Below are positions 1-64,000 of a DNA stretch of 64,000 bases, piece by piece. Both the position numbers and the translations under genes were made by a program. This DNA comes from Hericium rajendrae (lineage: Eukaryota > Basidiomycota > Agaricomycetes > Russulales > Hericiaceae), in assembly GCA_033439255.1 (NCBI GenBank), contig JAVRDV010000018.1:62001-126000 (forward strand). Reading direction: 5' to 3'. The notes below the pieces were generated by a model. It worked only from the letters and a program-made list of their open reading frames with translations, was not told the DNA's origin and ran no database searches. Within the stretch, counting starts at the first letter, position 1. Each line of letters begins with the position of its first letter.

Positions 1-239
1 ATTCAACATTGTATGATTTAATAATATGGTACATTGGGCCATGCCATAGGCAGTATGCTGAGTCCTCATTATAGCCAATAAGTATGCACTGGACTGACTT
101 CACATCTCATTTTGTGCACTTTTGCTTAAAATTTAGCCTGAAGGCTTTGCAACCAAAAGCATGTAGGTGGTGTATGCTCAGCTTATAGCCATGCCAGACT
201 TTGAAAGGGGTCTTGCCATCGAGCACCACAGTAGGTCCC

Positions 240-660
240 AAGTTCTTCAAACATCAGTAAACCTAGAAAGTTCTGATTGATATCTGATTGTATCTGATTT
301 AGTCTGATTTAGTCTGATTTAGACAATCAGACAATCAGATTAGTCAGGTAGGTCCCTATCATCCAGTGTCTTTCAGACAAAAGTATCTGATTTCAGATGT
401 GCATCTGAGTATCAGATGGCCATCTGAGTGTCAGATATGTGTCTGAGAGTCAGACCCTATCTAGAAATTAGACCAAGTGTCTGAGAGTCAGACCCTGTCT
501 AAGAGTTAGATCCTGTCTGATATTTTTCTTATTTGTATCTGAAGTCAGACTTTTGCTGATGTCAGACACTATCTGAAAGTCAGATTTTGTCTAAAGTCAG
601 GATTCAGTCTAAAAATTAGACACATTATAATTTCAGACATAAATCAGGCCAGATCAGGTC
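240..660. repeat. TCAGA/TCTGA short-motif island
   Basis: About 420 bp in which the pentamer TCTGA and its complement TCAGA recur at irregular spacing (for example ATTTAGTCTG repeats near 300-330 and GTCTGAGAGTCAGACC twice near 440-510). The two orientations can pair with each other, so the stretch could fold. No coding potential was seen. It could be the subterminal repeat zone of a DNA transposon, as seen with AGCTAT elsewhere in the window, but no matching end was found. Confidence 0.6.
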
Positions 661-1295
661 TACATCAGAATATGGTCCAGATGATGCATTTCAGAACAGA
701 TGTCAACATTATACACTTCAAAACATCAAAACTATATAGGCTAAACTAAGAATATCCTAAATAATAAGGGCTGCAAACTCCATGGGATGTTGCTACAGGT
801 CAATTGAAGCCCATCTTGTCAAGATTGTTAAGAACTGTACATTTCATTTCTTAACTTGACATCACTCCTTTCAACATCCCCACCATGGTCAATGTCCCGT
901 TGCTCCATTCCCTTTATTTAACCATATCTACATGTATGCATGGACGCTATTGCACTACCTCGATCCACTATCCATTTCCATCATGATCATTGCAGTGCTA
1001 CCCTATCTACCTCTCCATCATGTTTCATCCCCATCATGCGCAGTACGATGCTGTGCAATGCACAGTTACTACCATCACCTTAGATACGACTTGTAGCTGT
1101 GCATCCTCCTGTATTTAACCGGTTGAGCTGAGTCCCTTAGACCTTAGCTTAACCACTTTGCAACTCTATAGGATTTACCTCCTGTCAGTTGCCAGTGCCC
1201 TTTAAGTCCCTCTGCCTTGCGCTTCCCTCTCTCAATCACTCTCGACTCTCTTTATCATCGATCACCTCTTGAGCAGGTCAGCCTTTGTTGTTTGT
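661..1295. other. Non-coding stretch, no gene recognised
   Basis: Mixed-composition DNA with two TATTTAACC-like motifs (near 910 and 1110) followed by pyrimidine-rich sequence. This resembles a promoter or LTR leader, but no second copy is present in the window and no ORF of interest was seen. Confidence 0.3.
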
Positions 1296-2310
1296 GTGTA
1301 GCCTGAGCCCCTACTCGGTCACTACAGGACGTTGGTCCTTAGCAAAGATTGTATGGGGCTGGTACTTACCACTCGGTCTGTCTTCTGTGCTTTGCCAGCA
1401 CAATAGGTCAGTGCACTGGCATGTGCATGTGGGTTAGCAGGCATGTGAAGGTGAGATTGCACACCAGTGCAGGCAGAATGGTCCAGCATGTGTGCACAAG
1501 CATGGCCATGCATGCACAGGTGCATGGCATGACAAGGCAGCACAAATGGAGTCTTGTCCATTGCCAAGGCAACAGACACGAGTGGCGATGCACATAGTGT
1601 GGACGGACAGCAGGCAGGTGGCGCAGAAGTCCCCTCAGTTGACATCGAAGGGTGGCAGCAGTGGTGCAGGGCATGCACAAGCTATCGAGACTGTGTGGGA
1701 GTCAGTAGTGATGTGACATGGAAGTGGGGATGTGCAGCACCTGGGACAGCATTGTCGAGGGCATGGACCATGCACGAAAAGGGGGTGAGATGTTGAAGGG
1801 TATGGGGGGGTGTCGAAAGACAATGAAAATTGAGAGTATCATCCGATAACGAGCAATACTCTCTTTATTAGTACATGATAGCAATAAAAGTGATCAGTTT
1901 TACTCACCTGTAGCACCCTACTATGCCCGACAGCTGCGACAATGCAGATGATGCTGCGGCAATACGAAACAGTCAGCAGGGATACATCACAGTCATAGGA
2001 AAGAGAATGGGAAAGGATCGGTTAGTACGTGAGAACAGGAAGGAAGAACGAGCCTTACTCACCTTGGATACCCTACAGGGCTTCACGAATCCTAGGGGTG
2101 CTGGCTCCAATAATGTGAAGAAAGATTGGAAATGGAAATCGGAGAGGAGTGGTGAGGAGAGTACAAGTTGAACGAGTGTCGAATGACATGTTGAAAGATG
2201 GCGCGTGTTCTCAGGGATTGCCGACTAGGCCGGTGGCTTGCCGGAAGCACAACTCATGTTGAAACTGTCAAGTCATATGTGCTTCAAGTTGTATGTACCT
2301 TAGTGCTCTC
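1296..2310 (-). mobile_element. Partial hairpin-module element (copy 7)
   Basis: This has the same internal order as the complete CATC-ended elements in the window: a G/C-rich block rich in GCATG, an imperfect palindrome at about 1546-1575 (CCATTGCCAAGGCAA core), then a hairpin at 1832-1863 with arms GAGAGTAT/ATACTCTC. On the minus strand an intron of about 45 nt (donor GTGAGT at 1907, branch TACTAAT, acceptor AAG) ends exactly at the hairpin. A second minus-strand intron-like stretch lies at about 2022-2065 (GTGAGT ... TACTAACC). Terminal inverted repeats were not found, so the copy is a fragment. Confidence 0.55.
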
Positions 2311-2329
2311 TCGTCTCTTGTCTCTCATC

Positions 2330-2730
2330 TCTTCTTCCCTCCATTATTCATTTTCTGATGCCTGAAGGCCAGAGAGGCTTACTTGAGGCTTAGGTAAGTC
2401 ATAAATCTTGTTTTTGTATTGTCCATTATGCTAACTTGGGGAGTGCTGCTCGTTTTCGAGCAGTACTCCCTGTTTTCACGTTCTCTGGCATTAATTTGAA
2501 GGCAGGACGGGCTGGCTGGAGGCTAGAGACTCCATGTGAGTATAAAATCTGTTGTTTCATTATCTTTCGTGCTAATTTCAGGAGTACTGCTCGATAATGA
2601 GCAGTACTTCCCATTCTCTGTTGTGCATCACTGCATTGTCTCTCCCATCTCCCATCTCTTGCCTTCCCACATGATTCAGTACTGATTTTCCGTAAGACCA
2701 TGTTGAGCCAAACTGACACCGTCGCATTCT
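2330..2730 (+). mobile_element. Partial hairpin-module element in opposite orientation (copy 8)
   Basis: Two successive intron-plus-hairpin units read on the plus strand. The second is clearest: donor GTGAGT at 2536, branch GCTAAT, acceptor TTTCAG ending at 2581 (46 nt), then a hairpin at 2582-2609 with arms AGTACTGCTC/GAGCAGTACT. The first has donor GTAAGT at 2394, GCTAAC, then a hairpin at 2441-2468 with arms GAGTGCTGCTCG/CGAGCAGTACTC. The pairing is kept although the arms differ from those of other copies. No ends were identified. Confidence 0.5.
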
Positions 2731-2959
2731 AGATTGGTGAGCTCACGTTGGCCAACGTCCTGGTGTAGTCATAGTAGTATGGCCAGAATGACAATCTTAA
2801 TTATCATACCGCGTTGTCCGGGAATGTTCGCCTATGCCCCTATACCTGACAGTTAGTTACCATGCAGTATTGTCTGGCCAAGTATACCATTTCTGCAATC
2901 GAATATGCCTGGCCAAGCACAAAATATGCCTCAGCCTACCGCGGCATATTGCGGCATAT

Positions 2960-4030
2960 CAGTATGCTTGGCCAATATCCAATATGCCGCAAGGCTGCAT
3001 GACCTTATGATTGGCCAATGTGCATATCCTTTCTGCACCAACATGCCGCTATGGTTGACCAACATCCCATATAATTATACGCTACCATTCTGGCTTGATT
3101 GGCCAACCTCACATATCTTTAACTGCGGCATGCCTCTGCAGTTGGCCAACGTCCCGTATATTCATACGGTGGCATTCCGGCTTGGTTGGCCAATGTCGCG
3201 CTGAAATAACTCAACCATGCCGCCATGGTTGGCCAATGTCCTACTGTATTTGACTCAACCATTCTGGCTTGGCTGGCCAGCGTCTGATATTATATACCCC
3301 ACCATTGCGCCTTGGTTGGCCAGCCTCTGACGTATTTTACTGCGGCATGCCGCCATGGTTGACCAAACATGTACATCCTGCCTGCATCATCATCCCGCTA
3401 TGGTTGGCCAACATCCGAAGTACTATATCATACCATGTGACGTTGGTTGGCCAACACAAATATTGGTTCTTCTGTGTCATGCCCACATGGTTGGCCAACA
3501 CAAATATTGGTTCTTCTGTGTCATGCCCGCATGGTTGGCCAATGTCAGACATGGTTTACTGCACCATGCCCCTACGGTTGGCCAACATATGAAATAGTGT
3601 ACCGTACCATGCTGGTATGGTTGGCCAATGTGGACATCCTGTCTGTGTTGTCATGCTGCTATGGTTGGCCAACTCGCATATTCTCTCTTCAGGACCATGC
3701 CCGCATGGTTGGCCAACAGCCGAAGATACTATTATACCGTGTGACATTGGTTGGCCAATGCACATATTATCTCTTCTGTACTGTGGCCACATGGTTGGCC
3801 AATGTCTGACTCACTTTACCGCAGCATGCCCCTATGGTTGGCCAACATCTGACGGACCATGCTATACCGTGCGACATTGGTTGGCCAATCCACATGTTCG
3901 TTCTCCTGTACCGTGGCCGCATGGTTGGCCAATGTCTGACTCATTTTACCGCGGCATGCCCCTATGGTTGGCCAACATCTGAAATAGTATACCGTACTAT
4001 GCTGGTATGGTTGGCCAACACACATTATAG
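2960..4030. repeat. ~43-bp minisatellite with TTGGCCAA core
   Basis: About 25 tandem units, each with the palindrome TTGGCCAA (or TTGACCAA, CTGGCCAA), usually preceded by CCNCTATGG or CCGCATGG and followed by CATC or TGTC. Spacing between cores from 3492 to 4010 is 41-46 bp, mostly 42-44. Units 3450-3535 include a near-perfect 42-bp doublet. Unit length is often 43 bp (one more than a multiple of three), so the phase drifts and all frames stay open by chance. This explains the overlapping pseudo-ORFs with a GWPT-like motif; none is credited as a gene. Scattered weaker units start near 2750. Confidence 0.85.
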
Positions 4031-4196
4031 ATTGCACATGCTCATTTCTTAGCATACTACATACAATGTCTATTTACCGCTATTTCATGCCACACTGCCA
4101 TACCTACATTGGTTGGTCAGCCATGAACTCACCACTGCTCGTATGGATGCTCTACATCAACAGGGAGGTGATGCTGGTGGTGACCGGCTCCTCGTG

Positions 4197-4577
4197 TTGT
4201 ACCGCAATACGAGCGATGCTACAACCTTATCCAGAAGACCGTACCCCATGCCCGTAACATCCTCAAGCAGCCACGTCCCATGATTCTCTGCGTACCTCTG
4301 GTCATCATTCATTCCATTGTATGCTCATATGGACTTGTATCGCAGACCGAGTGCATGCGTGCTAATGTACTATGCTTCCCAGGTATGCCGCAGCATACTT
4401 ACAGCATATGCCGCGGTTGATCTCTGGAATGTACAGGAATACGAGCGATGCTACAACCTTATCCAGAAGACCGTACCCCACGCCCGTAACATCTCCAAGC
4501 AGCCATGTCCCATGATTCTCTGCGTACCTCTGGCCATCATTCTTTCCGTTGTAGGCTCATATGGACTTGTATCTTAA
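4197..4577 (+). repeat. Direct duplication of ~145 bp
   Basis: The segment from about 4197 to 4338 is repeated at about 4431 to 4577, offset about 234 bp, with only a few differences. Both start near TACGAGCGATGCTACAACC and end near CTCATATGGACTTGTATC. The second copy sits in an open stretch of 86 codons; the first is open for about 60 codons in the same sense. Duplicated coding-like sequence of unknown origin, possibly an exon duplication within the hypothetical gene cluster just downstream. Confidence 0.7.
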
Positions 4578-4775
4578 TGCACCTCAGTATGTACTAGGGT
4601 ACTATGCCACCAGTGTATGCCCGACCGTAATTCTACCATATGCCGCAGGCTAGTTCGGAATCATGCTGTGGCATAGGTGGGCAATATGCCGTGGCATGCC
4701 ACCATGCTTCTGACGCCCGTCTGCCAGAACAATGCCCCGTGACTCCAAACACGTAAATGAAAGTCATGTGACGTT

Positions 4776-5442
4776 GTGGGACACAGGCGCCAGTGTGATT
4801 GCAATCGTGATACTGGATCTGTTATTGACTCCAACATGTCTCTTGACAATACATGGGCTTGTACCCGCCCAAATATCTCAGCCATCTCTGCAAGCGTGGA
4901 GCAGGCACTCTTGCAGATTGCCTCCACCGATGTGGATCCCCAGATCACAGCAGCACAATGGGTATATCAAATATATCCTTGACTTATTCTGTTTGCTCAC
5001 TACGACCAAGGTGGATTTATCCTGGGATATTGGGTTGCTCAAACTCCATCAGGCTGATGGGCAACCTGATCCATTCCGTATTCATACTCGCATGTCGAAG
5101 AAATTTCGCCGGGCAGTTGATGCTCACACAGCCAATGAAAGAGGGATATTGGGATATGTTCCCGCACTTCTCACGCAGGTAGGCACCAGTCTTCCGTCCA
5201 TTTAAAAACTCAACCTGAGTCATTTTTAGAGTGGCACATATGCCGAAGGACCGCCCATGCCACCCGCAGACATTCTTGCTGTGCGTGCAAAGGTCTTCGA
5301 CAACATCGCCCAGGCAGAACATCTTCATAAATATGTAGCTGGTTCCATAAAGGACCAATTGGACCGATGGCAGCTGAAGCGGACATTGGCCAATGATGCT
5401 CTGCAGGACGTCACGAGGATGAAGAGAGAGAACCAGGAATAG
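4776..5442 (+). CDS. Hypothetical protein fragment A (probably two exons)
   Basis: Not recognised. Two open pieces look like exons of one gene. The first (4776-4982) encodes PNISAISASVEQALLQIAS and similar. The second (5257-5442, ending in a stop) encodes a charged, helix-prone segment with ADILAVRAKVF and AEHLHKYV, rich in K, R, Q and E near its end. The splice between them was not resolved; TTTTTAG near 5229 is a possible acceptor. The second piece resembles the last exon of the hypothetical gene at 6198-6595 (ADHIYYALDQ, AENLSNYI), so the two look like diverged tandem paralogues. Function unknown; it could be a remnant of an uncharacterised element. Confidence 0.3.
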
Positions 5443-5689
5443 CTGCATAAGACTGGAAGATTTTGTCTCCTTCATGGGTCGACTCAGTAGAACCTGTCGC
5501 ATCGTATTTCGCATGTTATGCTATCCTTTGATGTTTTGCCTGAAGCCGTTGTTCCATGCCGCGGGAATATGACGTAGTCTGTGCGCTGCACGTGCTTGCA
5601 ATCCCCCTTGGGCGGCAATCGATACCAGTCATTCGCTGCTCAACTACTCACCTTCACTCAATACTGTGCCAAGTATTGTGAGCTAACAA

Positions 5690-6027
5690 TGACCACCCCT
5701 AATGCTACGACTGCCTTTACTTCCAGACCACCTTTTGGATCGCTTGGACAGGCCATACTGAACGAAATCGCATGGCGAATTCACGATGCAATGCAGACGA
5801 TTTCCACTCCCCCCGGCACATATGAGTACTGGTACGCATTCAATGCAGTACAAAATGAACTGGTACGTTGCATAGACCACATAATGCAACAGCATTTGAG
5901 CATGTGTTCAGAATGCCACAGCTGTCATCATTGGATTCACGGAGTTCGCCAAGACGCCGATTATCATTCCTACGTTGCTACGGGATACTGGGACCCACCT
6001 GGATATCCTTGGTCGTGCTCTATCTGA
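5690..6027 (+). CDS. Hypothetical protein, 112 residues
   Basis: Not recognised. Starting at the ATG at 5690 (an upstream in-frame ATG at 5581 is possible), this gives 112 residues with a compositionally normal, helix-prone first half (SLGQAILNEIAWRIHDAMQ, then WYAFNAVQNELVRCIDHIM) and a short Cys/His-rich stretch (CSECHSCHHW). It lies between two related small hypothetical genes in the same direction with similar spacing. No signal peptide or membrane segment is evident. The 3' end after the Cys/His stretch may be wrong if an intron is present. Confidence 0.3.
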
Positions 6028-6197
6028 AGGTCGTCATCCAGCGCTGCCACCTGCTCCCGCATTCCCGCGGGGTGACCCGATTATGTGATACATGCCACGG
6101 TGGTGGCTTCCCCACTCCCAGTGGTGGCCAGACGATATAAGGGAGGAGCTCCGGACCACAACTAGGACGGCGGGTCAATCGCACAGACCTGCACAGA

Positions 6198-6595
6198 GTG
6201 GAAGGTCAGCGGAACCTGTCTGGTATGCATCACAGAACACTGCTGACAGACTGTAGGGGTAATGGAGACCAAGGGCAGACGGCAGCCCAGCGTACACCAT
6301 CGCCCCCTGATATTTTAGGAACTCTTGCCCTATCTGTACGTGCCCATGTGGAATCGGTATGTACATACCTCCTATGCCATTGGCTATCTTGCTGATGCCG
6401 CGGTAGGTGCGACGTGCAGACCACATCTACTATGCATTGGATCAGGCTGTATCTGTGGCAGAGAATCTGTCCAATTACATCGATGCATGGTGCAAGGAGC
6501 GTTCCGTCATCCTCGATGACTTGCAACATATGGAGGATTGGATGCAGGATGAAGGCGGGGCCTGGCAAACCTTGAATAGGTCTCTGCATGACTAA
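6198..6595 (+). CDS. Hypothetical protein B, two exons
   Basis: Exon 1 is 6198-6356 and exon 2 is 6407-6595, separated by a 50-nt intron with donor GTATGT, branch GCTGAT and acceptor GGTAG. Both exons are in phase 0, giving 115 residues and a stop. Exon 2 is charged and helix-prone (ALDQAVSVAENLSNYIDAW, then ILDDLQHMEDWMQDE). It resembles the last exon of fragment A at 5257-5442 (ADI/ADH, then AEHLHKYV/AENLSNYI), and the exon 1 ends also look alike (PNISAISASVEQ against PDILGTLALSVRA). No known domain was recognised. The clean intron and paralogy make a real or recently lost gene more likely than a chance ORF. The true start may lie further upstream. Confidence 0.4.
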
Positions 6596-6697
6596 AGGCC
6601 AGTTTGAATGATCTCTGATATGCCACGGTATGTGATCACAGTGAGAATCCATCCACATTTGTGTGAAGCATAGTATGTCCAGCCAAGTACATGTACA

Positions 6698-6993
6698 TTA
6701 GTCTAGACCATATTTAGAACGTTCATCATCCCCTAACACAGACTTGAACATTGTGTCTGCGCTTCCAGAAAACTCCTTCCACATCGCCTTCTGCCGTGCA
6801 CCATATGCCGCATGGCCACGCAACCCCTCTTCGCCGGCCTTCTCCACCCTGCTCCCCCAATCATCTGCACGCTTCTGAAATCCTCTCACAGTCCAATCCA
6901 TTTCAAATGGAAGAACAACCATCTCCTCATGCCAACGATGCATCCTTGCCCGTGCACGAAGCCACTGAACTCGGTGGACTGAGAATAGTGTGA
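6698..6993 (-). pseudogene. Possible KDZ-type transposase C-terminal fragment
   Basis: A minus-strand open stretch with RMHRWHEE-like start (MHRWHEEMVVLPFEMDW), a Trp-rich middle (FQKRADDWGSR) and GLRGHAAYGARQKAMWKEF. This pattern (RWxEE, then EEM-like, then W-rich, then GLxAYAxxQxxM) is what I recall from the C-terminal tail of Kyakuja-Dileera-Zisupton transposases of Agaricomycetes. Only about 80 residues remain; the catalytic core is absent from the window. If correct it is the only trace of a DNA transposase here besides hAT. Confidence 0.35.
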
Positions 6994-7195
6994 ATTAATC
7001 ATGTTGCGGCATAAGGTGCTGCATTTGCATGGCACCTATCTGACAGGGATACAGGGATGGGTATCCTCGGCAACCATCACTAGCACTCTAGGTGACAACC
7101 TCAAAAAGTCCTGTTGGCAGCTGACATATGCTATCCTTTCAAAAAAATGAAGCAATTCACTCACAAAAAATAGCATGGCCAACTGATGACATGTT

Positions 7196-9196
7196 ATGCT
7201 ACAAGCTACATCACCAAGTCCTGCAACAGTCCTGTCTACTCCTGCAACTGCAAAGGAAACAGCAGCATTACCTGTCAAATCAGGTGCTGCTGTTGCTGAA
7301 GTCCTCGATGTCCTCATTCAGAAAAAGATAGTCGCTGAAGGATTCCGACCTAACTGGATGCTTCTCTGCACTCTAATACAGTCTGTCTCCCCAAAATAAT
7401 GTATTTATTAGGATTCTAAGAGTTTTAGTGACCCCCTCTTTGCCATCACCACCCTTCTCAAGAATCTTCCCATCATGGATGTCACCGATGCTCTGCGCCC
7501 TACCATTGATCAGCTCAGGAGCATTACTCTGGATCTCTATGACCATGAATCTGCACTTAATGCTAAGTTGAGCAATATCAGAATAGTGCATGTAGCCTCA
7601 AAAGCAGTGATAATGAGACAAGAAGAGCTGCTTGTCTCACTACAAGGCATGTCCACTCAGTTCAAAGATCATATAATTTTGCTCCAGAAGGCCCCTGTGC
7701 CCTTCTACAGTGCAGCCCTCCTCATGGCAGCCAGTCTCTTTCCACCATCAGGTCTGACCTCAGACCCTCACTTTGTGCAACAGATCATCACCTGGAACTG
7801 TTAGGTCCTCATCAATGCAAGTGCAATCTTCACTGGCAGTGTTAGCATTGAAGAGCTCCTTGCTTGCACCTGCACTTTCCTTTAGATAGGCATGGACAAT
7901 GGCTGTCCCAATGGGGTCAGCATTGAGTCCATACAGAAGCTGTGCAATGGTAGATTAGTCCTGCACTTAGGCGATAAGGAAACAGCAGACTGGGTCTGCA
8001 CACCAGACATCAGTGCACATCTCCTGGCACTATTCGGTGAGGGTGCTGTTATCAAGGACCATGGATACATGCTCGTGGTCCCATTCATCCTGATCCACTT
8101 CGAGCCTGATCAGGCTGATCACCTGTGTGAGGTCAAAGGATGCAACAACCTACCAGTGGGTACCATCCTCAAAGCCAAATGGATCAAACCTGCCTGGTGC
8201 TGCTCCCCCTGCCAGCTCCATGCATTTGCATTCTTCATGTTTGCATCCCTGGAACTGGCCAATCAGGTAATTTGAGATGGAATTATAATATGCAACAAGC
8301 ACATCTCTCCCACAAAGGCCAAGAAAGAGCCCATCTGCTGTCTCAAATGCCAGTGCATTGGCCATTTTATGTTAGACTGCTGCAAAATGCACTTTACATG
8401 TGGTCGCTGTGGTGACAAGCACTGTATGGATGACTGCACTACTACAGGCCATGTGCTTTGTGCATCATGCAAGTCCCATACTCATGATACCTATGAAAGA
8501 TCATGTCTGGTCTATATAGACATATGCAACCAGCTTGATGATCGGTTCCCTGAGAACCAGCTGCAATACTTCCCTACAAATGAGGTCTGGACTCATCGTC
8601 CTGAAGCACCATGCTCCCACATGTGCATGCACATCTCTCCACCTGCTGCTTCTCTCTATACATGTACATCCACATCATGGGGCCCTATCTCTGAATCAAA
8701 CTCACTGCTCATCCCAACCAGGAACAGGTGTACCACTCAGGCAATGCCTAATATGCTACAACTGTATGGGCCAGCTGGAGGTCCTTCTGCATCTCTGCTC
8801 ATGGTGAGCATGAGTGCACTGACACAGTTAGGTTGGAAGATCACTCTCCATGACAAATGGCCATCACAGCATGCTCAGAAAAACATAGCACATGATGTGG
8901 GTACATTTAGTCAGCCCACTCTTGATGTAGTCACTGCCTCCTGGTCCATGTGGGTGAACATGGGGCCTATTAACCCTCTGATTGACACACCTATAGCCCA
9001 GATAACAGCCCCTGCTAATACTTTATTACCAGTATGTATGCCTGCTCATCTGCTCCCTCCTGTACCTATGTATACCTCTCTCTCCCCTAGTAACATCACC
9101 CCTTGTTCCTCCTCCTCTCTGTCTCCTTCTTCATCTTCCCTTCCTCTTATTTTTCCTTCCTCTCCCTCTCCTTCTCATACTAACAGCTCTAGCTGA
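7196..9196 (+). pseudogene. LINE ORF1 (gag-like, CCHC knuckles), decayed
   Basis: The open pieces at 7196-7399, 7475-7804, 7892-8275 and 8369-9196 belong to one decayed ORF1; stops lie near 7397, 7802, 7884 and 8273. The first part is helix-prone (FKDHIILLQKAP). Around 8336-8510 three zinc-knuckle-like groups follow: CLKCQCIGHFMLDC, CGRCGDKHCMDDC and CASCKSHTHDTYERSC, matching nucleic-acid-binding knuckles of fungal LINE ORF1 proteins. The C-terminal part (after about 8560) is low complexity, Ser/Pro-rich. ORF1 proteins coat the LINE RNA in the ribonucleoprotein. ORF2 follows directly. Confidence 0.65.
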
Positions 9197-9239
9197 GCAA
9201 ATGACCCCAGCCTGCCCTTTCTATGACTAACTCCATCAC

Positions 9240-9916
9240 AAATGCAACCAAGCAGATCTGTATCCTTCAAGCCAACTTAGATGGCTCAATGATTGCTCAT
9301 CAATCTCTTATCAACTCAGATATTCATTTACACTATGATTTCATTGCTATCCAAGAACCATACATTGATAAATTCCTTAATACTTGTGTCACTCAGAAAT
9401 AGTGCATGTTTCACCCTCCTAATCATTGCACCTCTCATGCAGGCACCACTCACTCTATCCTCCTTGTCAACACTGCCCTTGATACTAACTGCTATGTCCC
9501 ACTCTCAGATCTGAACCACCCAGATGTCACCACAGTTTGCTGCTGGGGCACCTTTGGATATTTAACCATCTTCAACATATACAATGATGGTGCACATGAC
9601 AATACAGTATCATACCTTGATGACTACATGTAGTAGCCAGAGTATGAGCCACCACTCACTGCCAGTCAAAGCTCTTACATGATGTGAGTTGGTGGCTTCA
9701 ATTGTCATCATCTCACCTGGGATGATCCACATGATGAGCGGTACTTTATGCCTCAGAACATTGAGGCCACGGACTTCCTCCAGGATACATGTAGCTCCCT
9801 AGGCCTTGTGATGATCCTTTCTGCAGGCATATCTACCCACTGTCATAAGATTTTCAAGCTCTGGTCCTGCTTAGATAATGTCTTTGCCTCAGAGGAAGCG
9901 AAGGATCTATTCACAG
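9240..9916 (+). pseudogene. LINE ORF2, endonuclease part
   Basis: Open pieces in shifting frames read like the start of an endonuclease/exonuclease/phosphatase domain: ICILQANLDGS near 9255, then IAIQEPYIDK near 9345, TTHSILLVNTAL near 9450, and YLTIFNIYND near 9560. The QEP motif is the usual early catalytic segment of LINE endonucleases, which nick the target DNA. Stops (for example near 9402 and 9633) interrupt it. The sequence is cut at 9916 by the LTR element whose 5-bp target duplication ends there. Confidence 0.55.
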
Positions 9917-10424
9917 TGTAACGGGGCAACATTACTTTTGTAGAGTTTCCTAGCCTTATGCTATGCATGTACCTAGGGTTAGGGGTCAGCCCAGATATGG
10001 TGCTGGGCTTGCTTAGTAATATGACAATCTCTTCTTCTCATCCACTACTTGGCTCGAGCACATACGCTCCCTCTCGCCTTCGGGCGCTCTCCCTTTTCAG
10101 GGTTTCTCTCTTTCTCTGGCACCTCTCTCCCTCGCGCCCCGTTGCCCAGGGTCCCTCGTCAAGTAAGCAGGGGACGTAGGACTCTCTGGCTTTCTGGTCG
10201 CGTGCAGAAAGGTTGCCTTCTGTGCGTAAGCAGGCTGACCTGGAGATTAGCCTTGCTAGCACACAGTCTCTCTATTACTCTTGCCTTTCAGTCCTCCAGA
10301 CCTCTCGGGCAAGGGTGCTCTCTCCTGACTCAAGCGCCAGCTCATCACACGCATCACACCATAGCAACTCTCGCCAGCTCCTTCGGGGCAGATTCATGAC
10401 CCTTGTAGCAGTTCTCCTGTTACA
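9917..10424 (+). repeat. 5' LTR of the non-autonomous element
   Basis: 508 bp, TGTAAC...GTTACA. It contains C/T-rich stretches and the same internal order as the 3' copy. Confidence 0.85.
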
Positions 10425-12800
10425 AAGGTGGACAAGCAGTGGATCTGTCTTCACCTGGCCGGGGTCGCTCCTTGTTCCCCTGGTGTTGCCGAGTTTCGCA
10501 TTTCGAGTCACCTGTTCATTTCCCTCATATCTCCACCAATTCTTCCTCGATTTCCTATCGCATTGGATCTTCGGAAACCCCTTCATTGTCGCTTTCCAAC
10601 GCACCCGAGAGCGTTGCGACATGTCATCTTTCCGCGGAGATATGGGATGGTTCATGAGGGCTTGCTGTAGAGGGACTCAGGTACTAGTCCCTTCACCTCT
10701 CGCTGGATTCTGATGCTCTCTGCAAGTGTTTTGGGCGATTCTCTAGCCCTGAATCAGAGCTTTCCAACGAGCCCTCACACATCCCCATCCATCCACCCGT
10801 TCCTGCACAATTCCTTGTCCAGTCTAGGGGGGGTTCCCTTATGACTCACCAGTTTCTTCGCTCCACAGCGCCGCCAATCCTTATCGCCTGCGCATGCGGC
10901 TACCACCGTTCGAAAGCTAGGTTTTCCAGCTTTCAAACAAGACCTCATACACCGCGATCCGTCCTCAACTCGTCCCAGGAGCGTGCCATCTCTGCAGGAG
11001 GTCTTCGTTTTTCAGGTCCCTGGCTGTCCCTCCCCTATCAAGGCCAATTCCTCGCCGATTCACTTGGTCTCAATTGGATTGGGGAGCTCGTTTCAACTGC
11101 GTTCGAACGCGACCTTGCGTGCCACGATCGCACCTGCCGTTCACCCGCTAGATACCGACCTTTGCCTCCTACCTCCTCCTGGTGGGTGTACCTTGCCCCC
11201 AGTGCCAAGGGGCGAGTTCTGCTCCAAGTGACACAATCCTGGCTGCGTTCGAAATGCACGGTTTACCTGCTTTTGAACGCGCCCTCACATACCCTGTCAC
11301 GCTCAGAACTCGTCCCAGGAGCGCTTTATCTCTGGATGGGTGTCTGGTGGCCTGGTGCTCCTCCTATCTCGGCGAGTTCTTCACAGAATTCTTTGATCTC
11401 AAGTGCTGTGAAGAGCTCTCGATAATCGCTTTCGAACGGGACCTCATGCGCCAAGATCTGTCCACGGGTTGGTCCGCTACATCGCGACCTCCCTCTCCTG
11501 TCTCCTCCTGGTGGGTGCCCTTTGCCCCCAGTGTTGTGGGACGAGTTTTGCTCGGATCGCCACGATTTCGGATGCGTTCGATAAGCACGGATACCTGCTT
11601 TTGAACGCGCCCTTGAGGGACCTGCTGCGTCTGTCATGCACCCCAGGACTGCTCTGTCTCTGAAGGAGTATAGGGCGATCTGCCCCTGCATTGTTTCTGT
11701 CCTATCTTGGCCAGTTCTCCACGGATTCCCTTCATCTCAAGTGCGTCTGGGAGCGGTTGATAGGATCTTTCAAACGCGACACTGCACGGCCAGATATCAC
11801 CACCCGTTCCTTCGGCATCAGAGGATCTCCTCCCCCTGCTCCCTCCTGAGTGCTATCCCTTGTCCCCAGCGCTTTGGGCCGAGTTTTGCTCGGATTACCT
11901 CGCTCTTAGGCGTATTTGAAAGATGTTATTCCGCACTTTCGAACGAGCCTCTGTACGCCCATATCCGACTCCAACTCGCCCCAGGAGCAGTGCCTCTGTT
12001 TGGGCGCTCCAGCAAGCAGACCCCCTCATTGATTGCAAAATTGTGCTGCGAGTTTTGGTTCAAATCTCTCGCTCATAGGCGCGTTCGAAAGCCTTTATTT
12101 ACGTCTTTCGAATGGTACCCTGCATGATGCAATAGGTGCGATAACGTTTTCGCGGCGGCCTCACCTTCCTGGCGATCATTTTCGAGTCTTCCCCCTCCTC
12201 CTGCCTCAGCATCTCTCTGAGTTCTTCATAGTTTCCTTTCATCTCATTGGGCTCTCAAAGCGTTTATTCCCAAGGTTTCAGATCGTCCTGCGATGTAGTG
12301 ATCCGAGCTAGCGCTCTCCCTGGAACATTACATCTGTCTTTGGGCTTCCACTCTCTGGCCCTTCATTGGTCCTCAGGCTGTTCCTCTACCAATTTTGGGC
12401 CGATCCACTCGCATGCAGTCGCACTCGAAAAGCATGGATTCCTGCTTTCCGACGCATCTCTGTGCGCTCAAATTGGTCAAGAACTCGGCCAGAGGCACCT
12501 GTGCCTTTGCAGCAGATTCCTCGAAATTCGAGCTAAGTTGTACCTCACCGCGTGGGCCGAGTTTTGGACGGTTCGATGATATCATGGGTTTGCCAGAAAG
12601 CTATGCATCGTATCTTTCCAACGCATTCCTGTACGTCTCGATCGGCTCTGTATCGGCATCCCTGCATCGAATTTTGCTTCAGCCCTATCCCAGCTGACAG
12701 GATCTCTCTCTCTGCTGCCTTGGTTAAGCCCCTGGACCATTATCTGTCACCTTGGCCTGTTCTGAAAGACATTCCCTATCGTCTTTGAATGCTTTGAAGC
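10425..12800. repeat. Degenerate internal repeat array with CGTTCGAAAGC-type motifs
   Basis: The interior of the LTR element is built from diverged repeats. Short motifs such as CGTTCGAACGCGACC, GCTTTTGAACGCGCCCT, GTTCGAAAGC and CTTTCCAACGCA recur roughly a dozen times, with phrases like TCCTCCTGGTGGGTG and CCCCAGTG at about 350-bp steps (11180, 11505). Both orientations of TTCGAAAG occur. Mid-length open frames here follow the repeat and share no known domain. Confidence 0.65.
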
Positions 12801-14083
12801 CTGCTCCACCAGGAAACTTCTTTAGGAGATGTTTTACTTCCTCTGGCAGGAGTTCCCTTCTAGACTGCATTGTGCAGTTCCTTCTCAGTCTGTGGATGGA
12901 CTTTCCTGTTCATTGACTTCCCTTAAAGCTTTTCACCCTCACTTTTTGGGAAGTCCCTGTGTCTTGTCTTCACCATTTGACTTGACACTCTTCTTTGTTC
13001 CTTTCGAGGTCCTCTGCCTTCTCTTCGACAGGAGACACTTGCACCCTTCTTCTGCCAACTTCAGCCAGACTTCTAGGATCGACTTCTTGTCCCACCACTC
13101 TGTCAGGATGTAGGGGGACATTTTGCCATGGCTCAGTCAGTCAATGAAGACTGATGTCGACGACTTTGCCATCTGCATAATGTTCCCTATGGGAAGTCTA
13201 GATCTAAGGGGTAATCGCTAAAACGTTCCCTTTGTTGTATCCTCAGATACCCATAATACTTCCAAGCAAAGTGGCTAAGCCTGAGGTCATCCTTCCATGT
13301 TCAAAGTCTTTCAAGTCAATCCTCTTTGTTGGCTTTCTAGAAGCAGAGATGCTTTCATCTGTCTTGAGCTCTTGGCCTTGGACCTCCTCCTCTTCTGGAT
13401 TGGAGATATTCTGCCTTGTGCCTCTCCAGTCCTTTAATTATGCTCCCAATTTATGCTCTCCATTTTTCTCCTAAGTCACAGGATCCTTTTCATTTATTTT
13501 CATCTTCTTCTGGTCCAAGTCAAGATCAACTCCTATCCAGCTCAACTTTCTTCCATCCTCATCCCCTCCTCCACCCTTATTGGTCAACTCCATCCTTCTT
13601 CAGCTTTTGCTACTTGCTTTAGCTTTCGGCTTTAGCTTTCGGCATTTTGCTGTTGGTTTTTAGCTGACGGCTTTTGCTTTTGGCTCTTTCTGGGGTTCCT
13701 TTCCTATACCCGTCCTCTGGTCATGCGATGAGCCTGAGTCCACGCATAGGAAAGTAGGGGGGGTATAGGGGTAGTATAGGGCAGGTCTGGCCTCTAGTAG
13801 GCAGACATCTAACCTATCCTCACTTGGACCACTTGGAGTAGGCCTTTAGGGAGGTCCTGTGTTGAGGAGTGAGGTAGGAGTGAGGTTGTTAGGAGAGGGA
13901 CATGGTGAGATACCCTTGGATAAGGGTTAGTACCCTCAGATGGACTTTGGACTTTGGTAATTACTTCTGCCTCAGTATTTTTCTTCCACCCCTCCCTCCC
14001 AGATTTTTTCTTCTTTTTTCTCCTTTATTTTGACTTCACTTTCTTTTTCTGGTGCTTAAAAGCCTAGGAAACTGGGGGGGCTC
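12801..14083. other. 3' interior of the LTR element, no gene
   Basis: Pyrimidine-rich then mixed sequence with TTTCGGCTTTAGC repeats near 13620-13680 and G-runs near 13755. No coding domain was recognised. Confidence 0.5.
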
Positions 14084-14591
14084 TGTAACGGGGCAATATT
14101 ACTTTTGTAGAGTTTCCTAGCCTTATGCTATGCATGTACCTAGGGTTAGGGGTCAGCCCAGATATGGTGCTGGGCTTGCTTAGTAATATGACAATCTCTT
14201 CTTCTCATCCACTACTTGGCTCGAGCACATACGCTCCCTCTCGCCTTCGGGCGCTCTCCCTTTTCAGGGTTTCTCTCTTTCTCTGGCACCTCTCTCCCTC
14301 GCGCCCCGTTGCCCAGGGTCCCTCGTCAAGTAAGCAGGGGACGTAGGACTCTCTAGCTTTTTGGTCGTGTGCAGAAAGGTTGCCTTCTGTGCGTAAGCAG
14401 GCTGACCTGGAGATTAGCCTTGCTAGCACACAGTCTCTCTATTACTCTTGCCTTTCAGTCCTCCAGACCTCTCGGGCAAGGGTGCTCTCTCCTGACTCGA
14501 GCGCCAGCTCATCACACGCATCACACCATAGCAACCCTCGCCAGCTCCTTCGGGGCAGATTCACGACCCTTGTAGCAGTTCTCCTGTTACA
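14084..14591 (+). repeat. 3' LTR of the non-autonomous element
   Basis: 508 bp, near-identical to 9917-10424; followed directly by the CATAG target duplication. Confidence 0.85.
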
Positions 14592-16907
14592 CATAGTCTG
14601 TAACACTACTCCTGAGATTATGGATGCTGATCACATTTCAATTTAGAGTGTCCTAGACATCCCACTCCTGCAGGCTGAACAGCTGCAGCACCCAAACTTC
14701 CAGGGCACCAACTGAGATGCTTTTGCCATGAAACTCCAAAGTGAGCTAAGTAATATATGAGCACCAGTGTTCTTATGTATGCCACTGGACTATGACTGTG
14801 CCTGTGCCGACCTTACATCTGCTCTACAATGGACAATCAATGCTGCAGTTCTGCTATCAAAATCCTGCCCACATAGCAAACACTGGTGGAGTACAGATCT
14901 CAGAGCTATATGGAAAGAACAAAACAAGCTGAGTCATGCTTCACATAAGCTGCAGGGTGTCCCTCACCATGTATGTCATGAGAAACTCAAGAACATGAAT
15001 GCACACTACAGCAAAGTTATCCATGCAGCCAAGACACAGTACTGGGAAGATTGGCTGGAGGATGTTGAGGGTGCTGATGTCTCAAATGGCAAACTGATAT
15101 CTCACAGAACCCTCCATTGACAGAGGAAAAACATACATTCTGATGCTTCAACGAGTGCAGCCAGATGGCTCATTGCAGGCAGTCAACTCCAATGCTGAGA
15201 AAAGCCAATACCTGGTGAGTTCTTTCTTCCCACCACCCCCTGCTACATCCTTGATACCTCTTGATTCTGACTATCCTGAGCCTCTAGATAATCTAGTGCC
15301 CTTCATGCATGCATGGATCAAGGCACAGATCACAAAGCTAAGTCCCTTCAAAGCACCAAGCCTTGATGGTATACCTAACATGGTCCTCATGCACAGTGCA
15401 GATCACATTGTCAATCACTTGTACCACATCTATGATGCTTTGCTCTGCCTGGATGCATATCATGGACCCTGGCAAGAGTTCATCACTGTGGTTCTATGCA
15501 AACCCAGAAAGTCACACTATGACCTACCCTAAGGAGTACCAGCTGATAGCCCTACTCAACACACTTGGTAAGGTCCTCTTTGCACTGGTGGCTGATCAAA
15601 TCACATTTCTCAGTGAAAAACACAGCCTACTTCTATCTATGCATTTTGGTGGGAGGCTGGGGCAGATGACCACAGATGCTATGCATTTGCTAGTTCAAAC
15701 TGTCTGCAATGCCTGGCGACAGCATAAGGTCATCTCTGCTCTTTTTCTGGACATCAAAGGTGCCTTTTCCAATGCTGTCACTGACAGACTTATCCACAAC
15801 CTCTGACGACATCAAATCCCAGTTGTATATACAGACTTTATTGGCCGTATATTATGAGATCACAGCATGTGGCTCTGATTTGATGATTTCCTCTCTGACT
15901 CCATCAATATAACCAACAGAATTGGTCAAGGCAATCTGCTCTCTATGATCCTCTACCTTTACTACAATGCTGATCTCTTAGACATTCCGATTGCTCGCTC
16001 GTGCTCAGAATGCACCATAACATTTGTTGACAATGGTATCCTCATAGCCATCGGCCCCACATTTATTGATACACACAAAACCCTTCATAGTATGATGATG
16101 TGCACAGGTGGCACCATTGACTGGTCAAATGAACATAACTCAAAATTTGAGTTCAGCAAATTAGCCCTGATGGACTTTGCTCCCATCGGGAGTCAGAAGG
16201 TAGACACACCATTGGAGCTGCCCTCCATCACCATGCTGATCTCAGATAGTACAAAGTACCTGGGAGTTATGTTCGACTCCTGCCTAACCTGGAAGGTTCA
16301 GAGTCAATATGCTGTAAAGAAAGGCACAACATGGGTATTCGCCTTACATCATCTGGCACACCCATCCTGTAGAATTACAGCATGTTATGTACATCAACTT
16401 TACATTGCTGTTGCCATCCCAAAGATGCTTTATGCCCTTGATGTCTGGTGCATCCCCACACACCCATCGCCAACTGATCATGATCTCCGACGAGGTTCTG
16501 TCAGAGTTATTGAAGCCCTTGGTAGGGTGCAAGACTTAGGGGCCCTTGCTGTCACAGGCAGGCTGTGTACCTCACCAAAAGTAGCACTTGATGTCCATGC
16601 CTATCTTCTACCCATGGACTTTCTAGTCAACAAATCCTGTTACAGGGCCATTGTACATCTATCCACTCTCCCTCTCTCTCACCCCATGGCACCACTGGTC
16701 AAGAAATGTACAAAGAGGTATGTAGCACAGCACTGCATGCCACTCCACCACCTCTTTCACATCTTTTCCACCCTGCCTGCCACCTATGAGACTATACCTG
16801 CAGTCTGGCACAACCCTGCCAAGTCTCTCCCCTATTTGATGAAAATTGTAGCTGACCATAAGACAGCTGTCAATGCCAAAACTGAATGCATAGATGTCAT
16901 CTGATGA
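14592..16907 (+). pseudogene. LINE ORF2, linker and reverse transcriptase
   Basis: The linker (14767-15120) carries KHWWSTDLRAIWKEQNK, typical of the region between endonuclease and reverse transcriptase. The RT domain follows: KAPSLDGIPN near 15350, KEYQLIALLNTLGKV near 15530, the A-motif LDIKGAFSN at 15747-15774, GQGNLLSMI near 15920, and the catalytic box at 16023-16034 reading FVDN where FVDD or YVDD is expected, so a metal-binding Asp is missing. The thumb-like region TKYLGVMFDSCLTWKVQ lies near 16250. The long open run 15945-16904 ends at a stop at 16905. Stops also occur near 15118, 15532 and 15805. RT copies the LINE RNA at the nicked target. Confidence 0.75.
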
Positions 16908-17142
16908 TGCACCCCTTCGCATAAGGATGGACACGATTCAGAGTCACCTGTGAGTTAGTACAGGTATACCTGTCAAAATTACTTGCAGGTATTTGACTCA
17001 CAGATCCAAGTCACTTGGTGGCTGATACTTGTACAAGTCTGAGTCAGAGATTTTCTAAAATGTATAAACCCGTGGGTACCTGTTCATGACCTGCAGTTCA
17101 AAATCAATTTATCTACATGGTAATGTATGACATATGCTATAT

Positions 17143-18001
17143 CTACAAATCTTCATTCACATTCTCTGTAAGATCAATACTATCTCCTCCTTTCTTTGGC
17201 CTCTGAGCCTTCTCCTTGAAAATGAGAGCAATCTCTTTCTCGGATATCAGTCCATCAATCTTCGCCCAAGAGTTGAGGACTGTTGATGCCTGCATCGACT
17301 CATCTGAGAGATTGTGATGGAGCTTCATCACAGTCAAGCCCCCACAAGAAAAGCTGCATTCTACATCAGTACCTGCAGCTAAATATGTTTTGAGAAACAA
17401 CTATCTATACATGCTGAGAATACAAACACTTACCAGGTGCAGATAAGAAGTCAATAGCCATCTGCGCAAGTGGACTGTTGCCAGCACGGTCCCACCAGGA
17501 TATGGCATCTTCAACGTTGCTGATAGGTGGCAAATTGAGGTAATCCTCAAGTTCGTCACCACCAGTCTTTCGAAACTCGTCAATATCTGCAAAAATGTCC
17601 TGTTCAGCCAAAGTCTAGATATTGAGTGAGTGACATGCATAAAACAAAAGGGGAGATACACACAACACTGGTAGATATAGCACTGGACTGTTCTGACAGC
17701 TTGTAAAATGTAGTCTACTGTTCTTGTACAATTGCTTTTGCTGCCGTGATCCAGGTGTCTGGCCACTTTTTCTTGATAAAGTATGTTGTCTTGTAGTGTG
17801 GATGGAGAACTAGTGCACATACATAAGTGCAAAAGCAATAAATGTAAGCACAAAGGGATGTACTCATTGCACATCGATACATAATTGAGTCATCTGTCTT
17901 GCTATAGTACTTGTCAAGAATACAGATTTCTTTTGCTGCTGCTGCACGAATGGCAGGAAAAAGAGAACTGTTGTCAGAAGCACCCTCGAGTGTCTCAGTA
18001 A
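17143..18001 (-). pseudogene. hAT transposase, C-terminal dimerisation part
   Basis: The minus-strand exon at 17143-17400 encodes AAGTDVECSFSCGGLTV followed by LHHNLSDESMQASTVLNSW, matching the conserved hAT C-terminal dimerisation motif (usual form DVERxFSRGG...SDES...LxSW). Upstream exons encode DELEDYLNLPPIS and DAISWWDRAGNSPLAQMAIDFLSAP (17405-17611), and HPHYKTTYFIKKKWPDTWI (about 17725-17815). Exons are separated by short introns (for example acceptor-side AG near 17400 and donor GTAAGT near 17434). The Cys where Arg is usual in FSxGG suggests decay. The solo LTR at 18002 interrupts the gene just upstream. Confidence 0.7.
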
Positions 18002-18424
18002 TGTCAAGACTCGGTCGTAGACAGCAGAGAACCACCCAAGTCACCAGCGATGATGAGAGCGAGAAAGCAGAGAGCGACTAGCAGCACAGTGACCTGTATT
18101 GGAGGTACAGTACGGTACAGACAAAATGGACAATCTAGGGAAATAGGCGAGTGACAGGGAGCCTATAAGTACTGGAACGACAATGGGAAAAGAACAATGG
18201 ACACTATAACGGGTCGAACAATAGAGTGAGAACAATGGTGGCCAAAAGGAGAACAATGGGAGGGAGAACAATAGGATGTCCCAAAGGGGAACAAGGGCAT
18301 AGGTGAAGGATAGCCCCAGGTCATGTGAGGAAGTGAACATGTGATGGGGCTGCTGAAGCACATGACCGACGCAATGCCTTGATGGCAGAGAAGAAGGCGG
18401 AGAGAAATGGAGCGATCTGTGACA
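18002..18424. mobile_element. Solo LTR of the Gypsy family at 23016-33132
   Basis: 423 bp, TGTCAAG at the start and GTGACA at the end, the same length as and highly similar to the LTR at 23016-23438. Perfect 5-bp target duplication AGTAA on both sides (17997-18001 and 18425-18429). It lies inside the hAT transposase gene. Solo LTRs arise by recombination between the two LTRs of a full element, so the family was active here more than once. Confidence 0.85.
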
Positions 18425-20243
18425 AGTAAGAACATCAATGATCGGAATTACTTCATACAGAAGAGGGATCTTGCTTCGTGACATGCACTCTGTTGCCAGA
18501 AGAAATTTCTACGAGATCAATGATCAATCAGCCTTGCACACAGATACGACATGTAGTTGAACATGACTCACATTTAGAATAGGCTCGAGCTGTGCTAGCA
18601 GCTCCCATTCCTCTCGAGAAAGGCTATACTTCTTGATCTTTGTCCGTGCAGACTTGTTATGATGGTCAATGAGGACCAGCTTGTCGAGTGCTGGCCGCAG
18701 ATACAGGACGGACTTGACCATCTCTGCTACCGAATTCCATCATGTTGTGACAGAGCTGTAAGGACTGACTCAGATTGGTGTGCCACAATGTAACGCCTAT
18801 GCCAAAAGGGCGCAATGTCAAGCTTGGCTTGACATCTGGCACACAGTATATATACACTTCTAAGTCATGAAGGACCAATTCATGACAAGAGTGTTTGATC
18901 TTCTTTGGCTTGATCTTGATCTTTTTGCAGCATTCTTGCAGATCGTCTGTGAGCGATGTTGAGTAGTGAATGTGAGAAGTGAGTTTGATAATCTAGCCAG
19001 CAGTTATTAGCACATATGCTATGATATCCAATGATGAATACAACATGCCTTGGTTATCATGCAGTGGCCAAGATTGATGTCGCTTTGTGATAGAAACAGC
19101 CATTCCTCTACCTCCTGAGCAATGCCCTGTATCTCTGCTTCGTCATTAGCAAGTCTATCTGCATCTACTTCCTCTGCAGCCTCTCGGTCTTCTTCATCAA
19201 GCTCCACCTCATCATCTTCATCGTCACTTTGCTCTGAGGCCACAATTACAGTCTCCTTTGACTTTGCAGATTGTGACAGGATTGCCTTTGTTGCATGTCA
19301 ACCACAGGTAAATCATGGATTGCTAAAGGAACCATACCTTAACAGCCAGGTTCAGAATATGGCAGATGCAACAAATACGTGTATGTACGCCACTCATGCT
19401 GCCCTCTGGCATATGCAGTTCAAGCTCTGAAGTTGCCGTATCATTATTGGATGCATTGTCATATACCTGGCCCAACAGCTACTTGATTATCAGTGTCGTT
19501 CGAGTAAGTGATCACAAATATAGAACATACCTTTTGCACAACTCCAAAGCTATCCAGACACTTGAAGATTTGCTCAGCGAGGTACTCACCTGTATGTGCT
19601 TTCATCATTCTATTTAAAAGCTCAGCACATTTGTCACTGTAATAATAAGATAAATTACTGACCTGATGAAGTCCAATATGAGAGATTGCATCTGACCGTT
19701 GTGGACTAAGAAGATGATAATGCCGAGGAATGAGTAAAGGTTTGGTGATGACCAGCTGTCGACTCCAATATGGAGCCTTCCAGCATATTGCTAAGAGACG
19801 TTAGTCACAGAAGAGTCACCATTGCTGTAGCGATGCACCTGCAACATGCTCGAGATGTTTTTCTTTGAGAGAGCAAAGATCTTGTCTTGCCGGATGGTAT
19901 CTCGACCTTGGCATATAGCATCTGGAACATGCGATGAAGAATGTCATCGTTGATGATATTGAATGGTCAATGGTTACTTACGTACCACAAGCTAGCCAGC
20001 GTCCGAAACTCTTCTTTTGAATAAAGAGTTCCATGGGCAAAAGCCATAATCTGCTGTTGATCTTCTGGTGCATCACTGTCGCAGGTCCTGACATGGTGTA
20101 TAAGGTTGCTGGTGCAGTCATCGCTGCGCTCACATGAGACATAATTGCTGGGATGCCTTAACTGCCTAATCAGCCCAGAAAGTTGAGAACAAAAATATAT
20201 GATGCACTTCTGGCATATAAATTTGTATTTGATGACACCCTTG
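18425..20243 (-). pseudogene. hAT transposase, zinc finger and catalytic part
   Basis: On the minus strand, reading down from 20243: KGVIKYKFICQKC begins a BED-like zinc finger (Cys pair, then CTSNLIHHVRTC, about 20060-20225), followed by IMAFAHGTLYSKEEFRTLASLW. DNASNNDTATSEL near 19440-19465 is the conserved catalytic-Asp segment of hAT enzymes. ICCICHILNLAVK lies near 19335-19375, an acidic linker (DEDDEVELDEEDREAAEEV) at about 19180-19230, and YSLSREEWELLAQLEPILN near 18570-18630. Short introns separate the pieces (for example donor GTATGG near 19333). The number of good exon boundaries suggests moderate age. The N-terminal exon lies beyond the insertion at 20244-22760. Confidence 0.7.
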
Positions 20244-20276
20244 CATCAGGAAAAACTGAAGTTTCACTAAATCAGA

Positions 20277-20341
20277 TGATGTGCCTATAGAAGCATTGAT
20301 GTGCCTATAGAAGCACTGATGTAGATATAGAAGCACTGATG
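20277..20341. repeat. Three tandem ~20-bp units
   Basis: GATGTGCCTATAGAAGCA twice, then a variant with TAGATATAGAAGCACT. Next to the left end of the CATC element, so possibly a protein-binding subterminal array. Confidence 0.75.
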
Positions 20342-20809
20342 GTAGCTACCGGTGTTTTCCGGCTGATCCTGTAGCTCTTCTATTACATACTGTATGACTG
20401 CATTCAGGTCCCATAGCTTGTCTTGTCCTACCGTAGTCTCCTGTAGTTTTCTGTAGTGACACTGTCTTTTTAATCCATTATATTGCTCAAAAGTCTTTCA
20501 AAAGTGATGTGAGGCTTGTATTTCATCATATGATCTGCCAGTTTTGATTACTAATATGCTATCACCACTAGTAACATGTTACGCACACATATGTGCCTCT
20601 AAGCAAGTCCTGCTCATACTGTGTGTCTGCATTTTTTTGCGGTTCCAAGGCAAGCAGGAAATAACTCAGAACAAATGTGAGTGTATTAAAATACTCTTGA
20701 CTAACACTTTTCAACAAGTCTAGGATAACACCCTTGCATAGACGACTTCAAGTTTCAAAAGGTATGTGTGGCTGACGCTTTGACACCATAGATTTTGATG
20801 TTATGCACC

Positions 20810-21480
20810 AAGCACTGCACCGATTTGCATGTATGTACATGCGTTCGAAAGCTACTGATTGCCGCTTTCTGGAACACCAGAAATGTTGCCGGTGTGTTCA
20901 CTCGTTGTAAAGATAACCTCAAAACATGTTCTTGCTGACAGTTTCAGAGATTCTGTTGTAGTGCCTCAAGTTTTTCACCCATCAGGGCGCACGATAACTC
21001 GTTCAAAAGCTCTTGATGAGCTCCTTTTAACGAGATAAAGATTTTCGTGGTATGTCCAATATTTGTCATGATATATCCAATTTTCGCTCAAAGGGACGAT
21101 TTTTAAATCTTCTCGGATCAGGTTGTGTAGGGCACCGTTCGAAAGCTATGCTCAACCGCATTCAGGAATGTCTGAAACGTCAGCGGTGCGTGTTCTCGTT
21201 GTGAAGATATGCCAAAACTGCTGTTTGACCTCCATTTTCAGAGATTTTGCCACTAGTGCACGAGTTCTGCACCTAACGTAGCGTATGAGGGCTTATTTGG
21301 AAGCTACGAATAAGAACATTCAGATGAGCCAAAAAGATATGTGGTGCATGCAATATTCATAAAGTTATATCACTTTTTGTATCTACTAAATGTCACTTAC
21401 AGCATTCTGGCCATAGCGCCTTTAATATCCAACAGATCATGGCGTACAAGGCATCGTTCGAAAGTGACGATTCGTCTGGC
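20810..21480. repeat. ~310-bp degenerate direct repeats (CGTTCGAAAG units)
   Basis: Units start near 20842, 21134 and 21450 with GCGTTCGAAAGCTA, ACCGTTCGAAAGCTA and ATCGTTCGAAAGTGA. The first two share CAGAAATGTTGCCGGTG/TGAAACGTCAGCGGTG, a CTCGTTGT-AAGATA phrase and CAGAGATTNTG at matching offsets. The motif resembles the array inside the LTR element at 10.4-12.8 kb. Confidence 0.65.
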
Positions 21481-21602
21481 TTGGCCAGTACTAGGTACGT
21501 GTTAATCAGATGAAAACTGATGTTTGTAGCAGAGAAATGCAGAACTCTCCAGGGGACCCGGATACTCTCCCACGCTCCTTGCAGCTAAGACGCACAACAG
21601 GG

Positions 21603-21784
21603 CAGAACACAGATGGCCATATCTGGCAATCTGATTTCTGCCAGCATTGAACAAGTGTAAGTCAGTGTAGAGTTCATATCTATAAACACTGAAGGAAATT
21701 TTGTTAGTAATGTAACTTGCAATGTTTTTATTTTTCGTGCAGGAGCCAGAAACCAGATTGCCAAATATGGCAATCTGGTTTCTG
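21603..21784. repeat. Pair of 38-bp palindromes 144 bp apart
   Basis: 21747-21784 is a perfect hairpin: arms CAGAAACCAGATTGCCA and TGGCAATCTGGTTTCTG around AATA. 21603-21640 is a mutated version (CAGAACACAGATGGCCA, TATC, TGGCAATCTGATTTCTG). They may be the ends of a small MITE-like unit of about 180 bp. Function unknown. Confidence 0.7.
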
Positions 21785-22019
21785 CCTTTGGTGTTGTTTG
21801 GCCTTAGGATTTGCCAGCAGCGCGTCATCTTTGCCACTCTTTCTAAGTCTCTTCTCTCTCACTCTCTCACTCTCTTACTTCTCTCTCTCTTGTTTTATTG
21901 TAAGTCTGTTATTCTTTTGTTCTCATCTCTTTTCAGGTTAGAAGGGTGTAAGAGAAGGCTAGAAGAGTGATACTGGTACATTGTATGTATGTTTGTTTTT
22001 ATTTTATTGGTTGTTTCAG

Positions 22020-22360
22020 CGCTGACATGCTTGCTCATCTGCCTCCTACCTGCCCGCTCACCCATGCAACCATCCACATGCATGCCTGCCTGCTTGCCTG
22101 CTCACTTGCCTGATGGCTTGTCCGCTTGCCCGATGGCTTGCCCGCTTGCCCGATGGCTCGTCTGCTTGCCCGATGGCTTGCCCACAATCTGTTTGCCTGC
22201 CTGCTCATCTGCACATCTGCCTGCTCACCTATGTACCTTTCCACTTGTTCACATGCTCGTCTGCTCACCTGCTTGTTTGCATGCTCGTCCACTCACCTGC
22301 TTGCCTACATGCCCACCTGCTCACTCACATGCCCACCTGCTCACTTGCATGTCTGTCTGA
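22020..22360. repeat. Low-complexity CCTGCTTGCC/CCCGATGGCTTG tract
   Basis: Irregular tandem repeats, clearest at 22100-22190 (GCTTGCCCGATGGCTTGNCC, 20 bp, about four units), then CTGCTCACNTGC variants. The open frames here (Leu/Ala/Cys-rich) are products of the repeat and are not credited as genes. Confidence 0.7.
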
Positions 22361-22760
22361 CCTATGTATGTACTACAGTAGAGGGGACTGGTGTTTATAT
22401 ATCTGTGAGATGACAGCACAAGTGGCCTAATGTAGTACGGAGTAGTAATTAGCTAGCTCATGTTATGTAGTTATTCTTAAATAAAGTTTTTGAATTTTCT
22501 GATATATTGCAATTGAGTGAAATATAAGGATATCAACAGTTGTTTATACATTGAATTGTATAACTACTGTAAAGAGATTCATTGCTACAGTAGAGACATA
22601 TTCACTACAGGTCACTACGGCTCACTATCGGAGCCACGGTAGTAGGGGGGGTCCTACGAGTACTACAGGAGCTATGGGAGCTACAGGTCACTACGGTAAG
22701 ATTCTGATCACTACTGTAGCTCATGGTAGCCCACTGTAGCTCTTCCTGTTTTTCCAGATG

Positions 22761-23015
22761 TTCTCGACGACAATCAAAGGTGGCATCTTGAAGTGCTTGT
22801 ACACCTCAGACTTCAACTGCTTGCGTTGCATTTCTGTGAAGGCAAATCGATCAGAGCAATTCACGGTCAAGATGCTAGTCATTAACTTACCAAGAACCTG
22901 CTCCTTGCTATTCTTGGATGTCTGATAGGAGCCTGAAATGCTAACTTTGTCTTCTTCGTAGGCCGCTCTGGAGAGCCTGCAGTAAATACTGATGCACGAC
23001 TCAGAGCTAGGTTGG
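22761..23015 (-). pseudogene. hAT transposase, N-terminal exons
   Basis: On the minus strand, a Ser/Lys-rich exon (TAGSPERPTKKTKLAF), then an intron of about 60 nt with donor GTAAGT near 22895 and acceptor CACAG near 22837, then QRKQLKSEVYKHFKMPPLIVVEN, which leads into the zinc finger seen at about 20225. YKHFKMPPxIV directly before the BED-like finger fits hAT N-termini. The start is cut off at 23016 by the Gypsy LTR. Confidence 0.5.
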
Positions 23016-23438
23016 TGTCAAGACTCGGTCGTAGACAGCAGAGAACCACCCAAGTCACCAGCAATGATGAGAGCAAGAGAGCAGAGAGCGACTAGCAGCG
23101 CAGTGACCTGTATTGGAGGTACAGTACGGTACAGATGAAATGGACAACCTAGGGAAATAGGCAAGCGACAGGGAGCCTATAAGTACTGGGACGACAATGG
23201 GAAAAGAACAATGGACACCATAATGGGTCGAACAATAGAGTGAGAACAATAGTGGCCAAAAGGAGAACAATGGGAGGGAGAACAATAAGATGTCCCAAAG
23301 GGGAACAAGGGCATGGGTGAAGGATAGCCCCAGGTCATGTGAGGAAGTGAACATGTGATAGGGCTGCTGGAGCACATGACTGATGCGATGCCTTGATGGC
23401 AGAGAAGAAGGCGAAGAGAAATGGAGCAATCCATGACA
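23016..23438 (-). repeat. 3' LTR of the Gypsy element
   Basis: 423 bp beginning TGTCAAGACTCGG and ending CCATGACA on the plus strand. The same sequence forms the solo LTR at 18002-18424. Confidence 0.85.
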
Positions 23439-23721
23439 TCACTCCCTCTCTAAGACACACTTTTGCCTGGAGTGTGTGATGAGCATGGATGGGGTCGAGG
23501 TAGATGAGTCCACGAAGATTGGGAGCCTTGAGTGCATGCAGATGGTGGGTGTAGAAGTCCGTGATTGCACCATGGGCATTGGAAAGGGAGGTACGTGAAA
23601 GCCACTGATTTTCTAAATCAGGGTAGCCTGCCCATTTGACGAGATATTCAATGCCACGTTTGTTCTGGGTAAGATGAGCATTGAGGACAGACTCAACTTC
23701 ATATTCTTCCTCACCCTCCAC
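23439..23721 (-). pseudogene. Gypsy chromodomain (fossil part)
   Basis: EEEYEVESVLNAHLTQNK, then IEYLVKWAGYPDLENQW on the minus strand is a canonical chromodomain with the aromatic cage positions (Y, W, and the YPDxEN-W block). In chromodomain Gypsy elements it is the C-terminal tail of integrase and is known to steer integration toward methylated-histone heterochromatin, in keeping with this repeat-dense region. It is separated from the rest of the integrase by the CATC element. Confidence 0.85.
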
Positions 23722-24126
23722 AAGGTCAGGTGGTGGTGCAGGGAAGTTGGGGCCATGAGCATCGGTTTCCTTGTAAGCATCTGAGAAAACTGAATTTTAT
23801 ATAGCTGCAGGTTATATTATGGATACTATCACTAAGCTATAGAAGCTATGTAGCTTGCCTATCTAGCTATGTAGAGCTATGAGAGCTTTCATAGCTCTCA
23901 TAGCTACTAGTATTAGTTATATGATGTTATCATAGCTTCCATAGCTAGCACTTTAAAATATATAACACTATCATACTTAGTAAGGTGAGCTATGAGTACT
24001 ACTAGTACTACTAGGACTATGTTAAGTCTACCAGATACTTAGGTGCAAAATATTTGAAGTCAATATTAATTATATTATACATAATAACTACTACAGAGAA
24101 GTATACTACAAGTATGAATACCGCAG

Positions 24127-25130
24127 CTACGGATAGCATGTGGGGTGCATGCAGGCACGAGTGCACTGGTGGGATGCGACAAGGTGCACATGCGCACGAG
24201 ACACAGCGTGCCACGGAAGTCGCGCACGAGGCACGGCGGGCCCATGCAAGAGGTGCACGGTGGGAGGGCGAGGCGCGGCGAGACGTCGGTGGGCGGCTAG
24301 AGGCACTGCACTCAGGGCAGCGGGGCATGCACGAGAGGCATGGAGGCCAGCCGTGGGGCATGAAAGGTGGCGCGAGATGGGGGCGGGTGGCAGCGGACCC
24401 ATGCATGAGGCGTGAGGCAGGGAAGGTGGGCGTGCGGGGCATGCACGACGTGGCAGGCTCGCATGCCAGAGGTGGAAGGTGCTGGGAGTGTGTGAGATGC
24501 CGTGCATGTGCGCGAGGCGTCGGAGTACAATGGGGCCATGTGCAAGGCTTCGGCAGGCTGCACGAGCCTGCACAAGACTCCGTGGTGAAGGCCCGCATGG
24601 TGCGCGCGAAGCGTCGGGCGGGGGCATGCATGAGCAAAGCTTGTGTGTGACAGGGCCTGCACACCGGAAGCACAGCCCAAGGTGCAGAGGTGCGCGCGAG
24701 TCGTTGTTGCGCTGCCGCAGGTCCGTGCATGACGCGGCAAATCTGCGCGAGGTGCGACAGCCGCACGCAAAAGGGCAGCACGCAGCATGAGGCATGGAGC
24801 CTGCGCACGAGGCATCAGGCTACGACAGCCTGCACATGGCCATGCATACACACGCGCTATGCTCCACTGGCAGGGCCATTTGCATGCACCACAGCAGGGT
24901 CGCGCACAATGCTGGGCCCGTGCACGAGAGAGGGAAGCCCCGTGCAGCATGCCTGGTCCATATGCCAGGCAGCAGTGCAGTACACAGGATGGCGGGGCCA
25001 CGCAGGAGGGGCGAAGGCCGTTGCGAGGCGGCAGGCTCTTGTCCGGCAGTGTGCATACGCCAGCACACGTGGTCGTGGTTGTGGTCATTGAAGATGGCAC
25101 ACCAGGCCCTGCAGGCATGATGGCGATGTC
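24127..25130. repeat. G/C-rich low-complexity block of copy 1
   Basis: Irregular repeats of GCACGAGGC, GCGTGAGG, GGGGCATGCA and GGGCCCATGC. Several frames on both strands stay open for 200 or more codons (Ala/Arg/Cys/His-rich). Composition alone explains this, and the frames are not conserved between element copies. Confidence 0.65.
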
Positions 25131-25190
25131 GGAGGATGAGTCGATGCGGGAGAGACAGTGGTGGAGGCAAGAGGAATGGGGAGGAAGTTG

Positions 25191-25218
25191 AGAGCGTCGC
25201 TCGTTCGAGCGACACTCT
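25191..25218. other. Hairpin H1 of copy 1
   Basis: Arms GTCGCTCG and CGAGCGAC around TT, extended by AGAG/CTCT. On the minus strand the outer AG is also the acceptor of the 25217-25261 intron, so the stem straddles the 3' splice site. Confidence 0.75.
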
Positions 25219-25261
25219 CGATGTTAGCATGAAGAAACAAGTTGAATGTTTTTTTACTCAC
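25217..25261 (-). other. Predicted 45-nt intron, minus-going transcript of copy 1
   Basis: Donor GTGAGT (25261 downward), branch GCTAAC, acceptor CGAG. The same signals at the same place occur in copies 2, 3, 5, 6 and 7, all 45-47 nt long. Confidence 0.65.
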
Positions 25262-25410
25262 CTTGGATGCCCTCTGCGTCCTGCTGATCCCCTCCGGCAT
25301 TTGGTCTGAATGAATCAGAGGGAGGGAGGGATGAGGGAGAGAGATGAGAGGCGTGTGGTGGTGGTACTTAGGGACAAGGAGTGAGATGAATCGTCGAACT
25401 TCGACCCGCA

Positions 25411-25431
25411 TTCGGTGCTTCAGCCACCGAA
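25411..25431. other. Hairpin H3 (TTCGGTG...CACCGAA)
   Basis: TTCGGTGCTTCAGCCACCGAA; equivalent sites at 35541-35561, 57782-57802 and 53375-53395. The best conserved short block of the family, followed by CGAGCGAAGCC in several copies. Confidence 0.65.
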
Positions 25432-25667
25432 CGAGCGAAGCCACATTATTCGAGCCACCACAAATCAGATAAAATCGCATAAAGTTAGATAAATTTGGTG
25501 CAGCTATTTACAGTACATACAATTTGAATCAATGAGCACTCTAGGTATCTACTGTACATGAAGCTCATGGGGAGCCAAGTCCATTTACTGGAGTCTGGCG
25601 CCTAGTCTCTGACGCAATGCTCGGCAAGCGCCTGGCAGCCATGAATCCTGGCTCCACCCGGGATTCG

Positions 25668-25675
25668 TATATAAG
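25668..25675 (+). promoter_or_regulatory. TATA box of plus-going transcript, copy 1
   Basis: GGGATTCGTATATAAGGG; the same CCCGGGATTCGTATATAA context occurs in copies 2 (35797) and 3 (58039), with weaker versions in copies 6 (41971) and 4 (53644). Confidence 0.6.
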
Positions 25676-25864
25676 GGTCACACGATGTGCCTTCCCTCTT
25701 GCTCTTTAGCCCCCACCATGTCTTGCCACGTCGACATTTCATTGTCGTTCTTTGCTCACTCGTCGTCATTGCTTGCTCATTCGTCGCTGTTGCTTGCTCG
25801 CTCGTCCCTATTTCTTGCTCGCTCGTCGCTATTTCTTGCTCGCTCGTTGCTGCTATCTCTCAAG

Positions 25865-26070
25865 GTAAGCTTTTATTTTTTCTCTTTTATGTCTTATGCT
25901 AATATCTTTGTTACTTGTTACAGTACTTTTGTATGGTGACTAGGTAAGTAGTGTTATATCTTAATGCTGATGTAGTCTTGCTTTTTGTTTGTTTGAGGTA
26001 AGCTCTTATGTGTTATCTTTGTTATCTCAATACTAATGTCTTATTTTATTTATATTTTTGCTTTTTGTAG
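25865..26070 (+). other. Three consecutive mini-introns, plus-going transcript of copy 1
   Basis: 25865-25923 (GTAAGC, GCTAAT, TTACAG), a 20-nt exon, 25944-25997 (GTAAGT, GCTGAT, TTTGAG), then directly 25998-26070 (GTAAGC, ACTAAT, TTTGTAG). The second acceptor touches the third donor, giving AG|GTAAGC with no exon between. AATAAA follows at 26134. Confidence 0.55.
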
Positions 26071-26522
26071 TTATTGTAAGTTTGTTATCTCTTGTAGTCA
26101 TCTAGTAGTTTTTGTAGTTTAGTCTTGTTTTGAAATAAAATCCTATGAAAAATGTTATGACTTTTAAACTTTTGATATCTCTGATGAAAATGAAGAAAAT
26201 TATTGAGCTAAGAAAATGTTTTAAAATGCTGGAACAACATATTTCACAGAAGTGATATAGAGTGGATAGAAATCTTACTAGCTAGATATGATATAACAAT
26301 GATGATATAGCATATAGTTAATATAGTTTTTATAGCTACTTTATACTATAATAACTATAAAAGCTATGATATCTTATACTCTATGCTATAGCAGCTATAT
26401 AGCTTAGACCCTATGCTATGATAGCTATGACAAGCTATGATAGCTATGCATAGATTACTTGACTGCTATGAGACTGCTATGTAGAAAAGAGGACAGCTAT
26501 GGACCTAGGAAAGCTATATAGC

Positions 26523-28334
26523 CTACATAGCCTTATATACCAGTGGTAAATTTCTCAGATGAGGGGACAACAGGGATGTGTGAAACACTGGATGGATACG
26601 CCAGGTGAGCGGCAGCTTCAGTTGATAAGAGACCGGGCCCAGGATGTTAGTGATTTCGAAAGGTCCTAGGCGTCGATCAGCAAGCTTAGCTTTGGGCCGT
26701 GTGGTTTTGATGTTCTTGCCATCGAGCCAGACCTTGTCACCAACCTGGAAGTGGATGGTGTCATGCATATGGTCCTGGTTGTTGCGCTTCATGAGGTCGG
26801 CGACTGTTTGAAGGCTGGCCTGGACCTCAGTGCAAAGCTGTTCGAGATGACAAAAATGATCCTCGACAGCAGGTGTAGACGACATGGGGTTGACAGTGGG
26901 GAGGGCAGTGGGAATATAGCTGAGGAGCATTTCAAATGGAGCTCAGTTAGTGGTGCTGTGGATACGGTGGTTGTGCGAGAACTCAGCGTAAGGGAGCCAT
27001 TGGACCCAATCATCCTAACGGTAGTTGCAGAAGGTGCGAAAGAACTGCTCAAGTTCTTGATTGACACGTTTGGACTCGCCATCGGTCTTGAAGAAACACA
27101 ACTTAGAGAGACATTAGTCTATACTCAGTCTGTGATGTGAAAGACTATATTGCAGTACCTTAGAGAGACGTTAGTCTATACTACAAGTAGAGTCAGTAAA
27201 GATGAAACTCATAAGTAATGCAAGATATGCTCACCTCAGTCTGTGATGTGAAAGACTGAGGTATCTGAGTGAACAAGGGAGCCCTTATATAGTACTGAGG
27301 GCTCTGCATATCTACCAATCAGAAATTGTACAGTAATCATACAGCATAGCATAATGGATTGCTCATCGCATGGGAACTGCATCAGTCAGCTCACTAAGGT
27401 ATCAGTAAGCATATGTCAGAGCGTATTACTAACCTGTACAGTAAGGCTATGTAAATGTTCCATGTGATTCTGCAATCACCAAAGTCCAGATCGTTCCAGA
27501 TCTTTCTATAATTGTTGTCATCAAGACTAGCGTCATCAACCAATTTCAACAGGTCTGTGGATGATAGGCGGTGCTGAGGGAAGACTTGATGCCAAGTTTG
27601 TCAAAGACCCCACACATAACTTTGCCTGCATACTGTGGGCCACGGTCAGAGATGAGGTGTTTCCAGAGGCTGTAGTTCCAATAAATCCTGTCAAAAAGGA
27701 TGTCGACTGTGCCATCACTGGTAATGGTCTCTTTGCAAGGAGTGAAGGAGATGTGCTTTGTAAAACGGTCAACGACCACATTGATGGAGTCATAGCCTTG
27801 GCATTCTGGGAGTTTGACGATGAAGTCTGAGGTAATGTCTTGGAAAGGACGGGTAGGGATGGCATTGGGAATTGTTTCAATGTGAGGGCAGTGATTTTGA
27901 ACCTTGGTGGCCTGGCAGGTAGCACAGCCATTGACATAATCACGAACAAAGACAAACATACCGGGCCACCAGTAGTTGCAACTAAGGAGCTCATAGGTCT
28001 TGTAGCATCCTGAGTGACCAGCCATGGGCGTGTTATGGTGCAGCTTGACGATGTCCCGATGAAGGTCCTTGTCAGCAGGGATGTAGACTTTGCCACAAAA
28101 GAGGATGAGGCCATCCTCGTAGTTCCATTCTTGGAGGTTCTTGACAAGGGAGCGAGGACCATTGTTCAGGATCACATCAAGGGCTTGAACGACCTCAATG
28201 TCCTTGGTCTTGGCATTGCGAATGCATTGGCAGAGATCAGCATTGCCAATGGACTTGACAGCGGCTGGACATGTAGCACGAATCTGGAAGTACTTGGGGT
28301 CGAGGAGGACACGATCTGAGTTGTTGTTGTCCAC
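26523..28334 (-). pseudogene. Gypsy integrase region (fossil part)
   Basis: On the minus strand: the HHCC zinc finger (HHNTPMAGHSGCYKTYELL, then CATCQATK), the catalytic core start (DITSDFIVKLPECQGYDS, VVDRFTKHISFTPC, LISDRGPQYAGK), and the C-terminal part with VGDKVWLDGKNIKT and ADRRLGPFEITNILG before the chromodomain. Integrase inserts the cDNA into chromatin. The region is split by a solo LTR and cut off from the chromodomain by copy 1. Confidence 0.85.
27089..27551. mobile_element. Solo LTR, Copia-like, inside the Gypsy element
   Basis: 463 bp, plus-strand ends TGAAGAAACACAAC and CCAATTTCAACA (minus strand TGTTGAAATTGG...CTTCA), bounded by a perfect 5-bp duplication GGTCT (27084-27088, 27552-27556). 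It carries TATATAAGGGCTCCC on the minus strand (near 27290), a TATA-type signal. The TGTTGAAATTGG start is like Copia LTRs of mushrooms; the family call is inference. It contains two direct copies of CTTAGAGAGACATTAGTC-type sequence near its left end. Confidence 0.8.
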
Positions 28335-28352
28335 CCCCTCCCTATGGTCAGA

Positions 28353-29721
28353 TCATCTCAACATGGCATCTGGCCGGTGGTGAATACCGGGTTTGTGGAT
28401 CAAGGTGAAGTCGAAGCAAGTGAGGAAGAGAGCCCAGCGAGCCTGACGGCGACTCAGCTTTTGGGCAGACTTGAAGTACTCCAGGTTCTTGTGGTCAGTC
28501 CAGATCTCCACAGTATGAGGAGAACCTTCCAGGTAGTGGTGCCAGGCTTCAAGAGCACGGATGATGGCCAGGAGTTCCTTGTCATAGATGTCATAGTTGT
28601 GTTCAGGAGCAGTAAAAGCCTTGGAGATGTAAGCAACAGGGTGCCATTGCTTGTCCTCCCCACGCTGGGATAGGATGCCTCCTGTGGCATAGTCTGAGGC
28701 ATCAACCTCAACCAGGTAGGGTTTGGATGGGTCAGGCATGATAAGGACTGGGGACGAGGTGAACACAGCTTTAAAAGCCTCAAAGGCATGTTGACATTCA
28801 GCAGACCAGGCCCAAGGATGGTCTTTCTTGGTAAGGTCGAACATGGGATGAGCGACTTTGGAGAAGTCCTGAATAAAGCATCGATAGAAGTTGCCAAAGC
28901 CAACAAAGGACTGGACGTCCTTGATGTTACGGGGAGCAGGCCATTCGGTGATGCCTGCAACCTTGACGGGGTCCATGGCGAGCGTGTTATGGGAGACGAT
29001 GAGACCGAGGAACTCAACTGAGGGCTGCTCGAAAGAGCACTTCTCTGGTTTGAGGAAGAGGTCATTGTCCTGGAGGTGTTGGAGGACCTTGCACACAAGG
29101 TTGCGATGTTCTTTGAGGGTTTTGGTGAAGATGAGGATATCGTCCATGTAAATGATGACTTTGCCTGTGTCAATGAGATCCTTGAAAAGTTTATTCATCA
29201 TTCCTTGGAACGTGCAGGGGAGTTTGTAAGGCCAAAAAACATCACCAGGGTTCAAAGAGACCATGGTTGGTCTTGAAGGCAGCTTTCCATTCATCGCCCT
29301 CTTTGATGCAAACATTGTTGTAACCCCAGCGAACGTCCATCTTGGAGAAGACCTTGGCACCTTTGAGCTTGTCGACGAGTTCTGAGATGAGGGGCAGAGG
29401 ATATTCATTCTTGATGGTGCCTTTGTTGAGGGTGCGATAGTCCTGGACAGGGCATAGTTTTCCATCTTTTTTCTTGATAAAGAAGAAGGGACTCGCCATA
29501 GGGAATTTAGAAGGATGGATGTAGCCTTTCTTGACCTGGTCATCAAGGAATAAATCGAGGTCCTCCTGCTCAGTGGGAGCCATGGGATAGACCTTGCATG
29601 AACAGGGTTCAAAACCATCTTTCAGGTCGATGGCATGATCCCAAGGGCGACATTCGGGAAGGCGATGGGAGGATTCCTCATCGAAGACAGTTTGGAAATC
29701 CTGGTACTGAGGGGGAACCAT
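28353..29721 (-). pseudogene. Gypsy reverse transcriptase and RNase H (fossil part)
   Basis: YPLPLISELVDKLKGAKVFSKMD and the catalytic box IIYMDDILIF mark the reverse transcriptase. EVDASDYATGGILSQ and the later WTDHKNLEYF mark RNase H. These enzymes make cDNA from the element RNA in the virus-like particle. The part is broken but easily readable. Confidence 0.85.
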
Positions 29722-29991
29722 CTCAGCAAAGGACTTCTCTGCAACACGGGTGGCTACATGCTCAGCCAGTTTCTGAGCATTGGTGAAAGAGCGACAGATA
29801 TGGATGGTGTGTTGGTAGTCTGGGTCGTCATCTGGAGGGGGTGGGGTGTCCCAGTCAGGGAGAACACCAGCTAGGCGAAGACCCTCTTCAACCCAGTCAT
29901 CATTGACGTTAGATTGCGGGTCATCGTCCTCAGTGAACAGATGTGTAGGAACTTTGGACAGGTGGATACGGTGAAGGCAGACGCCTTGGAC

Positions 29992-30693
29992 TCAGTGAGC
30001 AGGGATCACGTATTTGGGAAGTGGGGCAGCGACAAATGGTGGGGGCAGTAGGAGCAATGGAGGGGGGCAAGATGGGGAGAGCAGTACAGCAGCAGTACTG
30101 AGGATTGGTGGATGAGGGGCTGATTGGCAGCGTTCCATGCGAGTGGATAGGTTCTTGACCGGGGGCTTATTCAGGGTGCAAGAGGGAGGGCAGAGAGTCA
30201 TGTCTACATGACAAGAGACCCAATCAATTTCAGGGTTGTGTTCCTGTAACCAATCGGTCCCAAGGATGATGTCGTAGTTGCCAATGTCAACAAGATAGAA
30301 CTCAGCTGTCTCCTCATGGAAGGACGTCGAGTCCTTGGCATAAATGCAGATGTTCTGGTTGACTGAATAGCGGACCCAGCTCATGATGTTTTCAGAGTTG
30401 TCCACGTTGCAAACGGGAAAGGGTTTAGGGAGTTTCTTGAGGGGGAACTGGTGTTTTTTGGCAAACTCGGGGTGCATAATGATGCCTTCTGCACCACTAT
30501 CGAGAAGTGCCTCAGCATCCATTTGTTTTTTGATTGGGGCAGTGATAATCTTGGCCTGGAGCGTAATGGATGGTGTCTGACAGTTGGGCGTGATAGCAGA
30601 CATGCACAAAGACGATGGATACGATTGCTCACAGGGGTCGGATAGTACAGAGAAGTGATTCGATGGATCAAAGAAATGTTTCTTGCCACCCAC
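29992..30693 (-). pseudogene. Gypsy aspartic protease region (fossil part)
   Basis: DAEALLDSGAEGIIMHPEFAK contains the DSGA active-site triad, with YDIILGTDWLQEHNP (flap and second hydrophobic-Gly segment) following, as in Gypsy retropepsins that cut Gag-Pol. It ends in a Pro/Leu-rich low-complexity stretch. Confidence 0.8.
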
Positions 30694-30716
30694 AGATGAC
30701 GTGACCAGGGGGCACT

Positions 30717-31706
30717 TTAAAAACCCTCAACCATATCCTTTAATGCAGCCTTCGCCTCTTCCCTCTCTTCCTCGCTCAAGTCCTTCAACTGCGATGATAA
30801 GTCGGCAATGGACCTGTTGATGGCGGGGACAGCGAGGGCAGCGGCTGCATCTTCTGGAGCTACTCCCAGGGCAGAGCCAGTTTCTAGCGCTCGGACACGA
30901 GGGATTGAGGCACGGGGGTTGGAGTCAGCATTGAGGGGGCAGTTGCGGAAGCCATGGCCCTTCTGGTGGCAGCGGAAGCAACCGCCCTCACACCTGAGGT
31001 GCTCATGGTCAGGCTCCAAGAGTTTGGGCAGTTGAGCACCTGTAGCAGCAACTGTGCGGGATCGGCCAGTAGATGTGGACTGAGAGGAGCGAGTGCTCAC
31101 CGGGGTGCGCCCAGTTGTAGGGCAGGGACTCTGAAACTGGGTGCGCATGAGGTAGGCAGCATTTCTGTCATGGGCCCTCACCTTCCACTCAGCCAGGGTG
31201 GTGGGCATGGGGTAGCTGTGCTGGCAATCATCCCGCAGGGCGCTGTTGAGGCCATGCAGGAACCAGTCGATCAGGGCCACATCATTGTAGCTGGTGCGAG
31301 GAGCGAAGGACTCGAACTCCATGATGTAGTCGACTACTGGGCGCGTACCCATCTGGAGGGTCTGGATGGCATGGAAGGCGTCCTTGGAGTCGTCAAGGGG
31401 GAAGAAGTCCAAATTGAAGCAAGTTCGAAGGGCGGCAAGGTCAGCGTAGTGAGGGACATGAGCTGGAGATGTGTTTGCAACCACGAGGTCGTCATCCTCA
31501 AGGATCTCCTCGACACGCTGGGTGGCCCACTGGCCAGCAATAGGGCCCTGGCAGAGGTCGAGGAAGAGGGAGATCTGGGCAGTATCATCTTTATACTGGA
31601 CAGAGTTGGCGCAAAGGAATAAGTGAATATGCAACTGGAACTCCTTGGACTTGGAATGATCTCCCTCAAAGGGAGCAGGTTTGACACCAATCTCGGGGTT
31701 GGACAT
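30717..31706 (-). pseudogene. Gypsy Gag (fossil part)
   Basis: A 329-residue open stretch with a capsid-like region (FEGDHSKSKEFQLHIHLFL, then FFPLDDSKDAFHAIQTL and VVDYIMEFES) and the zinc knuckle CFRCHQKGHGFRNC near the C-terminus. It forms the particle shell and binds RNA. It is typical of Agaricomycete Gypsy elements. Confidence 0.85.
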
Positions 31707-32931
31707 ATTGTTGGGCAGTTGAACAGGGGGAGCTGGGGCGATGATCAGTTTGATGTTGATGGTGGATGTGGATGTAGCAGTGGTGACAGGTGGAGCGGGT
31801 GAGGGGACTGGTATTAGGGTTGGGATGTGAGGGGGTAGCGGTGAACGGAGGACTGCGAGCCGGGCAACTCGCTCTTGCTCACGTGCTTCTAGAACTTGGT
31901 GAGAGAGAGTGAGTTTAGGTTCAGTGATGAAAATGCTACTGACCTGCCAAAACTACTGATCTCTTCCTTCTACTAGGTTTGGTCTCCAGCCAACGACTAG
32001 GCGTCAAGAGTTGGAACAGTATGCATAGTACTTCCTGGTAACAGCATTGAAGATGATACCTGTTGGTACAAAGAGGGGTTCAGTGCATGTGGGAGGGGAG
32101 TCAATACTAGGAGGAGCAACGGTGGGGAGCAGTGGAGTGGCTGGGTGTAGGCAGTGGTGTTCTTCTCTGGCAACGTCGAAGTCAACAAGTTTGAGGTAGG
32201 GGAAGTCTTCGTGCTCAGTGAAGTACCACTGGCAGGTGGCAGCGTCTTGGTGAGAAAAGTGGATCTGGGCGATGCCAGCAAGGGTGTAAATGTGGTAGTT
32301 CCCAAGGGACTCGAAGATCTCAAGTGGGAAGGGTGCAGTGGTTTGGAAGCAGGGGTCAGTGGAATCAATGGTGACAACCTACAGGAAGTCTGCCGCAACT
32401 GAACAATGTCCAAGGGCATGAGGGTACAAGGTGGTGGAGTACGGAGTTCTGAGAAATCGGTGGCCGAGGCATTCTCTGGCCCACACAGGCTCAGGCAAGA
32501 GTTCTGGGGTGAAGAAACCTAGTGTGCAAAAGGGGAATGAGGTCGATGGCAGGATGCTCACAGGGGATCCTCGGTTGGGTTGGCAGCAGTGGTAGGCGAT
32601 GTCCGAGGCACCAAACATGAATTCTTGCAAGTCAACGTCAAAAGCAACTCAAATTTGAACGTATAAGGCAATGGAGATAGCACCTGCACGTGGTTTCCAC
32701 GATCTCAATTAAAACCAAACTCCTTCAGCTTCCCAATGCTTCACCGCACAATAGCAGAGGAGGAGAATGAGTGCACTGCTCTCGATGGTGTTGGCAATGG
32801 GAAAGGGGAGATGAGGTTGATGGAATGGATGTCGAGATACAGTGAAGATGTCAGCGGTGAAGGGTTCAAAGAAGAGAGGTATGATGGGCGATAGTAGGGA
32901 GGTGAGGTGGGTGTATGAGAGATTGTCCAGG
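31707..32931 (-). other. Gypsy leader between 5' LTR and gag
   Basis: About 1.2 kb with Ser/Thr/Pro-rich open pieces (for example 31997-32419) but no recognised domain. Either leader sequence or a decayed upstream ORF of the element. Confidence 0.4.
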
Positions 32932-33132
32932 TGTCAAAACTCAGTTGTAGACAGCAGAGAACCACCCAAGTCACCAGCAATGATGAGAGCAAGAGAGCAG
33001 AGAGCGACTAGCAGTGCAGTGACCTGTATTGGAGGTACAGTACGGTACAGACGAAATGGACAATCTAGGGAAATAGGCAAGCAACAGGGAGCCTATAAGT
33101 ACTGGGATGACAATGGGAAAAGAACAATGGAC
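32932..33132 (-). repeat. 5' LTR of the Gypsy element (partial)
   Basis: About 200 bp matching the inner end of the 423-bp LTR; at 33132 the sequence changes abruptly to hairpin-module DNA. Confidence 0.8.
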
Positions 33133-33939
33133 GGAGCCTGGGTAATTTGGCAAGGACCAGAGGGAGCAAAAGTGAGTAAAGCAGATCTTTCGTTTGATTT
33201 TTTTTGTGCTAATCCGGGGGTCTTGCTCGTTATTGAGCGAGACCTCTTGTTTCTTCTTTGCCCCAACAACCTCCTATCACATCCGTTCCCCCGTCGTTGG
33301 CTCGGCCTCACCCTCTCCACCTTCGCAATCCACCTTCGCACCCCCATGACGCTGTCTGCGGGTACGACATCTCCCACAGCTCGCACACCTACCCTGTCGA
33401 CTCTCCCGTCCACCTTCCCTGAGCTGCACGTGCGCCCACCACTTCACGCAAGTGTGCAGGGTGTTCAGCACCTATGACAATGCCCTCGCACACCATCAAC
33501 AGCCCGCATGAGCTCCAACAGCTCGTGCGGATCTGTCAGGCCGCCTTCGTCTCCGCAGCTAGTCCCCAGTCCTCGCGCGCCTGCCTCGACCCCCACGCGG
33601 TCCACACACCTATGCATGAGGATGCCGGGTGGCCAGCACTCGCGGCCATGTCTGCAGACACCCTCAAGAGCCTGTGCGAGCCTGCCACACCACCTTCACT
33701 GCCATCACACACCCCCCACTCCCTTCCTCAACCCACAGGCAGATTGCGACACACCCCACAAGCTCAACAACATGCAAGGATGCCGATGGGTTCTCCATGA
33801 GCACGACAACACCCGCGTGAGCCTCCAACATCTCGCACGGGACACGTCGAGTCTCATGGCAATGAGACTCGATAGCTTGTCATGGGACCCTCTCGCCTCC
33901 TGATGCCGCTTCCACCGCCACTGCATCATCCACAGACAA
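33133..33939 (+). mobile_element. Hairpin-module fragment in opposite orientation (copy 9)
   Basis: Plus-strand donor GTGAGT near 33171 and GTGCTAAT lead to hairpin H1 at 33219-33244 (TCTTGCTCG/CGAGCGAGA type arms). A C-rich block follows (reverse of the G-rich block of other copies), then palindrome P2 at 33847-33872 (TCGAGTCTCAT / ATGAGACTCGA). Copy 2 is inserted at 33940; G/C-rich sequence of similar kind resumes at 36813-37100 and may be the rest. The left junction with the Gypsy LTR suggests insertion with loss of sequence or recombination. Confidence 0.55.
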
Positions 33940-35023
33940 CATCTGAGAAAACTGAATTATATATAGCTGCAGGTTATATTATGGATGCTATCACTGAGCT
34001 ATCAGAGCTATGTAGTTTGCTTATCCAGCTATGTAGAGCTATGAGAGCTTCCATAGCTTCCATAGCTAGTACTATGACTTATATAGTGCTACCATAGCTT
34101 CCATAGCCAGCAATATAAAATATATAGCACTATCATACTTAGTAAGGCAAGCTATGACTACTATTAGTACTACCATTACTATATCAAGTCAACTAGGTGC
34201 CTCTTAGGTATAAAATATTCAGTCAAAATTTATTATATTGAAGAGAATTACTATTACAGGCAAGTACACTACAACTAGCTAGATGCAACAAGGTGCGCAC
34301 ACGCACGAGGCGTGGCGCGGTGCGGCAGTCGGTCATGCACGACACAGCAGTCGTGCGTGAGGCATGCGGTGGGCCCGTGCGAGAGGTGCGCGGGAGAAGG
34401 CGAGGTGCGGCGAGGCATCCGTGAGTGGCTACAGGCACTGCACTCAGGGTAGCGGGCAATCGTGTGCAAGGCACGGGGCATACGCGTGAGGTACGGGAGC
34501 CAGGTGTGAGATGTTGAAGGCGCCGTGAGGAGGCAGCTGGTGGCGGGCCCATGCACGAGGCACGAGGCACGAGGCGAGGTGCGGGGAGTGGGCATGCTGC
34601 GATGCACAACGTGGCAGATCTTTGGTGACACGGCAGGCCCGTGCGCCAGATATGGGAGGCCCTGTGGACGTGCAAGGCACGATGGGTGTGCGCGGGGCAG
34701 GTGCGAGGCACGAAATGGCTGCATCGGGCTTCGCGAATGATGCACGGGGACATCCGCAACACGGAAAGCCTGCGCACCAGAAGCGCAAGGCAGGACAATG
34801 GGCAGGGGGACGTGCGTGAAGATGGCTGCACGCGGGAGGGCCATGCGGAATGTGAGGCATGGGGCCCACGTGTGCGCGGAAGCGGGGCATTGTGGGTGCA
34901 GGTGAGGGTTCAGGCGAGCGGGTGGGGTGTGCTGGAGCTGGTCGCTGTGCTGGTGACACGGCAGGATGTGGAAGAGTGTGCTTGAGGGGTTGGGATGACA
35001 AAGGGACGACAAAGGGATGACGC

Positions 35024-35055
35024 TCGAGTCCCATTGCCACGGCAATGGGACTCGA
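35024..35055. other. Palindrome P2 of copy 2
   Basis: TCGAGTCCCATTGCC / GGCAATGGGACTCGA around AC, a nearly perfect 32-bp palindrome. Counterparts: 33847-33872, 41201-41226, 52825-52850, 63708-63741. Confidence 0.75.
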
Positions 35056-36530
35056 TGGTGCAGGCACGCACGGACGTTGAGGGCACAGGCATTGACATAA
35101 CTCATGTGCGACAATACAACGTGGGTGGGTGGTTGGGTGCACAAAAGTGGGGACCGGGATGCATGTGTTGTGGCACATCAGGCGCAGGGTGTTGAGTGCG
35201 GGCATCAGAGCACGTTGGTGGCAGCATTGGGACGGTGTGAAGAGCAATGGAAAGGGGATAGTGGAGGAGACGGCGCACGACGGGGATTGGAGGGGTCGGA
35301 ATATCGAAAGAATGAGTGTCGCTCGAGAACGAGCAACACTCTGCGTTAGTACGAACAAACACGAAAGAGTTATTTTTTTTACTTACCTACAGCCCCTACA
35401 CCTTACTAAATCCTCGCCCGATCCATCTTGACTGTCGATAGAAGGAGGAGTGAAAAAAGGCAAGCGAGGGGAGCCAGAGAGGGACAGACAGAGTGAGGGA
35501 GGAGGTGAAGACTTCAGCAAGTGAGGAGTCTCGACGCGAGTTCAGTGCTTCAGCCACCGAACGAGTGAGTCAAAGTTTCTCGCGATGTAACAAATCGAAT
35601 AAAATACCTATAATTACAAAACAAAATACGGCAGTGTAGAATAGTAACATACATGGAATGAATGAGCTGAGTATCTACATAATCTAGCACACAAGACCGG
35701 ACAGCAGAGTCAAAGTTATCACGTCTGCCACTTAGCCTTTGACGCAGCACTCGGCAATGCCCGGCAGCCACGAATCTCGGCTTCGCCCGGGATTCGTATA
35801 TAAGACTCGCGCGACATGGGTTACCTGTTGCTCTTAACTCCCACCATGTCTTGCCACGTCGACACTTCTTCATCATCGTTTGCTCGCTCGTCGTCATCCT
35901 TTGCTCGCTCGTCGTCATCCTTTGCTCGCTCGTCACTGTCTTTTGCTCTCGCTGTCTTTTGCTCTTTTGTTGCTGTCTTTTGCTTGCTCGTTGCTGTTAT
36001 CTCTTTTAAAGTTAGCTTTTATTCTCTGTCTTTTATGTCTTTATGCTAATATCTTTATTACTTGTTGTAGTACTTGTGTTGATTTACTAGGTAAGCAGGT
36101 TTATATCTAAATACTAATGTCTTTAAATTGTCTTGTAGGTTTTCACTTTTTTTTTTTAGTTTGGTAAGCTTCTATATATTATCTTTGTTCTCTTCTAACA
36201 ATGGTCTTCTTGTCTTGTTTAGATTTGCACTTTTTATATTCATTGTAAGTTTGTTATATTTTATAGTTATCTAGTAGACTTCATAGCCATAGTAATATTT
36301 TGTAATGAAATTGTTTGAGAAATATAAAATATCTAATTTTCGATATTTGTGACTTTAAGATACTAGGGCATTGGGCCTATTATTTATTTGTTTTATATGT
36401 TAGAACGATATATCTTATAGAAGTAACATAGAGTGGATAGCAATCTTACTAGCTAGATAAAATATAAGAATTAAGGTATCAAATATAGTTAATATAGCTT
36501 CTATAGCTATTTTATACTATAATAGCTATG

Positions 36531-36690
36531 ACAGCTATAATATCTTCTACTCTAAGCTATATCAGCTATATAGCTTATGCTCTATGCTATGGTAGCTATG
36601 ACAAGCTATGACAGCTATAATATCTTCTACTCTAAGCTATATCAGCTATATAGCTTATGCTCTATGCTATGGTAGCTATGACAAGCTATG
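36531..36690. repeat. 80-bp perfect tandem duplication in the AGCTAT zone
   Basis: The 80 bp starting ACAGCTATAATATCTTC at 36531 recur exactly from 36611. A recent replication or recombination product found only in copy 2. Confidence 0.85.
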
Positions 36691-36812
36691 ATAGCTATGC
36701 ATAGATTGCTTGACTGCTATGAGACTGCTATGTAGAAAAGAGGACAGCTATGGACCTAGGAAAGCTATATAGCCTACATAGTGTTATATACCAGTAGTAA
36801 ATTTCTCAGATG

Positions 36813-37100
36813 GAGGCATGCGGGCCACAAATGGCATGCACAGCCCGTGCGCAATGCACATGAGGTGCTGATGGCCACGTGGGACCCAACCGACACACAC
36901 GGGGATCATCAACTGTGCAAGCATGCTGTCGGCAACATTCATAGGGCCATAGCGACGTGCGCACACTGCTGCGAGCATATGGCATTGGTGAGTTACATGG
37001 GACACAGACGATGCACTGGTCCTCACTGGTCCCCAAATGGCGCGTGCATAGTGTTGACAATGTGCGCAGCTGCTGGCAACCCACACAATGTACATGCATA
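36813..37100. other. G/C-rich continuation, probably of copy 9
   Basis: GCATGCGGGCC and CGTGCGCAATGCAC-type sequence like the low-complexity block of the CATC elements. No supported gene; then A/T-rich sequence leads to the hAT end at 37305. Confidence 0.35.
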
Positions 37101-37523
37101 CTTAGATAACTTATAATATATGGTTTCAATTTTTTGAAGTCTCAATTGACCTGCGAGTAACTTGTTGCTGCACAGGTACTCGATCCATGGCTCCGAATCA
37201 CCCAGTGGCTGAAACCTGCATGGATCCAGGTGTGGGTCTATCCTGGGTCAAATATCTGTGGGTCCGGATCCAGGTGATCTGTGAGTGCACTCGTGTCCAT
37301 CCCTACTCTCAGCTGGCCCAACAGCTCATCTCAACCAATGTCACTACTGGTGATGTTGTTGCACCTTATATGCCTTATATGTGTGCTATATAGCTACTTA
37401 GCATAGCTATGGGAGCTATAGACATGTCTTTACATGCTAAAGAGCCTATGTAACCTATGTCAACTATAGAGTCTTGTAAGTGTAAGCTATATGCTATCAT
37501 ATCTGTGAGACATACAGCAACTA

Positions 37524-40364
37524 CATCAGGGAAATGAACAGGTCCTATATAGCTCTATAAGTCCTACATAGATTTCCTAGAGCCATAGCAACGTCAAGTT
37601 CTACATAGCTCATATAGCTGTAGTGAGATGCTATATAGTGCTACATAGCTTGAGTGGGTTGCTATATAGCTCTATGATAGCTATGATAGCTTCCTAGTCA
37701 ACTATGGTATTTATTATAGCAGATCTAGCTATACAATGTATGGAAGATATCTTACTGATATAAGTTATACTCAGTAGACACATGTATAAACTTTATCATA
37801 GCTACATATATAAACCTCATTATATGGCTTTAAAAGACTTCATAAAAGTCTACAATATTATATTCACTTTATCACATAAAAGTCAAACATCAAACAATAT
37901 AAGATTATATCAAAAAGATTATATTCAAAATCTAACAAATATTTGTAATCTACTACACAACTAAACAAAGTATACATATATCTAGCAAGATATATGTTAA
38001 TTATAATATCACAGGGTTATATATGAGCAAGAAGACTTATCAGTATTAGAAAAAAGCGAAAATCTAAACTATAGATTGTCAACAAAAGTGATATAAGAAG
38101 TCTACAAGTCTACAATGAGTACTCACCAATAGAACAAAAAAGCGAAAATCTAATAACCTAGTAAGAGAATACAAGTCAGAGTAACAACATAAGACTAACA
38201 ACATAAGAAAGCTTACCACAAATAGAAGAGTCAAGAGCCCGAGGTAAAGTTAGAGTTAAAAGCTCGAAGACGGAGGAGATGGTGGTGGTAAGAGAGAGAG
38301 AGAGACGACGCGCGTCGCGAGCGTTAAATAAGATTGCCAGCGGAGCCACAATTATGTCCGGGCCGGGTACTGCCGGGCACGGCAACAGAGGCTAGGCGGG
38401 CAGACCTCATTATATTGTCTGTGTTGCCCGGTGATTTACAGTACAGTAGCTAGAATTAATACTCATACAATCTGTTCTTCGAATTAATAGACAGTTGTTG
38501 CTTTTTTCCCGTGAATTATGTGATTTTATTTGATTTGTTGTGCCTTGTCGATCTTAGCTTCGCGCGTTCGGTGGTAGCAGCGAAGTCGCGTCGTTCGTCT
38601 TCGCACTTGGTCGTCTCTCCTTACCCATAATTAATTCCCTCTCCTTTGGTCTCTCCTCCCTCATCTCGTCTTCCATCGTCTCTCGTCAACTTGCAGGGTT
38701 CCAATAGCAGGGGCTCGAGGGTCCAGGGGCACAGGTAAGTAAACAAATATATATCTCGTGTATAATGTACTGATATCGAGAGTGCCACTCATCGACGAGT
38801 GGCACTCTCGTTTGCTCGTTTGCTCTCAACCCCGGCGCGTACCCTTCCCCCCTCCGACACTCCGCCGCCCCGCTCTCGCGCACCCTCCGTGCCTATTCGC
38901 CTGCCCACCACCCCATCAACGACGTCCGTGCGACCGCAGCCCGCGCGCGACCCGCCCATCCCGTCCACGACACGGGCAGCCAGCCCACAACACCCGCAGC
39001 CTGTCAACGACACGGGCAGCCGCGGACGACACACAGCCCGTGAACAACACGGCCAGCCCGTGGACAACGCGGGTAGCCCAAGGACGACACCAGCGCACAG
39101 ACGACACCAGCCCGCGGACGACGCGGGCAGGCCGTCGACGACACAGGCATCCCGCGGACAGCGCTGGCAGCCCGTCGGCGATGCGGGCAGCCCTCGGACG
39201 GCACGGGCAGCCCGTCAACGACGCGGGGCCCGCGGCCAACACGCGGCCCGCAAGTACTCGACGGGCAGCCCAGCGATGACGCGGGAAGCCCGTCGATGAT
39301 GCGGGGAGCCCGCAAACTGTCGACGGGCAGCCCAGCGACGACGCGGGGAGCCCGTCGACAACATGGGGAGTATGCGCGGGCACGGGCCACGCACACACGC
39401 TGTTGCATGCCATCTGCACGTGGTCAATGACGTGTGTGCACAGGCCATGCCTCTCGCACCTGTCGTGCACGGCCTGCGCCCTTCCTGTGCCCATCACATG
39501 CCCTGCGCACCGCCTCCGTACCTTCTGCGCCGCCTCCTTGCCCTCCGCGCCACCTCCTTGTCCTCCGCGCCGCCTCCTTGTCCTCCGCGCCGCCTCCGCA
39601 CCCTCAACGCTGCCTCCGTGCGCTCCGTGCTGCATCCGCCACGTCTGCACCCTCCCCGCCGCCTCCGCGTATTCACCGCCGCAGCCGCGCCGTCCGCGCT
39701 GCCTCCGTGCCGTCCGTGTCGCGCCTACGCCCTCAACGCCTCATCCGCACCCTCAACGCCGCCTCTGCGCGGTCCGTGCCGCATCCGCCACCTCTACGCA
39801 CCCAACGCTGCATCCGCGCCGCTGCATCTGTGCCCTCAACGCCGCATCCACGCCGCTACATCCGCGCCCTCAACGCCGCATCCGCGCCACTGCATCCGCG
39901 CCCCCAACGCCACGTTGCGCCCCCAACGCCGCGTCGCGCATCGCGCGGGCTGCTGAGTCAGCCCACACCCATCTGCAACACCCCGCACACGAGCATATCC
40001 CATGCCTGTGCCCTGTAGCTAGTACATCATGTAGCTACATTGACAATATAAATATTTTTACCTTGATGATCATGCTTGTTGTCCTCCAATCTGAATTGCA
40101 GAAGATTTGAACCTTGATGCCTCTAATATCTAGCTGAGTAGCCATAGGGCATATAGCTTTCATAGCATGCCTATGAGATTATATAGTAACCATAGCTATC
40201 CCTTATGACTACATAGAGCTATATACCTTGTACTTACTGCTATGGAGACTATGATAGTCATCATAGCTCTATATAGGTGAGGAGGGGGCTACATAGACCA
40301 TATAGCCCTATCATAGATCACATAAACTGTTACTGAGCTATGTAGAATTCCCATTTCCCTGATG
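37524..40364 (-). mobile_element. CATC-ended element, copy 5 (2,841 bp), divergent ends, reversed plan
   Basis: Ends CATCAGGGAAATG on both sides (inverted), with perfect 2-bp duplication TA (37522-37523, 40365-40366). It lies inside copy 6. Internal order is reversed relative to the other copies: mini-intron and promoter side at 37.8-38.4 kb, intron 38735-38780 (46 nt, GTAAGT, TACTGAT, CGAG), H1 38778-38809 with arms GAGAGTGCCACTC/GAGTGGCACTCTC, then a C-rich block (38.82-39.96 kb) full of ACGACGCGGGCAGCCCG and CCTCCGCGCCG repeats. The block gives long Ala/Arg/Ser ORFs by composition. No transposase. Confidence 0.8.
38820..39960. repeat. C/G-rich repeats of copy 5
   Basis: Two tandem families: GACGACGCGGGCAGCCCG-like units (about 18 bp, 38930-39370), and CCTCCGCGCC / ATCCGCGCC units (39500-39950). 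All six frames are unusually open for this reason. No gene credited. Confidence 0.75.
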
Positions 40365-42872
40365 TATACACATTATCCAGAGTATAAATGTCATATAATG
40401 CACACAAAAAGTGAATCAAATCCATATTTATTATTCAAGTCACAAGTACTCTAGTACAAAGATTTGAAAGCTCTAATTATGTCAAGAGCCAGCAGGTGCC
40501 ATTAAGCACCATCATGCGCTGATGCTTGTCAAGCACACAGGCACAGAGGGTGCGAATAGTGATGACACATGGGCAGGTGGCAGGATGCACAGGCATGGGG
40601 ATAGCAGGTGAGAACAGGGCATTGCACAGGCGTGTGGGATGGCATGGGAGTGTGGGGTGTTAAACACAGATGCAGGGTGTCATACAGCCATGCTGGGCAG
40701 TCTGCACATGCATGGAGCATGCACACATACAGCGTGTCGAGCCTGGGGGATGCAGACCAGGAGCACAAGAGCATGCGCATGTGAGGGGCATTGTGGGAGA
40801 GCACGTGGCATTGAGCACGTAGCGAGATGGGCAGGCATTGAGCATGCGGTGGGATGAGTGCACGTGCTAGGCATTGCGTGCATGTCCAAGGCCTGAACTG
40901 GCTGTGACATGCGAGCACGGGCTGCTATGCCCATTTCTGGGGTGTGAAGGACGAGCACGGGGTGTAACTCACAGGGGCAGGGCTTGAGGCATGCATGCAG
41001 GGCCCTGGAGCATGCGTGCTGGGTGCTGTGCACGACCATGGGGCATTGTGCATGACCGTGCAGTGTTGTGTGCAACTGTGGGGCATTGTGCATGTCAGTA
41101 GGGCATTGCGAGCATGTGAGGTGTTATCTGCGAGTACATGGCTTTGCAGGGCATGGGGTGAACATGCGGGGTCGTGCACCATAGGCACGAATGATGTCCA
41201 AGTCCTATTGCCACAGCAATGGGACTCTACGGTGATGCAAGTATGCCAGATGTTGAGGGCACGGGCCATGACGTGGCCCGCGCATGCACGCCGTTGATGG
41301 TGCACAGGTGGTGGCATGACAGACGTGCGCAGTCTGTGGCCAGATGCACAAAGGTGAGGACCCGGGTGCCAGTGTCATGGCACATCAGGTGTGGGGTGTT
41401 GATGTTGAACATGTGGGCAACTGGGGCATTGGCAGTGTCGTTGGAAAGGCAGTGGGGGTGGTGGAGCGGTGTACATCATGAAGGTGATGATGGAAGGCAT
41501 CTGGGCATCAATGGAATGAGTGTCACTCAAAAACGAGTGACACTCTTGATTAGTACAAAGAAATCATAGAGATATTGCCTTTTTACTTACCTGCCACCCT
41601 CTCCCTACTGCAAACTTATTCCCGCTGGGTTGATGTTCGCTGGAGCATGAAAGAAAGAGAAGGTGAGGGAAACACGGTGAAGAAGGGAGGGTGGCAAGAA
41701 GGAGCAGCAAGTCTTGACCCATTAACTTGGGGCTTCGACCATCAGATGCGTGAAGAGATGCAACAAATCAAATAAAACAGTTAAAAATATGAAAAAATAA
41801 CACAAGATATATTTTGAGCATCTCTGTATATTACATGAGCTACTTTTGTAACAACCATATGGTTTACCACTGGACAGCAGAGTGAAGATAGCTAAATCTA
41901 ATATTTAGCCTCTAGATGCGATGCTCAGCAACGCCCAGCAGCTACAATTCTTAGCTTTGCCTGAGATTCATATATAAGACTTGTGTGACATGCCTTCCCT
42001 CTTGCTCTTTAACCTCCATCTCTTGTCACATTAGCACCTTCGTTGTTATCGTTTGCTCGCTCATTGTCATCATTGCTTCCTTCATCGTCATTGTCTATTG
42101 CTCGTTGTTGTTGTCTCTATCAAGGTAAGCTTTTATTTTTTGTTTCTTATAGCTTATACTAATATCTTTATCCAGCTTTGTTATATCATGTACTGATGTC
42201 TTCATGTATCTTTAGATTTTGCTTTTTTGTTACTTTGGTAAGCTTTCATCTGTTATCTTTTCTTAATTAGATCTTTGCTTTTTGTAGTTATTATAAGCCT
42301 GTTTGTAGTCTTCTATATTAGTCTTGATTAATGCTTATATTTTTATAGAAGTTCTTAATGTTTATCTTACATAATGTAGTGTAGTAATGTATTATAATGT
42401 TGTAGTTAGTAAATAAAATTTTGTTTTTGTGCTTAACTTTTGTTATGATAAATCTCATTGTATGGTGTTATAAGAAAGCTTTATATTCTAGTTGAGCTAC
42501 AAATTTACATGATAAATTTATAATATACAGATAATACATAGTGAGCTAGCATAGTATAGAAAAAGGAAGCCTTATAGTGTATAGATAATATATAGTAAGT
42601 TAGCATAGTGTAGATGATATAGACTTTGTAGACTTTGTAGGTAAATTAGATTACATAGCTCCCATAGCTAAGCCTATAACTCTATAGCTATTATAGCTAC
42701 TCTTGTAGCTTTATAGCTCTCATAGCACTCTATAGCTGTCTCTAGTAGCTATATAGCACTCTATAGACTAGGGCACTCTATGACCAGATATATACAAAAG
42801 AGGGTAGCTATGGAGATATGCAACCTATATAAGATATAAAGCTCTTTATAGCTACCCAAAATTTCTCAGATG

Positions 42873-44090
42873 ATCATCTAAGACTTATGAGTCTTGTCGT
42901 ATCATCATTATCTCTAGCTGAACTGCATCAAAAGTCATCTGCATGCAGCAAGTCTGTCCTTTGTGATCTTGCTCCCCCATCTGTAGTATGATCACCCATC
43001 AGCTACATGTCTCAGTGCTCCCCTCAGCTTGAGATACTTGGTCCTCTCACACCCTCCAGTACTCTGTTGGTTTTGGTTCTGGCTGCTGCCTCCATTCCCA
43101 GGGTCCACACATCACTGAGTTTACTCAAATAGCTTTGCACATGATGGGGGAGTCAGGGCTGCAGCTGTCTTGATCTAAGATGGATGTGTGCAATGCACAT
43201 TATGTTACTATCTGGGGTCCAATACCGAGCATACTGTGTTTGAGGCAGAACTAGCCACAACACTGCTTGCCCTCGAGCTTCTACCCACTGAGAAGAATGC
43301 CTCTAAGGTGACATCAATAACCATTGACAACCAGGCAGCAATTCATGTCTTGTGCTGCTCCAAGCTGCACCCAGGCCATCACCTCGTGGTGGCCTTTCAC
43401 CATGCTGCCACATGATTGGACAGACAATGTGAAAAGTCTTACAGTCTCCAGATTCGATGGATTGCAGGACATGAGAGCTGCAATGAGAACGAACTAGCTG
43501 ACATGGCAGCAAAAAAGGCAGCCAAGAGCCATGCCAGTCCAAAGGCCTCTCTCCCCTAGTACCTCTGCAAGCTCATGTCACACAGTGTTGCAGTAGCAAA
43601 GCAAACTCACCTGCAGGCACTGAGAGCACAGTGGAGTATGCATTGGAAGGAGGATGCCACTTGTGACCAGTTCTGGTGGCTCGACCCCAAATTACCAGGG
43701 AAGTCTTACATGTTGCTTCTCTTCAAGGCTGATGTGCTACACTGCTCCCATGCTAGTATCTTGTCCAACTCCAGGTTGGCCATGTTCTGCTCAACCACTA
43801 CCTTCATCGGATAGCCAAAGCCTCTGAGCCACATCTGAAAGGGTGTACATGGTGCAACTGCGAAGATGAGACAGTCTATCACTACCTACTCAAATGCCTC
43901 AAGTCTCAAGGTGAGCGCAAAGCTCTTCAACAAGCATTGAACATCTGTTGGTCTCTATTAATCGGCCACCTCACAGGCAAGAAAGTGGTCGTACCATTGA
44001 TGTGATTTGTCACATCAATACATCACTTTACAAGACTCAGTATGTTACCATTGAATTCATAAAAATGCAGCTATGCTAGGTTGCTTTAAG
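42873..44090 (+). pseudogene. LINE ORF2 C-terminal part: RNase H and CCHC
   Basis: TVFEAELATTLLALELL and ITIDNQAAIHVL (43220-43350), then RWIAGHESCNENELADMAAKKAA (about 43455-43525), are the Glu, Asp and His-containing segments of a LINE RNase H domain. Downstream, HYLHRIAKASEP and CTWCNCEDETVYHYLLKC (about 43795-43895) give the CCHC-type end seen in many fungal LINEs. Several frame changes and stops (for example 43413, 43557, 43812). The first RNase H Asp segment is not recognisable. It probably belongs to the LINE whose reverse transcriptase ends at 16907. Confidence 0.65.
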
Positions 44091-44666
44091 CATGTATTCC
44101 AGATCACAGAGCACCTCAGCACCCCACCCCCTCCTGCATCACAGCCTTGTGGATCTGCCTCCGTGACAAGATGAATTACAATGTCAGACACTCCAGGCAG
44201 GCTAGAAGGATATGGATTGGTGGGAGAATGGCTCGGGCATTGGTGGTGATAAGAGATGGACAGGAATAGGCTATGTACTTGATTTGCGGTAAAGCCACTG
44301 TCTGTCCACCCTCTCAACATCACCTCGACTCCAATGTCTTATGGCGTCAGCCTCTTATGGCATCAGCCTGGTGCTCAATCCCAGCAGCCTTCAACAACTC
44401 CCAAGACACCTTCAGCTCACCCAGTCACCCATATCACCCTCCCTGCTCCCTGTGCCTGACCTGTTCTTCAGGCCGGTGCTTGCTCCATGCTCACGCATGA
44501 GGAGGAGCCATTATGTCATCAATATTCACCAGCAGATCTCTTTCAAGCAAAAAGTACCCCACTTGGGGTCACTCAATGTTTTCAAATGGGCAATGGCATT
44601 CGGGTGGGGTAGCACTATCATGTAATGCTGCATGGTACAACAGCACCACATGGCAATATGGATTTA

Positions 44667-44692
44667 AAATAAATAATAAATAATAAAAAAAG
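44667..44692 (+). repeat. A-rich simple run, possible LINE tail
   Basis: AAATAAATAATAAATAATAA then A7. Placed about 600 bp after the LINE C-terminal CCHC on the same strand, so it may be the 3' tail; a chance A/T run is the alternative. Confidence 0.35.
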
Positions 44693-44736
44693 GGTTGGGT
44701 ATCAGTCAAGGCAAAAGGATAAGATAAATTTGATAC

Positions 44737-44770
44737 CATCAGGAAAAACTGCAAATTCATCAAACATGCT
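44737..44770 (+). repeat. Isolated CATC-type terminal inverted repeat
   Basis: CATCAGGAAAAACTGCAAA matches the left end of the element at 20244 over about 15 bp. No partner end or subterminal repeats were found downstream, so this is a truncated relic or a chance match. Confidence 0.35.
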
Positions 44771-46596
44771 TACTGATCATCAGAAGTCTAGAGATATCGA
44801 AGCACAGAGAGCAGAAAAAATGAAGCTGATTTAGCTAAAATACCCAGTGCAGGTAGGTGTCTGCTCGAGCATGTCTACCTCTCGAGATGTAGCTCCCCAA
44901 AGGTCCAATCCATGTCAGACAATTCTATTTCTAGTCTCGACACATTTTCCAGAGAACTCAAGGATCCCGTAGGATGTTTCGAGCATATCTGAACTCCCGT
45001 CGTTTGCGAAATTTAAAATATCACTCAGATCGAAATAGCAAGAAGTCCTGATTTGCAACTTTCTGGGCACCGAAGATGCCCAGGAAGAATAACCAAGCTC
45101 TCGAGATCCGCTTGTCACACTCGATCTCCGAGTTTCAGAGAAATCCATAGAGAGGGTGACCACAAGATCTTTGACATGTTGTTCTCCCTTTCCTGAAGAT
45201 TATGCAAGCCTTCCGCGGAATGAGAGGGCAGCATGACGACGAGCAAAAGCTCGGAGCAAGGTAGAGCACAGGCGCGCGAGAAGAGCATGGTTGCGCAGGG
45301 CATATGGGAGAGACAAGCAAATGCATGAGATACTTGGCATGAAGGGCGAGCAGCGCAACGAGGCGCGACGCGTAGGCAAGCCGATCAATGTACCGAGCGA
45401 CATGGCATCCGTCGAGCAGGCGGCGATAGAGAAGAAAACATGCCAAAAAGCAAGGAGTGCGTGGCAGAGCTACGGAGCATCCCACGAGCAGTACACAGCG
45501 TGTCATAGCGAGCCGCACAATGGAGCACCACCTGCAGCACATAGATGCAGAAGTGCAGAGTTGGGACGCTGAGCATACGGTATCCGACGTGCATCCAGCA
45601 GCGAGAGCGGGGCAGAAATTGAGGTTATAGACCATGGTGACGTGGCCTGCGGTTGGTTGAGGAAATATGAAGCTGGTGCACTGAGCCACACGGCAATTGG
45701 CATGCACACAGCGAAAGGGGAGCAACAGATAGGCCGCAATGGAGCGCGAGATGAAGGACCAGCGTGCATGCCATAAAAGATGAAGCTGGTACACCGAGCC
45801 ACACGGCATCTGGCGTGCACACAGAGAGAGGCGAGCGACGAACAGACTAGTCGACCAATGCACCGAGCCACACGGCATCCGACGTGCAGCGTCAGGGCGT
45901 CATCGAGCCTGACTGTGACTCGAACAGACGACATAGCGATGACACACCAGTAGACCCTCCTCGACAACGACGACAGTGACAACGCCCACCACGACGACGA
46001 GCTTGACGTTGTGTGGTGTCGCAGGCGACGCACTGTTCCAGCATGATGCGCGTCATCCGTCGTGTCTCAAGAACCAACGAAAAGGGGACCTTTAGCTTGT
46101 TCGTAGCGTTGACAAGTATGGATCCATTTCCTTGGAAGGACATCGTCTACGGGCATAGTCAACGTGTCGGATGTCGTCGGCACCATGACGGCGGGTACAG
46201 CCTCTGACGCTAAGGTTTCTGATACAAACAAGGGCGGCGGAACAATGATTGGCAAGGGAGGCAGCGTGAAACCAAGGAATGTAATGAAGCAAAGAGAGAG
46301 ATCTCTTACCCGCATGATTGATCCCACATGCTACTTTAGACGCACAGTACGAGGTCCAGCCGGCTTCGCCACATAATGTATGGATGATGTACGCGACGAA
46401 ACGCGATGGATAATTTGGATTGGAGAGGAGCAGCGCGTGTGCCAGTGTCATGATCAGGAGCTTGAATGATGCTAACGACGGCGTTACACGTGACAACGTG
46501 ACCGACACGACAACGCAATGCCATTGCGCTGCAGTCACACTCTTGAGCTTCTCACTTGGTTGTCTCATATTTGCTTCGAATATTCTGCCTCGTGTC
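44771..46596. other. Region upstream of the JmjC gene; short diverged repeats
   Basis: Between 45380 and 45890 the phrase CACCGAGCCACACGGCATC, followed by GACGTGCA or GCGTGCACACAG, occurs four times in diverged form (near 45388, 45678, 45792, 45860). Long minus-strand open frames here follow the repeats. 46000-46596 probably includes the JmjC promoter; no TATA box was picked out. Confidence 0.4.
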
Positions 46597-49233
46597 ATGA
46601 TCGTCAAACAACGCCATCCATGCTGCCACAATAAGTTGTCGGGTACCTTCAAAGCCAATAACCTGCAATATCGTTGCGTGGCCTGTGAGAACAAGCGCGT
46701 ACGCCTCCGTTATCAGAAGGACGCGGAGCAGGTAGAAGATGAATTCGAAGAATGTCGGTTCTCCGGTACGCGAAAGCTCTTCATCTCCTGTGCTCGGTGT
46801 CCAATATAGACGGCTTGACAGGAGTCAGAATTTTTGACACTAAAACGAAAAAGGCCTCGTTTGATTACGAACACTACGAGAACAGCTCCGAGACAGAGCC
46901 TGACCTACGACAAGCCTATCAGAGGCCACATGACCGAACTGTACTAGTTCGAAAACAAGTGAAATCTTTCTTTATCTGCTTATCCCCAAAATTGATATAG
47001 TTCCTTGCCCAGAGTGTCTGCGCGTCAGTTATATTACCCGTCTTGAGGCAGGAACTTGTCCACAGTTCTCAGATCGGCACCGTTTACAAAAAGCGGGAGC
47101 TCTCCGTCCGTGTCACCTGCGGTGAGCCTGCAATGTCATTTGTGAACCCGTTGAATTGCTTAGGTTCTTGTCTTAGATTCTTGCAACACAGAAATATTCA
47201 CACAGTCGTCCATGTGTGTCTACTGCGGGCGTGAACTCTGTCACCTTTGCATGCAAGACCTGACTAAGGTAATCCTTTTTTCCGTACTTATTTGTCTTTA
47301 TTAAATCTCATTATCAGACGGGCTCAAAAGCATCCGTTTGCTCACTTGATCGAAAATTCCGGCATGTTTGGAGCGATTTTCAACCTCTGACTCGTTTCCA
47401 GAGAGAGGAATTGGAAACTGCGATTGTTGGGATCGAACAGCATCTTTATAACAAGTGAGTACATGACTCTAACCACGAAATTTGATTTTGCGTGACATTC
47501 ACCTCAGTGCCGTCCTGGTACCATCACCCATGTCTTCATCTTTGGAGGCGGGCGTTGTCCGTTTCTCCTACATCGATAGCAAGAACAACCAACCAGTTTT
47601 CGAGCAGAACCTCTGCGAAGGTGTTCCTACCGTAGTCTGCGGCGTGATGCTCCAGGGCTATTGGGGCCCAGAATACTTCATCTCAAAATTTGGATCCCAG
47701 CAGGTTGACGTCATAGATTGCCGGACTGGCGAGGACCGTAACATGACAGTCGAAGTCTTTTTTGGACAGTTTGGATCGCGAAATGACGCCTCGGCCAGTC
47801 TGAAACTGAAGGTTAGTCATGGATTGTGGTCGTCCGTGGTGCCTTCCTCCTAAGTAATTGCTCAGGATTGGCCTCCGCAAAAAAATTTCAGTAACATGTT
47901 CCCGGATCTCTACCAAGCGTTTATCAGTGCTATTCCATTTCCTGATCTCACACATCCGCGAGGAGTCCTGAACGTGGCTGCACATTTTCCGGTCAACGGA
48001 ATCACTCCAGACCTGGGTAATGTCCTCTTTCATCTGAATGTATTCAGAACTTGGAGTGACATTTGATCCTCTAAATAGGTCCTAAGATGTACAATGCTCG
48101 CCGGAGTATTCTGAATAATCACCATCACGGTTCAACAGTCCTTCACGTAGACATGACCGATGCAGTCAACTTAATGCTCTGGGCCACCCCGCAAGCTGAT
48201 GTAACGGAGAGTGGTGCCTTATGGCAGATCTTTCGCCGACAGGACTCCGAGACTCTTCGCTCATTCTTGAGGGATCGCACTGGCTTGGACGGTACCGACC
48301 ATGCCGACCCTATCCACTCGCAATCTATCTATGTTGATTCTGATATGTTGGAATGTCTTGCATCACAACATGGGGTCAGGCCATATACTATTCACCAGCT
48401 GCCCGGTGAGGCTGTGTTTATTCCTGCAGGCTGCCCGCATCAGGTGTGTCTCATGTTGCCCATGTTGTATCATCTACTTACTGGCACTAGGTGAGCAACA
48501 TCAGCGATGCGATTAAGATAGCATGCGATTTTGTTTCGGTCCATAATCTGATGGCCACGGAAGCCTTGATTCCCGGTTTAAGAAGTTATCAACTTGCAAG
48601 CGGACAGGGAGAGGATGTGCTCCAGCTTTATACCACGACATGGTATGCTTGGCTGTCATTGGTCATGCTTCAGCAGCTACCCGGAGCATGCTCCTCAAAT
48701 GTAGGTGATGCAGCATTATCTGGATTCAAGATGTGTGCTAAATTGATTATTTGAGCATAGCTGGCAGTAGATATTGATATGCTGGACTGTTCTAATGGCG
48801 AGGCAGCGGAGCTGCAGGCCACATCTAAGCTGCAGTCTCTGCCTGAGCTGCAATCAAATGAAGAGCTTCATCGAAAGGCACACCGGGCATTGAAACAGAA
48901 GGAGAGGAATAAGAGATACAGACGAGCAAAGAACCAGATGGTGAGAAGTGCCCCTCATATCGATCCGACACAGCAATTGTGCAAATGCCCTGTAAATGGC
49001 TGTCAGCGATCAGGAAAATTGCGATCAGGTATTGTGGATCACATGTAAGCTCGATTGCATACATGCAGATCACCCAGTGACTGATGATGTTCCTTCTTCA
49101 CAGAAGGGATTTCCATCCAGGTTTGCTAAAAGCAGATATCGATAAAGACATGCTGCACCAGTTGAAGCATTCTAAGAGTATCTCCGATAATGAGTTCAAT
49201 TCTCAACTGAAGTCTCTGATCTACAAATTTTGA
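46597..49233 (+). CDS. JmjC-domain protein, KDM3-like (putative histone H3K9 demethylase), 11 exons
   Basis: Exons 46597-46765, 46822-46958, 47001-47121, 47192-47268, 47318-47454, 47508-47811, 47866-48016, 48079-48443, 48491-48700, 48761-49044, 49104-49233; all ten introns (42-70 nt) have GT-AG ends and the phases join into 694 residues and a stop. The N-terminal half has Cys pairs (CCHNK, CVAC, then CVYCGRELCHLC at about 150), suggesting zinc binding. The JmjC core carries iron ligands H388 and D390 (LHVDMTDAVN) and H486 (AGCPHQ), with K496 in SDAIKIACDFVS as 2-oxoglutarate contact; HQV-N---IK-A-DFVS is the KDM3 signature. A C2H2-like finger ends the protein (CPVNGC ... DHIRDFH). Such nuclear enzymes oxidatively remove methyl groups from H3K9, opposing heterochromatin. 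The first exon start and the exon 3 frame are the least certain; an alternative exon 3 frame encodes CPECLRVSYITR. Only gene here with intact coding. Confidence 0.82.
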
Positions 49234-50227
49234 GCAAACCAGGCATCGAGCAATTCTGATGGATAGGTTGACTTTATTCAACAGATGTAGATGACTCACT
49301 TGATTAATATAAGATAGCCCATGCACAGTCTGAATCAAAATTTGAGGCTTTAATTGAAGGTCCCACTTGAGTTAGGCAGCTGCTCCCATTAGGAAAATTG
49401 AAAGTCTCAGCAGAGAGCCAGAATCTTGTGAACTTCATCCACTATCAACAAGAGGCTCAGTCTTCTGCATATGCATATAAGAGCACATGGCTCTATGTTG
49501 ATGTTGAGGCTCTGTCCAGAGATTGCATCTCTGAATTGAGATTCATTATCTGACATTCTCAGCACAGTGATGCTGTGTCTTGAATGAGCATACTAGAGTC
49601 ATGTCACTTATGTCTCATTTAATTATGATTATCTAGCATTATATTATATCATTTATATTAGCTCTGATCAGATTTGTGATAAATTAGATAAATAGATATA
49701 TATAATAATTAGAGAAAGTATTCAAGTAGAAGAAATCCTATACTTCAAGGATATTATCTGATGATCAGGCCAAATCAACATGATGGCTGAACTTAAGAAA
49801 AAAGATGACAGGTGTGGAAAAATCTGATAAATAAACAAGATAATGACACTTGGGAAGCACTGGCTATGCCAGCTGAAACCTTACATAGATATAGTTGAGA
49901 GGTTTATGAATGTGTGTTAATAACATTCTGCTCATCTAATACTAAGCAAAAAAGACAACATTTTGAGCATGCTGAGCCTTCAAAATATCTAAAAATGAGT
50001 TGAAATGAGATTCTGGACAACTTTTTTCTCAAAAATGACAATTAATGTTATTTGAGATCTTATGTCTTTGTCTAACAATGAGTAAATCTATGATACTATT
50101 GCAAACATAACATGTTTAGATAGAGAGGCCCTATAAAATCTAGTCAAGGAGACTAAATGATAAATGAGAACTCAAAACAAAAATGTAGTGTATCATGAAG
50201 CAAATGTCATAATGCAAAAGTCATAAG
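49234..50227. other. A/T-rich stretch, no gene
   Basis: No ORF above about 70 codons and no repeat shared within the window. Short words such as AGTCTCAGCAGAGAGCCAG and repeated GAGATT phrases suggest decayed sequence. It may include the JmjC terminator region. Confidence 0.4.
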
Positions 50228-50955
50228 TGTAAGGATTACATCCTTACTAGCCTCACATATGACAGTATTGCACCCACATGAAGACATACGATGCATTGTG
50301 ATGTGTTTCAGTATGATTTCAGTGTAGTCTCTTTTCTCATCCTCATGCCCACCTTGTGCTTGCTTACTGTACTATTAACTGACTCATGTTTCCTGTTTCT
50401 CTTTGTCCAGATTGCTTATCTCTTTGATTCTCTAGATTTTACACTACGATAATCACTTTACTTGCTTTGTGTTGTGAGCTTCATGCTCATTTCCCCTTTC
50501 TTTTGTCTCCATCCTTTGTGTCTCGAAAACGACTCATCTTCTCTTACTGTACAGGCCCGAGAGCCTCACTCTTCATAGTATAAAAAGCCTTGGATTTTAA
50601 CTGTAACTACACCATCTCCCAAGCTATTCAGTTTGCTTCTATTTTCTCACCCTCTGATGCCCAACTCAGCTGTTCAGATGACACGACCACCTTCAATGTA
50701 CCATCGCAATTGCTCCCATTCCATCTCATTAACTCTGCTCTCATCTTCTCACTTCTCTCAATCTCTGGACTCTCCCCTTGGGATGAAGTCTATTACTTGC
50801 ACTTACCTTCACCTGGAGCCCACCATGAGGGGAAGTCCACAAGATCTTCCCTCAACATTGAGTTTTTCAAACTCTTTGTCTCATCCCGATTGATTTTCAT
50901 TTTATCCTATAGAGGTTGCTGTTAGAGGTAGCCACAGTTTATACTCACAGCTGCC
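50228..50955 (+). repeat. 5' LTR of the second Gypsy element (3' limit uncertain)
   Basis: Starts TGTAAGGATTACATCC; includes TATAAAAAGCC near 50578 as a promoter-like signal and ends somewhere before gag (ACTCACA at about 50954 is a candidate). Confidence 0.6.
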
Positions 50956-50958
50956 AAT

Positions 50959-53900
50959 GTGTACTTGAACAGACCTGCAAATCAGCTGAAGAAGATGAGC
51001 ACTAGCACTCCTGCACCTCGTAAGACCAGCACCACCACCCGTATGCATATCGTGCTGCAGCCCACCGACTGCAAGACTTGTTCGATTTCCACCAGTACCC
51101 GTCCTGCCGTTCTCACCCTTGCCTCTTCCATCCCACATCCCCAGTTACTCCCCGCATCAGCGCCCACACAAGGGTCAGCCAATACACTGCTGCTAGCCTC
51201 AGACTCATCAGAAATTAACTCGGGTGACGTCTCACCCAGTGACCTACCGGATTCCTCACCTGAATGTACAGCAGCCCTGCTACCATTGTTGACCTCACCT
51301 GCCCTCGTAATCCCCTCTATCACCATCTTGCTTGCACCCTTAGCACACACCCAGCACTCTGTTTCTACCTCCAGCACTGCTCATCTCTCTGCACCCGTGC
51401 CCTTCGCATCCCGCATATCCACGTCTATGCCTGCTACACTGCATCCCTCACCCCGCCTACACAACCTGCACCTACATCTCAAAAATGTGAAATCTACATA
51501 GCTACCAGCCAATGCTATGCTTGCTTTTATAGTGCTATGGCTGCTATGTAGTTGGACCACACAGCTATATAGGACTATAAGGGCTATCATAGCTGCCATA
51601 GCCACAGTTGGTAACTATGTAAATGATAGTAATAGAACAATGCTATGTCTGCTATTGAACCTATATATTATTAGTCTCTGTCTATATACACTATAGATAC
51701 TATGTTCAATATAGAGATTCATAAGGTTGCTATAGAATCTCAAGCTGCTATGCAGTCTGTAGTTGGTACAGAGTCTATGATTTCTAACACTGTACTAAAT
51801 GCATCACAACAAAAGGTAATTACATGAAATCAAACTAGTTTAATATACTACAGTGGCCCAACACTGGCACACACGAGACATCATCGAGGACTCGTGCATG
51901 CTGTCGCCAACATGTGCATAACCTGTGCGCGGGGCTGACAGCCCTGCACACGCAAGTCAAAACGGTGGCAGACACGTTACACGTGTCCGTCTTATATGCA
52001 CTGTGTGGGGCACGAGTCACAGCAGACGGCGTGCAGGGTGAACGGGGAGAGGTGGCGCGGTGACGGTGAGACCGCAGGGGCGAGGGCATTGGACTCATCA
52101 CGAGCACGTCGTACGTAGGATGCGCATGCCCGCACATGCAGTCCGGTGCATGCGAAGGTGAGCACAGGCATGCACACACTGATCGAGACAGCCAGGATGT
52201 GCGTACACTGTCCGTGGCATGTCAGGCCATGCACGTGCAGTCTGTGGCATGTGCACGTAGTCGAGGGAGTGAGCAGATGTGCAGCAGTCGGGGATGGATG
52301 CCAGCAGGCGTGCGCGGGTTATTGGGGGCATGCACGAGGCATCCGGGTCACATGCGAGTTGCTTGGCTTGTGCGTGGGCTGTTGTAGCTGCATTGGCATG
52401 CACTGCGGCTGTGCGTGGGGCATCGGGTCCATGCAGGATGGGCTGGAGCTCTGCACAATGTGCACACCATACACATGTGCCTGCGGGGGATGCGCAGACA
52501 CTCGTGGCTGTCTGCTGGCACTGCCGTGCAGGAAGGGATGCGTATTGGCTTGCATGCACAAGTGGCTGATGTTGAGGGGCGTGCGCGTGAGCCATGTGCT
52601 GGCACTGTCATGCATCTGTGCGTGCTTGCATTGGGGGCTGGGTGCGCAGGCGGGGCTGTACATCAGCGTCTGCACGCTCTGCATTGGTCTGCATAAGCTG
52701 GCACGAGCGTGCGGTGCCACCCACTGGCACAGGGTGGAATGGACATGTGCGTGTCATCGTGAGGCACCGTGCTCGCGGGCAGACGGGCATGCAGCTGGCG
52801 ATGCAGTATGACGATGCATTGTCAGGTCTCATTTCCGTGGCAACAAGACTGCTTTGCTGAGTGAGCAGGCTCTTGAGGCCACGTCCGTGGGTGCTGGGAG
52901 GGCCCCGGGGTGTTGAGGGTGCCCGTGCAGGGTCGTTGCATGGTGTTGGCAATGGGCCAGCCGGTGAAGCCCCCAGACATTATCGCATCGTTGATGCCAT
53001 GCATTTGTGACGTGCGGGGATGCTTGAGCACTGGGGGCTATGAGAGACAGGCAGGGGCCATGGAATGACGTGTCGGCAGCACGGGAGTGGGTTGTCATAG
53101 GCATGGGGAGGGTGACAGGCGCAGATGGTGCGTGAGAGGTGAGGAGGGATGTCGAAGGTCACACAGGCGATCGTGGGATGTCGAAGAGCAAGTAAAAATG
53201 AGAGTCTCACTTGATAATGAGCGAGACTCTCACCTAAGGCCCTCGATCTTTGCCCAATCCGTCCGGTCTTCACGTTGATTCGTTGATGCGGGTGATGAGG
53301 AACAACGACAAAGACGAGCTGAGAGGAAGGAGAATAATGACTTAGAGTTCGAGACGAAGTCAAATGATGCACCGTTCGGTGCTTCAGCCACCGAATGTGC
53401 GCGAGTTCGAATGTCTTCGAACTTAGTAAAGCAAATAAAATTGCAACAATCCCGGGAAAAAAACAGTAGATAGCGTTTGATAATATTATTTGATAGAATG
53501 AGGTACATCTCTAACTAAACTACTGCAAGCTACTGGGCAGCAAAACACACTTACTGAAATCTGGCACTTAGCCTCTGACATGGTGCCCGGACCAGGCCCC
53601 GACAGCCACATTTAAGGCTCCGCCGGGCAAACCCATGCTCACCTATATAACCCTCGCATGATGCGTGTTCTCGCTCTCTCTCCAACCCTTATCATCTCTC
53701 GCCTCGTCTGTCATCTGTCGTCTGTCGCTCGTCATTTCTTGTCTGTCGCTCGTCGTTTCTCGTCTGTCGCTCATCGTTCGCTCATCATTTCTTGTCTCTT
53801 GCTCGTTTTTACTAGTCTCTCACTCATTGTTACTAGTCTCTTGCTCGTTGTTTCTATTCCATATCTTCTAGCATTCGGTAAGTCAATTCACTTCTTTCTT

Positions 53901-55374
53901 TGTTGACTAATACTTAATGTTCTTTTTCTTATAGATTACATTTTCGCTTTTCTTATTATAGTTTCTTACATTGATTGTAAGCCTTCTGACATTGTTCTTT
54001 TATATTTTGTAGCTTATGCTTTGATTTTTTTTCGGTAGACTCTGATTAATATGAGTGTTATCTTCCTTATCTCTATTATATAGGCTATCTTTGTGAATAT
54101 TATATAGTATTTTTTTATCATTATATAGTAATCAATGTAATTGTAATGTAGTATTAGTTGATCAATGCAATATAAATCTGCTCAAATAACAAATAAAATC
54201 TGTTTATTTTGTGATAAAATGTATAAATCTTGAAAAGTTTTATATAAGCTGACTAGACTTTATAATTGAATAAGAATTTATATAGTGCTGATAGCTTTTG
54301 CATCTTGGATAGACATATCAGACCTATCTATTGAATATAGCATATATCAATGGTATAGTTCTGATAGCCTTGATAGATAAGCATACTATAATAGCCATAT
54401 ACTTAGCTATCATAGCTATCATAGCACTTCATAGCATTGCCCTCTAGCTTCATAGCACTACATAGCATTCTCCCTTAGCTATGCTGGCTATAGAGAAAAG
54501 GGCAGTGCTATGGAACTATGAAATCTATATAGACTTTATAGAGCTATGTATCACTTACACATTTTTCAGATGTACCCCTTCTGCATCTTCGCCATCACCC
54601 ACACCCACAATGCCCACCGGCACTGCTACTCGTACCAGTTCTGGTGCTATGCTGAACCCGTGCTCGCACCATGCTGTTATCTTCTCTGGCAAGTCAAAGG
54701 ACTTCAAAGACTTCACCCAGAAATATGAAGAGCTGGCATTGAGCTGCAGACTTGATGAGAAACAGAGATTCGAGACAATTCTGCACTACATACCGACTGA
54801 GCTTCGAGATCTCTGGTTTGCACAGAATGGGTTTGGCAATATCACAGGATGGTCTGACTTCAAGAAGGCTTTGGACACCCTCTATCCTGACACCATGAAG
54901 GAGAGCTGGTACACGAAGCATGCACTATCTGACTTCATTCAGTGCTCTGCAATGATACGCATGGAGGACGAAGAAGATGTACTCACATATTATCACAAAT
55001 TCCTCATGCTCGCGATGCCGTTGTCTAATGCCAAGCGCATCACTGATGAAGACCACGATCAGGAATTTTTCTTCAGATTCCACCCTGAGGACTGCCTCCT
55101 GCTCATGAATCGTCTCGCCGCCAGCAACCCTATGCATGACACAAAAAAGCCATATAGTTACCTGGTCATCGTCAAAGCAGCACGGTCCCTTTTCTCAAGC
55201 ACGCACTTCTACCCAGTTCATCTCCAGTGCCACAGTGATTTGCCAATTGACTGGTATCATCGACAAGAGGGCCAGGCTGCAGAGGAGAAGTCGAGGAAGG
55301 AATGGATGGTGGGGAGGGAGCAGCGGTCTTGGGAGAAGGAAGCAGAAGAGTTGCAGGGGAGGGAAGAACCGTGA
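50959..55374 (+). pseudogene. Gag region of the second Gypsy element (fossil part)
   Basis: An N-terminal Ser/Thr/Pro-rich part (50959-51474) is followed, beyond the inserted CATC element, by a capsid-like region: FTQKYEELALSCRLDE, LRDLWFAQNGFG, WSDFKKALDTLYPD, DVLTYYHKFLMLAMPL, DQEFFFRFHPED. This set is typical of gags from Agaricomycete Gypsy elements in which the particle protein has DLxxY and EFFxGFHPED-type blocks. Broken; listed as fossil. Confidence 0.7.
51475..54572 (+). mobile_element. CATC-ended element, copy 4 (3,098 bp)
   Basis: Ends CATCTCAAAAATGTGAAA and inverted CATCTGAAAAATGTGTAAG, both running into CTACATAGC/ATACATAGC. Perfect target duplication TA (51473-51474, 54573-54574) inside gag of the second Gypsy element. 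Contains AGCTAT zones, G/C-rich block (51.85-52.8 kb), P2-like palindrome (52825-52850), H1 (53201-53230, arms AGTCTC.CT/AG.GAGACT), H3 (53375-53395), TATATAA at 53644, TCGTCTGTCGC leader repeats, a mini-intron (GTAAGT at 53880, GACTAAT, TTATAG) and AATAAA at 54192. Unlike the others it lacks the 45-nt minus-strand intron next to H1. Confidence 0.8.
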
Positions 55375-55699
55375 GAATGCCAGGAGTGCATGCCAGATTA
55401 CCAGACACAATGAGTATGCATCACTGATCCACCCATCCAAGAGCCCCTGAAGCACACCAACAATGATCACAAAATCAAGGACCTCATGTCCAAGCTGCAC
55501 GGCCTATCCATCACTGAGCCGAGCTATGCCGTTCTCTACGGCCAGTGCACGCACTGATTCCCTAATGTCACCAGTTTTCTCCTAAAGCCTGCATTTGCAC
55601 AAGCCACCCTCACCATGTCAACTTACCAGTACACAGTGCCAAATGCAGGAACAGCCCCTGTACTGCTGTCTCTCAGCCTGACCCCTGCAGCTTCATTCT

Positions 55700-55800
55700 T
55701 CCGCCAACCTGCACAGCACCCTGTTGGGTGCTCGTTCTGCAACCTCTCAGGACACCGCATCCATGAATGTGCAAGTGCACGCAAATATGTACAGACATGC
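55700..55800 (+). pseudogene. Gag zinc knuckle of the second Gypsy element (fossil part)
   Basis: CSFCNLSGHRIHEC is a CCHC knuckle within an open stretch starting at 55615; it binds element RNA in related Gags. Sequence after it is cut at 56064 by copy 3. Confidence 0.65.
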
Positions 55801-57600
55801 TGTGCAACACTCTGGAATGACTGTCTATATCTCCCAAATAATGCACCAGTACCGAACAATGGCACCAGACATGGCATCAAGACTGGCATCAATGCCTGGC
55901 TCACAACGAACATGACCTTGTAGCCACTTGCTCTTGCACCCAAGATGCAGCATCTGCCACTGCTGCATGTCACTGTCCCCTTCCAGTGCAAATTGCCACC
56001 GCATCAGTCACTCTGCTATGAGGCTATTACACACCAGATCACAGCCAGGCATGCCAAGAGCACTCATCTGAGAAAACTGAATTTTATATAGCCGCAGGTT
56101 ATATTATGAGTGCTATGATTGAGCTATCAGAGCTATATAGTTTGCTTATCCAGCTATGTAGAGCTATGAGAGCTTTCATAGCTTCCATAGCTGATAGTGC
56201 AAGCTATATGATGCTATGATAGCTTCCATAGTTGGCAGTTTGAAATATATAGTATTATCATACTTAGTAAGGTAAGCTATGAGTACTATTATTACTACTA
56301 ATACTATGTTAAGTCAACTAGATACTAAGGCATGAGATATTCAAGCCAAAATTAATTATATTCAGTTTAATTACTACTACATTACAGACAAGTACACTAC
56401 AGGTATGCACAGGTGAGGCCACATGCAGGCATGCGCATGCGAGGCGCGGTGGCTGCGTGCAAAGCTCCGGATCCATGCGCGGGAGTGCGCGTGCTGGCGG
56501 GGCCCGTGCGCAACAGCGCAGTCTGCGCGCGATAAACGCGAGGCAGGGGGCTCATGCGCGAGACGCTGGGCCGCTGCGGGTTCATACGGGGCCGTAGGGT
56601 CATGCACGAGCCGATGGGGCACACACAAGGTGCGTGGGCCCGTGCGTAGGCGCTAGACTACCGTTGGCGCGGATGCGAGATGCGAGGGGATGTGGGCAAG
56701 GCGCGGGGCACGCGGGAGGCGGGCGCGGGATGCGGCGGGTGTGCTTGAGGCGTAGGCGGCGTGAGGGAGGCGGCGCCGGGCGCCGGGCCCGTGCACGATG
56801 CATCGGGAGGATGCCCGAGGTGTGACGGGCATGCCAAGGCGTGGCGGACGTGCGCGAGGCGTGGCGGGTGTGCGCGAGACGTGGCGGGCATGCGCAAGGC
56901 ATCGGACCCATGCTCGACGGGCCCGTGCTCGAGGCGCAGCAGGCCGGCACGAGGCGCAGAGGCCGTGCGCGACGCAATAAGCCTGCGTACCAGAGGTACG
57001 AGGCACGCAGGGGCGTCGTTGCATTGCTGCGAGTCCGTGCACGACGCGGCAAGCTTCTGCGCCTCGCGCAGTGGCCGGACGCGGGAGGGCGGGGCGGGAC
57101 CCGAGGTACGGCCGCCTGCGAGGTGACGGGCTGCGGCGTGCCTGCATTCCCGTCCCGTGTCGTGCTGCTCTAGCGTTCCCACCCCCGATCATGCGCACAT
57201 CGCTCGCGCCGGCATCCACATGCGGCTGTGGCCATCCGCTGTGTGCACGCACCGGCGAGGTCGCGCACAATGTGTCGGTCCGTGCGCGAGACGAGGGGGC
57301 CGCGTGCAGCGTGCCTGTCCCATGTGCCAGACATCAGCGCCGGACGCGGGACAGCGGGGCCATGTGGAGGGGCGGAACCCGTGAGCGAGGCAGCGGGCTC
57401 GGGTACGCATTGTCCGGCGGTGAGGGTGCGCCAGCGCACGCAATCGTGGTCGTTGGAGACGGCGCGCCGGCCCCTGCGGGCATGGCGGCGATGTCGAGGG
57501 GTGGATTGACAAGCGGGAGGCGGCGGTGGAAGGCGAAGGGAAGGAAGAGGCACGGAATGGGGAAGGAAGTCAAGAGTATCGCTCGTTCGAGCGATACTCT

Positions 57601-57645
57601 CTATGTTAGTACGAATAAAGACAATGAGACGTTTTTTTTACTCAC
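57601..57645 (-). other. Predicted 45-nt intron, minus-going transcript of copy 3
   Basis: GTGAGT donor, GTACTAACATAG branch and acceptor; the hairpin H1 follows at once on the exon side. Confidence 0.7.
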
Positions 57646-58038
57646 CTGAGAGTCCTCCGCATCCTGTTACCCTCCTTCGGCCTTCGGTTTGACGAGATAG
57701 AGGTAAGAGGAAGGAGTGGAGAGAAGAGGAGGAAGGGGAGTGGTGGTAGTGGTGGTGGTATGAGTTGAACTTCGACGCGCGTTCAGTGCTTCAGCCACCG
57801 AACGAGCGAAGCCCCGTTACTTGAGCCTCAGCAAATCAAATAAATTCGTATAAAATCAGAGAAAAAGACTATAGTAATAAATCATACACATAACTAGAAT
57901 ACATGAGAAAACTATGTATCTACCACACCGTGAATCTCTGAGCAACAACATCAGCGTAGTAAAGTCTAGCGCCCAGTCTCTGACGTGACGCTCGGCAAGC
58001 GCCCGGCAACCACAAATCCCGGCTTCGCCCGGGATTCG

Positions 58039-58046
58039 TATATAAA
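58039..58046 (+). promoter_or_regulatory. TATA box of plus-going transcript, copy 3
   Basis: CGGGATTCGTATATAAAGC, in the same context as copies 1 and 2; AATAAA follows 597 bp downstream. Confidence 0.6.
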
Positions 58047-59068
58047 GCTTGCGCGACGCATTGCCTCTTGCTCCTAAACCCCCATTAACGCTTTTGCCAC
58101 GTCATCCTCATCGTCGTTGCTACCTCCCTCGTCATCGTCCGCTACCTCTCTCGTCATCGTCACTCCATCCCTCATTATCATCGCTACCTCCCTCATCGTC
58201 GTCGGTCTCTTGCTCGTCGTTGTCGTTGTCGCTACCTCATCGTTGTCGCCTTCCTCATCATCATCGGTACGTCCCTCGTCGTTGTTAGTCTTTTGCTCGT
58301 TGTCATCGTCGGTCTCTCGCCTATTGTCGTCATCAATCTTTCGCTCGTCGTTGCTCTCTCTATTAAGGTAAGCTCTTAGTCTCTCATGCTTGATACTAAT
58401 GCTTTTATAGTTGTTATACAGTACCTTTGTATGTTTATCAGATAAGTAGTATTATGTCTTAACACTCTTGTAGGTTTTCGCTTTTTTGTTAGTTTGGGGT
58501 AAGCTTCTATGTTGTCGTTATTATTTTATAATGTTAATGTCTTTTTTTGTTTTTATGTTCACTTTTTATAGTTGTTATAAGTTTGTAGACTTTTATAGTC
58601 ATGTAGTGATCTTTATAATGTTAGTAATGTTTTGCAATAAAATTGTATGAAATATATATGTGATCTTTAAGCCTTTACAAAATATTTGTGAACAAGATGT
58701 ATAAGATTATTGAGCTAATAATTGCTTTTAACATGCTAGAATTATATATTTGTCAGAAGTAAGATAGAGTGGATAGAAATCTTACTAGCTAGATATAATA
58801 TAACAATAGAGATATAGTATATAGTTGGCACAGCTTCTATAGCTATCTTATACTATGATAGCTATTATAGCTATGATATCTTTTACTCTATGCTATATCA
58901 GCTATATAGCTTAGACCCTATGCTATGGCAGCTATGACAAGCTATGATAGCTATGCATAGATTACTTGACTGCTATGAGACTGCTATGTAGAAAAGAGGA
59001 CAGCTATGGACCTAGGAAAGCTATATAGCCTACATAGCCTTATATACCAGTAGTAAATTTCTCAGATG

Positions 59069-60526
59069 CTTTCATTGAGGAGGTGGTGCCTTCTGAGCTA
59101 GTTGAGGAGAAAGCTTCACATGGGATTGAGGATGAAGATGGAGGGGATTTGGCAGAGGAGGATGGCTGGATGGGAGATGAAATGTGGAACATGTCAGAGG
59201 TATTCACCACAGAGAAGAAGAAGGGAGGCTCTTGCACGTCCAAACTGCCAGAAGCGGCACCACAGAAGCCTGCTGAGAAGACTAAGACTCACACAGTGAA
59301 GGAGGACACCCCTGCAACCAACTCAAAGCTGACCCTGCAGTTCCGTTATCAATCCACTGCTGAGGACCAAAAGCTCATTGATGAACTGCTCACTTGGCTT
59401 CTCGATGGTCAGCTCTCGAACACAACTCCTGTGCACATCCTCATTGCAAGCCCTATGATTTTCAAAGAGATGGTTGAGCACCTTTGCACATGTCGAGTTG
59501 AGGCCACCAGATTCGAAGCCACTGCTGAGGATATTGCCAATGACAAACCTACAGAAGTATTCAGTATGCTGAAGACCCGCAAAGCACTGCACTCCTTATT
59601 GCTATGCAAGATCAACCTCTCTATCAATGAGTCAAGTCGTGAAGTTGGCATCCTCGACCAAGGGTCGCAGATCATAGTTATGCACATTGACCTCGCAAAG
59701 CATGCCAACTTGCTGATCAACTACGACAAGTGAATCGAAATGGAAGGCATGAACGGTGCAACGTCGTGGATGCTTGGATACACAGAGAACGTCCCCATGC
59801 ATATCGGCCCCATCACCTTTAAAGTCCATGCTTACATCGTTGAGTCCGCACCTTTCCAGCTGCTCTTCAAATGCCCCTTCTTCAATTTGCTCCTTTGCCA
59901 CATGGAGGACCAGCTGTCATGCGATGTCGATGTAATTATCTGCGACCCTGTGAACTTCAATCACAAGATTTCCATCCCTTCACATGCTCGACAGCCAATG
60001 CGAGTAAACTTGCTCGAAATGTTCACATACCAGCTGCATGTGCTGCCGCTGACAATTGTAGACCATGCAGATGACTCACCTGCAGCACCCTCAGTGATCT
60101 CTAATTTGACTCCTCCCACTTCGACTCCTTGCGATGACATGTTTCATGACCCCAAATTTTTCCCTGGCGACCTTGTTCTTGTCCAGGGTGCATAAAGCAC
60201 AGCCCTCATGACTGACCTCAGCTGCAAGTCGAAGCCGTGCTATCTTGGCCCCCTCATTGTTGTCTGCTGCTTGCAGAACAGATTATACTGGCTCACAGAA
60301 CTCGACGGTGCCATCTCCAAGCTGCACTTCACTGCTTTCCATCTCATCCCCTACTATGCGCATTCTCACACCTCGATCCCCATCACACACACCATTGGCC
60401 AAGAAGATTTCACCATCGTCGTCCAAGAAGACACTGAGGATACCGCTGGCACTGAGGAGGAAGAAGATGTTGAAGAGGAAGAGGACCAGCCCGGTGAGAG
60501 CTTTGCTTTTAAAAGCCCTCCACAGG
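59069..60526 (+). pseudogene. Protease-like and integrase-tail part of the second Gypsy element (fossil part)
   Basis: An acidic region (GIEDEDGGDLAEEDGW) is followed by LDQGSQIIVMHIDLAKH, which resembles a retropepsin active-site segment, and by MLGYTENVPMHIGPITF and QLLFKCPFFNLL as in related proteases. From about 60150, FFPGDLVLVQ, KSKPCYLGPLIVV and LTELDGAISKLHFTAFHLIPY match the C-terminal tail of Gypsy integrases. The polymerase part between them is not present. Broken. Confidence 0.6.
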
Positions 60527-60984
60527 TGTAAGGATTGCATCCTTACTAGCCTTGCATACAACAGTATCACACCCACATGAAGACATACGATGCATTGCGA
60601 CATGTTCCAGTATGATTTCAGTGTAGTCTCTTTTCTTATCCTCATGCCCACCTCATGCTTGCTTACTGTACTATTAACTGACTCATGTTTCCTGTTTTCC
60701 TTTGCCCAGATTGCTTATCTCTTTGATTCCCTAGATTCTACACTACGATAATCACTTTACTTGCTTTGTGTTGCGAGTCTTGTGCTCATTTCCCCTTTCT
60801 TTTGTCTCCATCCTTTGTGTCTCAAAAATGACTCATCTTCTCTTACTGTACAGGCATGAGAGCCTCACTCTTCATAGTATAAAAAGCCTTGGATTCGAAC
60901 TGTAACTACACCATCTCCTGAGCTATTCAGTTTGCTTCCATTTTCTCGCCCTCCAACGCCTGACTCAGCCATTTAGACAGAGGT
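60527..60984 (+). repeat. 3' LTR of the second Gypsy element (partial)
   Basis: About 458 bp matching the LTR at 50228; similarity stops at about 60984, where unrelated sequence (AGAGGTGTCCCAGTCACTG) begins. Confidence 0.7.
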
Positions 60985-62720
60985 GTCCCAGTCACTGAAA
61001 TACATTATATAGGGCAACTTGTCTAAAACGTATTACAAAAAACCTGGCAACTGCTGATCAGCCAGTCGCCGGGCACATTATACAGGTAAGGTGGCACCCA
61101 GGGTGCCGCGAAAACATATGATATTCAGAAAAAAACATATGGGCTGAGATCTTAAGGATCTCGGCTGCCATTGCTACTGCTCGCTGCTGACCGGCGTGCT
61201 TGTTGCTCTCAGCTATGGGCCTGCTGACACTCCCACATACCTGCACTCACCCGCGCTTCTCCTCGCGCTCGCTGGCGCTTCCTTTGTGCTTGCCGGTGCT
61301 TCTCTCCATTTCCTCGCATGCTTACCAGCACTTACTATCCTGCCCCACTGATGCCACCCTGCTTTGCTTGTGCCGCTCCACCTGCACACCACAGCTACAC
61401 ATGCACTGCATGCACACACCATGTGCTACTCACCATGCACATGCTGCAGAGCATGCACATCGCAGTCCAGTTGGCATAGGGACAGTACCCGGTCTATGGC
61501 TTGCCATGCATAAGCACAACATGCTAGTATGCATGCAGGGAATCAGGGGCTATTGGACGTGCAGGAGTGCATGCTGGCATGGCACACAGTGCTGGTGCAC
61601 GCAGGGGCATGGCATGTGGGGTTGCAGTACGGGTTGCGGTGCTGGTGCACATGGGTGAGGTGCTGGGCATGCATGCGCTGTGCTAGTGTGCAGTTTGCAG
61701 TACTGGTGTGCACAGAAGGAGCATGCTGGGGCACACGGGCAGAGCATGCTGGGGCACATGGGCAGAGCATGCTGGTGTGCTCAGGCAGGGCGTGCTGGTG
61801 CACAGATGTGGGGCTGTTATGCACATGGGGATGCTGGGCACGTCGAGGTGCTGGGCATGCTGATGAGGGGCTGGATGCACAGGGAGGGCTGGATGTGCAG
61901 GCGTGGTGCTGTTACATGCAGGCAGGATGTGCTGGCATGAGAGGCTGTTACTCGTGCACAGGTGCTGGTGTGCTGGCTTGGTGCTAGCATGTTGGCTTGG
62001 TGCTAGGTGTGTCGCATTGCTGGCAGGTCAGGGTGCTGGGCATGTGGGTGAGGGGCTGGGTGCACTGGCTGTGGGTGGTTGCACATGGGCTGCAGGCTAC
62101 AGGCATGGGCTGTGGATGCTAGCACACCAGAGTGGTGCTATCACATGCATGTGGGATGCTGGCATGCCAGTGTTGTGCTGGAGTACGCATATGTGAGGCT
62201 GGGATGCACAGACATGGCAGGGATGCTCCTGGCACACAACGGCGATGTGCACATGGAAAAGGATGGACATGAGTGTGCGGCACATGTCGTTATGTGCGAG
62301 TGTGGTGGGGACGTCGGGGTGCATTTGCAAGCACAAGGAGGAGAGATGAGGGGTGTCATGGTGCAGCCTGTTGTGCCACATCAGTGCATGAGGAAGCTAG
62401 AATAAGTAGCAAATAGTTAGCAAAATGAATAGATAACACATTCGAGAATGAGACACTTACGAATTTATGGGCTATTGAGCCCTACATCATCCTCGCTTGA
62501 TGGGAGGAGGAGGAAGAGGACAGGCCCCTCAGCCATGAGCATTATGGTGCCAATCAGCATTTGCCAAACAGGGCACCGAACGAGGCTGACCAATATTCGA
62601 ACATGACTTTCTCGGTGAATAAATTTTATTAAACTCTACAAATAATACAGTAGCTGTAAATACAGTTGAATAATGTATATACCAGGCTTTGTATGAGTAC
62701 AATGGACTGAACATGCTCTA
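60985..62720 (-). mobile_element. Hairpin-module-like sequence (copy 10), ends not found
   Basis: A G/C-rich GCTGGGGCACACGGGCAGAGC-type block (61.5-62.4 kb) is followed by a minus-strand intron-like stretch (GTAAGT near 62461, GCTAAC, TTCTAG near 62400) and CACCGAACGAGG near 62575 (an H3-like piece), i.e. the CATC-element internal order. A perfect short palindrome GAGATCCTTAAGATCTC-like site lies near 61147-61164. No terminal repeats recognised; boundaries are approximate. Confidence 0.35.
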
Positions 62721-63282
62721 TGTGCGAAATACCGCTAAGCAAGTCTAACTGGACGGTGCTTGTCAATGATGCCAAATGCATCGAGCTTGAATCCTAGTCT
62801 CGGGCACACTGGGCACCAGATTTGAGTCGTGATTCCTCAATGTCTCTGCCTTCTACCATTTATCGGTCTTCTTAGCTTTGCTCAGGCACATCATACCAAT
62901 GTGCAACGACGTTATTAGATTTTTTGGTGGCCCAGATCTATAGGATCTTGGCCACATTGATGTTTTTCAGTTATTTCAGGCCAGATTTCAGGTGTATTTC
63001 GAGTCTTCAAGTCTCAGACCTTCATGAAAATATTTGTAATTTGAGAAATACATGATACATATCTAGTATAAACATTCCGCTCCATTAGTCTGGCTGATTT
63101 CAAGGGGATGAAGCCTGAAGTACACAAATTATGGACTAGGGTTATATAGGGTTATGGTATATTTCCTACTGTAGCTCGTATTTTCTTTCAAACTGTTCAA
63201 TTCTTTGTATATACATTCAATTCAATTCTATGTACATAATTTTGAGAGAATGCCAGCCTACATTGGTCTCAATTTCATGCCT
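62721..63282. other. Non-coding stretch, no gene
   Basis: A/T-rich sequence without ORFs, repeats or recognisable signals. Confidence 0.4.
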
Positions 63283-64000
63283 CATCTGGAAAAAGTGTCC
63301 ACACTACTTTAGCCTACAGTAGAAAATATGATCTACAGTAGCTATAATAGATTATATATTTTCTGTAGCATCTGTTGATAGGTGGATCTCTATTACAACT
63401 ACAGGTAGCCATCTGTAGCCATCTGTAGTGATCCGTAGCAGTCTGTAGATGGTATATTTACTATAGCTTATGTTAGCTACTATAGCTTATGTTAGCCACT
63501 GTAGCTTATGCTAGCTACTGGAGTGCTATATTGCAGTATGTGAGATTCAGTATAATATATAAACCACAATAGTCCCTCATATCACCTCTCCAACAATATA
63601 TCATGCAAAACATTTTAATTTGGCTGGTTACAACTGTACACTAATAGTACTAATACATAAAATCTCCCCCTCCATATCCTTCTGCACCCACAGCACCCAA
63701 GCCCTCATGGGAACTGTTTTGCTGTAGCAAAACAGTTCCCACGCACTATAGAACACAACATGGGCATGTGGGGGTCAGTGTTGGGCATGGAGAAGTTGGT
63801 GGGGGTGTGCGGGAGGTGGCAGGGGCGCACAGGGGTCAGCACGAGCATGCAGGCATCGGTGCGGGGTGCATGCGAGTTGGCGGGGATGCGGGGCATCAGT
63901 GCATGTGTGTTCGAGTCGGCGCATGCACATAAGAGGCAGCATGCGGAAGTTGGCACAGGTGGGTGGGAGGTGGTTGGAGCGTGTGGGAGGCAGCGCGGAT
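63283..64000 (+). mobile_element. CATC-ended element, left part only (runs off the window)
   Basis: Starts CATCTGGAAAAAGTGTCC, like the inverted end at 22760. CTGTAG/CTACAG motifs are dense at 63300-63540, then a perfect palindrome P2 at 63708-63741 (TGGGAACTGTTTTGC / GCAAAACAGTTCCCA around TGTA), then the G/C-rich GGGGGTGTGCGGG block to the window end. This links the CTACAG-type ends to the palindrome-bearing interior seen in AGCTAT-type copies. Confidence 0.6.

Follow-up and report, generated by a model that had tools for sequence, protein, structure and literature searches.

Six elements of 2.7–3.1 kb (E1–E6) in the window, the whole 64-kb stretch of DNA analyzed here, are probably PlavakaB-type transposons mobilized in trans and carrying a noncoding interior conserved above background. 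A looser relative, E0, shares their general style, as the original prediction held, but not their promoter core (Table 1). E3 and E4 had been listed as two copies; both are real, but the second is nested in the first and reversed. E1 sits in a chromodomain Ty3/Gypsy-type pol region.

Table 1. Elements and internal features, in window coordinates
Feature	Position	Strand	Remarks
E0	20244–22760	+	looser relative; CTACAG subterminal motif; perfect duplication absent
E1	23778–26561	+	2784 bp; AG duplication at 23776–23777 and 26562–26563
E2	33940–36812	+	2873 bp; perfect duplication absent
E3	37327–42872	+	~2.7 kb excluding nested E4; weak left end; perfect duplication absent
E4	37524–40364	-	2841 bp; inside E3, opposite orientation; TA duplication
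E5	51475–54572	+	3098 bp; TA duplication
E6	56065–59068	+	3004 bp; CT duplication
452-bp direct repeats	50227–50678, 60526–60977		enclose both E5 and E6
E1 right terminal arm	26346–26561	+	AGCTAT-rich
E2 right-arm tandem duplication	36524–36698		80 bp
E1 G/C block	24130–25180
E2 G/C block	34280–35300
E3 G/C block	40480–41500
E4 G/C block	38812–40000
E5 G/C block	51850–53190
E6 G/C block	56420–57560
E1 pyrimidine-rich array	25706–25862	+	downstream of TATA; 21-bp top lag
E1 hairpin	25190–25219	-	at presumed 3′ splice site of left-hand unit
E2 hairpin	35312–35343	-
E3 hairpin	41516–41547	-
E4 hairpin	38778–38809	+
E5 hairpin	53200–53231	-	without splice motifs
E6 hairpin	57572–57601	-
First-class hairpins outside E1–E6	1832–1863	-
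	2439–2470	+
	2580–2611	+
	33216–33247	+	in sequence interrupted by E2
E1 promoter core	25407–25722	+	palindrome, CAGATAAA, AGTCTCTG, TATATAAG at 25668
E2 promoter core	35535–35850	+
E3 promoter core	41725–42020	+
E4 promoter core	38276–38590	-
E5 promoter core	53373–53698	+
E6 promoter core	57776–58087	+

The shared CATC ends claimed for the family are present as inverted CATC..GATG termini in E1, E2, E4, E5, E6, and E0, with the left end of E3 agreeing with its right end only over CATCT. Termini read CATCT..AGATG in E1, E2, E3, E5, and E6; CATCA..TGATG, the PlavakaB form, occurs at both ends in E4 only and at one end in E0. The inverted terminal bases of E4 match at 12/12 positions. By eye, the left end of E3 looks like that of E5. 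All four 2-bp duplications listed originally (AG at E1, TA at E4 and E5, CT at E6) are present, giving 4/7 elements (E0–E6) with a perfect duplication; the flanks of E2 (AA/GA), E3 (CT/AT), and E0 (TG/TT) carry none.

A scan for all CATCW..WGATG pairs 0.3–12 kb apart, with a 12-bp inverted repeat and at most two mismatches, returned 84 pairs, E0, E1, E2, E4, E5, and E6 included. A 2-bp duplication flanks 4/6 of these elements versus 6/78 other pairs (Fisher P = 0.0014), the six having been taken from the original list rather than selected blind. At three putative empty sites, we compared the longest open frame with one duplication copy retained against the best frame with both. The single copy gave the longer frame at each site tried: 252 versus 181 aa at E1 and, by modest margins, 195 versus 176 aa at E5 and 190 versus 158 aa at E6. 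Inside the termini, AGCTAT/ATAGCT is almost confined to the outer 350 bp of E1–E6 (0–2 copies per middle part). Right-arm identity reaches 92% for E1/E2 and E2/E6, and is about 65–83% in the 300 bp just inside. Among E1, E2, and E6, interior windows fall to about 40–80% identity, and the E1 interior is only about 50% identical to that of E3, E4, or E5.

Mobilization by a Plavaka/CMC-type enzyme had been proposed with the reservation that the ends do not begin CACT. The proposal gains support from PlavakaB, of the CMCT clade, for which CATCA..TGATG ends and 2–3-bp target duplications are published (Kojima 2025, PMC12730594); ends not starting CACT are therefore no objection. The fungal EnSpm (CACTA) definition, CAC..GTG ends with a 3-bp duplication, differs from the CATC ends and 2-bp duplications found here. 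Membership in another group making 2-bp duplications, such as Mirage or Harbinger-like elements, is distinctly unlikely: Short duplications are made by several groups (Mirage among those with 2 bp), the ends are mostly CATCT, and no transposase was seen, but CATC ends match PlavakaB, and ESTA and PHISTA duplicate TA, whereas here TA occurs in E4 and E5 but AG in E1 and CT in E6.

The claim that no protein is conserved was upheld in our tests, in which the Pfam scan covered 11 of 232 element ORFs. Element interiors show no codon-position excess, and indels divisible by three number 12/39, 14/46, and 23/58. Pfam gave no match in the 11 element ORFs, and 29 further ORFs of the window yielded no hit to PF18759, the Plavaka transposase domain, so that no such transposase turned up among the 40 ORFs scanned; no TET/JBP gene was found either. 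A missing transposase is expected of nonautonomous copies, and the claim is thus that these elements are mobilized like PlavakaB, not that they are autonomous members. A small-peptide reading was discarded, since the CACCATG start of E1 and E2 lacks its ATG, by eye, in E3, E5, and E6. A hAT origin for DNA around E0 was not confirmed (no hAT match in Pfam), and the search for an intact element at the left edge found a single TCTGA/TCAGA cluster. The exact promoter-palindrome pattern had no match in viral or prokaryotic contig collections, which is weakly informative for fungal DNA, and neither the right-arm pattern nor the Gypsy-type polymerase protein had one in viral contigs, which is likewise weakly informative.

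As predicted, one series of features runs through E1, E2, E3, E4, and E6: a G/C block, then the hairpin, the 5′ splice-site motif of the left unit, the palindrome, the TATA, and the 5′ splice-site motif of the right unit. E5 retains the series apart from the left-unit splice motifs. One promoter core was found in 6/6 elements with a profile built from these same six; E3 and E4 have degenerate versions of its palindrome, and the E4 TATA reads TTATTTAA. Hairpin-to-TATA spacing is 444–485 nt across E1–E6, and the palindrome–TATA distance, by subtraction, is 232–256 nt (243–244 nt in 4/6 copies). Signal conservation was judged by ranking windows inside the homologous region; a circular-shift test of common signal positions was set aside because homology alone beats its null. 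Conservation peaks in the promoter core include the TATA and the palindrome, and tested signals average 0.62 versus 0.51. The first branch site, the first 3′ splice site, and the fourth 5′ splice site did not rank above average. The poly(A) signal, originally counted among the shared features, fails as a conserved one, with 456/954 windows equally or more conserved.

In the G/C blocks, the top lag is 20 bp in E3, E4, E5, and E6; as a universal period it was rejected, since it is not the top lag in E1, E2, or the blocks at 1390–1830 and 61200–62370. Observed/expected CpG stands near 1.2 in the blocks of E4 and E6, versus 0.41–0.67 in three flanking stretches, from which we infer that the source copies may have stayed unmethylated. 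CpG decay is evident across the blocks, with both G+C and CpG at their lowest in that of E3. Hypermutation with a TCG bias, of the kind described in Pucciniomycotina, was rejected, TCG not being depleted. A pyrimidine array with a 21-bp top lag is present in E2, E3, E5, and E6 as in E1.

Block repeat units differ in sequence between elements, and E1, E2, and E6 show a mosaic make-up, with G/C segments that differ among them (shuffle test, significant); the E2/E1/E3 test was not significant, with 5000/5000 shuffles reaching the observed value. Both the mosaicism and the unit variation are unlike a recent single-gene capture, and it is very unlikely that the interior is a captured host noncoding RNA gene or promoter, conserved since successive copies share one source, even though the TATA, splice motifs, and fixed layout resemble a transcription unit. 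Rfam 15 gave no match in the 64 kb at gathering score, so a captured RNA would be an undescribed one.

Nine of the 10 first-class hairpins lie beside a branch motif 34–37 nt from a same-strand 5′ splice-site motif; the three at 1832–2611 each directly follow a branch-like motif, 36–37 nt from the 5′ splice-site motif. In a hand alignment of all 10, 132/140 base pairs form versus 120.6 in column shuffles, which retain relatedness, and double changes number 17 versus 5.7; 0/5000 shuffles reach either value. Exchanging arms between elements yields at most 125 pairs, and the number of pair types equals that in shuffles (16 versus 16.1). The combination of hairpin, branch, and 5′ splice-site motif occurs nine times, versus zero in 99/100 resamplings and two in the remaining one, under strict criteria chosen after the results of a looser scan were seen. 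With the looser criteria, branch-plus-hairpin matches are not in excess (58 versus 41–63 in 10 shuffles), and only matches that include a 5′ splice site are (15 versus 2–9). An AG-free tract after the hairpin, considered as a long branch-to-3′-splice-site zone, was dropped because most blocks hold AG-free runs of equal or greater length at other places along that C-rich strand.

A second hairpin class, with a TTGCC/GGCAA core, also recurs, and no splice context was seen for it. The paired changes could stem from repair of DNA palindromes and not from selection on RNA. That the first-class hairpins are DNA features, either repair-perfected palindromes or protein sites, is rather doubtful: The second class lends this reading some weight, and the constant same-strand spacing of nine first-class hairpins weighs against it.

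The proposal that selection acts on RNA/DNA features is supported for the hairpins, through their paired changes, and for the promoter-core peaks; single splice signals give it weak support or none, and the poly(A) signal does not bear it out. The layout of promoter, splice signals, and hairpin shared by elements with no enzyme of their own suggests that some property unrelated to protein coding is being kept inside them. Under trans-mobilization, a transposase encoded elsewhere would act on the CATC..GATG ends and AGCTAT-rich arms and would make 2-bp target duplications; we infer both this enzyme and cut-and-paste movement. The interior would form a cassette with a central promoter-like region between two units: on the right, TATA side, a unit with the pyrimidine array and short introns, and on the left, on the opposite strand, a unit whose intron would end at the stem-loop ahead of the CpG-dense repeat block. 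Instead of specifying a product, the cassette would aid the element; the likeliest route would be sustained transcription and open chromatin, which would leave the ends accessible. This open-chromatin step is a guess, held less firmly than the mobilization and the conserved noncoding interior.

A bolder version, which we consider unlikely, is a selfish noncoding cassette whose divergent promoter, hairpin-gated introns, and CpG-dense repeat would hold the element open and unmethylated, maintained by selection among elements, with the hairpin–intron module spreading between families with different ends. If true, DNA and RNA alone would do what TET-carrying relatives are thought to do by enzyme.

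Somewhat less likely than not is that these are ordinary internal-deletion derivatives whose interior is only what remains of an autonomous PlavakaB element's control region, copied by descent and without present function; this disputes only the functional step, not mobilization. The low identity of the E1 interior to E3, E4, and E5, the strong CpG decay, three copies without a duplication, and modest splice-signal conservation speak for it, whereas the paired hairpin changes, the palindrome–TATA distance shared by four copies, the same hairpin module outside E1–E6, and the lack of a detected coding remnant argue against it.

Nonautonomous transposons are usually thought to need ends alone; a multi-kb noncoding interior with near-constant promoter spacing and paired hairpin changes would suggest selection among element copies on transcription or chromatin. 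MITEs and Ds-like deletion derivatives are likewise moved in trans, with inverted ends and no enzyme, but MITEs are short, which E1–E6 are not, and deletion derivatives retain parts of the parent gene, which were not seen in E1–E6. Nonautonomous DNA elements of Marasmius oreades, in the passages describing them, are defined by ends and duplications, lack transposition domains, and are mostly <1,000 bp (PMC8290104); E1–E6 are longer and carry promoter-like and splice-like motifs. Like PlavakaB, the elements have CATC..GATG ends, in the exact PlavakaB form at both ends of E4 alone, and, in four of the seven, perfect 2-bp duplications; they differ in their mostly CATCT ends, in the transposase and TET/JBP gene not found here, and in a large conserved noncoding interior, none being noticed in the passages on PlavakaB (PMC12730594). 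Plavaka elements are sparsely described, and a comparable interior was not noticed in the portions of the Plavaka literature examined. In VANDAL elements, as partly summarized in PMC10398659, noncoding transposon regions undergo anti-silencing through VANC proteins, whereas nothing is encoded in E1–E6; should the cassette guess be right, anti-silencing of noncoding transposon regions would be common to both.

Nearly all evidence on the six CATC-ended elements E1–E6 and their looser relative E0, which carries a CTACAG subterminal motif, is internal to the 64-kb window (Table). Ends and flanks were taken by direct reading of the sequence. The elements have common ends: The inverted terminal bases match at 12 of 12 positions in E4 and at 11 of 12 in each of E1, E2, E5, E6, and E0; the left end of E3 is poor. 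E1, E2, E3, E5, and E6 lie on the same strand, and E4 is reversed within E3. A scan of all CATCW..WGATG pairs in the window returned 84, with a 2-bp duplication in four of the six pairs chosen beforehand (E0, E1, E2, E4, E5, and E6) versus 6 of the remaining 78 (P = 0.0014). Perfect duplications were absent from the directly read flanks of E2, E3, and E0. AGCTAT/ATAGCT motifs are dense in the outer 350 bp (10 left, 1 middle, and 11 right in E1; 9, 0, and 21 in E2), a distribution to be expected if they are subterminal transposase sites. The final ~215 bp show 92% identity in both E1/E2 and E2/E6, with about 65–83% identity in the adjoining inner 300 bp; a shared enzyme appears to hold the element ends constant.

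With one AG kept at E1, a 252-aa frame continues into a chromodomain-bearing ORF, whereas both copies leave at most 181 aa; the corresponding lengths are 195 versus 176 aa at E5 and 190 versus 158 aa at E6, all bounded at about 250–300 aa by the stretches used. E1 speaks strongly for insertion accompanied by duplication of 2 bp, and E5 and E6 are good evidence of it. Ty3/Gypsy-type domains surround E1 (chromodomain, integrase, RNase H, reverse transcriptase, gag, and protease); together with short intron-like motifs and CpG decay free of TCG depletion, they point to eukaryotic, most probably fungal, DNA. The ORFs adjoining E5 and E6 had no Pfam match; their placement in one retroelement is based on the 452-bp direct repeats (91% identity) on either side.

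The interiors carry no coding signal. The seven elements contain 232 stop-to-stop ORFs 40 aa or longer, whose between-element matches fell on either strand and in various frames, consistent with plain DNA homology. When differences were totalled by position modulo 3 across the listed ungapped blocks, they numbered 124, 134, and 128 for E1/E6 and 138, 136, and 135 for E1/E2; indels divisible by three were 12 of 39 (E1/E6), 14 of 46 (E1/E2), and 23 of 58 (E2/E6). Eleven of the 232 ORFs (long ones of E1, E2, E4, E5, and E6) gave no Pfam match at E 0.1, and none of the 40 window ORFs scanned in total matched a DNA-transposase family. Elsewhere, the JmjC locus is a candidate host histone-demethylase-like gene or transposon cargo. 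The 508-bp repeat pair is read as a recent, LTR-like element, perhaps non-coding; the single ORF scanned there had no Pfam match.

A conserved promoter-like core, comprising a palindrome and a TATA region, occupies the middle of each of E1–E6. Its profile found all six of E1–E6 and nothing further at E up to 10; the profile was built from these elements, so only the absence of further matches is independent. The top-conserved 8-mers of the right half across the six are CAGATAAA, AGTCTCTG, CCACCGAA (the palindrome), TATATAAG, TGCTTTTT, and GCTCGGCA. Across E1–E6, the left-unit hairpin lies 188–242 nt from the palindrome and 444–485 nt from the TATA; by subtraction, palindrome and TATA are 232–256 nt apart (243–244 in four of six). 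The right-unit 5′ splice-site motif comes next in all six, as GTTAG in place of GTRAG in E2. By conservation rank, palindrome (13 of 939) and TATA (29 of 952) are exceptional. The top 8–13% includes 5′ sites 1 and 3 along with 3′ site 3, and no more than average conservation is seen for branch 1, 3′ site 1, 5′ site 4, and poly(A). Conservation is therefore clear for the promoter core and partial for the splice signals; intron-like motifs in the window are short. Transcription may run divergently from the element interior, and the cassette could benefit the element via transcription or open chromatin. This functional step is contested by a serious rival, possible if somewhat short of probable: The interior may simply have been inherited from the control region of an autonomous element.

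Hairpins (stem ≥12 bp, ≤1 mismatch, stem G+C ≥40%) numbered 16 in the window versus 0–1 in three resamplings. Ten form the first class, to which the left-unit hairpins of E1–E6 belong: eight of these 16 and two added later (at 1832 and 33216), hand-aligned in a 14 + 2 or 4 + 14 frame. They carry paired changes, with 132 of 140 pairs formed (120.6 in column shuffles) and 17 cells changed on both sides (5.7 in shuffles), values reached by 0 of 5,000 shuffles in each case; further pair types did not differ (16 versus 16.1 shuffled). In nine of the 10, the stem starts 5–8 nt past the initial C of a branch-like CTRAY that lies 34–37 nt downstream of a 5′ splice-site motif; the E5 hairpin is without splice motifs. 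Under strict criteria, fixed only after an earlier, looser scan, resampled sequence gave no such module in 99 of 100 cases and two in the remaining one. Under the looser criteria, branch-plus-hairpin matches were not in excess (58 versus 41–63 in 10 shuffles), and only the subset with a 5′ splice-site motif was (15 versus 2–9). Because the hairpin base reads CAG or TAG by eye in E2, E6, and the copy at 2580, the stem would begin the next exon, with splicing at the hairpin; the other copies read GAG or AAG, and that at 33216 has no AG. Four of the 10 lie outside E1–E6, and the module is therefore wider than this family. The TCTGA/TCAGA cluster is possibly an arm of another family. A second class, with a TTGCC/GGCAA core, occurs at 1560, 21758, and 35034, with a decayed copy at 52831; the fold of a further candidate, at 41202, is weak (z −1.7).

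Features of the window, in window coordinates.
Feature	Position	Details
E0	20244–22760	
E1	23778–26561	
E2	33940–36812	
E3	37327–42872	
E4	37524–40364	nested in E3
E5	51475–54572	
E6	56065–59068	
E0 hairpin	21744–21787	seemingly second class; 20-bp stem, TTGCC/GGCAA core
TCTGA/TCAGA cluster	101–800	21 per 300 bp; then G/C block and three first-class hairpins
Tandem repeats	3052–4025	43–44 bp, core TGGTTGGCCAA
Direct repeats	9917–10424 and 14084–14591	508 bp, 98.6% identity, about 3.7 kb between
E2-interrupted sequence	33133–33939 and 36813–37110	same hairpin-intron module, G/C-rich DNA; no recognisable ends (by eye)
JmjC locus	47473–49048 (+)	domain E 9.8e-11 in ORF 48075–48494; neighbouring ORFs in other frames
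G/C block region	61200–64000	another G/C block, CTACAG-rich DNA; hairpin 63706–63743, 17-bp stem
Intron-like stretch	near 62400–62465 (−)	without hairpin (by eye)

The G/C block has a top lag of 20 bp in E3, E4, E5, E6, and E0's array, with differing unit sequences; E1, E2, and the two blocks spanning 1390–1830 and 61200–62370 have other top lags. In all five elements tested, the pyrimidine array 3′ of the TATA shows 21 bp as its top lag. The CpG observed/expected ratio stands at 1.2 in E4, 1.17 in E6, 0.75–0.94 in E1/E2/E5, and 0.46 in E3; as it drops, TpG+CpA climbs from 1.35 to 2.2, a signature of methyl-CpG decay, and TCG depletion is absent from this decay in the window. CpG transitions stand at 26/64 (E1/E6) and 28/61 (E1/E2) in block segments and at 1/34 (E1/E6) and 1/31 (E2/E6) in the left arm, which is also CpG-poorer. 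E1/E2/E6 form a mosaic in which differing pairs have differing G/C segments in common beyond shuffles (0 of 5,000), a portion of the compared DNA being hardly alignable; the E2/E1/E3 triple was not significant.

Overall, we consider it fairly probable that these are PlavakaB-type non-autonomous elements with a non-coding interior conserved above background, which a PlavakaB enzyme would mobilise in trans. The Plavaka literature consulted describes no non-coding interior like that of E1–E6, which is not proof of novelty. PlavakaB is reported to have 2- or 3-bp duplications and CATCA..TGATG ends, and PlavakaA to have TGT..ACA ends (Kojima, PMC12730594). E4 matches the PlavakaB ends exactly and E0 does so at one end, whereas the remaining elements have CATCT, a partial fit to PlavakaB as described there.
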